Positions 1-64,000 of a stretch of 64,000 nucleotides of DNA are shown one piece after another (position 1 is the stretch's first letter; each line of letters opens with the position of its first letter). Under the pieces are notes generated by a model. The model did not search any database, was not told the origin of the DNA, and saw only the letters and a list, made by a program, of their open reading frames with translations. The stretch is from Brachionus manjavacas. Its lineage: Eukaryota > Rotifera > Eurotatoria > Ploima > Brachionidae. The position numbers were made by a program, and so were the translations under genes. The stretch is taken from contig JAHQIY010000005.1 in the NCBI GenBank assembly GCA_019054805.1, forward strand, positions 975,501-1,039,500, in the 5' to 3' direction.

Positions 1-946
1 TTGAATTTTATTATTCAAAACCAATACAAAACAAGTTGTTTTATATTTTGCGAACCTTTTCAAAATGATTATTTACTGACGCGTTGGCCTACAGAAGCTT
101 AGAAACGAGTTGTTTATAAGAAAGTTTACAACAAGAGTGTTTATGTTTTTTGTCAGGTCGTTAAAGTAGCCTTTTAGTGACTAAATTTATGCCATAATTT
201 AAAACTCCTCAAATCGAATTAAGTAAAATCCGTGAAAAAATAAGCCACAAATAAAGTAAACACTTTTTAGATCGAAACTGAGGGGTTTTCAATTTTTAAA
301 ACTATTGAGGCTAATTAAATACTTCAACGATAAACCAAAAACTAACACAAACTATTTTATGGTTTTTATTTACTTTAAAATGAGCATTTTGCTGAATAGT
401 TATCCAAGAGTTATTTTCCATCACTAAATCTAAGCTATGTCATTTAATTTTTTTTTTAATAAAAATTTAAAACTCGATTTATGGTATTTTGTAGCTTTGT
501 AAATGGGAGTGTCAAAAAGACAATTTTTTATTTTTTATAAGAGAAATTTAATGATTTAAATTTTAGACAAGAAAAACATTATCATTTGGGAATTCGATGC
601 TCACATTTAATCAGCAAATGTTTTTGATAATTTTGTACTCAAAAATAATGACAATCAATGGCTTTGAAAAATTACTTCTAGCATTAGATCGATGATGTAA
701 CAAAATTACTATAAAAATAAAATAATTGCCATGGCAACCAGGTTGATTTTTTATTTTAATAAAAATTAATATTTTTTATATATCAAGAAGGAGCCTTTTA
801 GGTTTAGTTTTCTGAAATTATTTTTATTCCCTTAGTTTGAAAAAAAACTAAAAGAACTACATTATGTAACTTTTTAATTCTAAAAATTTTAGATTTTAAT
901 GTGCTTTGAGTTGTTTGGGAAATAATTATTTTTCGTAGCTTTAATC
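1..946. other. Intergenic, upstream of SPATA6
   Basis: AT-rich non-coding DNA without an ORF or repeat that I can recognise. It must contain the promoter of the SPATA6-like gene that starts at 947, but I see no convincing TATA box or other element. Confidence 0.5.
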
Positions 947-2496
947 ATGGAAAAACTTTCATTACATGCTTATAAATGCATAGTTGAGCTCTCTTTACAC
1001 GAATTGACTGCACCCGGAGTCCGCTTGGCCAACAAAGACGATTTATATGTAAATGTGTGTCTTTTGGGCCAACAAAGGCGGACCCGACTGGTGCAGCCAA
1101 TTTTTCCACTCAAATTCTCGGCTCATTTGACCTTTGAAAAGACATTCAAGTACGCTAGAGACCAGGAAGACGTGGTCAATTTTTTGGACGATCTAAATGT
1201 GTTAATAGAACTGATCCAATTGAGCAGAACCAACAATAATGAAGTCTTGGCTTGGTACGAGTCCAATGCGAGACAATTTCTGTATCCTGATCCTGATGCT
1301 AGTCCCAATAATGACAGTCCTCAGCGGGGCGCTTTCATGACACGAAGTGATAACTTTCCAGTTGAGTTTTTAAAACCTATTTAAATTAATTAGGACTTGA
1401 TTTAATTTATTTATGTAAATAGGGCAATATTTCACCACAAATAATATTTTGTACATCAATCACCATAGTTGAAACTCAGACACCATCACTTGACATTCTG
1501 CGAGAATACGAGACCCGGTTTGTCCCGGAGCCCGTTTTGGAAAAAGATTCAAAAAAGGTGAGAAAATCTCGCCGAAAATGCAAAAATTCAGAATTTGTTG
1601 GTCGCGAAAATTTTGCCAGTCACACAATCTCGTCGGCCATAAAAGCCGACTACACTCTTCCAGATGTAAGACAAAAACTCGAAGAGTTAAACCGATCTGT
1701 ACAAAAGACAAAAATAGTGAAAACAGCGCAGGGTGTAAAATCGGCCAATATATTCCGAAGCAGATCATTCAGGCCGTTTGTTGTGCGAAGAGCTGATGAA
1801 ACTAGCATCCTACGCAAGCCAGAGTCACATGACGTTTTGCATGATGGTCTGGTTTTGACTAGAAAAAGTCCCAAGAGAATTTATGAAGCCAAAAAGTCTA
1901 GATCTCGGCCAACATCGAGATCTGCATCTGTTCAGTCAAGAATGACCAGATCACTGAGCCCCATAAGTTTCAACAGAAGTTTAAACGAAAATCTGGCCAT
2001 AGAAAATTATAGACCATCGAGCAGAAAATCAAGTCAACACTTGCCAGAGTCAAGAAATGAAAATTTGGATCATTCACACCTAAGCTTTAAGAACAACTGC
2101 GAAGTATGTTTGGATCAAGACATCAGGAATCAAATTCAAGCTAGAGCAAATCGTTTGAATTCTGATTCACTTTTTTCAAGAGCTAGATCACCTTTTAATG
2201 AAACAACTAGACTTAGCTCAAACGATTTGGCTAGAGCTTCTTTTTTAGAACAGTACGAGAAAAAGCCTTTCAAAGAAGCTCACGATGCTGCCCAAAGATT
2301 GATTGGTAAAGAAAGAACCGGCTTTAAATATCCCAAAAATGAAGCCATGTCGAACTATTCACCCCCTTCTAACAAAACAGATTGGCAATATTCTAGATAC
2401 TATCCATGGTTGTTTAACTATACCGAGTATCTTAGAAATTTGGAAGAAGAATTGTATTTTTTGAAGCAACGAAGTAAAAATTTGAGAGTTTATTAA
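947..2496 (+). CDS. SPATA6: SPATA6-like protein (two exons: 947-1360, 1423-2496)
   Basis: Likely orthologue of spermatogenesis-associated protein 6, which in mammals is needed to build the sperm head-tail connecting piece. Exon 1 encodes the N-terminal C2-like domain, with family signatures LHELTAPGVRL, YVNVCLLGQ, a FEKTF segment and FELIQL-like VLIELIQLS. The first ORF runs into a stop at 1382, but a 62-nt GT-AG intron (1361-1422) restores the family segment at the junction: the exon 2 start aligns with the GIxPxLEFSTTxVI stretch of vertebrate SPATA6. Exon 2 is basic and Ser/Arg-rich, with a LEELNRS motif followed by RPFVVRRAD, which matches the vertebrate PPFVIRHVD region. The joined protein is about 495 residues, close to the vertebrate ~488. 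AATAAA lies at 2573-2578, 77 nt after the stop. The intron is my prediction. Confidence 0.85.
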
Positions 2497-4922
2497 TTGG
2501 CCAAGAGCAAGGTTCTAATTTAGAATTAGCTTTGATTTTATTATTTGGCGATAGAAGTTTATATTTTTTTTAAATAAAATTCTTAGAAAATTTTTTGCAT
2601 TAACAAAGTTAAATTTTAGATAAATTTTAATTTTGACTTTTCTTTGACTTGAATTATATTTTGAATTTTAACACTCAAAGACCGAGGAGGTTTCCACCTT
2701 TATTATTTTTTTTGTATGAAAATAAAAAAATTTGGTAACAAACAATAAATTTTGATATTTTCTTGAATTGAGATTTAAATATTTTAGAAAATTAAATTTA
2801 CAAATTGCAAAATAATTACCAATTAAATAAAAATTTTCATTTTTTGTTCGATTATCAATGTTTTCTTTAAAATAAAATAAATTTTTATTTTGTTAATCTA
2901 TTGAAACATATTTTGTGTCATGTTGTTTTGCTATCAAAGTTTATAAAGTTTAATTTATTAAATTTAAATAATAAAAAAGAATTTTAGTTCTGGAATAAAA
3001 ATTAACAATTCCTTCCTTAAGTCTGGTAAATGTGGGTAAAAATAGCTCCAGAATGGAATGCATCTAAATAAAAAGAATAAACATCTTTTTTGTATAAATT
3101 AATCAAGCCACATTCGATAATTGATTTTCCTAAAATTAATAAAAAAAATAATTATTCTATACTAAAAATTGAATATTCTACAACAAATAAGCAACTTTTT
3201 AGCAATTAAAAATTCTTATATTTTAGACATTTATAGATAGAGCCTTATCAGTAAAAAATATTTAATTATGCATAACAAGAAAGTATGAATTATAAAAAAA
3301 GCATGATACGATGCAGCGCCTCATTCGCCTTGTAAGGTTCCAGTTATGGTATGAGTTTTGGTAGCGACCATTAGGGCTATAATTTTTTTAAAAATGCCTC
3401 CCGTAGATTCAATTTTTAGGCTTGATTAGTTTTCGCTCTTCTTTAAAAACCCTATTAATTTCAAAAAAAAATTTTAAAGTCAACTAAAACATATATTATT
3501 TTGAAAATTTTTTTTTTGAAGGTTACACATTTTTTTAGTTTTTAAACCTAAATGTATTCATTTATGGCATAATTTATTTTTTATTAATTTTTTCTTAGAA
3601 ATTGCTTTAAACCATGTCTAATTTAATACAAAAAAATTGTATTTTTTACTGTAAAATACATAAATGCATATATTTGTGAAAAATAACAAATTTTTTATTT
3701 AAATTTTTATCAAATTTTTAAGTTAAAATTTTTTAATTTATTTCTTATAAAATATTTTTACAAATATTAGTTTATATCAAATGATATTAGCTGATACAAA
3801 CTAATATGATTAAGGGACAAAAAAATAATCCTAACTGATATCAGCTGATAGCTATTATCATTTTGTGATTGAAATTTACTTTAGAGATTAATAAAAGTAT
3901 AATAGCTACGAAAACAATTCAAATTCAGCGAGTCAAATTGACTTTAGTTTAATTTTTAATCCCTTTATTTACTTTATTTAGTATAATGTGAGCATTGTCA
4001 TCGAAAAAAGAAAAAAATTAGATTAAAAACTTTTTCTTATGAAATTTTTTAAATGAATAAATTTTTACTGAATAAAACTTAATTTAAAAGTTAATTTTAT
4101 TGTTATAAATAAAAATTTGAGTCTAATATTTTGTGTATTTTTTTAATAATTCAAACTAATTTGAAATGACTGTAAGAGCACTATTCGAGAGTAGCAGTGG
4201 TTGTTTTGCCAAATTGATCAATTCATATTCAAATTCTTGTAGGCAAAAGAGCCTCGACAAATTTCTACAATACTTTTGAGGGGGGATTGTCTGATCTTAT
4301 TCGATTATTACATGCCACAATTGGCGAGTGTCGTGTTGATGATTAAGTGTCTTTGGTTATAAGGACTGTAAACAGAGGTAGTGATGTTCTCGTAGCTGGA
4401 CTAATAGCTAATGCTGGATCGCGTTTTACGGTTCGAAGCAACTGCCCATTAAATATCAATTATTGAAAGAATATTTAAATTAAATACCACTGGTCATGGA
4501 TTTCAAAATTACCATGCCAACAAACAAACTCTTATTAGAAATCTTACTTAGAAATACAAAAAAATTAAAAAAAAATCAATTTAATTAAATGTAATTTAGT
4601 GATCAAACAACTAAATTTTAAAATTTTTTGTTCAGTATTTTTCATTTTTTTGTTCACAACGGATTTACTTTATAAATTAATTATTAAATTAATTAATAAA
4701 TTAATTATTAAATTAACTAATAAATTAACTATTAAATTTATTAATAAATTAATTCCACATTTAAATAAATCTAAACAATTTTTTCACTGTGTATATTTTA
4801 AAAATGTATTTTTGAGTAAAAAATAATAATTTAAATATTAATTAAAAAATATTATCATGTTTTTTTTATATAATCAAAATAAAAAAAGATGCAAATAATG
4901 CTTTAATAAATTAAAAAATTCT
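2497..4922. other. Intergenic, convergent gene ends
   Basis: AT-rich DNA between the 3' ends of SPATA6 and the four-repeat gene. A patch of ordinary base composition at about 4170-4450 may be an old transposon remnant, but I find no readable domain. A TAAATTAATTAT-type simple repeat occupies 4675-4755. Confidence 0.45.
4675..4755. repeat. AT-only simple repeat (TTAATTAATAAA type)
   Basis: Imperfect tandem repetition of AAATTAATTAAT/AAATTAACTAAT-like units. It creates a spurious ORF of Ile/Asn/Lys/Leu repeats that should not be read as a gene. Confidence 0.7.
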
Positions 4923-6353
4923 CTAATTTTCAAAAAACCATGTATGCAAATCAACAGGATAATGATTGTTTTTATCACTATAAAACTTTTGACTGACATC
5001 AGCACTACATAGCAATTTAAAACCCCTTCTTTCCAAATTGCTCAAAATGAGAGTCATCATTGCACATGTGTAAACTTTGTCAGACCCAAAAGTTGAAAAT
5101 GGGTTTCCATTAAGTTTAATTTGGTATGATCCATAGTAATCTGTTTCGTTTTGTATTCCTTTATGCCATCCATATAAAACAGCTTCCTTCACATCACTCG
5201 CAAGACTTAAGTCTCCATTTATAAGACGGATCTTGTCTGATTCATTTAAGCTTAGACAGAAATTAACCAAACTTTTAGGCTCAATTGGTTTGGTACGGAA
5301 AAAAAATGTACTTTTGTTGGTCACATGCTTAGTCAAATCACAAGTTGCGTACAAATTCCAGCCATATCGGGCAAAAAGATTAAACAAGTTGTTTAATAAA
5401 AGTCTTGATTCAACAGCTTCAGATGCATGGCTGTCCCATGGGTTGCCAGATAGCTTAAATTCCAACGAATAGTCAATCATAGATTCTCTTTGTATTCCCC
5501 TTGGCCATAAGGTGTGTATCCCATAGCTCTGGTTTGATATCAAAGCATTTAAATCTTGGTCACTTTGGTGCAATCTTATCCTGTCGGATTTGTTCAAAGT
5601 TAGAGCAAAGAAACGAGTATTTTCCATGTCCATTTTGGTGATTTGATCTGGCGCATACCTGAAATAAAGAGCATTGAGGCTGGACTGTCTCTTGCCGGAG
5701 TCTATGGCTGCCACGAACAACCAACCATTTTTAAATAAATTTTTCATTATTTCTAAAACCAAGACAGGAATATTGTACGAATCAGAGCTATCACGTGACC
5801 AATCGGTCCACGGGTTTCCGTTGAGCTTAATTTCATAGCTGAGACCAAACATTCGCTCACGCTGAATACCTTTAGGCCACCCATTGAGAACACAATTTTT
5901 AATCATTTCATACAAATTCTCTGGACTTAGGATACGAATTTTATCACTTGAATTTAGACTAAGACAAATGACAGAGGTATCGACAGGCTCCAATTTTTGA
6001 AAAAATAACACGTCTGTCTCAGAGCTATTACGTTCCAAGTCGGTTGTAGCTTTTAAATGCCAGCCGATTTGGTAATATGACTTAATTAGGGAGCAAAGAA
6101 AATATTTAACCTCTAAATCATCTTCACCATAATTGTACCAAGGTGAGCCTTTTAGCTTAAATTCAACAAAGCCAACTTGGTGATTTTCATCTTGAATTGA
6201 CCAAGTTGAATTCAAAACATGCTTGGTTGCTTGTTTAACTTCGTCAGGTGCAAGAATGAGCCTGAATCGATCCGAGCCAGACATTTGTACAGAAAAGTAA
6301 CATAGTCTCAGTTGATCCTGGTTTAATAAGTTTACTGTAGGTGTATTTCCCAT
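4923..6353 (-). CDS. Unnamed protein with four tandem ~115-residue repeats
   Basis: Single-exon ORF of 476 residues starting at a real ATG. It consists of four diverged copies of one module, at about residues 15-120, 121-240, 241-360 and 361-476. Each copy opens with a hydrophobic strand and a [LV]xx[ST]xSDRxRL motif. A Trp followed by a GIQxE motif comes next, then FKLxGxPW or IKLNGNPW, a helix rich in Leu, a GW or GF turn with a following D, and a final FF or YF. The first copy is the most diverged and lacks GIQxE. There is no signal peptide or membrane segment. I recall similar modules in unannotated proteins of other protists, fungi and small invertebrates, but no function. Repetition of conserved W, P and G residues suggests a compact domain, perhaps for ligand or protein binding; that is inference. 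Confidence 0.75.
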   Translation of the reverse strand: MGNTPTVNLLNQDQLRLCYFSVQMSGSDRFRLILAPDEVKQATKHVLNSTWSIQDENHQVGFVEFKLKGSPWYNYGEDDLEVKYFLCSLIKSYYQIGWHLKATTDLERNSSETDVLFFQKLEPVDTSVICLSLNSSDKIRILSPENLYEMIKNCVLNGWPKGIQRERMFGLSYEIKLNGNPWTDWSRDSSDSYNIPVLVLEIMKNLFKNGWLFVAAIDSGKRQSSLNALYFRYAPDQITKMDMENTRFFALTLNKSDRIRLHQSDQDLNALISNQSYGIHTLWPRGIQRESMIDYSLEFKLSGNPWDSHASEAVESRLLLNNLFNLFARYGWNLYATCDLTKHVTNKSTFFFRTKPIEPKSLVNFCLSLNESDKIRLINGDLSLASDVKEAVLYGWHKGIQNETDYYGSYQIKLNGNPFSTFGSDKVYTCAMMTLILSNLERRGFKLLCSADVSQKFYSDKNNHYPVDLHTWFFEN

Positions 6354-7184
6354 TTTTGTTCTAAATTTTTTTTTTTAAATATAAAAAACCAAAAAATTTC
6401 ATTTTTATTTAAAGCAAATTTGGAAATTTGGAAATTTGGAAATTTTCATTGATTGACTTAGTCAGAAATTTAGAAATTCATTCAAATTAGATATTGCATC
6501 TTTTTTTTCAATAATTACGTTCATTTATTTTTTAATCATTTAATTTGTCAAATATAAAATATTCTAAAAAGAAATACAAATTACGTTGTTTTATAAATGA
6601 TAATTAGCATTTTTTATTATAAAAACAAGTCTAGATAAATTTTTAAAAATTACACAATTAATTTGTTTTTGTTGTAGTGAGTTTTAAAAAAAACTTTTTT
6701 TAATAAAATATAAAATTCAAAAACAAAAATATACTTAGCCCTGAACAAAGAAAGTATGCTAATAAAATAATATAATAAAATATATTTAGTCCTGTTATCT
6801 ATGTTTTTTATTCAATTTTACCTAGGATTACGATTTTATCCGTTTTTCACACAACAAAATTTAAAATTAAATAATTCAATTCAAAATTTATTAAACGATT
6901 TGTCAAATTTATTGTCAAAATTTAGATTTTTCATTTTTCATTTCATTTTTAAGGTGATCAACGCTGATACCTGATATATGTTTTCAACAAAAAGGAATTA
7001 TTTTTACTATTTTAAATATGTGATCATAGACATGTTTTGGTGATCAAACAATTTATTGAAATAAAATCTTTTAAGAGAAAATATTAACATATTAATCGAG
7101 TCATTGAAAAAAAAACTAATTGTATAATCTACCTATATGTACTGTGGTGCTTTGACAAAAATCAAAGGGTTTTTACCGTTTTTA
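6354..7184. other. Intergenic, AT-rich
   Basis: Presumed promoter side of the four-repeat gene. A small three-copy tandem of the 8-mer TTTGGAAA lies at 6419-6444. Nothing else was recognised. Confidence 0.4.
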
Positions 7185-8335
7185 GAAATTTAGCAATAAT
7201 TTTCAAAAAAAACTTGTAAAAATAAAAAGGCCAAAAAAAAAGCCAATTTCCAAGCAATTTCTTAGAATTTTCGGAAAATTTCATAAAAAAAAATTTACAT
7301 TTTTTTTCATAAATTTACGTAAAATCCGAATTTTTTAATTATAAAATTTTGTAACACCTAAAATTGTAAATCATACAGTCGAGTCTTGCTATATTGATGC
7401 TGATTTATTTATTTGTTTTATTTATTTTTTTCCTGTACCGAGCTAGGGCTCCTTCAGAATGAATTAAAAAAATCAAAATGAAAATAAAAAATAAAATTAA
7501 AGTTAATAAAATGAGATAAAAAAATCAAAATAAAGTAAATAAGCTAAAAAAAAAGTTTAGAAGACATAGAATGTTACATGTGGTAAATGTTTACATAGTT
7601 CAGGTTTCAGGAAAAAAAGGAGGAAATAGTAAGGTAGCAATTACACAATGGAGTTGGATATTCAATATATCTCGATTCGAAACCTTCTTTGTATTCCTCC
7701 ACCAGTCTTACAACCAATGGAATAAAATGACTCAGTCCTGTCCCAACATATCTCTCACTCAACTCAAAAAGCCGATTTGAGACTGTTAGTAATTTAAGTT
7801 TATTAAAAGCTTGATGATGCACGATGTTGGAGGGAGTATCATATTTTAATTTAAGGATAGATCTTACTGCTGAATTCTGAATTGCTTGTAGTTTTTTAAT
7901 ATTATTTTCTGAAAATGAATTCAAGCAAGGAAAAGAATATTTCCTTCCCATCCTTTAAAATGCAAATTTGATTAATACGATATTGGTTAATACGATGTCC
8001 ATTTAATGATTTCCGCCTAAACACATCGTATTATCCAGACTCGACTGTACATAAATCATTTAAAAAAGGTATTATTAAAAAAATTTTGACTCAAAACAAA
8101 ATTAACTAATTTTTTAGGTTATTCCAATTGTGATTCAAATTAATGGAGACTGGTCAAATCATTAATTTTTTCCATTTAAAATAATCTGGTTTATTAAAAT
8201 AAAAATTTCTACTGTAATTTACCATTAAAATTTACGTAAAAAGATGTAAATTTTTTCTTTGAAAGTTTTTTGAAATTTTTCAAAAATATTAAGAAATTGC
8301 TTGGAAATTGGCTTTTTTTTCGCCCTTTTGATAGA
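7185..8335. repeat. Inverted-repeat pair flanking a retrotransposon tail
   Basis: A stretch at about 7190-7318 recurs in inverted orientation at about 8216-8335. The best shared core is AAGCCAATTTCCAAGCAATT (about 7238 on +, about 8310 on -), followed by matching A/T runs, TTTACAT and TTACGTAAA. The arms are about 75-85% alike by eye. This looks like the two ends of a miniature inverted-repeat element into which the retrotransposon tail at 7432-7951 inserted. I could not fix the exact ends or a target-site duplication. Confidence 0.5.
7432..7951 (-). mobile_element. 5'-truncated non-LTR retrotransposon tail (young copy)
   Basis: Reads on the minus strand. An open frame at 7607-7951 encodes the C-terminal tail of a non-LTR reverse transcriptase: SFPCLNSFSENNIKKLQAIQ, then the RSILKLKYDTPS and LLTVSNRLFELSERYVG stretches. 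The LQAIQN signature is typical of Jockey/CR1-like elements. The 3' end is marked by a CTGAAGGAGC...CTCGGTACAG motif (about 7436-7457). A nearly identical copy lies at 49404-49919 on the plus strand, and older copies end at about 11480, 14800 and 61098. It is a 5'-truncated, non-functional insertion. Confidence 0.8.
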
Positions 8336-8594
8336 CTACCTATGAGTAGATCTCGTGTAATAGAGTCTTTAATCAGTTTCTTCGAGCAGCTAGAAAAATG
8401 AGTGAAAAAAATAAAATAATACAATATCGTAATATGGAGATTTTATTTATAATTAAACAGAAATCATTTGGACTTCAGCCAGTGAGATTCCAAGAGAAGA
8501 AATTCACTCTAGTTTTATAGTAAAATTAAGTTTGGCTCAACTTAACAATTTTTTCATATAAAGATTCGTTTATTGAAATAAAAAAAAATATTTT
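8336..8594. other. Short intergenic gap with the SDR poly(A) signal
   Basis: Non-coding DNA downstream of the SDR gene. On the minus strand an AATAAA (plus-strand TTTATT at 8569-8574) lies about 20 nt after the SDR stop codon and is a likely polyadenylation signal. Confidence 0.5.
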
Positions 8595-9611
8595 TTATTT
8601 TAAATTAGTCAATTTTTCACTTAAATCCCACAATTTTTTGGCATCTGAATCATTTAAAGCGTGTGGTAACAATTTATTTGGCTTACAATCTTTAAAATAG
8701 GATCCACTTAAATCGGATAAATTTTCCTCAACAGCACAATAAATAGAAGTTTGTGCACCTTCCTCAGTATTTTTCAAAAACCATAAAGCCCATGGATACA
8801 ACAGATAAATGAAAAAATAAGCTTTCCATCCATAAACATCAGCCAAATATCGTCCTGCTTCAGAACGTATGGCACCTGGGTGCACTGAATAGGTTGTTAC
8901 ATTTGTACCCTTTAACTTTTTTGCTAGCTCTCTAGTAAACAATATAACTGCCAATTTTGAATTACAATAGGCAATTATGGGACCATAAGACTTATCCAAG
9001 TTCAAATCATCCCAGTTTATTTTTCCTATCATATAGCCAATTGATGCCACATTGACAATTCTTGAAGGAGCTGATTTTTTAATTTTTTCAAGCAGTAAAT
9101 TTGTTAACAGATAATGACCGAGATAGTTTACTCCAAACTGTAGTTCATAACCTTCTTTGGTGCTCCATTTGGGACAAACAGTAATACCAGCATTGTTTAT
9201 CAAAACATCAATTCTTTCTTCTTTTTCGTTAATTCTTGAGCAAAACTCTTTAATCGAATCAAAAGAAGCAAGATCTAAGAGCTCGATTGTCACATTTCCG
9301 TTTCCAGTCTCTTTGCGAATTTGATCAGCAGCATTGGAAGCCTTTTCCAAATTTCTACACGCCATTATCACTCTGGCTCCACGTCGAGCCATATCAAGTG
9401 CTGTCTGTTTTCCAATACCGGTGCTTGAACCGGTCACTATGACAGTTTTACCATCTAGTCGTACATTAGACTTGCATCGACCACCAGAGAAAAAAAATCT
9501 TTTTGTTAAATAAATAAAACCACCGATGGGTGTTAGACAGAATATAAAGTACGCCAGATCGTTCACTGACTTAAAGCATAATTTTGATTTTAGCTTCTTC
9601 AAGTCGAACAT
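8595..9611 (-). CDS. Retinol dehydrogenase-like short-chain dehydrogenase (RDH11-14 type)
   Basis: Classical SDR oxidoreductase of 338 residues using NAD(P)H on a carbonyl/alcohol such as a retinoid or lipid aldehyde; the substrate is inferred from family only. The Rossmann glycine motif TGSSTGIG is at residues 60-67 and NNAG at 139-142. The catalytic residues are present: Ser190 in NVASIG, and Tyr215 and Lys219 in YCNSK. The VHPGAIRSE segment matches the conserved PG motif that follows. A hydrophobic N-terminal stretch (about residues 19-36) looks like the membrane anchor of ER or mitochondrial RDHs. Length and organisation fit the RDH11-14 group (about 320-340). The gene is intronless and lies head-to-head with the WD40 gene, 182 bp apart. 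I cannot assign one vertebrate orthologue. Confidence 0.9.
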   Translation of the reverse strand: MFDLKKLKSKLCFKSVNDLAYFIFCLTPIGGFIYLTKRFFFSGGRCKSNVRLDGKTVIVTGSSTGIGKQTALDMARRGARVIMACRNLEKASNAADQIRKETGNGNVTIELLDLASFDSIKEFCSRINEKEERIDVLINNAGITVCPKWSTKEGYELQFGVNYLGHYLLTNLLLEKIKKSAPSRIVNVASIGYMIGKINWDDLNLDKSYGPIIAYCNSKLAVILFTRELAKKLKGTNVTTYSVHPGAIRSEAGRYLADVYGWKAYFFIYLLYPWALWFLKNTEEGAQTSIYCAVEENLSDLSGSYFKDCKPNKLLPHALNDSDAKKLWDLSEKLTNLK

Positions 9612-9793
9612 TTTAATTTTTACAAAACTTTAAATTAATATTCAAGTTTTTAAATCAGTTTTTTTTAATAGCAAAAGGATTTTTCTAAAATTTTTAAAAA
9701 TAGATAAAAATTCTTATCAACATTTAAAAATAAAGAAATAAGGAGCTAAATTTATAAATAAATCAAAAATCTAAATTTAAAGCTTTTTTTAAA
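9612..9793. promoter_or_regulatory. Shared divergent promoter interval (SDR / WD40 gene)
   Basis: Only 182 bp separate the start codons of the divergent SDR (-) and coiled-coil WD40 (+) genes, so both core promoters must lie here or overlap the coding starts. The interval is nearly pure A/T, with several TATAAA-like words (for example about 9751), so no single box stands out. Confidence 0.45.
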
Positions 9794-11263
9794 ATGGCCA
9801 ATTTTAAGCATTTGATTAATCAACTGAGAAAAATTCACCTGCGCTCTAATCACCTTTCGGCAAATACAAACCATTTGACCAAGATTCTAGATCAAAAAAA
9901 GCAAGAATTCAATTTAGAACTTGAAAAACTCGAGAAAAGAATCGTAGATTTGGAAGAATTTAGGAGAAAAGCGGATTTTTTTATCAAAAAAAGTTTTAAA
10001 AAAGTGACTAATGATGTTGATAAAAGACGAGATGAAATGAACAAAAAAATCCAAGACCATTATTTAAAGTTAATGGAAAAAATTACCAAAGATAGAGATG
10101 AAAAAAAAGCTAAATTTAACCAACAAATTAAGCAAATCGATGCGTTCCAAATTCTTGTAAACAAAATTGATGATAACTTGGCCACTATGGCAAAGATTGA
10201 ATTGTTAAAAGATAATTTAGGCGATGTTAGATCGAAAGGAAAACTTGTCGAGACTGCCATAGCTGATCTAACCAGAGAAGACTTTTCTTTCAAGTTTCCT
10301 ACTGATTTGAATATGGATCAGTTATTTGGTCAAATGATGGAAAACAAACACAAAAAAAATTCGGTTGAAGTGGACAATATATTCCGGGATAGCGCCTTGG
10401 GTGAAAATTTATCTCATAAAGGTGATATCATTGATTTAAAATTAATCGATGACACAAAATTGCTCAGCGCATCTAAAGATGGAACTGTCAAGCTGTGGGA
10501 TATTGAAAACAAAACATGCATCAAAAAATTCAGCGCTTTTGATCATATTAATTCAATAACATGCATTTGTGAACTCAATGATGGTCTTTTGGCAACTGGT
10601 TATTTTGACCAGAAGATTAAAATGTGGAACTTAGAAAGAGGGGAATGTGAAATAAGCATAATTGCTCATAATGATACGGTCACATGCTTAACTCTTTTAA
10701 AATCTGGGTTTTTGATAAGTGGATCTTCGGACTGTACATTAAAAAAATGGAACCAAAAATCAGGAGAATGCCTGGCTACCTTTCGTGGACATTCAAATTC
10801 AATCAATTGTATAGAAGAAACTGAAGATGAAAAAATTCTAAGTGGTTCATCAGATTGTGAGATTAGAGTATGGAATCAAACTGGAAAATGCCTTAGAGTT
10901 TTAAATGGTCATCAAGATTTTGTATTGTGTATAAAAGTTTTGGAAAATGGTAGACTAGCCAGTGGCTCGAAGGATAAAACAATTCAAATTTGGAATATTG
11001 AAAAAGGCATTAATGAAAAAACCCTCACAGGACACATGGAACCGGTTTCATGCTTATGGCCTTTGAAAAATGACAAATTAATGAGTGGTTCATGGGACGG
11101 TACAGTTAAAATATGGGATCTTACATCTGGTACTAGCATTAAGACCATAAAAGTCCATCAGGATAAAATTAATTGTATACAAGTTGATTCTAATGAGAAT
11201 ATTTATACTTGTTCAAGTGATAGAACTATCAAATTACTTAATTTTGATCACTTTAATAAGTAA
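9794..11263 (+). CDS. Coiled-coil protein with seven WD40 repeats
   Basis: 489 residues, intronless. Residues about 1-170 are Lys/Glu-rich and helical with long heptad-like stretches, which indicates a coiled coil of the TRIM type but without a RING or B-box in front. Residues about 205-488 form seven WD40 repeats that would close one beta-propeller. The blade ends read VKLWDIE, IKMWNLE, LKKWNQK, IRVWNQT, IQIWNIE, VKIWDLT and the degenerate IKLLNFD, with GH dipeptides and S[KS]D turns at the expected places. It is probably a protein-interaction scaffold in the cytoplasm. I do not recognise an orthologue; coiled coil plus propeller also occurs in TRAF7-like proteins and in many lineage-specific invertebrate families. 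AATAAA at 11319-11324 is a likely poly(A) signal. Confidence 0.85.
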   Translation: MANFKHLINQLRKIHLRSNHLSANTNHLTKILDQKKQEFNLELEKLEKRIVDLEEFRRKADFFIKKSFKKVTNDVDKRRDEMNKKIQDHYLKLMEKITKDRDEKKAKFNQQIKQIDAFQILVNKIDDNLATMAKIELLKDNLGDVRSKGKLVETAIADLTREDFSFKFPTDLNMDQLFGQMMENKHKKNSVEVDNIFRDSALGENLSHKGDIIDLKLIDDTKLLSASKDGTVKLWDIENKTCIKKFSAFDHINSITCICELNDGLLATGYFDQKIKMWNLERGECEISIIAHNDTVTCLTLLKSGFLISGSSDCTLKKWNQKSGECLATFRGHSNSINCIEETEDEKILSGSSDCEIRVWNQTGKCLRVLNGHQDFVLCIKVLENGRLASGSKDKTIQIWNIEKGINEKTLTGHMEPVSCLWPLKNDKLMSGSWDGTVKIWDLTSGTSIKTIKVHQDKINCIQVDSNENIYTCSSDRTIKLLNFDHFNK

Positions 11264-12115
11264 TTTTAAAAGCATTCATCGAAATCTAATTTTTTAATTG
11301 TAAAAAATGATAATTATAAATAAAATGCGACAAAATTTTTTCTTCATTTTAAAATCATTTGTGATTTTTTTGTAAAAATGAAATGCTTGTCATTTGTTAT
11401 GAAAAAAATGTGCTCTAAAAAAACTATGCTATGATGTTTTATGTAGTATATGCTGACAGATTTTTATTATTTGTTTAAATGTTTTCTGTACCGAGCTAGA
11501 GCTCCTTCAGAATAAATTTTAAAAAAATAAAAAATAAAAGTAAAAAATAAAAATAAAGCTAGATAAAATAAGATCAAATAAAAATCAAAATAAATTAAAT
11601 TAGCTATAATAAAATGGATAGAAAGTTAAAAAGACATATATTGAAATAGGGTGTTACATGTGATACATGTTTACCAAGTTGAAGCTTCATGGAAATCAAA
11701 AGAAATAGTTAGGTATCAATTACACAGTGGAGCCAGGAATATTCGATGATTCGAAACCCTTCATGTACTAATCTAACAGTCTGGTTACTAATGGAACAGA
11801 ATGGCTCAGTCCTACTACAACATATCTCTCGCACTACTCAAAAATGCGATTTGAGACTTTTAATAGTTTTAGTTTTTCAAAGGCCTCACGATGTAGTATG
11901 TCGAAGGGTGTATCATATTTTAGTTAAAGTATGAATCGAACTGCTGAGTTTAGAAAAGCCTGAATTCTTTAAATCTTTGATTCTGAAAATAAGTTGAGAC
12001 AGGGAAATGAAAAGTCTAAAATTGAACCTATTAATGTTTTATAGAGATTACCTAATGTATTTAAGTATTTAAGTATTTTAGCCCCATTTTTTGTTTGACA
12101 ATATTTTAATTAAAT

Positions 12116-13152
12116 TTAACACTAGAATTACCGCGGTGTCAGATTAGCACTTTTTTGAGTTTTTTCCTCTCATAAAATTTGAACTAAATTTAAAAACTAA
12201 ATTTTTCTTTCATAAGTTTACTAAAACTAACTAATTGTTTCAAAAAAATTATAATTTGAAAAAAAAAACTTGTAGTTTTGTCTAAAAAAAAAGTTGACTT
12301 ATTTATGAAGAAGAAAAAGGGTCAGTCCTTACTGTCTATCAAGGTCAAAAGGATAAGAATGTTGTATTGATGAGTACTTTTCATGAAAAGGTTACAATAA
12401 TGCAAAATTTGGTAAATTTACCTGCTATTATAAATGATTATAATCATACAAAATTCGGCGTTGACATAATTGATAACATGGTTCGTAAGACATCAGTTCG
12501 CTGTAAAACAAATCGTTGGACTGTCCAGTTCTTTTTTAATATCTTAAATATGATGTGTATTAACAGTTGGATTTTATACAAAGAGTGTAATAACAAACCG
12601 AAATTACCACGAAGAATCTTTTTGCTTGGATTTGTTGAAGAGTTGTATGTTATGCTTAATCCAAACCAAAGATTGATCCGAACTGACAACAACTCCACTA
12701 GTTCGACAAAGCCGACTACACCAGCTCCTAGAAAACGAGCCAGTGGTTATGACGAGTCTACAACTCCAGTCTCCAAAAAAGAAAATATCTAGTTACAAGA
12801 AAAAAATGTCAAATTAGAGAAGCTTGCGGTGGATCAAATAAAACAAATACTTCTTGTTGTGAATATGCTCAACTTGCCAAAAAGAACAAATTGCTGAATC
12901 ATTATGTTCAATTTGTTTTGAAAGTGGTAAAAGAATAAAATAATTTTTTGGATTTTTTTAAAGTTTTTTTGAATAATTTCAATAATTAATTCATTTATGT
13001 TTCGAATCACATGCAAAATTTTTTTTTAAATAAATTTACAAAATAAAAAATTAAGAAAATAAATTATTAGTATTTTTTTATTCCAAAATATGATAGGTTT
13101 TGACACCTCCGGTAAGATAGGTTGTTTGAAATTTTGGTCATTCTAGTTTTAG
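12116..13152 (+). mobile_element. Internally deleted piggyBac-type element (12120-13148, TTAA target)
   Basis: The left end, just after TTAA (12116-12119), reads CACTAGAATTACC. The right end carries the inverted counterpart GGTCATTCTAGT (13136-13147), followed by TTAG, a TTAA with one change. Both ends also share an inverted TTACCG...GGTGTCA subterminal block. Removing the element rejoins the minus-strand retrotransposon reading frame around it, which fixes the borders independently. It is about 1.03 kb, with only the transposase C-terminus inside. Confidence 0.8.
12310..12938 (+). pseudogene. piggyBac transposase C-terminal fragment
   Basis: An open stretch ending at 12792 encodes the end of a DDE_Tnp_1_7 (piggyBac) transposase: DKNVVLMSTFH, then IINDYNHTKFGVDIIDNMV, KTNRWTVQFFFNILNMM and NSWILYKE. 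The catalytic core upstream is missing. After the stop at 12790-12792, a further frame carries Cys-rich residues (KCQIREACGG, then CSICFESGK after a shift of frame) that match the C-terminal cysteine-rich finger of this family. The fragment is 5'-truncated and frameshifted, so no active transposase is made. Confidence 0.85.
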
Positions 13153-14398
13153 CCTTGAGTTACAATGTTCTTTTATATCTTAAATCATAGGGGTGAAGGT
13201 TAATTTTGAGTCAAACTTAATGCCTAAAAATTTAACTTTTTTTTGACTCCCGAGTTTATTACCATAGATTTGTATTTTCCTTACTGTACTAGGAAAATAC
13301 CATAAAGCAACACTTCTCTACTGATATATTCATTTTCCAGTTGCAGAACCATTTTTCTAGTTCTTTTAGATATTGGTTTATCTTATTTTCTAGATTTCCC
13401 TTTTTTTTTAATAAAAAGAATCACTTTTCTTAGTTTATAAATTAATCCGTCATGCCATACCCTATCAAAAGCTTTTGAGATGTCAAAAAATAAAGCATTG
13501 ACTTTTTTTTCCTGTTGAATGATTCAAAAAATATTTGAAAATAAAAAATATTTTCATAAAAATTTCAAGAAAATAAGATTGTCAGCGGTTCGTCGATACT
13601 TTCTGAAACCTGATTGTTCCTGAATTGATAGTGAATTCTTTTCTAGGTGACTATATATTCTAGTTTAGATAATCCGTTCTAAGAGCTTACCAAGACAGCT
13701 TGTCATACTAATTGCTCTATAGTTAGTTGAGTCATTTAATGGAGAGGATTATTTTAGAATCATGGTTATGAATGCTGTTTTATATTCTTTGGGAATTACT
13801 GTAGAAGACTGTGATTGAAGATTTCCTTAATATCGAGAATACAAGTTTGTGGTAAATTTTTTAAAATAACAATATGAATCTTGTCAGGTACTGGTGCCCC
13901 TTCTCCTTTTAATTTTCAGATAGTTACATTATGGCTTTTAAAATGGCTATCAAAAAAATTCAAGTTTAAGTCAGTTATTTCAATGTCAGTTTTTGTATTT
14001 ATTAAGTCCGAATTGGGAATAAAAGTCGCGGACAAGAATTCACTATCGGTACTTAGTTCTTGATTTTTTGCAAATAAGGTTGGGATTATTTTTGTACCAT
14101 TTTTAGATCTAAATTTATTTATTTTTTTCAGAAAGGCCTGCTTGATAAGGAATCTTGAAGGGAGGAATTTAATTTGTATCTTTTATTTTTGTAATTTTTT
14201 AAAGTTTTTCTTATAAATAAATTTTATTTTTAAGGCTGGAGAAGGGTAAAGAGACTAATTTATCAATTAAATTTTTAATAATTTTTTTTTTTGAGCAGGA
14301 GTTTATTAATTTTTCTAACCAAATTTTTAAGCTTTTCTAAAAAGAATTTTCACTATATTTTTTTTCAATTTTTCAAATAAAAATTAAAAATTAAATAA

Positions 14399-14684
14399 AA
14401 ACAGAAAAAATATTTGAAAAATAGCACTTTTGCAATATTTTTTCAACATTTTTTTTTCATTTTTTGCAATTTTTTTGACACATTTTGTAATTTAAACACA
14501 AAAAATTAAACCTATTCGAATGTTATTTAAAAACGAGTGATTTTCGAATTTGATTTCAAAAATAAATGGTTTAATTTTTTGTGCTTGAATTGCAAAATGT
14601 TTCCAATGTTGAAATAACATTGAAAAAGTTCGATGTTTCAAATATTTTTTTCAGTTTCAAAAAAAAAATAATTTTAAGTTAAAA
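14399..14684. repeat. Foldback / MITE-like inverted repeat, family member 1
   Basis: Two arms of about 95-115 bp (14399-14514 and 14567-14684) are inverted relative to each other around a ~50-bp centre. Shared words include ATATTTGAAA, TTTCAACATT, ATTTTG(C/T)AATT and CACAAAAAATTAAACC. The same arm recurs alone at 15201-15308 and, more decayed, at 19201-19295. It holds no coding capacity. Confidence 0.65.
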
Positions 14685-14784
14685 TTTCAAGCATTTTCAA
14701 AATGGAATTGAATGAATTTAATTTTTATTTGGAAACTTGAAAAAAATATTGAAAATTCTTTTTTTAACTTTTAAATAATTTATT

Positions 14785-14835
14785 TATATATTTGTTTATT
14801 TGTAGAAAAGGCTCCTTCAGAATAAAAATAAATGA
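14785..14835 (-). mobile_element. Short 3' end of the non-LTR family
   Basis: The sequence GGCTCCTTCAGAATAAA at about 14810-14827 matches the minus-strand 3' end seen at 7.4 and 11.5 kb, followed by the same A/T-rich tract. Only a few dozen bases are recognisable. Confidence 0.4.
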
Positions 14836-15200
14836 AAAAAAAATTAAAAATAATTCATTTAGATTAAAAATAGCTTAGCATTTGCTCTGATCTGGTTGAT
14901 TTGGTATTACCCTTTCAACCATCCCAAATACCCTGACTTTGGAGAACATGGATTCATCTATTTTGCAATTTTTACCTACTCCGCACAACTTTAAATTTTT
15001 TATGTAATTTTTTTTTTGAATCTTATTTTTTAATTACAAAAGCTTTTTTCTAAATAGATGAAACAATTTCAAAATAGGTGAACAATTTTAGGATAAGGTA
15101 AACTAATATTTCTAATATTTCAAATATTTTCTTAAGGATCATCAAATCACAAATCTAAAGTTAAAATTAAAAAAAAATAGTTTTCCATGCTTGCAATATT

Positions 15201-15308
15201 AACTTAAAATTATTTTTTTGAAACTGAAAAAAATATTTGAAAAATCGAACTTTTTCAATGTTATTTCAACATTGGAAACATTTTGCAATTCAAACACAAA
15301 ATTTAAAG
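15201..15308. repeat. Foldback-family arm, solitary copy
   Basis: Closely matches the reverse complement of 14575-14684, including AACTTAAAATTATTTTTTTG, the GAAACTGAAAAAAATATTTG stretch and CAATGTTATTTCAACATTGG. The second arm is absent. Confidence 0.65.
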
Positions 15309-15359
15309 ACTGCTTTGAAAGCCCTTAAAAACTTGTCAATTGTTCGAGCGAATCTTGGT

Positions 15360-15600
15360 CAGACATCATAAACCTCAGAAGACCACTTTGGAAAAAAAAT
15401 TGCCAATATGGTTGTATTCATGGTAGGAACTTCAATTCAATGTCTCTGTATTATTTTTAGACTCCGACAAAGCCTTTGACCCTGTAGACCATGTAGTTAT
15501 TCTCGAAAAACTTCAGAAACAACTACCTAAATGGTTTACCTCATTGATTGCTGCCTATTTTTGCAATTGTAAACAGCGAGTAGTGCCAACAACACAGCAA
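15360..15600 (+). pseudogene. Reverse transcriptase fragment (second non-LTR family)
   Basis: Plus-strand reading gives DSDKAFDPVDHVVILEKL, then a QLPKWFTSLIAAYF stretch and QRVV. This matches the motif-A region (DFSKAFDTVDH...LL.KL) and the following W-x-x-S-Y-L-x-x-R-x-Q-x-V block of a non-LTR reverse transcriptase. The sequence differs from the 11.5-14.2 kb copy. Only this short piece survives. Confidence 0.7.
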
Positions 15601-16354
15601 CTGACTGGGTGGACCTTAATTTATAATGAAACTTGTGCACCAAAAACAAAATCTGACTAAATGTTGAAAAATGCTTAACAATCACACTTCCAAATTTCGC
15701 ATAATTTTTAACGATTCGCCAAATTTGGGCCGAAAGAGGACCCATGTTTGAAAGGTTGAAAGTTATCAATTGGTAGCCGTAGGTGGCTAGTGAAATTAAT
15801 TTAATTTAAATATTAAATTAAATAAATAAGAATCTAGTTTAAATATTATAATAAATAATCAAAAGCAGGAATTTTCTCTCATTTCCTTTCTTTAAAAACC
15901 AGCTCAGCTTTGAAAAAGACAAGCAAGCTTGATTGCTTGATGTGATGCGTATGCGAATCGTGTTTTTGGCATCGCATGAGCAAGCTGGTCGAAGCTAACT
16001 TATATTTATCAGATAGTGGAAATGTAATGCAATGTTTGATTCAATTTACATTACACATGTCAAAAAAATCACCACAACATTTACATTTAAATTACGGCTT
16101 ATGAGGTGTGAGCAACTTGAAATAGAGTCAATTAGATATTTTTTGAAATACGGTTTGAAATTTTGAAATTTTTTTTACAAAATTAAATGAAAATTGTGTG
16201 CTGACGAAAACAAAGTAAACAAAAATCCAGCATCTTTGAAAAATTTATTTTAAAGAAAAAATTTTAGTAATAATTGAATTTTTAATTGAATCGAAAATTT
16301 GCTAAAATAATTAACAAGTAGAAGGATAAAAATAAAAATTTTGTTTTTATTTAT
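15601..16354. other. Intergenic, 3' of the ROCO gene
   Basis: Mostly A/T. A mixed-composition patch at 15900-16060 has no reading frame I recognise. A minus-strand AATAAATAAA overlaps and follows the ROCO stop codon at 16355-16357, a plausible poly(A) signal. Confidence 0.4.
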
Positions 16355-19300
16355 TCAAAAAATATCAATCTCAACCTGATCTAATTGTAAGATTAATTTG
16401 CTTTTTTCTTGCTCAAATTGATTTTTCAAGGAACTTTTTTGATCTGAAATTATTTTGCCACCACTTTTCTCAGCATGTTCCGGGCAAAGCCACAAAATTT
16501 TTCCATTTTTCAACTCACATTTTTTCAAGCTAAAAAAATTCTCTTTCGAATTCTGTTCTACAAAGTAAAAATCATCTTGTTCATATTTATCAATAAAATA
16601 ATTTCTTAAACTGTTGTATGAATCGCTAATTTCAGTTGAATCTCCGCCAACCTTATCTTTTATTTCATCGAATAACTTTTTACCTTGTTCTGTGAACAAA
16701 ATTCCAAATTCATTAGAATAACTACCATTTCGTAAGATAGTCATCATTCGAAGAAGATAAGCGCAATTGGGAGTCAGAATTTTTGGATATAGAACTAAAA
16801 AATTAGAAAAATGCCAACATTCTTCATGTTCGCACATTGGTCTAATACAAATAATAAAATTCTTCAATTCTGAAGTTTCCAAATCTGATGATGGTCTTCG
16901 CACTATATCTTCATCTTTTTTTTCTTTTTTTTCATTTTTTTCATTTAGCTTTTTTTTGTAGTTGAATTTTTCAAATCTCTTTTCATCTATGAGGTCTAAA
17001 AAGAAAAGTCGAGGATAAGACCGAATGGTTGGATTTTTTTCTGAAAATTGAATCAATTGACGTAAAAATTTTCGCTGCGTTAACTCATATAACTCTTGAT
17101 AGGCATAATTATTTGATTCAATTATTGACATGGTTTTCTCAAGTTTTTTCTCAATCTTGTTCTCGTTGATTTTGGAAAGCTCTTTTTTTACATGTTTCAG
17201 AAGTGCTGACAATGGCTCTATACAATTAAAATAATATTACTATTTCAAATAAATGTTTTATAAAAAAAATTTGAATTTTCTTAGAATGATATTTTTTTTA
17301 TATTTAATTAATTTTTTTAGAATCCTTCAAAAATAAACTTCATAAAAACTCAAAAGTCAACTGTCATCTGAATTTCTAATTTCTAATTTGGAATAATATT
17401 TTAACCTGTAAATCACAGCTGTCCTCTAACTTTATCAAGAAAATAAATATGTTTGATACTTTATTTAAAAGAGCCCTTAATAATTTCTTTTTTGAATTTC
17501 TTTTAAAAAATTAAGTATTTATTTAATATAAGTAAGTCTAATTTATTTGAAATATTAACTTTAATCAATTAATAACTTAACTTTACAGAAGATTTGTGAT
17601 CAAATAATTTCTTGATAAGACATGTAAGAATATTCAAAAAAACTTAAAAATGTTTTTAAGAAATAGGTAGTAGTAGATTATACCCTAAATAACATAATTG
17701 ATTAATTTATTTATTTATTTTTGATCTATTAATTTGAGGATAACCTCAGACTCCTGAAAATGAATCAAAGTAACCAACCTTTCTTTTTAGCAATTGGGTT
17801 ACAGAAAAGATGAATAGAAGGAAGGGTAATAAGAGTGAATAAAATTTTGTCAAGAAAGAAAGTAACAAGAAAAAAGAAAAAAAATATCAAGAAAAATATC
17901 TAAAAGTTAAAATTAAATCAAATAAGTTAACCAATTTATTGATTCTAAAATAAGCCTTAAAAACGTTTAATACATTTTGTTTTAACTTGTTTACTTTTTC
18001 TTTTTTTCTTACTCTAAAGATAGACCTTTTCACAACTCCTCCATATCTCATTTTTTGTACTTTTTTTACGGGAATTCATATTTTTTTGAAAAAAAAATTT
18101 TTATCAATTTTGAAATCATCAAAAATTTTACGTAAAATTACGTAAGAAATTTTTTTGAGGTAAAATACCTTAAAAAAAGTAAAAAAAATTAAAAAACCAG
18201 GAAATTTTTATTTAAATTAAAATAAACATATTAAAATAAAATAACTTTTAATGATGCGTGGAATAAGGCTAACAACTCTTTAAAGACAGAAACGTCTACT
18301 ATAAATAAAATATATAAAAATTAAAATATTTTTTAAAAATATTAAAATTAAAAATGAAATTATTTTACTCTATTAAAAAAAATTTTTACTCTTTTTTTAC
18401 TTTAATTTACGATTTTCACTTCAAAAAACAATTTTTTGCGTAATTTTACGTAATATTTGGTAAATTTATTTTTGATGATTTGAAAAGTGAAAATAATTTT
18501 TTTTTTCAAATTTTTTTTAGAAAATTCTATTAAAAAGGGGAAAAAATATCGTTTTGTGGCCCTTTTGTGATTTACGTTAATTCACGTAATTTTTGGTAAA
18601 TTTACGTATTTTTTGAAAAATTTTTTGAAAAATTTCGTTAAAATTACGAAAAATTATGAAAATTAATGTAAAAATTTTTAAAATTAACCTCAGAACCATG
18701 TTTCGTAACAGTACTGTATTTTACATTTAAAAATGTTAGAATTATTTTAATTTATAGTACTATTCAAAAAAATTTTGTTTTATAATTTTGAATTTTTTTT
18801 CCTTTCGATGATTACTTTGAATAAGCAGAACTGGTTCAAGGGAATATTTTTGATTCTAGTTTTCCTACGAAGAATATTAATTTTGAAAAATTAGCTTGCC
18901 TCCAAACGACTTGAGCCAATTTTGATATTTCGATTTCTAAAAAAAAAGCTCCAAAAAAATTTGTTTATCAAGGAAGTTATAAGAATTTTGTAATTTATGT
19001 CAAAAAAATCATTATTTAAGAAGTTTGTCATCAAAATTAGATTTAAGAAAATTGATCTTTTTACAAGTAATTTTTTACTTTAAAATTGATCCTTACTATT
19101 GATCCTTACTGATTAAAGATAATTGGATTTTAAGTAAATTAAAATTAAACTTCTTCTTTTTACGTAAAAAATTTAATTCCAAATCAAAATTTATTTTTTA
19201 TTTGAATCTGAAAAGAAATATTTGAAACATCGCACTATTTCAATGTTATTTCAACAGTTCATATATTTTTTAACTCAAATACAAAAAATTAAATCATATT

Positions 19301-21392
19301 AAATTATTTTAAATAATAATTTTATTTTTTGGTGTCAAATCAAAATTTTGAAATTTTGTTACTTATTTTATTATGAAGAGAAGAAGAGTGCAAAATACGT
19401 AAAATGAAATTCTTTTTAGATTAGCTTAAAAAGAGAAATATTTCGAAAAATATATCAAAAATCATTTCTATGAAAAATCATGCATAAATTGGCATCAATC
19501 ATGCAATATTTCATTAATTTCCTAATTAGTTTTAATAAATAGTTACCTTTTAATTCATATTGAAAATTAACTTCGGGATAATTGCTACCCAAAAAGGCAA
19601 TTTCATTTTTGCGCCATTCATTACCAAGGCCGACTACGGCTTTTATGATCGGCAATTTGAGTGAAATGTGAGCAAATCTAAACTCTAGTTTACAATTTTG
19701 TGACTCGACATATTCATCCGAAACACATGCCACAATTACTTTTGCCAAGTTCATTCCTTTGGTTATCTCGCCAAACATTTGAGTTGTCGAGTCTAAATTG
19801 TCAACATCTAGCCATGCATTTATTCCATTGTCGGCAAAAAATTTCACCAAAATTCTTGGATCTAGTGCGCCAAGACTTTTTTTTGTGCCTTTTGAGCCTT
19901 TTTTAATAGCCTCATGGGAATTAGCCCAACAATAGCTGACAAAAACATCAGGATGCTTTTCCTCTCTTTTTTGCGGGTCAACTTGCACAATTTTTTCAAT
20001 TGACTCAAATGTGTCAGCTATTTTCGTAGCATATCTCTTGGGGTCCTGCATTATGACTCGAAAGTCAGCACACGCAGAAGCAAAAAGCGGATTTTGAAGC
20101 CAACTTCTAGCACCCAGTAGACCAAACTCAATCAATAGATAGGTTTTTTTGATTAGATTTTTGGATAATTCAAAAATTTGAACACTTCTTGAATCTGAAG
20201 CAAAATTGTCTGACACTCCGAATATCACCAATTTGGACTGCTTTATAACACTTGTAATCTTGTCAAGTTTTTCACTAGATGGAGTTTTACTGAACCAAAT
20301 TTTGTATCCTTGGGACTCGATGGCCTTGATCACATTCAAAGGGCTAATGGACTTGTCTGGATCAAGATCTGTGTCCTGCCCACAAAACCAAAACATTATG
20401 TCATATTTGAAATTGTCTTTTAAATTTCTCAAATCCCTGATCGAATATTCAAGATTCAGGTCTAGGTTGTTCGAATCATCTATGGGCATTATAGCCATCA
20501 GCTCCTCAACTGATATTACATGAAAACTTTTGGCACACTGCAAAAAAGGTGCTTTCATTTCACTGGCTCTTTTGAGCAAAGTAGAGCTGAACAAGTGCGG
20601 GTCACTTGACTGAGACTCAACACAATCAGGGCATGGGAAGCTGAAATCATATTTGAGTCCATTAAAAGAATCATTAATGAGTGTTTCAATTGTTTCGTGA
20701 ATAACCAGGACAATGTTTTCCGGTTTTACACCTTGGACTTTGACCTCAATTGAAAGAGAGTTTTTGGTCTGATTTAACAAAGCAAAATGGGAATTTTTTT
20801 TCAACAAAGAGCCTTTTTTCCAAATGATGGAATTGTCACCATATTGGAAAAGTCTAACTTGAATTCGATTAAACAACCCAATGGGCAGATAGTCAAATCT
20901 ATATTTAACTTTAAATTGTTTGATTTTAACCGGATACTTGGGATCAATTTCGGGCCAATCGAACTTAGGCTCAGCATCCGGCAATAAACAAGGCACGATG
21001 CTCATATTTTTGTCCGAAATAGGGAATGTTAGATCAAATTCTTCTGTCAGTTTGAGCATCCATTCATGCAAGCTTTTGTCATAGTCCTTCCATATTTCAT
21101 TTATTTTGTCGTGAGTGAATTTTCCATCTTCGATACAAGTTTCTTTTATGGAGACTATTTTGGCAAATGCATCCACAATCCATTGAGGATTTATGACTAT
21201 TTTATTTCGTAAACTTTGATTTTCAAAATACTGCAGTGAGCCGAGATCATTCAAAAATTTAACTACTTGACGAAATTCTTGTTCATCATATATTCCATTT
21301 TTTTCAGCCATCTGCATTGCTTTGTCTTTATTAATTATCGGCTCTTTTCTAGATTTTTCTCTTACACTCTTCTCAAAATTTAGCCAAGCTTC
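16355..21392 (-). CDS. ROCO gene exons 17-18: COR, TIR-like, TIR and conserved C-terminal tail
   Basis: Exon 17 (21392-19547) and exon 18 (17217-16355) encode about residues 1944-2845. COR: VVKFLNDLGSLQYF, VINPQWIVDAF, MSIVPCLLPD, then FDYLPIGLFNRIQVRLFQ and IIWKKGSLL. A TIR-like unit follows (about 2272-2368; YDIMFWFCGQD, GYKIWFSK, KLVIFGVSDNFA) that is probably inactive. Next is a canonical TIR (about 2425-2533): DVFVSYCWANS, NGINAWLDVDNLD, KVIVACVSDEYVES and NCKLEFRFA. Its Glu at about 2513 sits where NAD-cleaving TIRs keep their catalytic glutamate. Exon 18 continues with ELTQRKFLRQ, SYPRLFFLDLID and CIRPMCEHEECWHF, a tail I associate with invertebrate TIR-ROCO proteins. The 2329-nt intron joins K|E in phase 1. 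Confidence 0.85.
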
Positions 21393-24300
21393 CTAAAAAA
21401 ATATAAATTTATGTGTGATTTTATCTGAATTGTTGATATTTTGAAATTAAATATAAAGCTTTCATAAATTTGTGGCTTTAATTTCTTTTTAACACAAATT
21501 TAATTTCTTTTTCTACCAAAAATACTTTAATTAAAACATAGTAATTCTAAGATACTAGTATAATCTGTGATAAAATTTTTAAATTGTTAATTTACTGCAT
21601 GTTTCTAAAATTACTAAAAATATAAATGTTTTATTTTTTAATTTTAATAAATCAAAAAAATATAAAAAAGTGATAATGAGAGTTTAAATACAAGCGAGAA
21701 ATATATGGTTTTGAATGACGAAAATTCAATTAAAACAAGAAAAACAAAATATGGTCATTCATTTTTCAAATAAAGTGATATTATAAAATAACAGTTACAG
21801 TACTGCTACGATAAACTGTTTTTACGTAAATTTACGTGAACTAAAGTAATTACTAAAGTAAAAAAAAGTAAATTTCCGAAAAATTACGTAATTTTACTAA
21901 AATTTTAGTAAATTTTAGTAATTACATTTTAAATTACATTTTGTACAAGAAGTTTGTTTAAAAAAATTAGTTTTTGATTATTTTAATTTATTTTTGTTGA
22001 AAATAATTTATCATTTAATACAATATTTAGTTTTGAGTCTAAGGAATTTAAAGTAAAATTGAATAAAAATGTCCCTCATATCAACCGTTATTACGCGAAT
22101 TTACCCATTCTGATTCAAAAAAAGCTACGAACGCATCAATGACAGGAACTTTTTTGGACCATTGTTTAGAAAACAGATTGCAGTTTAAAATTATCTATAT
22201 ATTAAACATTTTTATTTTAAATTATCTATAATCCCCAGTTTTATTATAACATTGGTTTGAAACCCCTGAGTAAGTATTTGAGTTTTTACATACAGAGTGA
22301 TTTAAATTGAGAAAGACGAGTTAAAAATGCTACAACAAAAGCAAATAGAATTTTTGTTTTAATTAAAAAAAATTTAAGTATCCTTGCAGGAAGATTATCA
22401 AATTATTGTATTGTTCAATGGCTAGACCGCTCCTGGAGATTGCTGCCAGTGGATGGCACCCTTATTTATAAAAAGAATTAAATGAGCATGAGAGATTTCA
22501 ACGAAGAGGAATAAAGCTGATTCCTGAAGTGTGTGATTTGGATTATAAACAGAGTTTGACGAGGCTAGATTTAACTAACTTTAATGCAAGAAGATTAAGA
22601 GGTGATCTAACTCAGATGTACAAATTGAATTTGATAAAGGAATCAATTACAGCCCGATCACAGAATCTGGTAGCCGAAGATATTAACTGAAGAGAAAAAG
22701 CTATTGTCTAACTCGTGAACGAAAGAATCGTCTTCTTAGATATAAATCTTTTACAAATAGATTTCCGGAAGATGAGGTAAATGCATAAAATACGAATAGT
22801 TTCAAAGCAAAGCTTGATGGTTGGAAGGCAAAATAAAATGAAGCGAGTGATACAGCTCTTTAGAGCTATGCTTAGATAACCTCTGAGCTGCAGTTTAGAC
22901 TACAATTAGTACTACTAAAAAAATAAAGAATGAAAATTAAGAAAATTTTGTATGACTGGTCACGGATTTACCAAAATGATCTGAGAATAAGTTGAAATAA
23001 AAAGCCATACAAGGAATTAATATTTTAATCAAACAAATAGTATAATATTAATCAATTGTTCGACAAAAAAATATTTTTTTTTATATTAGAAAAAAAAAAT
23101 TTTTTTTTTATAGTTGATATTTTGTTTTTTTTAAAAATTATTTAAATGTTTTTTTAATTTTATAAAATAAATTTTTTTAATTCTATCCGAAATTATTTGT
23201 GTTTTAGATCAAAACTACAGCGCTATCGAATTTGACTTTATCGGCCAAAAATTCTTACTCTTAATTCTACATGGAAACCTAAGAAAGCCAATTTTTTAGG
23301 GGGGTTAAAAAAATAATTTTTTGACTACCCGCACTCAAAGATTAGAACAAAAATTATAAGTTGTATCCTTCTAGTTCTAAAAATCTACTAAATTTTTTCA
23401 ACTAATTTTCCAATTTAATTGTAAATTTTCATAAATTAAAATTTAATCCTAAATTGAAATTGGTGTTCATTAAAAATCGTTTTAAATGATAAAAATTAGA
23501 TTAATTTTCAATTAATTTATAAAAAACATATTTACCGGGATTTTTTCTCCAATATATTTTTCTTGTAACGTTGTTGTGATTAATTTTTGCTTTAGATCTT
23601 GAATACCAACTTTGGTGTAGCTTGATACAAAAAAGAATCCAACAATGTTTTTGTATCTTGATTGCAAATCCTCCTGGTCCAAAGAATATTTTGAAACCTT
23701 TGAGAAAATTTTACAAGAATTAAAAATAAAAAAGAAAAACTTCAATTGGTCTTAGCTACCGCAATGTTTTGAGAACTGAGACAGTAAAGAACCAGAACCA
23801 TATTTTTATTTCAATAGACTAGTTTGAAAGAGACATTATAGTAATTTCTTTTGCAAAAAAAAAATTTCACTTGCAAAAATCTGAAAAAGCAAATCAACTA
23901 TATTATGATAGAAAGAGACTATAATATTTAGCTTATGATCAAAAAAAATCGCTACTTGATAGTATTAATTTAAAGATTTAAAATTTTTTTAATTAATTAT
24001 TATTTCAATACAATTCTAATTTAAGAACTGTCAAAAGGAATTGTCACAAAATTTGGAGAAAATTTAGATGAATTTTAGTACAGAAAAAACCAAAGTAAAA
24101 TTAAAAGCTAAAATTTTTTCAAAATGATTAAAATTATTGCTGTAAATTGGTTCAGTAGGTGTGTGTGGTACTCTAAATCAAACTAGTGAAAAAACTTCAA
24201 TTTTGTAAAACATTATTATGTGTTTATATGGATTTATAGAAATTTTCGCATTAGATGATACATACATAGCTTGTGTCATCTTATTCGATTTACAGAACCA

Positions 24301-27300
24301 ATTTTAATAAAGAATTTTTTCCTGATTAAAATAAGTTATATTTTTTTAATAATAATTTTTTCAAAAGGTAATGGAAAGGTAAAGGAAAAACCTCAAAAAC
24401 TTACAGTTTTTGTAAAAAAATTGATAGTTAGAAAATTCGTCATTTTTCAACTATTTTCATAAAATTTATTGACTTGAAATTTTGAACACTTTTTGAGTCG
24501 AATACAAGCTTTAATTAAGTGGCATTTTGAAACTTTAAATAAAAATTTGACAGATGTTTTTCATAATTTCTTAATTTTTGCATTAGCTTTTTTTCAAGAA
24601 AAAAATATAGAATAATTTAAACTATCTTACTTTAAAAAGTATATCATTCAAAAGCTAAATTCATAAGCTCTAACGTAATACACAATATTTGTTATTTTTA
24701 CAGGGCCAATTTAAGTTCATTTAGGTTCCGATTTTCTGTGCATCTTTTTCTAAACTATTGACTGTTTTTCTATTTTTTTTCAAACAAAATTGGCATATCA
24801 GCCATCTTTTCTTCTTCAATTAATTTTTCTTCTGCAAACACGCTTATCATTTGATTGAGATTCTTCCAATAAAGTTAACATTTACCTTTCCAACAAAAAA
24901 CATGCGAAAAAAAAATAAATTATGGCCATTTTAATCAGGTAAAAATTCTCTACAAAACGATGCATCGAATCGGCATCAGAAGTTTCATTACCACTGAGGA
25001 CAAGATAAGCTTAGATATTTATCATAAGCTTAGAACATGTCAAAAAAATATTTTTATAAAGAGCATATTTTTTTAAAAGCTGGATAAAATTTCACTCTTA
25101 CTGGTAAATTTACATTTTTCTATTTGAAATTTTAAAATTTGGTTCAACCATTTTTGACCATTCTTTATAAAATCGTTTAAAATAAGAAGTAAAAATTAAA
25201 TTAAAAATTAATGAGCTTGAAAATTTTTCTACTCTAAACTAAAAAATAAATTTTCTAAGTGTCAAAACAAATCAAGCCTTTCACATTGACTTAAATAATA
25301 TATCTTGAAAAAAGTAACCAAGTTAATACAAAACTTATTAATAATTTAAGTTAATAAAATAAAATTACCTGATCAATATGAGTACCAACGACAAAAATAG
25401 GAGCACCTGGAGCATGACAACTAATGCTGCTCAACCAAAACTCTAAACCAGCATATTCACTGCCCAATCTGACATTCCAGACCAATAAATAAACACCTCG
25501 GGAAGTCAAGAAAAACTGATGTGTGTTGTAGTAAACACTTTGACCAGCAAAGTCCCACATTGAAAATGTTAAAGTAGACCCATCGTCCAAATCAACTTGC
25601 CAATCATCTATACTAATACCATCGGTTACTTCACTCGATTCATCTTCATTTCCTTTCAAAGCTTTTAAAAGAGTTGTCTTTCCCGCTTGACCAAGACCGA
25701 CCAGCATAAGTTTTGTTCGCTTGAGCTTGACATAACCTGAAATCATGCGTTTTAGATAAGTTAAGACAGAATTCATGCCTCTTCTGACAATTTCTGGTGG
25801 AGGTGTCACCAAAGATAAACAATTGTTCAAATCAAGCTTGTTCAAAGGCAAATTTGCCAATTCCGGACTTATATTTTCCAATAGGACACAATTACTAAGT
25901 ATCAGTGTATTCAGTTTTTTCAGCATTTTGACTTCATCTGGGATTTGAGTTATTGCCTGAAAACTCAAGTCCAAAGTTAATAAATTTGTCATTTGAAAAA
26001 TTATGATGGGAAAATCAGGGCCGATGCGAAGAAATTTTTTAAACAAAAACGCATTCATTCTAATAATCTCCTCTGACTCCAAATATCCATTTGAATTAGA
26101 GTCGAAATGAGCAAATAATTTTTCAATGAAATCATGACTTAAAAATTTTGATTTACCTATTTCTTTGGCAAAATTCTCTTTGCTAATTAATGAATTATTT
26201 CTGCTATATTTATCCATGTCAAATAATGGAATTCCACTCATTTTTAAATTAATCATATTCTCTGGGTTGAGATTGAGAAAAAAATGACCAAAAGAGGACC
26301 GGGAAATCCGAATTGTTTCAATTCTGTCAGGCATTTGAACCATCATGCTGGCATCATTTATTTCTAGGTTTTCGATCTCTAACATTTCCAGACTTGACAT
26401 CTTTTTGAAATTTAAGTCCGCTTCATCTAATCGGTTCTGGTAAAGAAAAATTTTCAGCTTGTCCAATTCAAAAATTGAAGGGGGTATATAATTTAAATGA
26501 TTGTACCATAATTTCAGATGAACCAAGTGATCGAAATGGTTGAAAAAATTTTTGTCGTCAATCCGAAGAGGAACGTTTATCAAGACTAGTCCAACAATAT
26601 TGCGATATTTGGACGCAAAATTTGAGTCTAATTTGAATGCAGTCTGAAAGCCAATGATACCAAATCGCAAGCAAAATTTGGAATATTCATTTAGTTTTTT
26701 CTTTAGTGAAAATGAACGATCATTTGATTGATTGTACTTGTGATCTGCCAAATAACAAAAATAGCATCTTCCCAAAAGGCCAGGGCTCTTTTGAAAGCTG
26801 TAAACTTTGGAATTTTGCTTTTCTTCACAGATTAGATTCAGAAATTTTTTTAGGTTAAAATCAAAATTTTGAGTTGAGCTTTGATTTTTATTGATGAAAA
26901 GTATAAAATATTCGTAAAATTTTCGTAAATATGTACGAATAATTGCTGTTATTTGAAATTCGTCCAAGTCTGAGTCTTGGTTTTCGAATATTTTGCAATT
27001 GTTTGGAATAATTGTTTTAAACTTAAAAATTTTTTTAAATATTAATTTATTTAAGAATTAGCAGGAAATTTTTGTCTTTTGATTCTTTTGAACTGGTATT
27101 GCTAACGGGTGTCCAATTAAGCTTGACCGAAATTTTGAATAAAAAAAAAATTTGAAAGGAATGTTTGTTTCCGATGAAATTTTATACAGATAAAGAATGA
27201 GTACTTATATATAATAAAATCGAAAACTCTTCGATAGGACAACTAGGTCACAAGGAACCCTGATGAGCTTGAGTTCTAGTCAACCTTAAAAATGTCCCCC

Positions 27301-30300
27301 AGAGTTACTTTTTACCAATATAGTATCAAATACCGTTAAAAAAAGAATTTTATCAGCTTTCCAATGCCACCTAGTTCTAATTTTTCCGATGCTCAAACGA
27401 TGAAATTATACTAAGTTCAAAAAATGGGATTTTGTGAATAAAATGTGATTACTTTTGAATGGAATGAATTTTTATTACCAAATTTTGTCTGATCATAATA
27501 AATACTCAATTTTACACAAAAAAGTGAGAATAAAATTCTTGATAAAAATTTTAGACACTTCTTTACCATTTTATACCATTTTTTTTTATTTAGTTTTTTT
27601 GTTCTATTTTACATTTCTAAAAATAATTGCGTAATTATATTTCTAATTTTAACATGCTAAAGTATTGAGTTTTAATGAAACACACAATTTCAAAATTTCA
27701 AAAAAGTTAAATAGAAAAAAAAACTTGCCAAGTTATTAAAAAAATTTTAAAAATGTTTAAATAATTTAGAAAAATAAAATTTTGGTGATTTTTTCAAATA
27801 AATTTTGAACTACATGTCATAAAAAATTAAAAAGGGCTCATTTTAATATTTTTTCATTGCTCTTTAAAATAAAGTATCAAACTTATATATTTTCTTGATT
27901 GAAGTTAGAGAACAGGTGTTTTAGATTTTATTTTGTATCAATAATAAAAATAGTAATTGTCCCTTTTCTATCCTAGTGGATAATGAGGAGCCGCCCATCT
28001 CCTTTTCATGTACCTTTTTGAGCAATGGCTTCGATCTGACACTGAGGCTACTGCATCGAGCTGATCATCTACACCCCTATTATTACCCAGTTTATTTTAT
28101 AATGAAAGAGGTTTAAAAATTCATCCCGTATTGCAGAAATATTTTGAAGATTTTTCACCCACAGCGGTCTTTGAACCCTCGATCCTCTTCTTGCATGACA
28201 AACCCGCAAACCATTCGGCTATACGGGCTTTTATTTTGTATCACCTTTTTTAAAAATATTTATTTGTATTTGAATACAATACAAAACCATTAAATTAGAT
28301 ATTTTTTGATAAATTTTTTTCAACAAAATATTGAGTATCTTGGTACAAATAGAAAGAAATCTTGAAAAAATGTCCAAATAAAGAATCAAGTCGATTTTAT
28401 CAAAAAAAATTAAAAAAGCTCATTGAAATTGATTGAGTCTGAAGGGGGTTGTAGCAAATGAAATCAATGTGTCTGATTGACACTATATGATTTGGAGGAC
28501 TATAAAAACTATTTTTTATAATATTTATTTGTTACGGCTAATTTCGGCTGAAGGTTAAGTGTGATACACTATAACCCATAAATTTAAGGATATTCAGAAA
28601 GAAAATCTGCTTTTTTGTTTATTATTTTTGTGAACAAAAATTTCAAAATTTTGTTCATAACAAAGATGAAATCCATTCCATTTAGTTTTCATTTCTGTGG
28701 CAGAAGTGAAAGGAAATCCATCTTAAAAAACTACTTATAAACTATTAGCCACTTTTTTACTTTACATTTAATTTTTTACACTTTTTATTCTGAAATTCTT
28801 ACTCTATCTAATTAATTTTCGTATTTGAAATTTTGTAAATTTTTTTTAATGCTCAAAAGAGAGTGCTCTTTCTTCAAGCAGCAGACCATAGGTCACATTT
28901 TAATTTAAATAAATAAATAAATTTATGTGGTAAGTGTTCAAAATTTTTAAGTAATCAATAAAACTTACTTTTGAATTTAAAACCAAATATGAAGATAATA
29001 ATATGACGATTAGTTCACTTGAATCAATCGATATATCAGTCATTGGAATACCTTCCGTATTTAACAAATGGGAATAAACAGTTAAATCATCATTTAGTCT
29101 GGTCATACAACACATATGCAAATGGATGTTTTTAAACAGAGTTTTTTTATTCCAAATCTTGAGATCATCAAAGTTTCTTGGTAGCAATAGGATTCCTCTA
29201 GTTGGGGAGCTTGTTTGATCACAGATCATTTTAACCTTGTTTTCCATTATCAAAGCCGCGTTATGCATTAGATAATTATTAAAATCAGAAATCTTAGCTT
29301 GTATAATTGGAAATTGAGTGCATGACTTTTGAATAATCACATTTTTATCCCCTTTAAATTCACGTAAGCTCATTCCACTTTTTTGCTCCTTTGCAGAAAA
29401 AAACATTAAAACTTTAAATCATATAAATAAAATACAAAAACAATTTACTTGAGTAAATACATCAAATGGAACTGCTTTTAGATCGTTCTCTTTTAAATAG
29501 TCTTCCCAATCGAACTTTTTTTCATAGTTTTTATGATAATCTAAAATTCATAGAAAAAAATTTTTTTTTCCTTTTATTATGCTAGAATAAAAATTATTAA
29601 AACCTTTAGGAGGGTCAAATTTAATATTTTTATATTCGTCTGTGATGGGTCTGAGAGTTGCTTGATCTTTTCGATATTCAGCCCACCCAACTGGTCTAAA
29701 ATCAAGGTCATTTATATCAGCCCAATAGTTAAAATTATCACTCCATCCATCAAAATGGATCAAAACAGAGTTACCATTTACTTCCACTTTAAACAAAAAT
29801 AATACTTTTTTCAACAAATTTTATGCTCTTAGTTACTTATTGATGCAGGAGCAATTAAATGAACATTCTTACGATCTCTGGCCTCCAGTCGATGATGAAT
29901 CAAATAAGATAGATCATTTTTTCTATTATAATTCTTAGTTGAATTACTGTATTCAACAATTTTTGAAAAATCGTATGACTCTTCTGATTGAGGGATGCCC
30001 AATATCGGAACGAGATTTAAAGAACCATACTCAATTTGTAGCATGGTCACTCCATTTAGAGACACAATGATTGAGTTAAAATCGCAATTCTAAGAAAATT
30101 TAAAAAATTTTTTATTTTTGATTTCATAAATTTACTTTTTTAACAGATTCGATTCTTATCTCATCTCCAAATTTTATTTTGGCATTTAAAGTCTCATCAC
30201 CTCTTGGTTTAACTTTAATAAATTGACGATCTGTTGATTTGTTTATCTGAAGATATTTCAGATCAAATAATGAAATAAATAGTTTCTCCTGGTCGTCATT

Positions 30301-33300
30301 AGTACTTTTTTTATTTTTTATAAATTTTATTTTCTAATTTTCGTTTCAATTTACTTACTCTAGAAATATCAAAAAAATGTTGTTTTTTTTCAATAGTTCG
30401 TAATCTGAGAACTTTATAGCAAAAATTTCATAATCTTGAAGAATTTTGTTATCATCGATTTCGGGTTTATAAAAATTTAGGCAAATGTTTAAAAGATCTT
30501 CATGAAAATTTTGCCATAAAACCAAATCACTTTTGATAAATCTTTTGTACATTTGGAAATAAACCATTTTAAGACTTTTTTGTTTATCCAAGTCTAGATA
30601 GCAGTCGGAACATTTTGAATCATTGGATTCATAAAATTTAAAACTGTGGCTACATATTTCAATAATTTCATGAAAATAATGAAAATCGATCTGGCAGAGC
30701 GTTTCGTTTAAACTAATCAAGTCATCTTATTAACAATTATTAAAAAGTTAAAGATTTGTTTTAGTTAAATTAATTTTTACCTGCATCATTTTTGCTCAAA
30801 AGTTTTATTTCGTTTTTTTCAAATTCTAAAGGATGATTTGTCTTTTCAAATTTGATCTTAAGAAAATTTTTAAATCTGTTAAAAATTATCAGTGTTAAAA
30901 ATTTACTTTTTTGGGGACATGAAATTTAGTTAGCAAATTTTTTATATACAAATAAAAGTTCATGTACAGTACTCTAAAATGACTTAAATATGATTTGTCT
31001 TCAAGAGATATATTTTTTTCAACATCCGTCATTCTTACACTCAAAGAAACTAAAAATTAATAGATTAATGAAATTTAAAAATTCGCTTCTATTTTTTTTT
31101 ACTTTCTCTGTCAGAAAATTTAATTAATACATAAAAATAAGCATCTTCATATAAAAAACCATTCCTCCACAATTTAAGACATGTTTTAGTGTCAAAATGC
31201 ATACAGATGAATTCAGAAAAAGCGTTGAAAGATAATGGAGAAAACAATTGCCATACCATTTTGTACTCCAAATCTTTGCATTCTTCATCCCAGTCCTGAG
31301 TTTTTTAAAATGTAAAATTTTTATTTAAAGATCGGGTTTCAGAATTGAAAAACTGTAAATTTTGCTCGAAAATAAATTAGGAATTTTATGTCACCAAACA
31401 GTCAAACCTGCCAACACTCACTTGATATGACTTGGTAAGATAACAGAAGATTTTTTTTGTGCTATTGAAGAAATTAAATGTGTGTTGTTGGTTAGACTTG
31501 ATTGTGTTTTAAGAGAAAACACTTCCCACAACCTAAAAATTAGCTTTCACAACCTATGAAAATATTCTGATCGAAACATCAAAATTTTTTTTTAAATGAA
31601 AATTTTATCAATGCAATCTATAAAAATTAGTCATTAACACAAAAAAAAATATTTTTTAATTTTTTTTGGTCTTGCTCTTTTTTTCTTACGATTTTTTTGT
31701 TTTTTTTTAACATTCACTGCGTTTGTGAACGCTCCAGTACCTTCATTACAATTCACTTCATTAACAATTATCGAGTCTTCATCAGAACTATCATATTTTT
31801 TTGAATATATTTTTCGAACAGTACTTTGAATAATACAGCATTTTAAAAGCAAAAGGAAGAATTTTTGGCATTTTGAAATTGTAATTTTAAAATATTTTTA
31901 AATTTACGCATTATTGTAAATTAAGTATTTACAACCAAAAATTTAGTTTTCACAACTTAAAAAAAAAATTTAGCAAAGGTTGTAAAAACTAAAATAAAGG
32001 TTGTAAGTGCTAATTTTTTAGGTTTTAGGAACAACTGACCCGTGTTTTAACCATATTCGGGTGTGGGTTGATTAGGCAAACTCAATTAATTATAGTAATT
32101 AATTTTTGAAGGCTTCTTAGTTTTCTATTTTTTTAGTGTAAGTCTAAAATTTGTTCAAAGTAGAAGGATGCAAGGATGAACAATTCATAGAAAATTATTA
32201 AAATAATACAAAACTCATAGAAATAAATTTCAATAGACAAATACTCATAGATTTATTTTTTATTGAAATTGTGTAACAGCTTTAAAGAAAAATGTATAAA
32301 AAAACGAAAAAATTTGATTAAAATTTATTAATTTAAAGTTGTTTTAAGAACAATTTTTTGTTTATTTGCAAGAATAATGACTAGCAAAATTAATAAAGCA
32401 GGAAAAGTTACACCTAAATTTATTTTTTTGCATTTTTAGTAGCTATTGGAAATTTCTTAATATATTGTTAACTTGTTAACTATCAAAAATTATGAGAGAT
32501 TATTATTCTTAAAGAAAATTTTCAATGAATTATTCAAAATGTCATCAGACAGTTATTTAGTAATTAAAAAATGGGCATAGTTTCTTGATATTTACTTAAA
32601 TACAGTTTTTAAAAATATTTGTTTCGGAAACCCGGCCATAATTTTTTTGAATACTTACAAAAGGATCTGTTTGAATTTTAGTCAACTGAAATAATGGAAT
32701 TATTTTTTCTTTGTTAACAACAAGTATCAAATTATTTTTTTTCAAAAACAAAATCAAATTATCAAAAATTGTATCAGTAGGACATAAATTTTTAAATTTT
32801 TCTTTCAACTCCTTATGATTCCATATCGGAATGTTAGCACCAAAAATTTTATCCAGTGTTGGATCATTTGTTTTTCCTTTAAATAAAACATCGACTATAT
32901 TTTTGAACCAACTCAAATCAGTGATTAAAAATTTTGATTTTTCATCAAAAAAAAATCGCCCTCGGGCACTTTCAGCTCTTGCATATCTTAAAAAAAGCTG
33001 GTCAAAATTCTTCGATTGTAACTCTTTTAGCTTTTGATTAGACAAAAATATTTGATTTAGCTCGTCAATTGTTAAAATGCATCGATTTTCAAAATTTAGT
33101 GTTTTTGTAATCAGCTCATCTACTTCTATTTCTGTGTCTTCACATTTATCTCCATAGTACAGAAACCAATTGAACATGAAAAAAGAATTATCGAATAAAT
33201 AAGTGCTTAGTGTTCCATGTGATTTTGATTCCAAATCAAGGTTAGATGAAAAAGTTTGTAGCTAAATTTTTTTTTATTCTAAAAAAAATTTAAATAAATA

Positions 33301-36300
33301 TTTCAAACTTACCGATGCTTTTGTTGAACAGTACTTATATACATAAATAATCCAGTTGCATAAAATGGCAGCAGCTCTGGAAATTTTTCCGACATAATCC
33401 GGATTAAAATTTTCCATTTCGATAATTTTTTTTACTTGTGTCAATTTATAATCATTTACTGAGTCTAGATCAAAACATTTTAGCTGGCTGATGAAATCTG
33501 TTGTGTTAATAAGCTTAATAAAATTCTGAAAATTTGGAGGTTTCGAGAACAAATAGCATAGGGCCTCGGCTACTGACAGTGCAGCGGCTGGTGGAGCTTT
33601 GAAGGATTTTATCTCAGCTATGTCACTTTTACGAATGGAATCCAAACACTCTTGCATTTTAGAAATATATTCAGTTAATTTTTCAATGATTTCTTCATAT
33701 TTTGGTTTAATTCTGCTACTAATAAATTGGTCTACAACCTTATTATTTTTTGGATCAATTATGGCAAAGTTTAGAGCATTCATTATTAATTCGATCTGCT
33801 CGGCCAAATTTATTTGCTCACTCACCTCAATTTGAAGCTGAACATTTAATTTTGAGAAATTTCTTCAAAAAATTTTTTAATAAAATAAAATCAAAATACA
33901 AAAATTGAATAAAAGAGTGCCGAAAATTTTATAATTTTGAGTAATAAAAATAAAAAAATAAAAACTTGTGTCAAATTTTTTTTAAAGAAAAAATTGAATA
34001 GTGCAAAGTAGAACAAAAATGAAAAAACTTTTTCTAAAAGACTAAAATTGGTACCGTAAAATACATTTAATGTATCATTTAAATCATTTGTGAATACCTT
34101 GCGATGTCATCGTTAGAAAATTAATTTTATTCTGGAAAATTAATTTTATTAGGAATTCTAAATGATACACCCGGGGGAAACTAAAAATTATTTATTTAAT
34201 AAAAAAAAAAACTAAAATGCAATTGTTTCGAACTATTAATAAAAAAATAAACATAAATCGGTCGAGATCAATTTCTACAAGAAGAATTTTAAAGAAAAAT
34301 CATACTGATATTAAAAAAAAATGAGTGAGCACTTTGGTGTAGATTCTCGGTATAGATTAGTGAAAATACCTACTGAAGTCAAAAATGTGAAGCTGGGTCA
34401 AAAAAGAAAAATACCTCAAAAAAAGTAAATAATTGTTTATAAGTTTGGCTATTTTGATAATCTTTTTGTCAATAAATCAATTTAAATAAATTATTTTCTA
34501 ATATATTAAAATAAATTTGAAATTAATTTAAAGTTCTTTATTCAATTGTGTTTATAACTTTATTAATTTTTTTTCAAAAACACAATTACTCATTTGGAGT
34601 ATTGGCTGTTATGTGACCAGACCAGATTTTTTTAGACTAGTAAACTTTTTAAAAAACTAGTAAAAATTATTTTAATTTTAGTAATGCTTCTTATTTTGGT
34701 CACTTAGATTTCGAAAATAATTACAATTAAATTAAAATTAAATTTTATTATAAGTACAATGATTTAATTTGAATTTTAACACTGTAACTGATAAAAAGAT
34801 GATTTTTATTTTATTTATTTTTATTATTTAAACTATTATATTAAATTAAATTTTAACAATTATAGCAAATTTTTGACAAGTTTGCCACGTACTGGTCACA
34901 TAATAGGCATTTTTATTTTTTTGCTCTAAGATTCACAATTTTGAATTATTTTATTCTCGAATTGTTAGTTAAACTAAGATTTACAATTTTATATTATTTA
35001 CACAATTAAGTGAGGTATAGACAATGAGAATATAAAAAATTTAAAATCCTTTTTGAACTCTATCATAATTTGAATTTATTTAGCACTTTTCCTTTTTGCA
35101 CTTTCTGTACTTTATGTACTTTTTCAGAATATTATTTTATTTGACACTGTTCCTTTTTGTAGTTTCTGTTCTTAAAGGTAATTTAATCATTATGTTAAAA
35201 CTAAAACGGAGTCCGGGCGGAGCCCTGGTTTAGGGATTCGGGTATGCTAGTGGTAAGAAAAATATTAGTTAAATTTAAAATTGATTTTTACAATATTGAT
35301 TAATTAAAATCTTTTTTATTTCCATTAAGTACAAAAAGTAAAAGGAGTAAAGAAAGTATAATAAGGAACAGGGACAAATAAATTATTTTATGAAAAAATA
35401 GTTTTTTAAAAGTTTAATCTCATTGTCTATCCATTAATTAAGTATCAAAAGTTTTAGAGAAAGTTTTTTCAAAAATGGCATCAGACCATTAATTTATACA
35501 AAAATTAAATAATTAAAATTTAATCAAAATTTCATTTCCTAACCAAGCATAGTTGAAAAAAATTATAAAACTTTATGTAAAATTTTTAAAATTATAAAAC
35601 TTAACGCAATTAAAGACATTTTAATAACAATTACTTACGTCAAGTAGATGTTTTGATCAAATTTAATTTCATCTGTAACATTTTTAAGTTTTTCAAATAA
35701 AGCGCTACGAATTTTATCATTTAAGTTGTCATTATCTTTTCCAACACCAAGTACCAAAATGCTAGAAGGGAGAATATTTTTTGCTAAAACTACCAAAAGA
35801 CGGGATAAAATGGATTTTGTATTTGTTTCTATTTCTTCACTAGCATCGAAAGTTAAGACAATCGAATTTTTTTCGCTTATAAAAAATTCAGCGTATGACT
35901 TTAAAAAATAATTAAAAATTTCAACAAAAAATTTAAATCTTACTTCAGAGCATTCATATAAATTTAAAAATTTGTTTTTGCTATTTTTTAATCTTCCATA
36001 TTTAAAAAAATGATTCTGTTCATTTTCTGCGGGCAAAATTGCTTGTGAGCTGCCAATTTTTTCTGTCAAATTTGGACTGAAAATGTCTGAATTAATTATA
36101 ACGCATTTTGCTTGATCAAAAATTTGCTCTTAAAATCAAAATTTTAATTTTTTTAACTTAAAATTTTTAATTGTTTTTCTAACCATATTTAAGTAAATTT
36201 CTTGGATCATAATTTAAAGAAACCATAAGACTTTCTGATATCCTGTCACAGCATGAAAATCTTTCATTTAGCTTTTGATGGTTTTAAAAAGTAAAATTTT

Positions 36301-36712
36301 CATAAAAAATTCAAAATATATTCACTTTTATTGAGGGTATGCTCAGAAGATTTCTATCAAAAATTTTATTCCAATAGTGAAGTGACCAAATTGAAATACT
36401 TGGGCATCCGTTTAAAAGAAAATGTTCCGAATTTTTTCTCTTGAAGTTATCATCTTTTATCAGAGTTTGTCCAAACTTCCAAAAAAGCAGATCACTTGCT
36501 GTTTTAATGTTCGAAAAGTCGAACAAATCCGCATCTTTAAACTCACTAGATTCAACTAAAGCATCAAGATTTACAAGCTCATTTTGGTTAAATTTTTCGC
36601 AATAGTTGGCTACATTAATTGGTTTGGAGGCATTCAAAAATTTATAATTTTTGTTATCAAATGCTCTTGTCTTTGATGAAAAAAAATTATCTAAATCCAA
36701 TATCTCGTTCAT
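16355..36712 (-). CDS. Giant ROCO-family protein, 18 exons, ~2845 aa (whole-gene model)
   Basis: Proposed exons in coding order: 36712-36326, 36271-36184, 36128-35639, 33862-33313, 33261-32659, 31295-31103, 31049-30907, 30856-30781, 30725-30359, 30304-30136, 30089-29837, 29786-29604, 29540-29449, 29388-28969, 27021-25369, 23697-23536, 21392-19547, 17217-16355. Every junction is GT-AG, every phase matches, and the sum is 8538 nt, an exact multiple of three. Domains in order: degenerate Roc-like, dynein-stalk-like, COR-like, MBT, LRR plus EF-hand, Roc, COR, TIR-like, TIR, conserved tail. The weakest joint is exon 14 to 15, across 1.95 kb. Exon 15 has no upstream ATG, so it cannot be a first coding exon, yet a small unseen exon could split this into two genes. 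It is probably a cytoplasmic GTP-regulated signalling or immune-type scaffold; function is inferred from family. Confidence 0.7.
18091..18500. repeat. TTACGTAA-rich foldback repeat
   Basis: The segment around TGAAATCATCAAAAATTTTA and TACGTAAAATTACGTAAG (18110-18150) recurs inverted at about 18420-18485 as AAATCATCAAAAATAAATTT, then ATTACGTAAAATTACGC. The arms are imperfect. Similar palindromic ACGTAA words occur at 21820-21900, 46140-46195 and 47020-47040. Confidence 0.5.
19201..19295. repeat. Decayed arm of the foldback family
   Basis: Shares ATATTTGAAACATCG, CAATGTTATTTCAACA and ACAAAAAATTAAA with the repeats at 14.4-14.7 kb and 15.2 kb. Lies inside ROCO intron 17. Confidence 0.5.
22380..22900 (+). 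pseudogene. CR1-like reverse transcriptase C-terminal remnant (ROCO intron 16)
   Basis: Plus-strand reading gives MARPLLEIAASGWHPYL, then NEHERFQRRGIKLIPEV and LTRLDLTNFNARRLRGDLTQ. These match the RP.LEY...W.P.L......E..QRRATKLI and L....RR.RGDL...YK signatures that end ORF2 of CR1-like retrotransposons. In-frame stops are present. It lies antisense in ROCO intron 16 (21393-23535) and is a different family from the 7.4-kb element. Confidence 0.8.
23536..27021 (-). CDS. ROCO gene exons 15-16: LRRs with an EF-hand, and the Roc GTPase domain
   Basis: Exon 15 (27021-25369) and exon 16 (23697-23536) encode about residues 1339-1943. Leucine-rich repeats (LKLWYNHLNYIPPSIFELDK, later LLTLDLSFQAITQIPDEV) are interrupted by a canonical EF-hand loop, DSNSNGYLESEE, at about 1645-1656. 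After TPPPEIVRRG comes an intact Roc GTPase: P-loop GLGQAGKTT (about 1780-1788), switch II WDFAGQSVYYNTHQFFL (from about 1827) and the GTHIDQ guanine-specificity region (about 1884-1889). Exon 16 completes Roc with FFVSSYTKVGIQDLKQ. Exon 15 ends in CAG|GTAATT and exon 16 begins AAAG|GTTTCA, both phase 0. The Lys and Thr of the P-loop are present, so nucleotide binding is expected. Confidence 0.85.
23698..25368 (-). other. ROCO intron 15 (1671 nt)
   Basis: AT-rich sequence between the two Roc exons. No repeat or reading frame was recognised, although a decayed insertion could be hidden in it. Confidence 0.5.
27985..28229 (-). mobile_element. tRNA-derived SINE, copy 1 (ROCO intron 14)
   Basis: On the minus strand it opens with GCCCGTATAGCCGAATGGTT, an A-box-like start, and about 50 nt later has GAGGGTTCAAAGACC, a B-box-like element. 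The spacing is that of a tRNA head. The ~170-nt body includes GAAAAATCTTCAAAATAT, CTGCAATACGG, TTTCAT.ATAAAA, CTGGGTAATAAT and GGTGTAGATGATCA.CTCGATG. A second copy of the same order lies at 50495-50712. No cloverleaf closes fully, so it is not a functional tRNA gene. Confidence 0.7.
28969..30856 (-). CDS. ROCO gene exons 8-14: linker and MBT-type domain
   Basis: Exons 8-10 encode a charged region with CSDC (exon 9), comparable to the CPDC in the second half. Exons 11-13 (about residues 1075-1198) together make an MBT-like repeat. Exon 11 supplies HRLEARDRKNVHLIAPASI, exon 12 supplies VLIHFDGWSDNFNYW and FRPVGWAEY, and exon 13 supplies KFDWEDYLKENDLKAVPFDV. These match the MBT pattern KLEA.D..NP....A.I, IHFDGWS..YDYW, HPVGW and F.W..YL...A.P..LF. 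The domain is visible only after removing introns of 50, 63 and 60 nt, which supports the splice model. Exon 14 adds GMSLREFKGDKN, as at the start of another MBT unit, then an unrecognised segment. MBT folds bind methyl-lysine in chromatin proteins; whether this one does is unknown. Confidence 0.7.
30907..36712 (-). CDS. ROCO gene exons 1-7: degenerate Roc-like, dynein-stalk-like and COR-like segments
   Basis: Starts at a true ATG (36712). Exons 1-3 (residues 1-322) contain SIVLTFDAS and SSILVLGVGKDNDN, which resemble the late strands of a Roc GTPase, but there is no P-loop and no GTP-specificity motif. Exon 4 (about 322-505) has a coiled coil leading into APPAAALSVAEALCYL, then NFNPDYVGKISRAAAILCNW. 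That closely resembles the microtubule-binding stalk of dynein heavy chains (PP..V...EAV, F.P..V...S.A...LC.W). Exons 5-7 (506-818) look like a COR domain: FLITDLSWFKNIVDVLF, the DPFDWDEEC junction, and LKLWRNGFLYED matching WKKGSLLKKN in the second COR of the same protein. Short introns are 50-55 nt; two introns are 1776 and 1363 nt. Confidence 0.65.
31296..32658 (-). other. ROCO intron 5 (1363 nt) with a basic-tail fragment
   Basis: Contains a 72-codon minus-strand reading frame at 31634-31852 ending in KKQKNRKKKRARPKKIKK. The end resembles the AT-hook-like tails that follow SWIM fingers in MULE-type transposases (compare VQVKKRGRPPKS at 55.2 kb). Too short and compositionally biased to call firmly. 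Confidence 0.35.
33863..35638 (-). other. ROCO intron 3 (1776 nt)
   Basis: Largely A/T. A duplicated word, GAAAATTAATTTTATT, occurs twice at 34117-34151. A plus-strand mini-frame at 34321-34428 (MSEHFGVDSRYRLVKIPTEV, then KLGQKRKIPQKK) resembles the tail of SWIM-finger transposases. A mixed-composition patch near 35205-35255 (GGAGTCCGGGCGGAGCCCTG) is unexplained. Confidence 0.4.
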
Positions 36713-38375
36713 TCTAAATTTAATAATAGAAACAATAAATAAAATAAAATTGTTAATTCGAATTATTATTGATAAGTTTCCTAGACAACTTATTTTTAAA
36801 GGTTATGTAAGACTAAAACTTTGCTTAAAATGAATGATTAACAATTTCTTATTAAATATTTGACAAATATATAAATAGTAATTTGATTGAGAATAAGTGG
36901 TTTAGTGCAAAAATTATGATTTTAAATTGCGATCAAATTTTTTTTTTTAATTTAAGATAACCAAAATAATATAATTATAATTAAAAAAAAATTTGGTTTT
37001 GACGCTCTAATTGATCCTTTAGGTTGTGTTAGGTGTATAGTTTCTCAAAATGTTCGGTACAAATTCATATTTCTCGCTCAAGTAGCTTTTGAATGAAGGG
37101 GTTGTTTTAATCTGTTGAATAATTTTTACAAATTTATAAATCATAAATTAAAACTTATTTTTTAATAAATTATTAAAGAGGCATTAGTTAAGTTTTAAAG
37201 CATATGCTATCTGCTCTTTATTATTGGAAAATTGAGATCTTTCAAAACACTTGGTCTAAAGATTAGTTGAACGCTTAATGATTCTTTTCAAGGTATTCAA
37301 AAATTAAGCTAAAAGATTACAAGGACAAGTAATATCAATAAAAAGAGAGTTTGTTTAATGGTTGCTAGTAGAGCAATCATTATATAACAGTAAATTTCCA
37401 AAAAAAAAATGATTTTATTTTTAACTAATAAATTTCTTTTCAGTCTGAAAATATGTAAAAATTCTGTGTGTTTTTAAACAATTTAATAATAAATCTTTTT
37501 TATCAAAATGTCCCAAATAATAAGTTTTACTAACGCAAATTAATTTAAAAAATTTTTGAAATTTAAAGCTTAAATTGAGTTCCATTATTTTTTTTTTCAT
37601 TAAAAAAAATAAAAACTAAGTAAAATTGGCATCCCTATTCAGAGATGCTCAATTGTATTCCTATAGAAGGTAGAAAAAATAAAAAAAAAGTAATAACGGT
37701 GGTGAAGTCTGGAGAAAAAGAATTACAAAAAATTTTCTAACTAATTGAAAACAAGTTTTATAGCAATTATTTTTAAAAATAAATGTTAAACATTTTTAAT
37801 AGTTTTTCGGTAAACGTAAACAGGAATATAAACAGTACTAATGATAAGTTTTTTTGACTTTATTTCTGTATTTATAAAGCTTTTTTATATTTTTATTTTA
37901 TTATCACTTTATTTTTTGATTTTAAAAAATATTTTGCTTTGCTTTAATTTTCTCGAAACTTTACTGCCGCTAAGAACATCAAAGTATAAATACATGAGAT
38001 AAAAGAGAAAAGAGTTATTTAAAATAAATTCTTCAAATATAAATTAATGAAAAACAAAAGTTTCAGCTCAATAGTATTTTCATTATTATTCTAAATTTTA
38101 TAAGAAAATTTATCTTTTTTATCTATATTTTTTTGACTGGTTCAAACAATTAAAATTTAATATATCATTAGAAATTTTTTAATCGAAATTGCCTTGATGA
38201 TTAATTTTAATTAGATTCTTATTTTTAACAAATTATTCTATATTTTAATAAAAAATACTTTCGTACAACGAGAAAAAATAAAAAATCAGCATAAAAATTT
38301 CATTTATTGTATAATTTTAAAGACTTCTTTATAAAACGCCTTTGCCTGATAAACAGACTGGTAAACTAAAATACA
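36713..38375. other. Intergenic between the ROCO start and the vWA gene end
   Basis: AT-rich sequence that must hold the ROCO promoter and the vWA gene's 3' flank. A minus-strand AATAAA (plus TTTATT at 38303-38308) lies about 70 nt past the vWA stop codon. No other feature was recognised. Confidence 0.45.
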
Positions 38376-40112
38376 TTAATTTTTTGATGAATTCAAATCA
38401 ATCTCTTTTAAAAATTTGGTCAGACCATTTACTCTCAGATTTGATTCAATTTTCTCCAAGTCACCAGCGAAAGATTTCGAAGATTTAGAACAAATGCTTC
38501 CTAGAATGGAATCTAATTTTGTCAAATCAGGCCTTGCTCGAGAAAATTTAAACTGCATCACGTCTGGTACATTTTCCCTCAAAAAGTTTCTATACATTTG
38601 TCCTTCACTGTGTTGTTGGTTCAAGAATGAGACGAAAATTAGGCACGCTGGATAAACATTCTTTCTGTATTCCATAAACAACTCAAAAAATCTCCAACTC
38701 TTTCCATCTTTTGTTTCTGCATCTGTGTTTTCCTCTTCATCTGTGACAATGATAAAAGTTTTGATTTCTTCTTTTTTGTCGAAATATGGAACCAAACTAG
38801 CAGCCGGTGAAGTCGATCCGCTCGCTCTGGTATCATAAGCCACTTGCAAAACATCTTTTATATCTTTTGGCTCTAGTGTTGATTTAAAGTTTTGATGATT
38901 AAAAAACGATAGTTTAGCTTCGCAAATTGTTGCCAATAAAGAACTAATGATGGTGGATGTTCGAATGGCCACATTCATTGAGCTGCTTGCATCTCCTAGA
39001 ACAGCAACTGGTGATGAGAGTGTCGAACGAAAGCTCTTCAGGTTTTTCTCTGCAATTGGAATTAATAAAGATAGCAAAGATTCTGAATTTAATGTATTGT
39101 TTTTTCCAATGTAGTCTTTAAATAACAACAGTCTTTCCATTAGTTTTCCATATCCCAATTCCACTTTTTCACCTCTTTCCAATCTGGCTCGAATTATGTC
39201 ATCTACTTCAGGGCAATGTAAATCTTCATAATACCACAGAATTGTATCCAGCTTAGCTTGTCTTTCAGCAATTACTTTTTTGGATTGATTGTTCAAAGAG
39301 GTTTTAAAATTTTTCACTAGTCTATATGGAATGTCAAAGTCGGAAATTACTTGATTCACATTTTCACTGTTTATATTGCGACATTTTTCAACTTTTGAAC
39401 CTTCAGGAGGACTTTGACCATAACAAAACGGCAAAAACCATGGAGCGTTTGGAAAGTCTTTTTCCGAATTAAAATGACAAAGATCTGCTAGTTTTTTCCA
39501 CGGTTCAGTTGGTAAGCAAAGGGCAAAAAACTCGAAATCCTTGGATTCCAATTTTCTCACCCATCTTTTGAATTTGTTTGCCATTGCTCCACTAAACGAT
39601 CCAGCTTTAGGCTTAAGAGCTTCTAAATTGTGAATGTTTTTTTTAATCTCGGCCATTTTCTTGGTCTTAATCACAGCTCCTGATTTGGTTATTCTCTCTA
39701 TTTTTTTGTCAATGGCTCTCTTCTGTCTTTGACTGTCCAAAATAGTCACTGCTTTTAGAGCATCTGTAAATCCATTTTCACTGTTTAGAAAATAATCGAT
39801 CAGTTCATTGTCGTTGCGAGCAAACGCCGCAGCCAAAGCCCTTGATCTTGCATTAGGTACCAAATCGATAGAGTACTCTTCAAAGGCTATCATGGTAGCG
39901 AGATATTTTTCGCGATTGGTACATTGGGCGTCATAATGCTGATCAAAAGTGGCATTTTTGGAAAAAAATTCTGTCGAGTCTTTGTTAATGTCTAAATTAA
40001 GGGGTTCATCTGCTACTTCTTTGGCTTTAATTGGACTTTTTCTCGGCCGGATGTTTTTCGAGGTCTTTTTGGACTTTTTACTAAAAAATTTTTTATTCTT
40101 GTTAGGTCGCAT
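38376..40112 (-). CDS. vWA-domain protein with intact MIDAS (TROVE/Ro60-like architecture)
   Basis: 578 residues from the ATG at 40112; the frame is open upstream but without an ATG. The Lys-rich N-terminus looks nuclear or nucleic-acid-directed. A helical region follows, including NARSRALAAAFARNDNELID (about 86-105), then a Trp-rich middle part. The C-terminal third is a von Willebrand factor A fold with a complete metal-ion site: DASSS at about 374-378, Thr in SGSTSPAAS at about 434, and Asp in IIVTDEEEN at about 458. A helical repeat domain followed by a MIDAS vWA domain is the layout of Ro60/TROVE proteins, but I cannot trace the TROVE domain itself, so orthology is not claimed. Intronless. 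A splice-acceptor-like ATTCAG lies just before the ATG, so a 5' exon is possible. Confidence 0.75.
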   Translation of the reverse strand: MRPNKNKKFFSKKSKKTSKNIRPRKSPIKAKEVADEPLNLDINKDSTEFFSKNATFDQHYDAQCTNREKYLATMIAFEEYSIDLVPNARSRALAAAFARNDNELIDYFLNSENGFTDALKAVTILDSQRQKRAIDKKIERITKSGAVIKTKKMAEIKKNIHNLEALKPKAGSFSGAMANKFKRWVRKLESKDFEFFALCLPTEPWKKLADLCHFNSEKDFPNAPWFLPFCYGQSPPEGSKVEKCRNINSENVNQVISDFDIPYRLVKNFKTSLNNQSKKVIAERQAKLDTILWYYEDLHCPEVDDIIRARLERGEKVELGYGKLMERLLLFKDYIGKNNTLNSESLLSLLIPIAEKNLKSFRSTLSSPVAVLGDASSSMNVAIRTSTIISSLLATICEAKLSFFNHQNFKSTLEPKDIKDVLQVAYDTRASGSTSPAASLVPYFDKKEEIKTFIIVTDEEENTDAETKDGKSWRFFELFMEYRKNVYPACLIFVSFLNQQHSEGQMYRNFLRENVPDVMQFKFSRARPDLTKLDSILGSICSKSSKSFAGDLEKIESNLRVNGLTKFLKEIDLNSSKN

Positions 40113-40479
40113 TTTCTGAATATATTTTTTAAAAAGCAATAGTAGAATTGAAAGTTTTTATAAGTGATTAGAATTTCACAACCTTTGAAATATTTTCAGT
40201 GATTGAGAAATTATTGTTTCCAAAACATTAAAATTTGAAAAATTATGTATTTTTCGCATGTTTAGACTTGATTGAATTTTTTCTTTAATGAAATTTAATT
40301 CAATACTGTTTCTCTCAGTTTCTATAATAAACTCAAAGATTTTTTTTTAATTTAAAATTAAATAATATATTGTTCCATTTTTCGTATTCATAACTAGATT
40401 ATTTTTCTTTAATCTTAATAATGTGATAAAAAAAAACATTCTTTTTTTACTTTTATTCTTCATTATTTGATCTGGAAAG

Positions 40480-40920
40480 ATAATAATAATTAAAAAAAAA
40501 AGATAATAATAACAAATAACGCTGCGGCAAGCAAACTTGCGATGTATAGATGGTCCAATATCTGAAAGTTGGTTTTAGCTGACCGAGGATACTCGTTGCT
40601 CTGTTGGCTTGTGTTAGAATATTGTTAGTGAACTTCACCGGGATCCTTCTCAGTGTCGACAAAGACTAGTGCACTCCTGAAGTCAAGATCCTCCATTAGT
40701 AGCTCAGACTTTGCGAAATGGGTCTTGTCAGGCCTACTGAAGCTAATACTTATCTACATTGAAAAGCAAGCGCCACTTGTTCTTGCTTTTTAGGCGAAAA
40801 GCCTAAAAAGATGACTGACAACCGTGGGCATGTCTTTGATGAAGATGACGAACAGGAACAGGGTCTAAGAACACTCCCTTGAAGAACTCCACTCGAAACA
40901 AAAAAAGATGCTTCAAAATT
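40480..40920 (-). pseudogene. Reverse transcriptase remnant (CR1/LINE-like), minus strand
   Basis: Reading downward from 40920: VSSGVLQGSVLRP, then after a frameshift FVIFIKDMP. This is the GVPQGSVLGP...F..FINDLP block of non-LTR reverse transcriptases. Later come KNKWRLLFNVDK (for W...FN..K), a DPGEVH segment, and ANRATSILGQLKPTF with the ILDHLYIASLL end. The FADD catalytic motif is lost in the gap. Base composition is visibly richer in G/C than the flanks. Confidence 0.75.
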
Positions 40921-41100
40921 TTATAAGACAATAAAAATATTAAAATACAGAATAAATAATAATTTTAAATACAAATATTTATTTGATAATTTTTAATGAA
41001 AATGATAATGTAGTATGGTGACATGATCAGACTATAAATATAACTTGTTACTTAAATAGAAAAGAGATTCAGTTGTTATTTCTAAACTCATTTTAAATAA

Positions 41101-41180
41101 AGTGTTTAACTAAATACTTAGCTTATTATTCAAGGCCGAGTGTGTGAATAATAAGTATTTAGTTAAATATTCAAAACACT
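41101..41180. repeat. 80-bp near-palindromic hairpin
   Basis: The left arm AGTGTTTAACTAAATACTTA (41101-41120), plus the following TTATTATTCA, pairs with the right arm TGAATAATAAGTATTTAGTT (41145-41164), plus the distal AAAACACT. The loop is about 12 nt. It could be a very small foldback element or the scar of one; no target duplication is obvious. Confidence 0.65.
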
Positions 41181-41380
41181 AATTTAGTAAAAATTATAAA
41201 AAACATTCTGATTTGATTTTTTGTTAAAATTTGATTTTTTTTTATTCTAAAATGTATTTTTTAATCAATTTTAATTTTTAAAATTATTTTTGAAAAAGTT
41301 ATTAATGTTTTATTTGAAACAAATTGCTTCCAACATTACCCTCTCTGCTGCATTATTCTTTTTCTTGTTCTTCAGCTGAT

Positions 41381-41893
41381 TTACTTGAATACAAGCTCAT
41401 TGCTGATGGTTTCTGATATCTGACCAGAACCTTCAATTTGGCTCACTCTGCTAAAACTTGGCTTTGATTTGAGAAAGAATTCTCTTGTGTAGTTAAATTT
41501 TTTCTTAAAACTTTTCTTAGAAATTAATTCAAAAAAAGGTATTTTTAAATAGTTTGGTATTTCTCCATCATCAATAAGGAACATGGCTTCTTCTCTTGAG
41601 TATCTTGCGACTACGTCAGCTTCTTTGTCCTGAAAGCTTCGTATACCAATCAATATAAAATCACTCAGTCTAAAGTAAATATTTTTTAAATTTCCCCGAA
41701 TATGGCATATTCGAATTAAACCATCAGAACATATAGCTTTTAGACATCCATTTCCAAGTTTTTGAAAAACGACAGCATACGACGTTTCTGGGTCAGCGCG
41801 AATCAAATTTTGAAAGCTTATTTGCTTTTTATTTAGTTTTCTTTTTGTTGTAAATTTTTTCATTTTAAATGAATAAATAAATAATTTGAACAT
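41381..41893 (-). CDS. Divergent eIF1A-like protein
   Basis: 170 residues, intronless, with an S1-like OB fold of translation initiation factor 1A. The match runs through the core: YAVVFQKLGNGCLKAICSDG, IRICHIRGNL, LSDFILIGIRSFQDKEADVV and RYSREEA, against the eIF1A pattern YAQV.K.LGNGR.EA.CFDG..RLCHIRGK, SDIIL.GLRD.QD.KADVI and KY..DEA. eIF1A binds the 40S ribosomal subunit and promotes scanning. Many otherwise invariant positions differ, and the acidic C-terminal tail of true eIF1A is replaced by a basic Phe/Ser/Lys-rich tail. A second ATG at 41863 (MKKFTTKRKLNKKQ) gives a more typical basic N-terminus and may be the real start. It is likely a paralogue, perhaps a retrocopy, rather than the housekeeping gene. 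Confidence 0.8.
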   Translation of the reverse strand: MFKLFIYSFKMKKFTTKRKLNKKQISFQNLIRADPETSYAVVFQKLGNGCLKAICSDGLIRICHIRGNLKNIYFRLSDFILIGIRSFQDKEADVVARYSREEAMFLIDDGEIPNYLKIPFFELISKKSFKKKFNYTREFFLKSKPSFSRVSQIEGSGQISETISNELVFK

Positions 41894-43000
41894 AGTTGCT
41901 TATTTAAATGTATATCTTTTGAAGCATTATCTCAAATTTAGCAAAAATATCTTAGTATGTTCATAATAATTTAAAATTCGCATCGAATTTAATACTTTTT
42001 ATTTTTATTTTAATTAATTAATAAACATTTCAAAGTAAATTAGATTTTGAAAAATCTTCTAAAATAGCTAGCAAAAAATCTTTCAAGATTAAGTTAAGAC
42101 CAAGTCACGACTTGACTTTTAATTTTTTTTTCAGTAAAACGTCAAATCATCACTTGGGTTTAATGTCTCGTTTATTTTCATTATTACTAAATTATCGTTT
42201 TTGTAAAAATTGAATTTAAAATTTTAAAGTTTATTAAAACATAAAACTTGAAATGTTTTAGTAAAGATTTGAATTGACTATTTGGTTGTATGACTAGAAA
42301 AATAACGACTTGAAGAACAACTCTGCACAACTGCATCGTCTGAATGATTAATTCAATTGTATTTTAACAATCATAAAGCAGACCTATTGTCCTTCGAACT
42401 TAGCTTGAGAAGTTCTGATTTTATTTGTTGCTAACAACACTCTTTGAAAAGAAACCAGAAATTGTTGATGAGGAAATCATGGAAAATAAAGCATTCAAAA
42501 TGATGTAAGATTGTACTATTTTCCAGGCGTTGATAAAGATAATTCGCTACAATTAGTATTAGTATTATTAGTATTACTATTAGAAGAAGTAGTAGTAGTA
42601 GTAATTTTATGCGACAAGCCTCAACCCTTGTAGAACAACACAAGATATGTTTGGTTAGCTGTCTGATATTTTGATGGGTCAGTATTGTTATTTTTTTTTA
42701 AAGATTGGAGTTATTAAGGCTTCTTTTAGTTATTAGTTGTTTTAGTTCTTGGTTTATCAACGTTTCTGCTTTTTCTAATGACTTTGTGGTGTTTAATTTT
42801 CAGAATAAATATGTCCCATGCTGATTATATAATATAATGAATAATTTTTAACAGCTGTAAATTGCTGATATTCATTTAGACATACTAGCCCTGGTTGTAC
42901 TTGAAACTAAAACTCGCAGATATTTTTGATGTGCAAGTATCAGGCTGGTATTCCGGTAATAGCATAATTTGTCATTGTGCTGGCGTAGTGTATTCGATAG
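41894..43000. other. Intergenic; trinucleotide repeat at 42553-42604
   Basis: AT-rich upstream flank of the eIF1A-like gene. An (ATT AGT)/(GTA)-type trinucleotide microsatellite lies at 42553-42604. DNA of mixed composition after about 42400 probably belongs to the decayed retrotransposon that becomes readable from 43 kb. Confidence 0.45.
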
Positions 43001-44480
43001 GGTAAGCAAGTGTTAATGAAAAGGGAGTGTTAAATAAACTTATGTCAACTTTTGAGTCGATAAATTTGCTTCCTCGAATGTACTCATTCGCAAACACAAA
43101 CAAGTACCCGAGGTGAATCTTTTGTGGTTGGACTCCTATGTCTTTCTTTGAGTGTTATAGAAACTACGTCAGCTATCAATATCAATATCTCAACGTCGGT
43201 AGGGATTCCAGACGCCCACTGCAAACTCGAGCTGCGGCCCTACAAATGACTTGAAAAGCATATTTACCAGCTAACACGAAAAGAAAGTTAATGTTTTCTT
43301 ATTTCTGCATGCTACCAAAGTGGCCCTAACTGCTGCTCACTTGGCCTATCCCCCAGACTTGATAGCACTTCAATGATTATTCCTAAGTCCCGCTCTATGA
43401 TTGTTTTTGCAAGCTTTTGGCATTTCATTTTGTATTCAAATCATTTGTTGTCTGCTCCAAGATGCATCACTAAGCATTCTTCTTATTAAACCATTTGCCA
43501 AAGATTTTCCCGTTCAAAGATATTTTCGTGATCTTTTTGAAATTTACTAGTGTCATCAGCATTACAGAATCCTTAAGCTTTGTGTCGTCTTTCAGATCTC
43601 TTTCAGATTTCATGATGTATTGTACACTGAAAGCTGGATCAGGCTGTGACCCAACCAAAATAAGGCTTAGCGTGTTTGACTGTTGAAAATGAGGTCGGCT
43701 CATCAAAAACTGAGAGAAAGAATTCACTAAATCTGTTGCATATACTAGCTTTTTCCGTAATGAAAAGTGTATTTTGTTCTAGTAGCAAAGCGGCGATGAG
43801 TATAATTTTTTTGGGTTTCTTTTCGGTAACTTAGACAATTTGAATTCAAAATCGATTATTCTATGTCTGACAACATACCCGATATTCTTAAACATTGTTT
43901 CGATTTCAAGTCAAATAACAAGTCATTGATAGATAATTTTCTTTTCTCCAATTGAAGAGTTTATAATCAAGTTTATCAGTCTTTATGAATTTATGAATTT
44001 ATCTGAAATCGCAAGCTACAATGGCTCCTTGATGCATTACTGACTAATGAAGGGCCGATTTCTACTTGAGAGACTTGATTTGGATTATTGACTAGAATTA
44101 GTTCAAGGAGACTTAAAGCTTGAATACATTAATGAAAGTATTCCCATTTTCAAGTATCACAAAGCTTGAACTGCTGATCACTTCAATAACAATTGCACTT
44201 TGGGATGACACGTTGACAAGCACTAGAGAACCATTTTCTTCTCATTCAATTTCTGGCATATTAAAGTCTCTCATTACAACCACTACCGAGAATGATTTGC
44301 ATCAGTCGTGCTGCAGCTTCAAGTGATTTTGCAATAATGGATCACTTTTGATGGTAAAGTCTTTGTCGACTAGAATACAAACACCTCAGCGACTGAGCTG
44401 TCATTTAACCAATTATGTATGGCAGAGAACTTGATACGCAGGCCTATTTTCTATAGAAAGATAAATTACAAATCGGGATA
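43000..44480 (-). pseudogene. Decayed non-LTR retrotransposon: endonuclease and RT tail pieces
   Basis: On the minus strand, 44330-43900 shows endonuclease (EEP) remnants: VVVMRDFNMPEIE for the GDFN(Y/M)P.I motif, then ELILVNNPNQVSQVEIGPSL for LDL(V/I)LTN...V.......L. Around 43450-43190 are ERDLGIIIEVL and MLFKSFVGPQLEFAVGVWNP, the ERDLGV and LY...VRP.LE(Y/F)....W.P segments of the RT C-terminus. Frames are broken many times. The two parts are in the right order for one element with the central RT lost. Confidence 0.7.
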
Positions 44481-46295
44481 GAAAAGTTGATTAGGTCTAA
44501 ATTCAATCTTAAGTTTGGTAAGTTGAATTCAGTGTTCAAATCTTTGAGTAAATTATACCATTATTGGTTAACAAAAAATTCGGTTAACCAAAATTTAAAT
44601 CTTTTTTTGTAAATTTTCGTTTCGGTTTCGGTTTTTTAAATTAATTTTGTAATTTGGACAAGATTGAGCTGATATTCTGTTCATTTTTTTCTTTGCTATT
44701 CAATTTGGCTTTTGACAAGATAATAAAAATTTACTAGCAATAAATATTGAGATAAATTAACGACAACCAATTTTTGGCTAACTAAAATTAGCTTACCACA
44801 ATTAGCTTACCACAAAACCAAGCATAACCAACAAAAACCACTAATTTTACCTTTTTTTTTACTTATGACATTATTTGTATTTTTAGTTTTTGAGATTTAC
44901 ACTGAAAAAATTATTTGATTTATATAAAATTAAAATCTAATAAAGCTTAAATTTCAGATAATACATAAATAAGATCATCTAATTGTTTTATAATAATAAT
45001 AATTAAAATAATAAGCTTGAATTTAATTTTTTATGCGATAAATCTTTTTTTATTAAGAAAGTTTTTTTATTACCTGTATTTATTTTATTTTTATTTTATA
45101 ATTTCAAAATTTACTTTATTTTGTTTAACTAAAATAAATAATTTGAAACAAATTGATTTTTTTTTGTTTTTCTGGTTTTAAAAATTAATTTAATTTCGAT
45201 TTTTTTTTTAATTATTTATTTTACAATAAAATAATTTAATTATTCGCTTGTTATCTTGTTTTATCGACTTGCATATAAAAATAAGAAAAATTTTAAAAAT
45301 TGCATTGGCTTTTTTGAAGCAGTTTTTAAGTGTTGAATACAATGACACAATTTAAATAAGCTAATCTAAAAGTGTCGCAGTTTTAAATTTAACTGCTAAA
45401 ATAGTTTTACACTGAATGAATAGTGCACACTAATTGTAAAGAAAAAGCTCAGTATGTTTCACGATTTGATTATTTTTTTTAATGAAGAAAAAATTTTTAT
45501 TAATTAATTTTTAATCTATTATTTTTTACAATTTATTAACTTTTTACGCTAAATAAAACTTGCTCTGCTCCCAGTACATATTTTACTCAAAGCTTTACAC
45601 TTCCACCTCAAGTCAATTAGAAAAAAGAGAGTTTTGTTCTATTTTATTAAAAAATATATCAAGTAAACTACATTTAATTTTATCAATATAAATCATTGTC
45701 TTTTTATTTAAGGTATTCCTTACTACAAAAAAGACGTTTTCACAAAAAATAAATCCAATTTACCAAAAAGATTCAAATTATCAATTAGCTCATCAATCAA
45801 ATAAAAAACAACAACAACATTTTATATTAGTAAATAGATTTAATGAAAATTGCCTGATTTCCATTTCGGAGACATGCAGTAAACTTACCAATTTATTTAA
45901 TTAAAAATTAAATTTTTATAAATTTATATTAATCTTAATAAATTCAGTTTCAAATCGATGGCAATTTGAAATTTTTGCCTCTTTAAAAAAAAAATAAATT
46001 AGGCAAGTGACATTTAAATAAAGAAAAAAGAAATTTGATCAAATCACCAAATTTTTTTTCCTAATAAATTTGATTTTAAACAAGCTTAATTTAGATTTAA
46101 AAAATTGTAATAATTAAAAAATTTCAGTTTTTGTTTTACAAAAATTTACGTAAATTTAATCCATTAAATTTACTTCATTTTACGTAAAATGTTGTAAATA
46201 AACATAATTTTGAGAAATTCACTTTAAAATTAAAATCCCTAAATAAAAAATAGATTTTAGAGATTTTTTATTATTTTTTGTTTCTCCATTATTAT
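44481..46295. other. Intergenic, AT-rich
   Basis: Contains a short tandem of AATTAGCTTACCACA (44788-44815) and GGTTAAC-type words at 44577-44601 that may be decayed element ends. The rest is low-complexity A/T without a gene. Confidence 0.4.
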
Positions 46296-46880
46296 TATTT
46301 TAACAGAGTTGTTTAAAAGTCACAAGTCTTAAGTCAAGTCGAAGTCCGGATTTTATTTTATTTTTTTATTGCTTTTTTTCCAAAAAAAAACACAAACCGG
46401 TCCAAAACACGGACGGTTTTTTGCGGTCATTTGACCGGTCAGCCAGGCGGCCTATTTTTTGGACCGTCAAAATAAACGGTCTAAATTATACAAGCGACCA
46501 AAAAAACGGACGGTCAAAAAATACGGACAGTCAAAAATACGGTCAAATTTTTGGCGGTTAGCTTTTTCGACATAAAGTTTTTAATTTTTAAAAAAATAAC
46601 TAATTAAAATGATAAAAAAATTTTCTTTATTTATTTTAAAGAGATTTTAAAGATTTTTTTTTATTTTTCAAAATTTTACAAATTTTAATGCGGTCACGGA
46701 TTCTGAAAATTATGGCGGGTTAAGTGTCCGCTTGTACGGATCCCATCACTAAAAAAACACATTACTTTTGAAAATAAAAGAAAATTAAAGGTCCGGACTT
46801 GGACTTTTTATATTTAAAAAAAATTTTAAACTCTTTGCTTGGACTTTAATTTAGGACTTTTAAACAATTCTGTATTTTAA
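46296..46880. mobile_element. hAT-type MITE, 569 bp (46304-46872), 8-bp TSD TATTTTAA
   Basis: The left end CAGAGTTGTTTAAAAGTC (46304-46321) and the inverted right end CAGAATTGTTTAAAAGTC match at 17 of 18 positions. Perfect 8-bp direct repeats TATTTTAA flank it at 46296-46303 and 46873-46880. CAG-ended inverted repeats with 8-bp duplications are the hallmark of hAT elements. The interior has no transposase and carries several ACGG(A)C-GGTCAAAAA words (46398-46560) that are richer in G/C, perhaps binding-site repeats. Confidence 0.88.
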
Positions 46881-47894
46881 ATAAATAAATTCATAAAAAT
46901 AATAAAATAAATAGCATTTTTTATTTCATCCAAACTTAAAAATTTTAAATAATTCTAAAATTATCTAAATAATCTATTATATTTTCGAAAATATTCGATT
47001 TAAATTTTTAACCAAAAATTACGTTTATTTACGTAAAATACAGCATCACTCTATTTGTATGTACTAGGTAAATGGTAGAGATGCAGGAAATCAATATTTA
47101 TGCTGTGAAAATTCAATAATTATTGTTTTAATAAATAATAATTGTTTTAGACTAACACATGAAAAAAGGTGGTTTTTCAGCGGTATTTCCGCGAAATATA
47201 ATCGGAATGAGCTAATACAAAGTAGATATTATTTTTTAGCGCCCTTGATTACCACTTATTACTAGAAAGGTCCAAACAGGTACTAGAAACGTATTTCATT
47301 AGAATCAATCAAAATCATTCTTCAGAGGATCCCTCTTCTAATTCTCTTGGAAATATTTTTGGTCACTTGGATGTCACGCTCGAATGAAAGCGAAGGATAA
47401 AAATCTTAAGCTAAAAGTATCGGAAAGATGAAAAATGCATCTTTAAAAAAGTTAAGATTTATAGTGGACCGAACTCTACAGGAAAAGGAGATGAGCGATT
47501 TCCTATTATCGGCATAGATTACTATTTTTTTTATTTAAAATTAATTTAGGTAGAGTCTTGGCCAGTCAGAAGGGATACTTAGTCCTTCCTTTCAGCCACA
47601 TGAATTAAATTTTAATTACAAAGTTATAAAAAAAAAAACTTTAAAGATCTTGGGCTGTCCATATAAAGCGGAAAACGGAAATTTCGCATCACTTTTTCCG
47701 CTAAAAACTTTCGCTTAATTACTCCCTAAAAAGCGGAATTTCCGTTTTTTGAAAAAAAGCAGAATTTTTTTTCGAAAAAATTTTTTTTGAATTTTAAAAT
47801 AAAATCTTTTAGAAATAAATCACTCAAAGCTGCATAATCATTCATAATCATTTTAACCCTTATTAAAAGCTTATGAGATAAAAACTGGTCGTAA

Positions 47895-48110
47895 TTAGGA
47901 AGAAAATCTACTAAAATTTGAACCTGAATTATTGGACTTTGTTAGCTGAACAATATTTTGGTTCTCTATATCTATGCCGTTAGTAGACTTGACTGCTAAT
48001 ATGTGACTACAATTTTGTTTATCTAAACACCTACAATTTGCTGAAAGTTCTGCTGGGAAAAAATCATTTTTTTTTTCAACAGTAATAAAATACAACTTTA
48101 AATTTAGATT
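47895..48110 (-). pseudogene. SWIM zinc-finger fragment inside the MULE-like element
   Basis: Minus-strand reading LYFITVEKKNDFFPAELSA, then CRCLDKQNCSHI, a CxC...CxH SWIM finger. The open frame is preceded by an acceptor-like AAATTTAAAG at about 48097-48106, so this looks like the remaining exon of the element's own transposase. The catalytic region is absent. Confidence 0.65.
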
Positions 48111-48135
48111 TAAAAGGATTTTATCAAAAATTATT

Positions 48136-48395
48136 AGAAATGGTTCCTGGAAGTCGTGGTTGTGCTATAAATATAGCTTTAAAAATTAAGACTTAAGCTT
48201 ATGATTTATATACTTTAAAGATAATTTTAAAAATTTATTTTAAATTCAGGAAAAAAAAATTGTTTAGAAATGGTTCCTGGAAGTCGTGGTTGTGCTATAA
48301 ATATAGCTTTAAAAATTAAGACTTAAGCTTATGATTTATATACTTTAAAGATAATTTTAAAAATTTATTTTAAATTCAGGAAAAAAAAATTGTTT
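48136..48395. repeat. Perfect 130-bp tandem duplication
   Basis: 48136-48265 and 48266-48395 are identical base for base as far as I can read. The unit starts AGAAATGGTTCCTGGAAGTC and ends in AAAAAAAAATTGTTT. It lies within the MULE-like element, next to the SWIM fragment, and the lack of any difference implies a very recent event (or an assembly artefact). Confidence 0.85.
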
Positions 48396-48529
48396 CGAAA
48401 AAAATTTCCGCAAATGTTTTCCACTATTTTTAACTTTTCCGCAATTTTTCAAAAAGTAAGCGGAAGTTTTTAGCGGAAAAAGTGATGCGGAATTTCCGTT
48501 TTCCGCTTTTTAGGGATAGCCAGATCTTG

Positions 48530-49400
48530 TTTAATTATTGACGGAAATGAAATCAACAACAAGAATTTATAAAATGTGAATAATACTATCGACTAAGAAC
48601 GAATTTTTTTATAATTCTGACCATCATTCTTTTTGATTCTCTATATTCAAGGTTTTATGAAATTCAGAAATTTATGTTTTTAATGGAAAAAATTTGATTA
48701 TTTTTTAGAATGCGATTTTGAAGTTTTTGGCGGTAATAGGCAAATTTATCCCGAAAAAAGATCGCTGAAAAATTAAAAATCAAAAATCTTGAAAAATTGC
48801 TAAAATTACTATGATTCCCAAAATAAATACTACTGACCCGACTAACTACCGTCTATTTAGTGCAATTAATAGTTAAGAAAAACACTATCTTTAAAGACGA
48901 TACTCGCATAACAGGTTGAATTGGTGCAAACTTAGCATGTCCAATTTTTATTATTTTCCTTCCAACGGCAGCGATGAACATTGCATAATGCGATAAGGTA
49001 TCCACTTTTCTCATTATTTATTCCTTGGTTAAATGGAATCAAAGAAACAGTGTTTTGAGTTTGGTCAGAAGACATTTTTACAGGACTTAAATTTTTAATT
49101 TATTTCCAATTATTTTAAGTAAATATTTTTATCAATTTATGTTTTATTATTTTGAGTAATTGTCAAATTATTTGATAATTAATTAATTAATTAGTTCAAG
49201 TTATAAAAATCCGCAGTATTTTATTTAGCAGAAGCGGTTTATCATTGACATGTTAAACTTTTAATCTTAATTTTCGGAATTATTATTTTTTTGGCATATA
49301 TTTCTTGTAAACTAAATCGTGCTATTCTTATTATTTAACAATTAAGCATTATTTTCTTAATTTTTAAATCGGGGTATATTTTTTATTTAAGAAAACGGGA
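48530..49400. other. Intergenic, no recognised feature
   Basis: AT-rich DNA between the MULE-like element and the young retrotransposon tail. I see no coding or structural signal. Confidence 0.45.
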
Positions 49401-49403
49401 TAA

Positions 49404-49919
49404 ATGAATCGAACAACAATTCTAGACTATTCTTTTCCTTGCTTGAATTCATTTTCAGAAAATAATATTAAAAAACTACAAGCAATTCAGAATACGACAG
49501 TCAGATCTATCCTTAAGTTAAAATATGATACTCCCTCCAACATCGTGCAACATGAAGCTTTTAATAAACTTAAATTACTGACAGTCTCAAATCGGCTTTT
49601 TGAGTTGAGTGAGAGATATGTTGGGACAGGACTGAGTCATTTTATTCCATTGGTTGTAAGACTGGTGGAGGAATACAAAGAAGGTTTCGAATCGAGATAT
49701 ATTGAATATCCAACTCCATTGTGTAATTGTTACCTTACTATTTCCTCATTTTTTCCTGAAGCTTCAACAATGTAAACATCTGTCACATGCAACAACCTAT
49801 TTCAATATATGTCTTTTAAACTTTCTTTATGTTTTTATTTTTATTTGATCTTATTTTATTAACTCTATTTTTATTTTTTTTTTTTATTTTTTTTTTTTTT
49901 TGAAGGTGCTCGGTACAGA
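49404..49919 (+). mobile_element. 5'-truncated non-LTR retrotransposon tail (young copy, plus strand)
   Basis: The open frame 49404-49775 encodes SFPCLNSFSENNIKKLQAIQ, RSILKLKYDTPSNIV and LTVSNRLFELSERYVGTGLS, ending shortly before the 3' motif GGTGCTCGGTACAG at about 49905-49918. It is near-identical to the minus-strand copy at 7432-7951 (roughly 95% by eye over ~340 bp). Only the RT C-terminal tail remains, so it is inactive. Confidence 0.82.
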
Positions 49920-50231
49920 AAACAAATAAAATTTAAAAAAACGGGATAAAATATTATCGGTATAAATTGGCAGGCAATCTTTTTGGCAATCATGGACAAT
50001 TTTTTGTGTTGAATTGTTTACTGTAATGAATTAGAAGTCGATTTGAGATCGAATAAAGCTTTTATAAACTAGTAGTGAGATTTTTAAATTTTAAATTTTT
50101 AAATTATTTGAATTAGATTGGTTTTTCAGATCATTTTATCCAATATCGAGTTTAGATTTTGCTTGATTACTATTAACTACTATTAATCATTTCAGAACAT
50201 GTTTTAATTCAGTTACTTGTAATGTAATGCT

Positions 50232-51084
50232 TACATTAGCAGTGTCGGAGCTACGTTATGGGGAAGTGTGGCGATCGCCACACCATCTTTTGAAGTATTG
50301 TGGCGCCGCCATTAGAGAAAATTGTTAAATATTTTAATAAAAAAAGAAAATATTTTTTAATCTCTCCTTTTTTCAGCCAATTATAGAAGAAAAATAAAAC
50401 AAAATTAACAAACAAAATTTTCATTTATTTAATACTTTGAAAATTCAAATATACATGTTCATGTGAACTTATAATAAATAATAAATAATTATGCTCATCT
50501 TCTTTTCCAGTACCTAACCCCATCGAGTTGATCATCTACACCGCAATTATTACCCAGTCGAAACTGGTGCCCCTATTTTTATGATGAAAGAAATTTAAAC
50601 ATTCGCTCCGTATTGCAGAGATATTTTGAAGATTTTTTCACCCTCAGCGGGTTTTGAGTCCTGGATTTTCTGATTGCATGGCTAACACGCAAACCATTCG
50701 ACAATACGGGCTTCGTTCCACACATTCACATGCTGCTGTAGAAAATTCCTGAAGCCTTATCTCACTCATGAATATTGAGACATCTGAATTACGAAAAATT
50801 GACATATACAAAATTGTTGATATTTTTAAAGAATAGAAGACTTAAATTTTTTTAAATATTTTATTCAATTTTATTTTAATTTATTAAATTTTTTCAACGA
50901 ATTTAATTTTTTGCTCTAGTATGTTTTGAATTTAAAAAAATAACATTTTTTTTAAAAGACTGATTTAAAAATTTCATTGCTTTGTTATACAGTCGCCCTC
51001 AACGCACCAATTCTATCCCCTCTTCTTTGGCCTTGAAGTTCGCCACACCATTTTCAACTTTGTGGCTCCGCCACTGTCCATTAG
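50232..51084. mobile_element. hAT-type element, 837 bp (50240-51076), hosting a SINE
   Basis: The left end reads CAGTGTCGGAGCTAC (50240-50254) and the right, inverted, CAGTGGCGGAGCCAC. CAGTGGCGGA-type termini are typical of hAT elements. The flanking octamers are TACATTAG (50232-50239) and TCCATTAG (51077-51084), an 8-bp duplication with one change. Inside are GTGTGGCGATCGCCACACC near the left end and the related GGTGTGGCGAA near the right. No transposase was found. The SINE at 50495-50712 lies within it. Confidence 0.75.
50495..50712 (-). mobile_element. tRNA-derived SINE, copy 2
   Basis: The same order as the copy at 27985-28229: AAGCCCGTATTGTCGAATGG head, B-box-like region, GAAAAAATCTTCAAAATAT, CTCTGCAATACGG, CTGGGTAATAAT and GGTGTAGATGATCAACTCGA. 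It carries an extra CACCAGTTTCGA block before CTGGGTAATAAT that copy 1 lacks. Confidence 0.7.
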
Positions 51085-54000
51085 TACCCTTAGACTCGTC
51101 TACCCGATCTTCTCGTGAGACGCATTGGAGCAACTATTTTTGCTCCTTGTTAACTTAAACACTCATGACTTAGTTAATCAACTTGCCAGTGATATAGACA
51201 AAGATATGGCTTTATCACACCTTGTACCGTTCTTTGACGTTTTAAAAAAAAAGTGTAACAAAAACAAAAGTGATGTCAAATGAGCGATTTTGAATAATTT
51301 TGAATAATTTGTTTTCTAGCTTTAAATTGTTTTGATTGAGCAACAAAATGTATTCACTGAGCATGTTGTTGTTTCGGATTCTAACTCTCCATAGATAAAC
51401 AATTCATTAAAAATGATTCAATTAAAATAAAAAAAGATTTCGTTTGGGAATTGTTGAAGTTTAGCTTGTTAGTGAATTGATAAGTTAACAAAATAGTTGC
51501 TCAACATTAATGAAAAAACAGCTCCAGAGACTTGACAGACTATATAGAATTTCATGTTATTTAATTAAGCAGCGGAATTAATTAAGACTGATAAGAAAAA
51601 ACTAGGTTGACTCGATTCAATTGAGTCGACCTTTCACCCACTCGACCAGTGAAGATCTTCGATCTCGATTAGATTTAATTAGATCAAGTAAAAATGCAAA
51701 TAAAGTTGCTGTTGGCATCGTTTAAGTCAACAGTTCTCAAAATCCAATAATTCACTTAGTGAGAATTGTTTCGAAGGTTAATAATCCTTTAATGTCTCAA
51801 TTTCTTAAAAAAACATTTCAAAGTCTCCAAGCTATTTTTTTAAACTGAATAAATTTCACCTAAGCAAACACTTGCTAAAAGTCTCAGACGCATAGCAGGC
51901 ACTCGGAGCTGTCTTGGCGAGCAATATTCGAAACATGTGATGTGTGTTTTAGCGATGGCTAAATGCGAAACATATTTTTAGTTTCAAACTGATTCCTAGA
52001 AATAACATGAAAACTAATCCGAGTCGGCGTTGGCGGCGCCAAGACTCGATCGAATTTTTTGCATATGTTTAATTGTTTTTACAGCATTGATCGTAATGTC
52101 TAATCATTGAATTACAAATTAATCGATTTTTGTTCTTTCTTGGAGCCATGTTCTGACTAATTCTTTTTTTTATGCTTAATTTAACTCTTTAGATGTATTA
52201 GTCTTATGGCAACTTAATAAATCACCGTAAATTTTAAATTAATTGCTCTCTTTTTTGTTCTTGCCAACAAAAAAAATCCATCAAGAAGCCCTTAGACGGA
52301 AATTTAGACTTTTAGAACTAGAAAGCCTTTGAATATAGGTTTTAATTGATTGATCGAACTTGCATATCTTGCTGAACACTCTGTTTACTTTTGATTAATG
52401 CTCTCGACTCTTGCTGTTTCTAATCCATCTTAGCTTGGAACCATGACCTCAATTCGTTGTTTATGTTTGTTCAAGCCACCCAAAGTCACATCAGCAATAC
52501 AAGATACCTTGTTTATTCTCGTTTACACGGCTTGACATTTGAATCAACAGCAGCTATCTTAATTCCTGGTCTTGAAACACTTTAACGAGAGTAGCAAAAT
52601 CAACAATTGCTCATTTATTCTAGACAGCTAACTGACAAAGAATTTTTTCTCCTCAAAATGCATCTTATCAATATTTAAAGCCTGTAAGCTCAAAACCATT
52701 TGCTAAATCAACACTGGCAATTTTTTTTTACAAATTTATTTAGAGCATTTTCTAAAATATGAATTTTTTGAAAATTTTGAAAAAAATTTCTTCTCAAAAT
52801 CCATTTAATCAATACAATAAGCCTAAAAGCTGATTGACTTTTGCTAAATCAACACTGGCAATTTTTTTTTATATATTTACTAAAATATGAATTTTTGAAA
52901 ATTAAAAAAAAAATTATTTTATCCAAATTAAAAGCCTAAAAGCTGATTGACTTTTGCTAAATCAAAATTTCCTTAATAACTGCTAGTTTTTCTATTTTTA
53001 GAATTTAATTTATTTCAACAATGTTTTTTAAGTAAATATTTTTTTTTTCTAATCACTCAGATAGGTGTTAGTGATCCTGATTTGTGATCTTTTGTTTAAA
53101 AAAAAAGCCTGATGTCTATTTCACAGATTATGAATACATGGTCGATCAAGCATAACTGTTCGGCAATCAAAAGCCCGCTAAATCTCGAAAAAAAAATTAT
53201 TTTTTTAATGATTTTTTAAATAGCTGAACATTTTCAGCATTAAGAAGTAGAAAATTTAAATGATCTTTAGTCTTTGCACTAAAACACTTTAATTTTTTAT
53301 TTTTGTAAAAAATTTAAGAGCAAAAAATTTGACTTTTGTTCATTTTTCTAATATACTGCTGTTGAAAGAGGATTCCAGTTGTTATTTGTTCTGTTAAGTA
53401 AAAGCTGCTTTCTGACCTTGGCTTAATAAGTCTGTATTTGCGTATGCCAACTATCTAATGGTGCCTAGAGTTAAATCATTATGTTAAAGTCATTAGATAT
53501 TAAAAAAAAATTTATTATTCGATTAATTGGGTGACTCAAGGGGATAGCTGTTTGGAAGCTTAGCGCCCTTCTTTCAGCAACAAAGTCAATAAAAAAAAAA
53601 TTTTGTAAAAATTGAAAGTTATGCTACAAATAAAGTGATAAGTCATTTTGAAGACAATATGTAAAATAAAATATCACGTTTTTTTTATTTTATTGAGTTT
53701 AAAAATTTAAAAATATGCCTTAATTCTAAACTTGATTTCAATAGTTGCTATTTAACATTGCAGACACGATTACGATTATGAATTACTAATTGAACTATCA
53801 AAGTTTTTAAAAACTCATTTTCAAGCTCAACACTTGACTGCAGTGTCCCCTGGCACTAAAATTGCTCAAACTGTTTACTTGCTCTGGAATAAATGCTCAC
53901 AATCAGCAATGTGGTGTTATAGCAGTCTGGTAACAAGTGCTGGCAAACTGACTTTGTTTAATTAATTGAATTAACTTCTTTTAAGATTTCAACAAAAAAA

Positions 54001-55020
54001 ATAAGAAATTATGAAAAATCAAAATGGTTAATTTAAAAAAATTCTTAAGTGCTTGATTTTTAGATTAGGGAAAAAAAGAATTTTCTAAAGAAAAAAATTG
54101 ATCAGTATTTTGATGTCAACATAAAAATATTGTCCAAATGTCTAATAGATTTTTTATTATAAAAAAACATTTTTAGGCATTTATATAATGAGAGACCATG
54201 ACGCCAAGGCCACGCTTTCCAACACCAGATCCAACTTTATTTTATGGTGAACTGTTGTTCTTACCGAAAAAAGAAGTGGGTTTGCGCTCACACTAGCAGC
54301 AAAATCATTTCTAATCTTGGCAGGAAACTTTCTCTCTCTCTGCATCTCTGAGCTCTCATGCTATTACCTCTCAAGCCATTAGACTAATTTGAGCATTCCA
54401 ATCATATGCCTTCTCTCAAATTGATAAAAATTGAGCAGAAATTCTCCTTTTTTTCTGATAGAATAAAAATTAAATATAATAAAATATTATTGCACCTTTT
54501 CTATCTAAAATATTTTTTCTCATGTAAAAAAAGACCAAATATGAAACGTCAATAATATTTATAAAAAAATAAATATTAAACTTTTGATATGTCATAGTTT
54601 GGAATAAAATTCTCAATTCAAATTTGTTTAAAATAGATTTAAAAATGATTATATGCATAATATTTTTTTCAAATAGTAATTAAAAATTATCTAAATATCT
54701 AAAAAAAAAATCGGCCTATTATTTAAGTCACATCTTTTCGAGCCCATTCAACTTTATTATTTATTTACAGATAGCCATTTAGGCCGGCTGCTACGCTCCC
54801 TTTTCAGCAAGATAAGCGCTATACAGGAGAAAAAAGTTTACTTGATTTTAAAATTAAAAATTTTTAAATGAAGCTTTAAAAAAATAATAATAAATTTATA
54901 TATATAAAAGAGAATAATTTTGTTTAGTTGAGACTTTTTTGAATAGATTTAATAGATGAATTTTTGTATGAGTTAACAATTTCCTTAATGTCTTCATCGC
55001 TTGTAGTTGAGCGAGTTAGT
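51085..55020. other. Long non-coding stretch
   Basis: About 4 kb without a supported gene. It contains a tandem repeat at 52645-52970; otherwise mixed AT-rich DNA. The interval 51500-52560 and the block near 54190-54440 have a more balanced composition than neighbouring DNA, which could mean regulatory sequence or old transposons. Confidence 0.4.
52645..52970. repeat. Tandem repeat, ~2.5 units of ~110-145 bp
   Basis: TTTGCTAAATCAACACTGGC followed by AATTTTTTTTTA occurs at about 52699-52730 and again at about 52841-52871. The preceding AAGCCTAAAAGCTGATTGAC occurs at about 52819-52838 and 52931-52950, with a degenerate form at 52678. Units differ in the A/T spacer length. Confidence 0.65.
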
Positions 55021-55248
55021 TAAACGACAGCTAATCGCGTGCTTAATGGTCAAATTAAATATTCGGTCAGTGTAAATCCAAAATTTTGTACATGTCCATA
55101 TTTTTTGGAATACGGTATTTGCAAACATTTTATCTCACTTTGCAAGCTTTTGAATCTTCATTTTGACGAAAATGATCGAGAATTTGTTCAAGTAAAAAAG
55201 AGAGGTAGACCACCTAAATCTAATAATGGGGCATTGAATAAGAATTAA
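55021..55248 (+). pseudogene. SWIM-type zinc-finger fragment with AT-hook tail (MULE-derived)
   Basis: An open reading frame without an ATG, following a stop at 55021-55023. It encodes FCTCPYFLEYGICKHFISLC, a CxC(x9)CxH SWIM finger, followed about 30 residues later by KKRGRPPKSNN, an AT-hook-like tail, and a stop at 55246. This pairing is typical of the C-terminus of Mutator-like transposases and genes domesticated from them. The rest of the protein is not in the flanks, so it is a fragment or the last exon of something I cannot follow. Confidence 0.6.
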
Positions 55249-57952
55249 TGTAAAATTATAAATATAAAAAAATCTATTTAAATTAAAATTATTTTTATTT
55301 AACTTACGAAAAATTCAATTTAGAAAAAATTTAAACTATATATTTTTAAATTAATTTCTTTATATAAAAAAAACTATTTGTATATAATTTGTTTAATTTG
55401 TTATATTTTTTATGCTAAAGACTTATTTGACTATTTCGAAAAAAATAAAATCTTTTTAATAAAAAATTTTAGCTATTTAAGTTAAATGTTATTTCGATAG
55501 TTTATTGTCAGGTTTTTAAGTCTTTGTTCGATTGTCGACATATCTGCGATTGCATGGAGTATGTTGTTACTTTTATTTCGATTGACTTTAAATATCTACT
55601 TGCTCTGTATTCATCTTGGTGCTAAGTCACTGAATTGCAGCAAAAATTTAGCAAAAATTCAGGAAAAAAATGAAACTCAAAAGCCAACAAAATTGATAAA
55701 TTTAATTTATTGTGAAAAAAGTTCTATTTGTTGGTTTCTTTTAATTCACTGAGCCCAAGCAAGCATTCGAGACACATAGAGAAATTAATGAAATAAAAAT
55801 AAAATAACTCTGTGCCAAAACTAAACTAAACAAAACAACAACAAAAAAGAAGATTATTTTTTTGGCAAAACTTTTCAAAAACAAACAATTGCATGCAGAA
55901 AAAAGCCCATGACGTCACATGACATTGTTCAGTGTGTGCAAACGGAATGGAATCGAGAGGACGATCGACTGCCTAGGCCCGGTGGCTGCAACTTCTGCTA
56001 TTTCAATATTCGCCAACTCTAAAAAAAGAAACAAAACAATAACAACAACAATCCGATCCAACAAAAACAACCAAACACAAATAACTTGTGGATCTAACTA
56101 ATTCGATAAAACTTAAAAAACAAATTTTTAGCTAAAAAAAAATAAATTTTTTCTGTTATTTCTTATTAAAAACCCAATTTATTTTTTTGAAATTAAAGTG
56201 TTTTAGAGCATCCAAGAACAACAAAAACAACTAAAAAAAGAGAGAGAGAGAAAGAGAAAAAAAAAAGAAAAACAAAGTCTATAGTTGGTATAAAAAGAAC
56301 TGCATCTTTCTCTCTAGAATTTTTCCAATCATTTGAAATTAGTTTTTTAATCGGCAAAGAAGTGGTCGTCGAAACACAACAAAATGCAACGACAGCCAAC
56401 AACACGGCCGCACCAAATCGGCTTACAAAGGTAATATGTTTAAAGAATAAAAAGAAGATACGGAAGATTTGTGCACATTACATGTCGGGTGTCCATCATC
56501 CACATTTAATTAACTCTATCAAACTGACCGCTAATCGAATCAATTAATCGATTATCAGATCCGAATGTTCTTGATATAAAAAAAAGTGGAGGAAAAGTTT
56601 CAAAATCCTCTAAAAAAATATTTAATTAGCAATTAGTGTTTGGCTGCTACTTATTATTTTTTTTTTTAGTTTCGCTTTAATCTTGATAGGCTCTAGAAAC
56701 GGTAGAAAGAGCGTAGCTAAATTGGCTAATTTCATTCAGGCCTTGTGCGGTCAATCAATTCATTTAGTACGCATTTTGTTTCTATTAATCAACTGGCTTA
56801 TAAAGCTATTGACTTTTTGTCAAGTTTTTATTCCATTAACAGAATTGATATTTAGACAAACCTTTCTCTTCTTTTTTTTTCGAAAACTCGGTTCTTTTTT
56901 TTAAATTAAATTGAAATAAAATTATAAAAAATTTTTTTATTTAAAAATAGAGTTATATTATTTTTTCTTTTTTCCTTATTCGCTCCTTGTGGAGCATAGG
57001 GTCATTTCTTTTGATTTCCACTCAAGTCGATCTTTGGCCTTTACCCTTGCTTCTCCCCATGTCATTCCCATTTCGATGAGCTCTTTCGTGATTGTAAGCA
57101 TTATTTTTACTAAAGGCTAAATATTTTCTGCACTAAATCTACGTCTTCATTGATTTGTTTATGGCTAGATGTTGCAAGTACAAAGCTTGCAACCTAGACC
57201 TAGGCTCATTTCAAACAGTGCGGGGCAGAAGCCAGAACAATTATTTCCTATTTTAAAAAAGTCAATTTTTTCCATTCGAATTAAAAAGGTTATTTGAAAC
57301 AAAAGTTCTACTCTAGCCTTGGGTGATAAAGTCTTACTGTCAATGTCAACCGTTCTTTCTTCTTTTTCCTAAATATTCCTTTAGAATAGTCTTGGAGTGG
57401 GACTCGAGCGACACAGCCCGCTTTTCAGTCCTCATGTTTAAAATTTTTTAATTAAATTTCAAAAAGCTAGACAAATATAAATTAATAAAATTTAAATTTT
57501 TTTTAAATTAAAAATTGTCTCGTTTGTGGTTGCTGATGCTGAATTGTGTTATAGTGGGTCTTGATGAACTATTCAGTGATTTATAGGTAATATGTGATGT
57601 TGAGAAAAATTATATTTTTTAAATTTTTTTTCCTTTTTGGTTTAAGATGTACTGAGATATGATGTCTCTCAACAAGAACCAAGCGTAAATGTTCCAATTA
57701 GTGTTACAGTTTTGAGGGGAATTTTTTTCGATTACTTTTTTTTCACTCGATCAAGACTCACTTAATTAAATCTGTAAAATAAGAAAGACACTGAGTTATT
57801 CAATTTAATTCAGTTGACAATAAGTTTTTATTTCCAGAAAGTGATGCTCTGCGGATAAACGCATATTATTACTATTATTATGCAAATTGTGTTATCCAAG
57901 CCCGGGAGATACAAGTCCATTTGAATATTTCTCTCATTCGTCAAACAAGGTG
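55249..57952. other. Non-coding DNA upstream of FoxC
   Basis: 2.7 kb without a gene. A palindromic CRE-type site TGACGTCA lies at about 55912-55919, beside a mixed-composition stretch (55915-56000). A GAGA-rich tract lies at 56238-56262. Such features suit cis-regulatory DNA of a developmental gene, but none is proven. Confidence 0.4.
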
Positions 57953-57960
57953 TATAAATA
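57953..57960 (+). promoter_or_regulatory. Candidate TATA box for FoxC
   Basis: TATAAATA in a locally less A/T-rich context (CAAGGTGTATAAATAGAAAG), about 640 nt before the FoxC ATG. If used, the 5' leader would be about 610 nt and span the CT, GTT and CA microsatellites at 58368-58441. In such AT-rich DNA the match could be chance. Confidence 0.45.
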
Positions 57961-58367
57961 GAAAGAGAGTTTTTTTTTAGTTTTTTTTTTTGTTGTTAAA
58001 TCTAAATTGATTTCTATTTACCTATCGACAAAGCGATCAAGTCAATTAATTGAGAGTTTATTCTCCGAACAAAAAAAAGAAACTGAAATGCATAAGTTTT
58101 TGTTCGGCAGCCAATTGCAAAATTCAGATTCAAACTCCGCCTCGGAGCATTTTTGCCATTTGTTTGTGCGCGTTTGCTTCTAGAGTCAAATTTTGCGATT
58201 GGCTTAGACGGGCCTCTCACGGCCCCTCATTCGCTCGTTCTTCTTTTCTCTGTTTGTGTGTGCCACAATTGAAAACATATTTTCTGTTGCATACCGTAAA
58301 AAATATAAATGATAATGGGTTCCACTTTTTTTCTGTTCAGTAAAAAAATTGTTTTTATAACTTTTTT

Positions 58368-58441
58368 TCTCTCTCTCTCTCTTTTTTACTGCTCCGTTGT
58401 TGTTGTTGTTTCTGAATTGGCCACATACACACACACACACA
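58368..58441. repeat. CT, GTT and CA microsatellites in the FoxC leader
   Basis: A (CT)n tract at 58368-58382, (GTT)n at 58396-58411 and (CA)n at 58427-58441 stand close together in the presumed 5' untranslated region. Confidence 0.7.
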
Positions 58442-58603
58442 ACAACACATATTTATTTTTCTAGCTAAAAATATATTAGTTATTTTGATAGAGTTTTATT
58501 ATTTGAAAAAAAAAAAAAAATCACCTTTTTTTTAATTTTTTATTCTTATTGTGTGCATTTTTGCTAATACTAAATTTACTTGGTAGATTTGTTGATGTAA
58601 AAA

Positions 58604-59860
58604 ATGAGCCAAGGATCGAACCTACTGAGCCAGTACCCGAGCAGCTACCAGGAGTCGTCGTCGTCGTCGTACTACCGAGCGATAGCGGCCATAGCAGCGC
58701 AGCAGCCGAGCCCCAGCTACGCGGCGTACAACTCGGCGTCGCCGCACCTGACCTATCACCTGAGCAACCAGAGCGCGTCGACGTACGCCGGCCAGGCCAA
58801 CTACCTGAACCAGTACATTCAGAACACGTCGCCGTACTCGAGCTCGTCGACGTGCAGCAGCAGCGTCTCGTCCACGAGCTCAATAAGCGGCGGCGGCGGC
58901 GGTGGCGGCTACACTCTGCCGCTGAACGTGAACGCGGCGACCACCTCGCCGAACCCGGCGCCCACGACCAGCTCGGCCAACCAGCACTCGTCGTCGTCGA
59001 GCTCGTCGGCGTCCAACAAAGACATGGTCAAGCCGCCCTACTCCTACATCGCTCTCATAGCCATGGCCATACAAAACGTGCCGGACAAAAAGATCACCCT
59101 GAACGGCATCTACCAGTTCATAATGGACAAGTTTCCGTACTACAGAGAGAACAAGCAGGGCTGGCAGAACTCGATACGGCACAACTTGTCGCTCAACGAC
59201 TGCTTCTGCAAGGTGCAGCGGGACGACAAGCGGCCCGGCAAAGGCAGCTACTGGACCCTTGACCCCGAAAGCTACAACATGTTCGACAACGGCAGCTATT
59301 TGAGGCGGCGGCGCCGATTCAAAAAGGAGTCGATGAAAAAGGGCGGCTCGGGCGGCCAGGCGGCCGCGAAGAGCAAGAGCGGGCCGGCCAGTGCGCCCAA
59401 AAAGCAAAAGTGCGGCGACACCTACTCGTCGTTTTCGGTCGAGAACATAGTGACGAGCGCAGCCGAGGCGAACGTGTCCACGTCGTCCGGCGTTTCGTCG
59501 AGCGGCTCGCCAAAATCGCCGCCAACATCTACCAACACATTCCAATCGCAATACACCGAGCCCACCTACACAAGCCTCCTATCTACGCAGCTAAATTCGA
59601 ACTACTACGGTGGCAAGACGCAAAATTGGTACAGCTCGAACGCGGGGTCCGCGTCCAGCTCCAACTCGAGCACGCCCGTCAACAACACAGCCGACAGCCC
59701 GCAACCACAGCTCGCCAAGCCGATCTACCCGCCGCCCTACTACGCCTACGACTCTTCGGCACAGCACAGCTTTCAGCCGAACAATCTCATTGGCCAATTG
59801 ACTCCGTCTACGTTCAAAAACCCATACGCTTACGATTTCATGACGAGTTTTAGCAAGTGA
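58604..59860 (+). CDS. FoxC: Forkhead box C transcription factor
   Basis: 418 residues, intronless, starting at ATG 58604. The forkhead DNA-binding domain spans about residues 142-240: [68 protein letters not shown] and [17 protein letters not shown]. The last block and the downstream FSVENI motif (about 277-282, cf. FSVDNIMTS) are diagnostic of FoxC, a mesodermal regulator in animals. The N-terminus is rich in Ser, Ala, Tyr and Gly, with a Ser-rich tract and a seven-Gly run. Two wing-region residues differ from the usual CFVKVPRDD: this protein has CFCKVQRDD. The CDS is strikingly GC-rich, with TCG, GCG and GGC codons, in a ~25% GC setting. The codon bias and the absence of frame breaks indicate strong selection. 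Confidence 0.95.
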
Positions 59861-59916
59861 ACTCTTTCTTCACCATCACACACTCTCACACAAAACCTTT
59901 TAGCCAATTGTAAATT

Positions 59917-59947
59917 TTTTTCTCTCTCTCTCTCTCTATTGAATAAA
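59917..59947 (+). terminator. FoxC 3' end: CT tract and AATAAA signal
   Basis: A (TC)n tract at about 59920-59937 is followed by AATAAA at 59942-59947, 82 nt after the stop codon, a likely polyadenylation signal. Confidence 0.6.
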
Positions 59948-62900
59948 GTTTTATTTAAAATTTTATTTGTTGTATTTTTTTTCTCTATTTTATTTTATTT
60001 TATTTCTAATGGTGAATTATTATAATTATTATTTTTAAATTTTCATTAATTAATAAAGCTTGTGATAATAGAATTTTTTTTCAATTTCAAATTTAATTTT
60101 AAAGTGCAATTTAGTTGCGCTTCGCAGAAATTTTTGAGCAAAAAGAGCAAATTGAAAATGGAACAAAAATATTATTTTGCCCTTTGTCTATGGTTCTTTA
60201 TAGCTGTTCGTAGAATATAGATTTTTCCTCTTCAGTGGATGTCTTTTTAGGGGCAAAGCATAGACAATGTTGCCTTTTCATCCGTGCTACTTGGGCTGAA
60301 GAATAAATTTATGACCGCATGCTCTACAAGGGGCGAATAGGACAAAAAAGAGAATTGGATGTTCGACGCGATATGATGGGATTGCTATCGAAACTTTCTT
60401 TGTTAATAATTGCGTGAGCGCTCAAGATAGAAATAATTTGTTGCGAAATTATACTCAAAGTTAGAGTTATTATTTTTAATAAAGCTTTTTAACATCTAAA
60501 CAAAAATTTGTTAAACTTTAACAAAAGCGAAAACAAACATAGAAATAGTACTAAATTTTGAGTTCTTTTTATCGACTATTTTCCAAAAACAACGTCTAAT
60601 TCATAAAAATACTTTGATTCTGTACTATTTTTCAGTTCTAAATTGAAAAAAGAAATGGTATTTTAATATTACATAATCAGTTTTTATTTGGACATTAACT
60701 ACATATTCCAAAAACTCAAATTCAAATTTTCAATTTTTTTAACTGTGATTAAGTCTCAATTTAATATTCTCATTTTAAAATTTGTTAACGTCGCATGACC
60801 AAATTTAGGGATCCAAAAGCCTAGACATTTTTACTTTAAATTTTAAGTTAGTTGATAATGATTAAACTTACAATAGGCTCAAATGTTAATTGGAAACTAA
60901 ACACTACTGAACGGATTTGAACAGATACATTTCAATCAATTAATCAATTAGGCTTTTTTGCACTTATTTAGGATTATTTTAGAATTCTATCTGTCGTCAT
61001 GTTCAATAAAAGAAGATAGATGTTCAATTAAATAACTTTATTTTTTTTTTCATTTTTTATATTTTTTATTCTGAATGAGCATTAGCTCGGTACAGACTCA
61101 CAAATAAATCAATAAATTATTTCCTTTTTTTATTTCATAATTTAACTAACTTATTTATACTTAGACATTTATCTTTTTTATTTTTGTTATTTTATTCAAA
61201 CGCTTGGCTGATAAGAAGTCGAAGAAGGACTATGATCCATTCTGAGCTGCCTAGGGTATTCCCTAAACCATTTAAATAAATAAAATAAATAAAATGTTCA
61301 ACAAAAGCTTTTATTCACTTGAATTTTTGTCTTTTTTAACAACTCCGCACATTCTTCATACAACTTTATTACATTAAAATTTTTTTTATTTAAAAAAATA
61401 TTTTGAAGGACATACACTAGGAATCTCTCGAACGTCTTTATGCCTTCTTTTTAGACATCATGTGATTTAAAAATAGAATAATAAAATCATTTTTGTGTAA
61501 TTTAAAAAAAGTTAAAAATAAAACAGAAAATGTCATTAAAAATGTCAATGTCCAAAATTAGAGAAATAGCTCAGTACAAAATACATTACCTAATGTAGAG
61601 AGCTGCACTCAGCCGATTTCCAGTAGTTTGCATTTCAATTTTTTTGCCTTCGATTTCCACCCAAGTCGATTGCTTCATTGAGCTTCTGTCTGAGTTCTTG
61701 ATTTATTTGTAACTTGCTTAAAAGGAGTCTAAGTGTTCATGATCCTTTACACCCGGCAGCTAAAAGACTTGAACATGCCCAAAAAAAAGAAGAGTTCAAA
61801 TCTTTAATTTCTTAATCAAACTGCATTAATTAATGAAAATTTATTTGTTTATTTCAATAGCTGCCTTGAAGGCGATTTAAAAAGTAAAAATAAGACAAAA
61901 ATCAGCGCTTGTGTAGTTTCTAAAGATTAAAATCAAATTCCAAATGGTTCTTTTATCAACACTAGGCTCAAAAGAAGGGCTTTGTTCTTAGTTTGATTCT
62001 GAATTATCTGAGGCCTACCTCAAATTATTCATTAAATATGTAATTGATATTTTAAGTGAATAGATTGCCATCTCTATCAGCTCATTTGTTTATTGGCATC
62101 GAGAAAGCTATACAGGCCGCTTTAAACACGCTGTCACAAAAACACCATCAAACATTAACATTGAGAAGAAAATTAAAGAGATTCGAAATTTTTGAGACAA
62201 AATTTTCCAAATAATTTATCAACTAAAACTAATGAATGATCAATATTTTGATCAAATTTTTTATTTTTAAAATAAAAAAAAAATTTAATTAATTTTTATT
62301 TATTTATTAAAAACACCTCTTAGCTGATGAAGAAAAGAAAGATTGTAAATTTTGAGCACATTGTGCAGTGTCGCACAATCTAACCATATTAGAGCATAGC
62401 TTTAGGAAATGTGAATTAAATTATTTTAAAGAAAAATAAATAAATAAAAATTGGATTTTGGTTCAAGTATTGCTTTGTTTTATTTTATTTTAAATTTTTT
62501 TTCAATCTGTTAGATTCGCATGTGACTCGAACATAGTCGTTATCTTCAATTTAAGTTCAAATTTTTGATCTAGATTTTGTGAATATATTTTCAAATAGAG
62601 ATAACAAAATATTTCAAATGAACGAGAAGAGCATAAAGCCAAGTGATATGAAAATTTTTAATAATGTAAAATTGAGCTGAGCGCTGACGTAATAGCAGAT
62701 TAATTTGATGCATCAAAATTAGATCCAAAGGTTAGACAAATAGATAGAGGAATAGAGTAATTAGTTTTTTTTTGTTTTGCACGTAGCCTGAGTATGCACG
62801 TAAATTGGCAACAACACTAAAAACTTTGATCGAGTTTTTTATTATTTTTCATTTGCAAAAAGCGATCAGGCTCTGGGGTATGCATTGGATACACAAAGAA

Positions 62901-64000
62901 GCCTTTTGTGAACAGTTTGTCAAGAGGGTTTATTTTTTATTTTTTTTTTGGATTTTTTTCTCATAGTTTAAGTGTACCATATTGAAAATGGGTGCAATTG
63001 AAAATTTCATTTTTTCTAAATAGGTGAATTGAATTGCAATTAGCGAAAGGCTTCGGCTTGATCACATTTCTAGGTCTTTGCAGAGTTCGCGATTTAAATT
63101 TGGAAAAATGCTATTAGCTCAGTCTTAATCAGGTGTTTGATTATCTCATCGAAAATCTCTACTGTATTTAATTTGTTGAAAAAACATAATTGAGCAAATA
63201 TTAATTAAGAAAAAATCTAATTAAAAAAATATTTTCTATCAAACAAAGCTCTTTTGGGGATTAGGAAACAAATTAAATTGCTGCCCTGATTGATATTCAG
63301 TTGGTTGTCTTGCTTGGTCGTTAAAGTTACATTCATGAGTCGGCCATATAGCTATCTCTCTTTTTTTTATTTTTACAGATGATTTAAATTTATCAAGTGA
63401 ACACAACAGCACTAATCGTTTTTTCTTCTTCTTCTTTTTTCTATGCCATATGTCTTTGCGTGATAGCCCCAGCTCAATGACTTCGCTAGGTTAAATTTTC
63501 TAAAGGCTTCGAAAAAAATTCTAGCTATTCGAACTTATTAAAAAAATTTCTGTTTGTTTTTCTAACCTCATTCTGATCATCATTTGATTAAACCAAAGAG
63601 ATCGGCTCATGAACAATTTGATCATTAGCGCAGTGCAGTTACACAATCAGGCCTAAAGTAGCTAAACTAAAAAAATCGATTAATACAGAGGCTTAGTTTT
63701 TGGGAATTTTCCTTATAATTTTTTTTTTTGAATTGATCCAAATTGGATGTATCTTAATAAATAAAAAAAAAAAAATTTTCTTTTAAGAACTTTATTATTT
63801 TTTTATTCATTTGTCTTTAAAATTGAACAAAATATTTTCTTTTTTAGAAAAATCAAAATTAAAGATTAAAAAATTGCCAAAAAATTTAAAATAGTGAAAA
63901 TGTTATGTAACACCTTTTTTTAAGCTAAAATACCATTTTTTTGACTAAAAAAAATTATTTTATTAATTTTCGAAAAGCAAATATTTTGGTTAAATTTGTA
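59948..64000. other. Non-coding DNA downstream of FoxC
   Basis: About 4 kb without a reading frame I can support. It contains a short non-LTR 3' end at 61066-61098 and a possible second tail at 61200-61295 ending in (AAAT)n. The remainder is AT-rich and could hold FoxC regulatory elements. Confidence 0.45.
61066..61098 (+). mobile_element. Short 3' end of the non-LTR family
   Basis: TTATTCTGAATGAGCATTAG followed by CTCGGTACAG matches the 3' terminus of the 7.4 and 49.4 kb elements. Only the terminal few tens of bases are present. Confidence 0.55.

Follow-up and report, generated by a model that had tools for sequence, protein, structure and literature searches.

A putative ROCO-TIR receptor-like protein carrying a dynein-type domain and an MBT repeat in the rotifer Brachionus manjavacas

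The window, the whole 64,000-nucleotide stretch of Brachionus manjavacas DNA analysed here, contains a real gene running from 36712 to 16355 on the minus strand, with 18 coding exons encoding 2800 residues (Table 1). All junctions of the window copy are in phase and its introns carry GT and AG at their ends; the gene ends and the 18 exons with agreeing phases proposed in an earlier note on this DNA were recovered by the re-derived model, and the ~2845 residues given there become 2800. A 17-exon model of 2815 residues was dropped because it overlooked a 45-nt in-frame intron (35943-35899) between exons 2 and 3, which is common to copies B, C, D and E described below. The domain, profile and substitution-rate analyses were mostly run on that 17-exon model, with residue numbers converted here to the 18-exon model by subtracting 15 from every number above 190, and the "Roc-like" blocks used for identity, hhalign, dN/dS and shuffle comparisons include up to 15 intron codons.

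Table 1. Features of the ROCO-TIR gene, in coding order
Feature	Positions	Strand	Basis and remarks
Whole gene	16355..36712	-	18 coding exons, 2800 aa; exon model and paralogs
Exon 1, N-terminal stretch	36326..36712	-	LRR-like by eye
Exons 2 (36126-35944) and 3 (35898-35639), Roc-like stretch	35639..36126	-	borderline; without P-loop or DxxG
Dynein stalk / microtubule-binding domain, residues 311-454	33331..33762	-	exon 4 (33862-33313); Pfam PF12777
Exon 5, COR-A-like block	32659..33261	-	collinear; alone not significant
Exons 6-7, COR-B-like block	30907..31295	-	shuffle-tested profile comparison
MBT repeat, residues 1044-1100	29671..29891	-	exons 11-12, arm in exons 13-14; Pfam PF02820
Exon 14, final exon of N half	28969..29388	-	exon model and paralogs
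Exon 15: pre-LRR, LRR, EF-hand, Roc	25369..27021	-	exon model, Pfam
EF-hand loop, residues 1600-1611	26068..26103	-	weak Pfam match
Roc GTPase domain, residues 1730-1843	25372..25713	-	Pfam 9.9e-21; motifs
COR-A and COR-B, residues 1898-2197	20496..21392	-	Pfam 7.5e-32, 2.7e-30
First TIR-like region, residues 2251-2309	20160..20336	-	Pfam PF01582
Second TIR, residues 2414-2474, with Glu 2468	19665..19847	-	Pfam PF13676 3.4e-11
Exon 18, C-terminal 287 residues	16355..17217	-	exon model; paralog E fuses exon 18 to preceding exon

Several copies of the gene are present in the same genome, comprising the window copy (A) and copies B to F. Copies B, C and D match the window gene end to end, as does E except over the MBT stretch, while the clear match of F is confined to the C half (its sole N-side match, at E 0.013, covers residues 1132-1270); the N-half alignment of F, in 28 short exons, is unreliable and was left out of use. 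Scored by phase and by position within 2 residues, the introns shared with the window, out of 17, number 17 in D, 15 in C, 14 in B and 6 in E, the first-junction match of D being doubtful because "exons" of 1 nt and 8 nt in its model are aligner artefacts; exon 5 of the C model likewise carries a gap made by the aligner. After correction, the models of B, C, D and E are free of in-frame stops, and the single stops in the uncorrected models of B and C sit inside the overlooked 45-nt intron.

The C half carries the intact Roc-COR unit that had been read from the letters. Pfam matches to Roc, COR-A and COR-B are far above cut-off and COR directly follows Roc, the criterion for a ROCO protein. The window Roc has the nucleotide-binding motifs (P-loop, WDFAG and THID), and these motifs are complete in 5/6 copies, F being without the [NT] of G4. 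Pfam matches to the LRR and EF-hand upstream of Roc are weak. The EF-hand loop and the additional TIR were absent from the earlier note.

A TIR domain was expected at the C terminus; the domain is present (PF13676), followed by 287 further residues and preceded by a weaker TIR-like region. As a single sequence the second TIR had no TIR match in the PDB, and a five-member profile did match TIR domains there (best 6.3e-06). Its C-x-x-E motif is kept in 6/6 copies and the Glu, which we take to be of the catalytic (NADase) type, aligns with a Glu of the CRISPR-associated TIR Cat1. Identity of this domain to the window is 88-95% in B, C and D compared with 37-62% for N-half domain blocks, as expected for a fixed output with a diverging sensor. 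Its dS is 0.11-0.50 among the three C5 copies, whose high identity here is in part gene conversion. Across copies A-D, dS could be estimated in 51 of 90 block-by-pair comparisons, and dN/dS in these is 0.05-0.53.

The MBT motifs reported over short exons correspond to one MBT repeat with its arm, matched by Pfam in the window (1.7e-16, 60.6 bits against a cut-off of 22) and, using a four-member profile, by L3MBTL1 at 2.6e-45. The repeat is present in 4/4 copies A-D and was not found in E, which has no match to the window between residues 868 and 1217. At the cage positions D, N, F, W and Y, the window repeat keeps the first four and has Y changed to F; B, C and D lack the cage N, and B and C additionally lack F or W. 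Among A-D, a nearly intact cage occurs only in the window copy. A SPRY-like guess for residues 786-1020 was rejected, since its sole hit, to an RNA polymerase family of poxviruses (0.0017), lies under that family's cut-off and was read as chance.

Exon 4 encodes a dynein stalk / microtubule-binding domain (2.9e-11, 43.5 bits against a cut-off of 24), whose profile was matched in 5/5 copies tested (A-E). It is absent from the earlier note, and we judge it an odder acquisition than the others. A PDB search returned dyneins at 6.6e-22 with the core aligned over its length. The Pfam match stops at profile position 209 of 344 and CC2 is not recognised by it, so the ability to bind microtubules may have been lost. 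We give a little less than an even chance to the reading that the fold has been turned to binding proteins and no longer touches microtubules, the remainder of the protein acting as a receptor: besides the unrecognised CC2, identity of the block to its window counterpart is 44-52% for B, C and D and 28% for E, but the alignment with dyneins over the length of the core counts against this reading. For the dynein block, dS is saturated in 6/6 pairs, with pN 0.29-0.36.

The proposed duplication of a Roc-COR unit within the gene fared unevenly. A predicted second COR-B upstream is supported: the COR-B-like block scores 12.8 bits in D and 12.7 bits in E, whereas the top score among 748 reported N-COR shuffles is 6.4, and the match is reciprocal among 559 decoy ORFs; A, B and C score 2.9-3.8 bits. 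The COR-A-like block is collinear with the C-terminal COR-A and not significant alone. The hhalign path between upstream and C-terminal COR is collinear across 190 columns (P 0.15); of 44 hhalign comparisons between the halves, 3 had overlapping sequence and the remaining 41 all fell short of significance. Pfam gave a COR-B hit under cut-off in one of four members (copy D, E-value 0.033) with no hit in the window copy, and a PDB search with the block gave four chance-level hits (0.24-1.8). The blocks of B and E hit unrelated Pfam families at 0.11 and 0.016. The Roc-like stretch is borderline as a putative second Roc. After intron correction it gives hhalign P 0.18, and the corrected E copy scores 8.7 bits versus 8.4 for the best of 1757 reported shuffles, other copies reaching at most 2.0. 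A motif check found neither P-loop nor DxxG. In the reverse search the N profile ranks the C-terminal-domain block first (6.5 bits; 15.7 bits corrected), which we read as a composition match that counts against a Roc.

From the N terminus, the domain order is a putative LRR-like stretch, a putative degenerate Roc-like stretch, the dynein microtubule-binding domain, the COR-like blocks (COR-A-like part putative), MBT, LRR with EF-hand, active-type Roc, COR, two TIRs and a C-terminal domain. In this large gene of animal type, a dynein-type and a histone-reader-like domain are combined with a GTPase switch and with TIRs, a domain class that serves immune and cell-death signalling, and the product looks like an unusually built receptor-type signalling machine. 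We posit with moderate confidence that this one-gene, 2800-residue ROCO-TIR protein works as a cytosolic receptor for a presumed ligand. The N half would be a sensing or tethering arm, which the dynein-type domain may place on microtubules or axonemes; the C-terminal Roc-COR would be a GTP switch, possibly tuned by calcium; and the conserved TIR would provide the output, probably through assembly and NAD cleavage or through recruitment of other TIRs.

It seems rather unlikely that the protein is instead a structural or ciliary scaffold whose dynein domain, MBT and Roc-COR keep a complex attached to axonemal microtubules while its TIRs do no more than bind proteins. Eight of the best 10 PDB chains for the dynein block are named axonemal or flagellar dyneins, and the nearest own-genome dynein stalks to copies A-D are short forms, presumably of the axonemal class; against this, the catalytic-type Glu is invariant in the six copies, conservation in B, C and D is highest in the second TIR, and the front end diverges among copies. 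A more elaborate animal receptor, with the dynein domain lying between the Roc and COR parts of a dead Roc-COR copy, cytoskeleton or cilium state coupled to a GTP-switched TIR NADase, and MBT as a methyl-lysine sensor, is a doubtful extension. Two adjacent genes, with exons 1-14 forming a dynein-stalk/MBT gene and exons 15-18 a ROCO-TIR gene of their own, are very improbable: the gaps between exons 14 and 15 (1.9 kb in the window, 28969 to 27021 exactly as first noted, 3.4 kb in C and 2.0 kb in E) and first methionines at position 48 (B, C), 13 (D) or 104 (E) of the exon-15 part, where those copies could start, would allow them, but window exon 15 has no methionine before position 208, Mbt, ROC, COR and TIR lie within one Aplysia gene as described in the available text of PMC9334734, and in paralog B the corresponding junction, in the same phase, holds a GT-AG intron of 50 nt, so that the MBT and ROCO halves are one gene. 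Paralog exon structure thereby supports the single composite gene suggested earlier. If the dynein-type domain of the proposed receptor binds microtubules, a cytoskeletal anchor would be built into a ROCO-TIR protein, giving a testable link from microtubule or cilium state to TIR signalling. Together the copies make up a small family that is diversifying, its front end changing while its output stays fixed, which suits it to studies of invertebrate receptor evolution.

The LRR-Roc-COR core is shared with LRRK1/LRRK2-type ROCO kinases, whereas Pfam found no kinase here; a separate LRRK-like gene with a kinase frame was seen by eye on C16 of the same genome. The protein shares an MBT repeat with arm with L3MBTL/SCM proteins but has a single detected repeat, whose cage is incomplete in B, C and D as described above. 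It shares the core microtubule-binding domain with dynein heavy chains but has no AAA+ motor domain found by Pfam and no recognisable CC2. The earlier view that it belongs to no described family does not quite hold. The Aplysia "TLR" genes LOC101848126 and LOC101845043, in one clade of the published tree, are described as combining ROC, COR, TIR and LRR, to which LOC101848126 adds an Mbt repeat and LOC101845043 an EF-hand (PMC9334734, available text). By description they differ from the rotifer protein in that "dynein" occurs 0 times in that text, which gives no second Roc-COR for them. The combination of ROC-COR-TIR with Mbt or EF-hand is therefore not new, and the best reading of the rotifer protein is a predicted ROCO-TIR receptor-like protein, a variant of an already described kind.

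Gene A, the window's own ROCO-TIR copy, occupies the minus strand with coding exons placed from 36712 down to 16355, and its 18 exons encode 2800 residues (residue numbers follow this 18-exon model). GT starts and AG ends were found in 17/17 introns, with a weak donor (GTTTTA) after exon 12, and a 45-nt in-frame GT-AG intron at 35943–35899 (phase 0) has a splice at the same place in paralogs B, C, D and E. By eye, reverse-transcriptase-like scraps occur at 15427–15660 (+) and 22472–22690 (+), the latter inside the gene A intron between 23536 and 21392.

The 114 Mb genome (61 contigs) was examined for relatives of gene A, giving paralogs B–F. Spliced alignment yielded 2791 (B), 2720 (C), 2779 (D) and 2716 (E) stop-free codons, and of the gene A introns all 17 recur in D (the first doubtfully), 15 in C, 14 in B and six in E. 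For 14 of the 17 junctions the intron is no longer than 60 nt in B, C or D, the exceptions being junction 1 (190 nt in C), a junction near residue 920, where the B intron measures 71 nt and is displaced by 3 residues, and the last junction (883 nt in C; E reads through in a single frame). The earlier note had singled out junction 14/15 as the point where its one-gene model might fail; there the intron of one of these three paralogs, B, measures only 50 nt, which would be too short to accommodate a poly(A) site followed by a promoter, and the exons are joined in one gene.

Domains of the gene A protein, and paralogs of the gene
Feature	Position	Evidence
MT (dynein microtubule-binding stalk)	residues 311-454	Pfam 2.9e-11
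MBT	residues 1044-1100	Pfam 1.7e-16
LRR		Pfam 5.5e-06, under its cut-off
EF-hand	residues 1592-1615	Pfam 0.005-0.018, under cut-off; canonical loop by eye
Roc	residues 1730-1843	Pfam 9.9e-21
COR-A	residues 1898-2035	Pfam 7.5e-32
COR-B	residues 2057-2197	Pfam 2.7e-30
TIR	residues 2251-2309	Pfam
TIR_2	residues 2414-2474	Pfam
Paralogs B and C	C5, tandem	
Paralog D	C6	
Paralog E	C2	
Paralog F	C15	

Along this domain order the Roc motifs are intact and the TIR Glu is conserved. MT matched in all five members tested (A–E; best 1.4e-13) and MBT in all four given (A–D), while family profiles searched against PDB retrieved dyneins for MT (6.6e-22), L3MBTL1 for MBT (2.6e-45, summed over its repeats) and Cat1 for the second TIR (6.3e-06). 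Genome-wide, MT was found at 26 places, four of which are A–D; 16 of the 22 others were translated and 12 of these carry the dynein core pattern. In own-genome blast comparisons, at 29–36% identity, MT of both B and D is nearest to L036, whereas that of A, C and E is nearest to L047, L041 and L037, respectively; the stalks nearest to A–D are short and lack the insert, and we take them to be axonemal dynein. MBT was found at nine places, three being A, B and D. Among A–D only the window copy (29604–29891, −) keeps cage D, N, F and W (Y to F); N is gone in B, C and D, and F or W also in B and C. TIR_2 was listed at 43 places across the genome, with frames on contigs C26 and C48 in arrays of ~6.5 kb spacing and equal or near-equal scores.

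The earlier note had also proposed a duplicated Roc-COR, and the N half (exons 1–14) is probably a degenerate copy, demonstrated for COR-B only. The C-half COR-B profile scored the COR-B-like block at 12.8 bits in D and 12.7 in E (10.5 and 10.3 against the longer COR-like sequence), with 2.9–3.8 bits for the A, B and C blocks alone, a best N-COR shuffle of 6.4 (748 reported) and a best Roc-like shuffle of 8.4 (979 reported). Among 559 decoy ORFs it ranked the C-half CORs first, then two COR-B-like-block ORFs of the same family (14.9, 14.4), a C16 ROCO (11.9) and an unrelated ORF (7.6), and the reverse search returned C-half CORs at 9.0–12.0, above the best unrelated hit (6.8). The COR-A-like block, in an exon found only in A–E, was not significant alone (D, 6.1 bits; highest-scoring shuffle, 8.8). 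The Roc-like block of the corrected E copy reached 8.7 bits in the expected register, where the top score among 1757 reported shuffles was 8.4; other copies scored at most 2.0, and the reverse search ranked an unrelated block ahead of Roc. Neither a P-loop nor DxxG occurs within the first 330 residues of the five copies examined, and a G4-like pattern lies elsewhere in B and C.

Most blocks are constrained: dN/dS among A–D was 0.05–0.53 in the 51 of 90 block-by-pair comparisons with an estimable value, synonymous change being saturated in the other 39, among them all six for the dynein block. Identity of B, C and D to the window is 29–31% over residues 786–1020, 37–62% in N-half domain blocks, 72–80% in Roc and 88–95% in TIR2, the second TIR region. 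The COR-like block and TIR2 have undergone gene conversion between tandem paralogs C (C5:1681750-1682363) and B (C5:1703081-1703680), with B–C dS of 0.16–0.18 and 0.11, respectively, and at least 1.2 or saturated in other blocks. TIR2 dS of A to B and to C is 0.42–0.50; that of D is saturated (dN 0.05–0.08).

Elsewhere in the window are a forkhead gene at 58601–59860 (+) (7.4e-40; FoxC-like by eye) in a 48% GC stretch of otherwise AT-rich sequence, a transposase fragment at 12298–12792 (+) (PF13843, 7e-11; piggyBac-like by eye) and a 130-bp unit in two copies at 48126–48400 (97% matches). Long frames at 38376–40157 (−), with a vWA-like stretch by eye, and 4923–6374 (−) had no Pfam match at 0.01.

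We envisage a protein tethered by its dynein-derived part, in which the diverging N half may sense, the C-half Roc-COR would act as a GTP switch, possibly tuned by calcium, and output would pass through TIR. In a literature search of partial coverage we recognised no report of a ROCO protein that carries a dynein stalk domain. The same genome has an LRRK-like ROCO at C16:426001-446000 (L033/L034; ankyrin-like, LRR, Roc, COR and kinase frames by eye). A review groups ROCO proteins as LRR-Roc-COR, kinase and DAPK (PMC6337361), and up to forty domain combinations are counted in animals (PMC11378527). TIR genes that also encode ROC and COR are listed in the Aplysia immunome; one of them has an Mbt repeat and another an EF-hand (PMC9334734), so that the MBT-ROCO-TIR combination is already in print. 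Judged by the published description, gene A and the Mbt-bearing Aplysia gene are perhaps of the same family.
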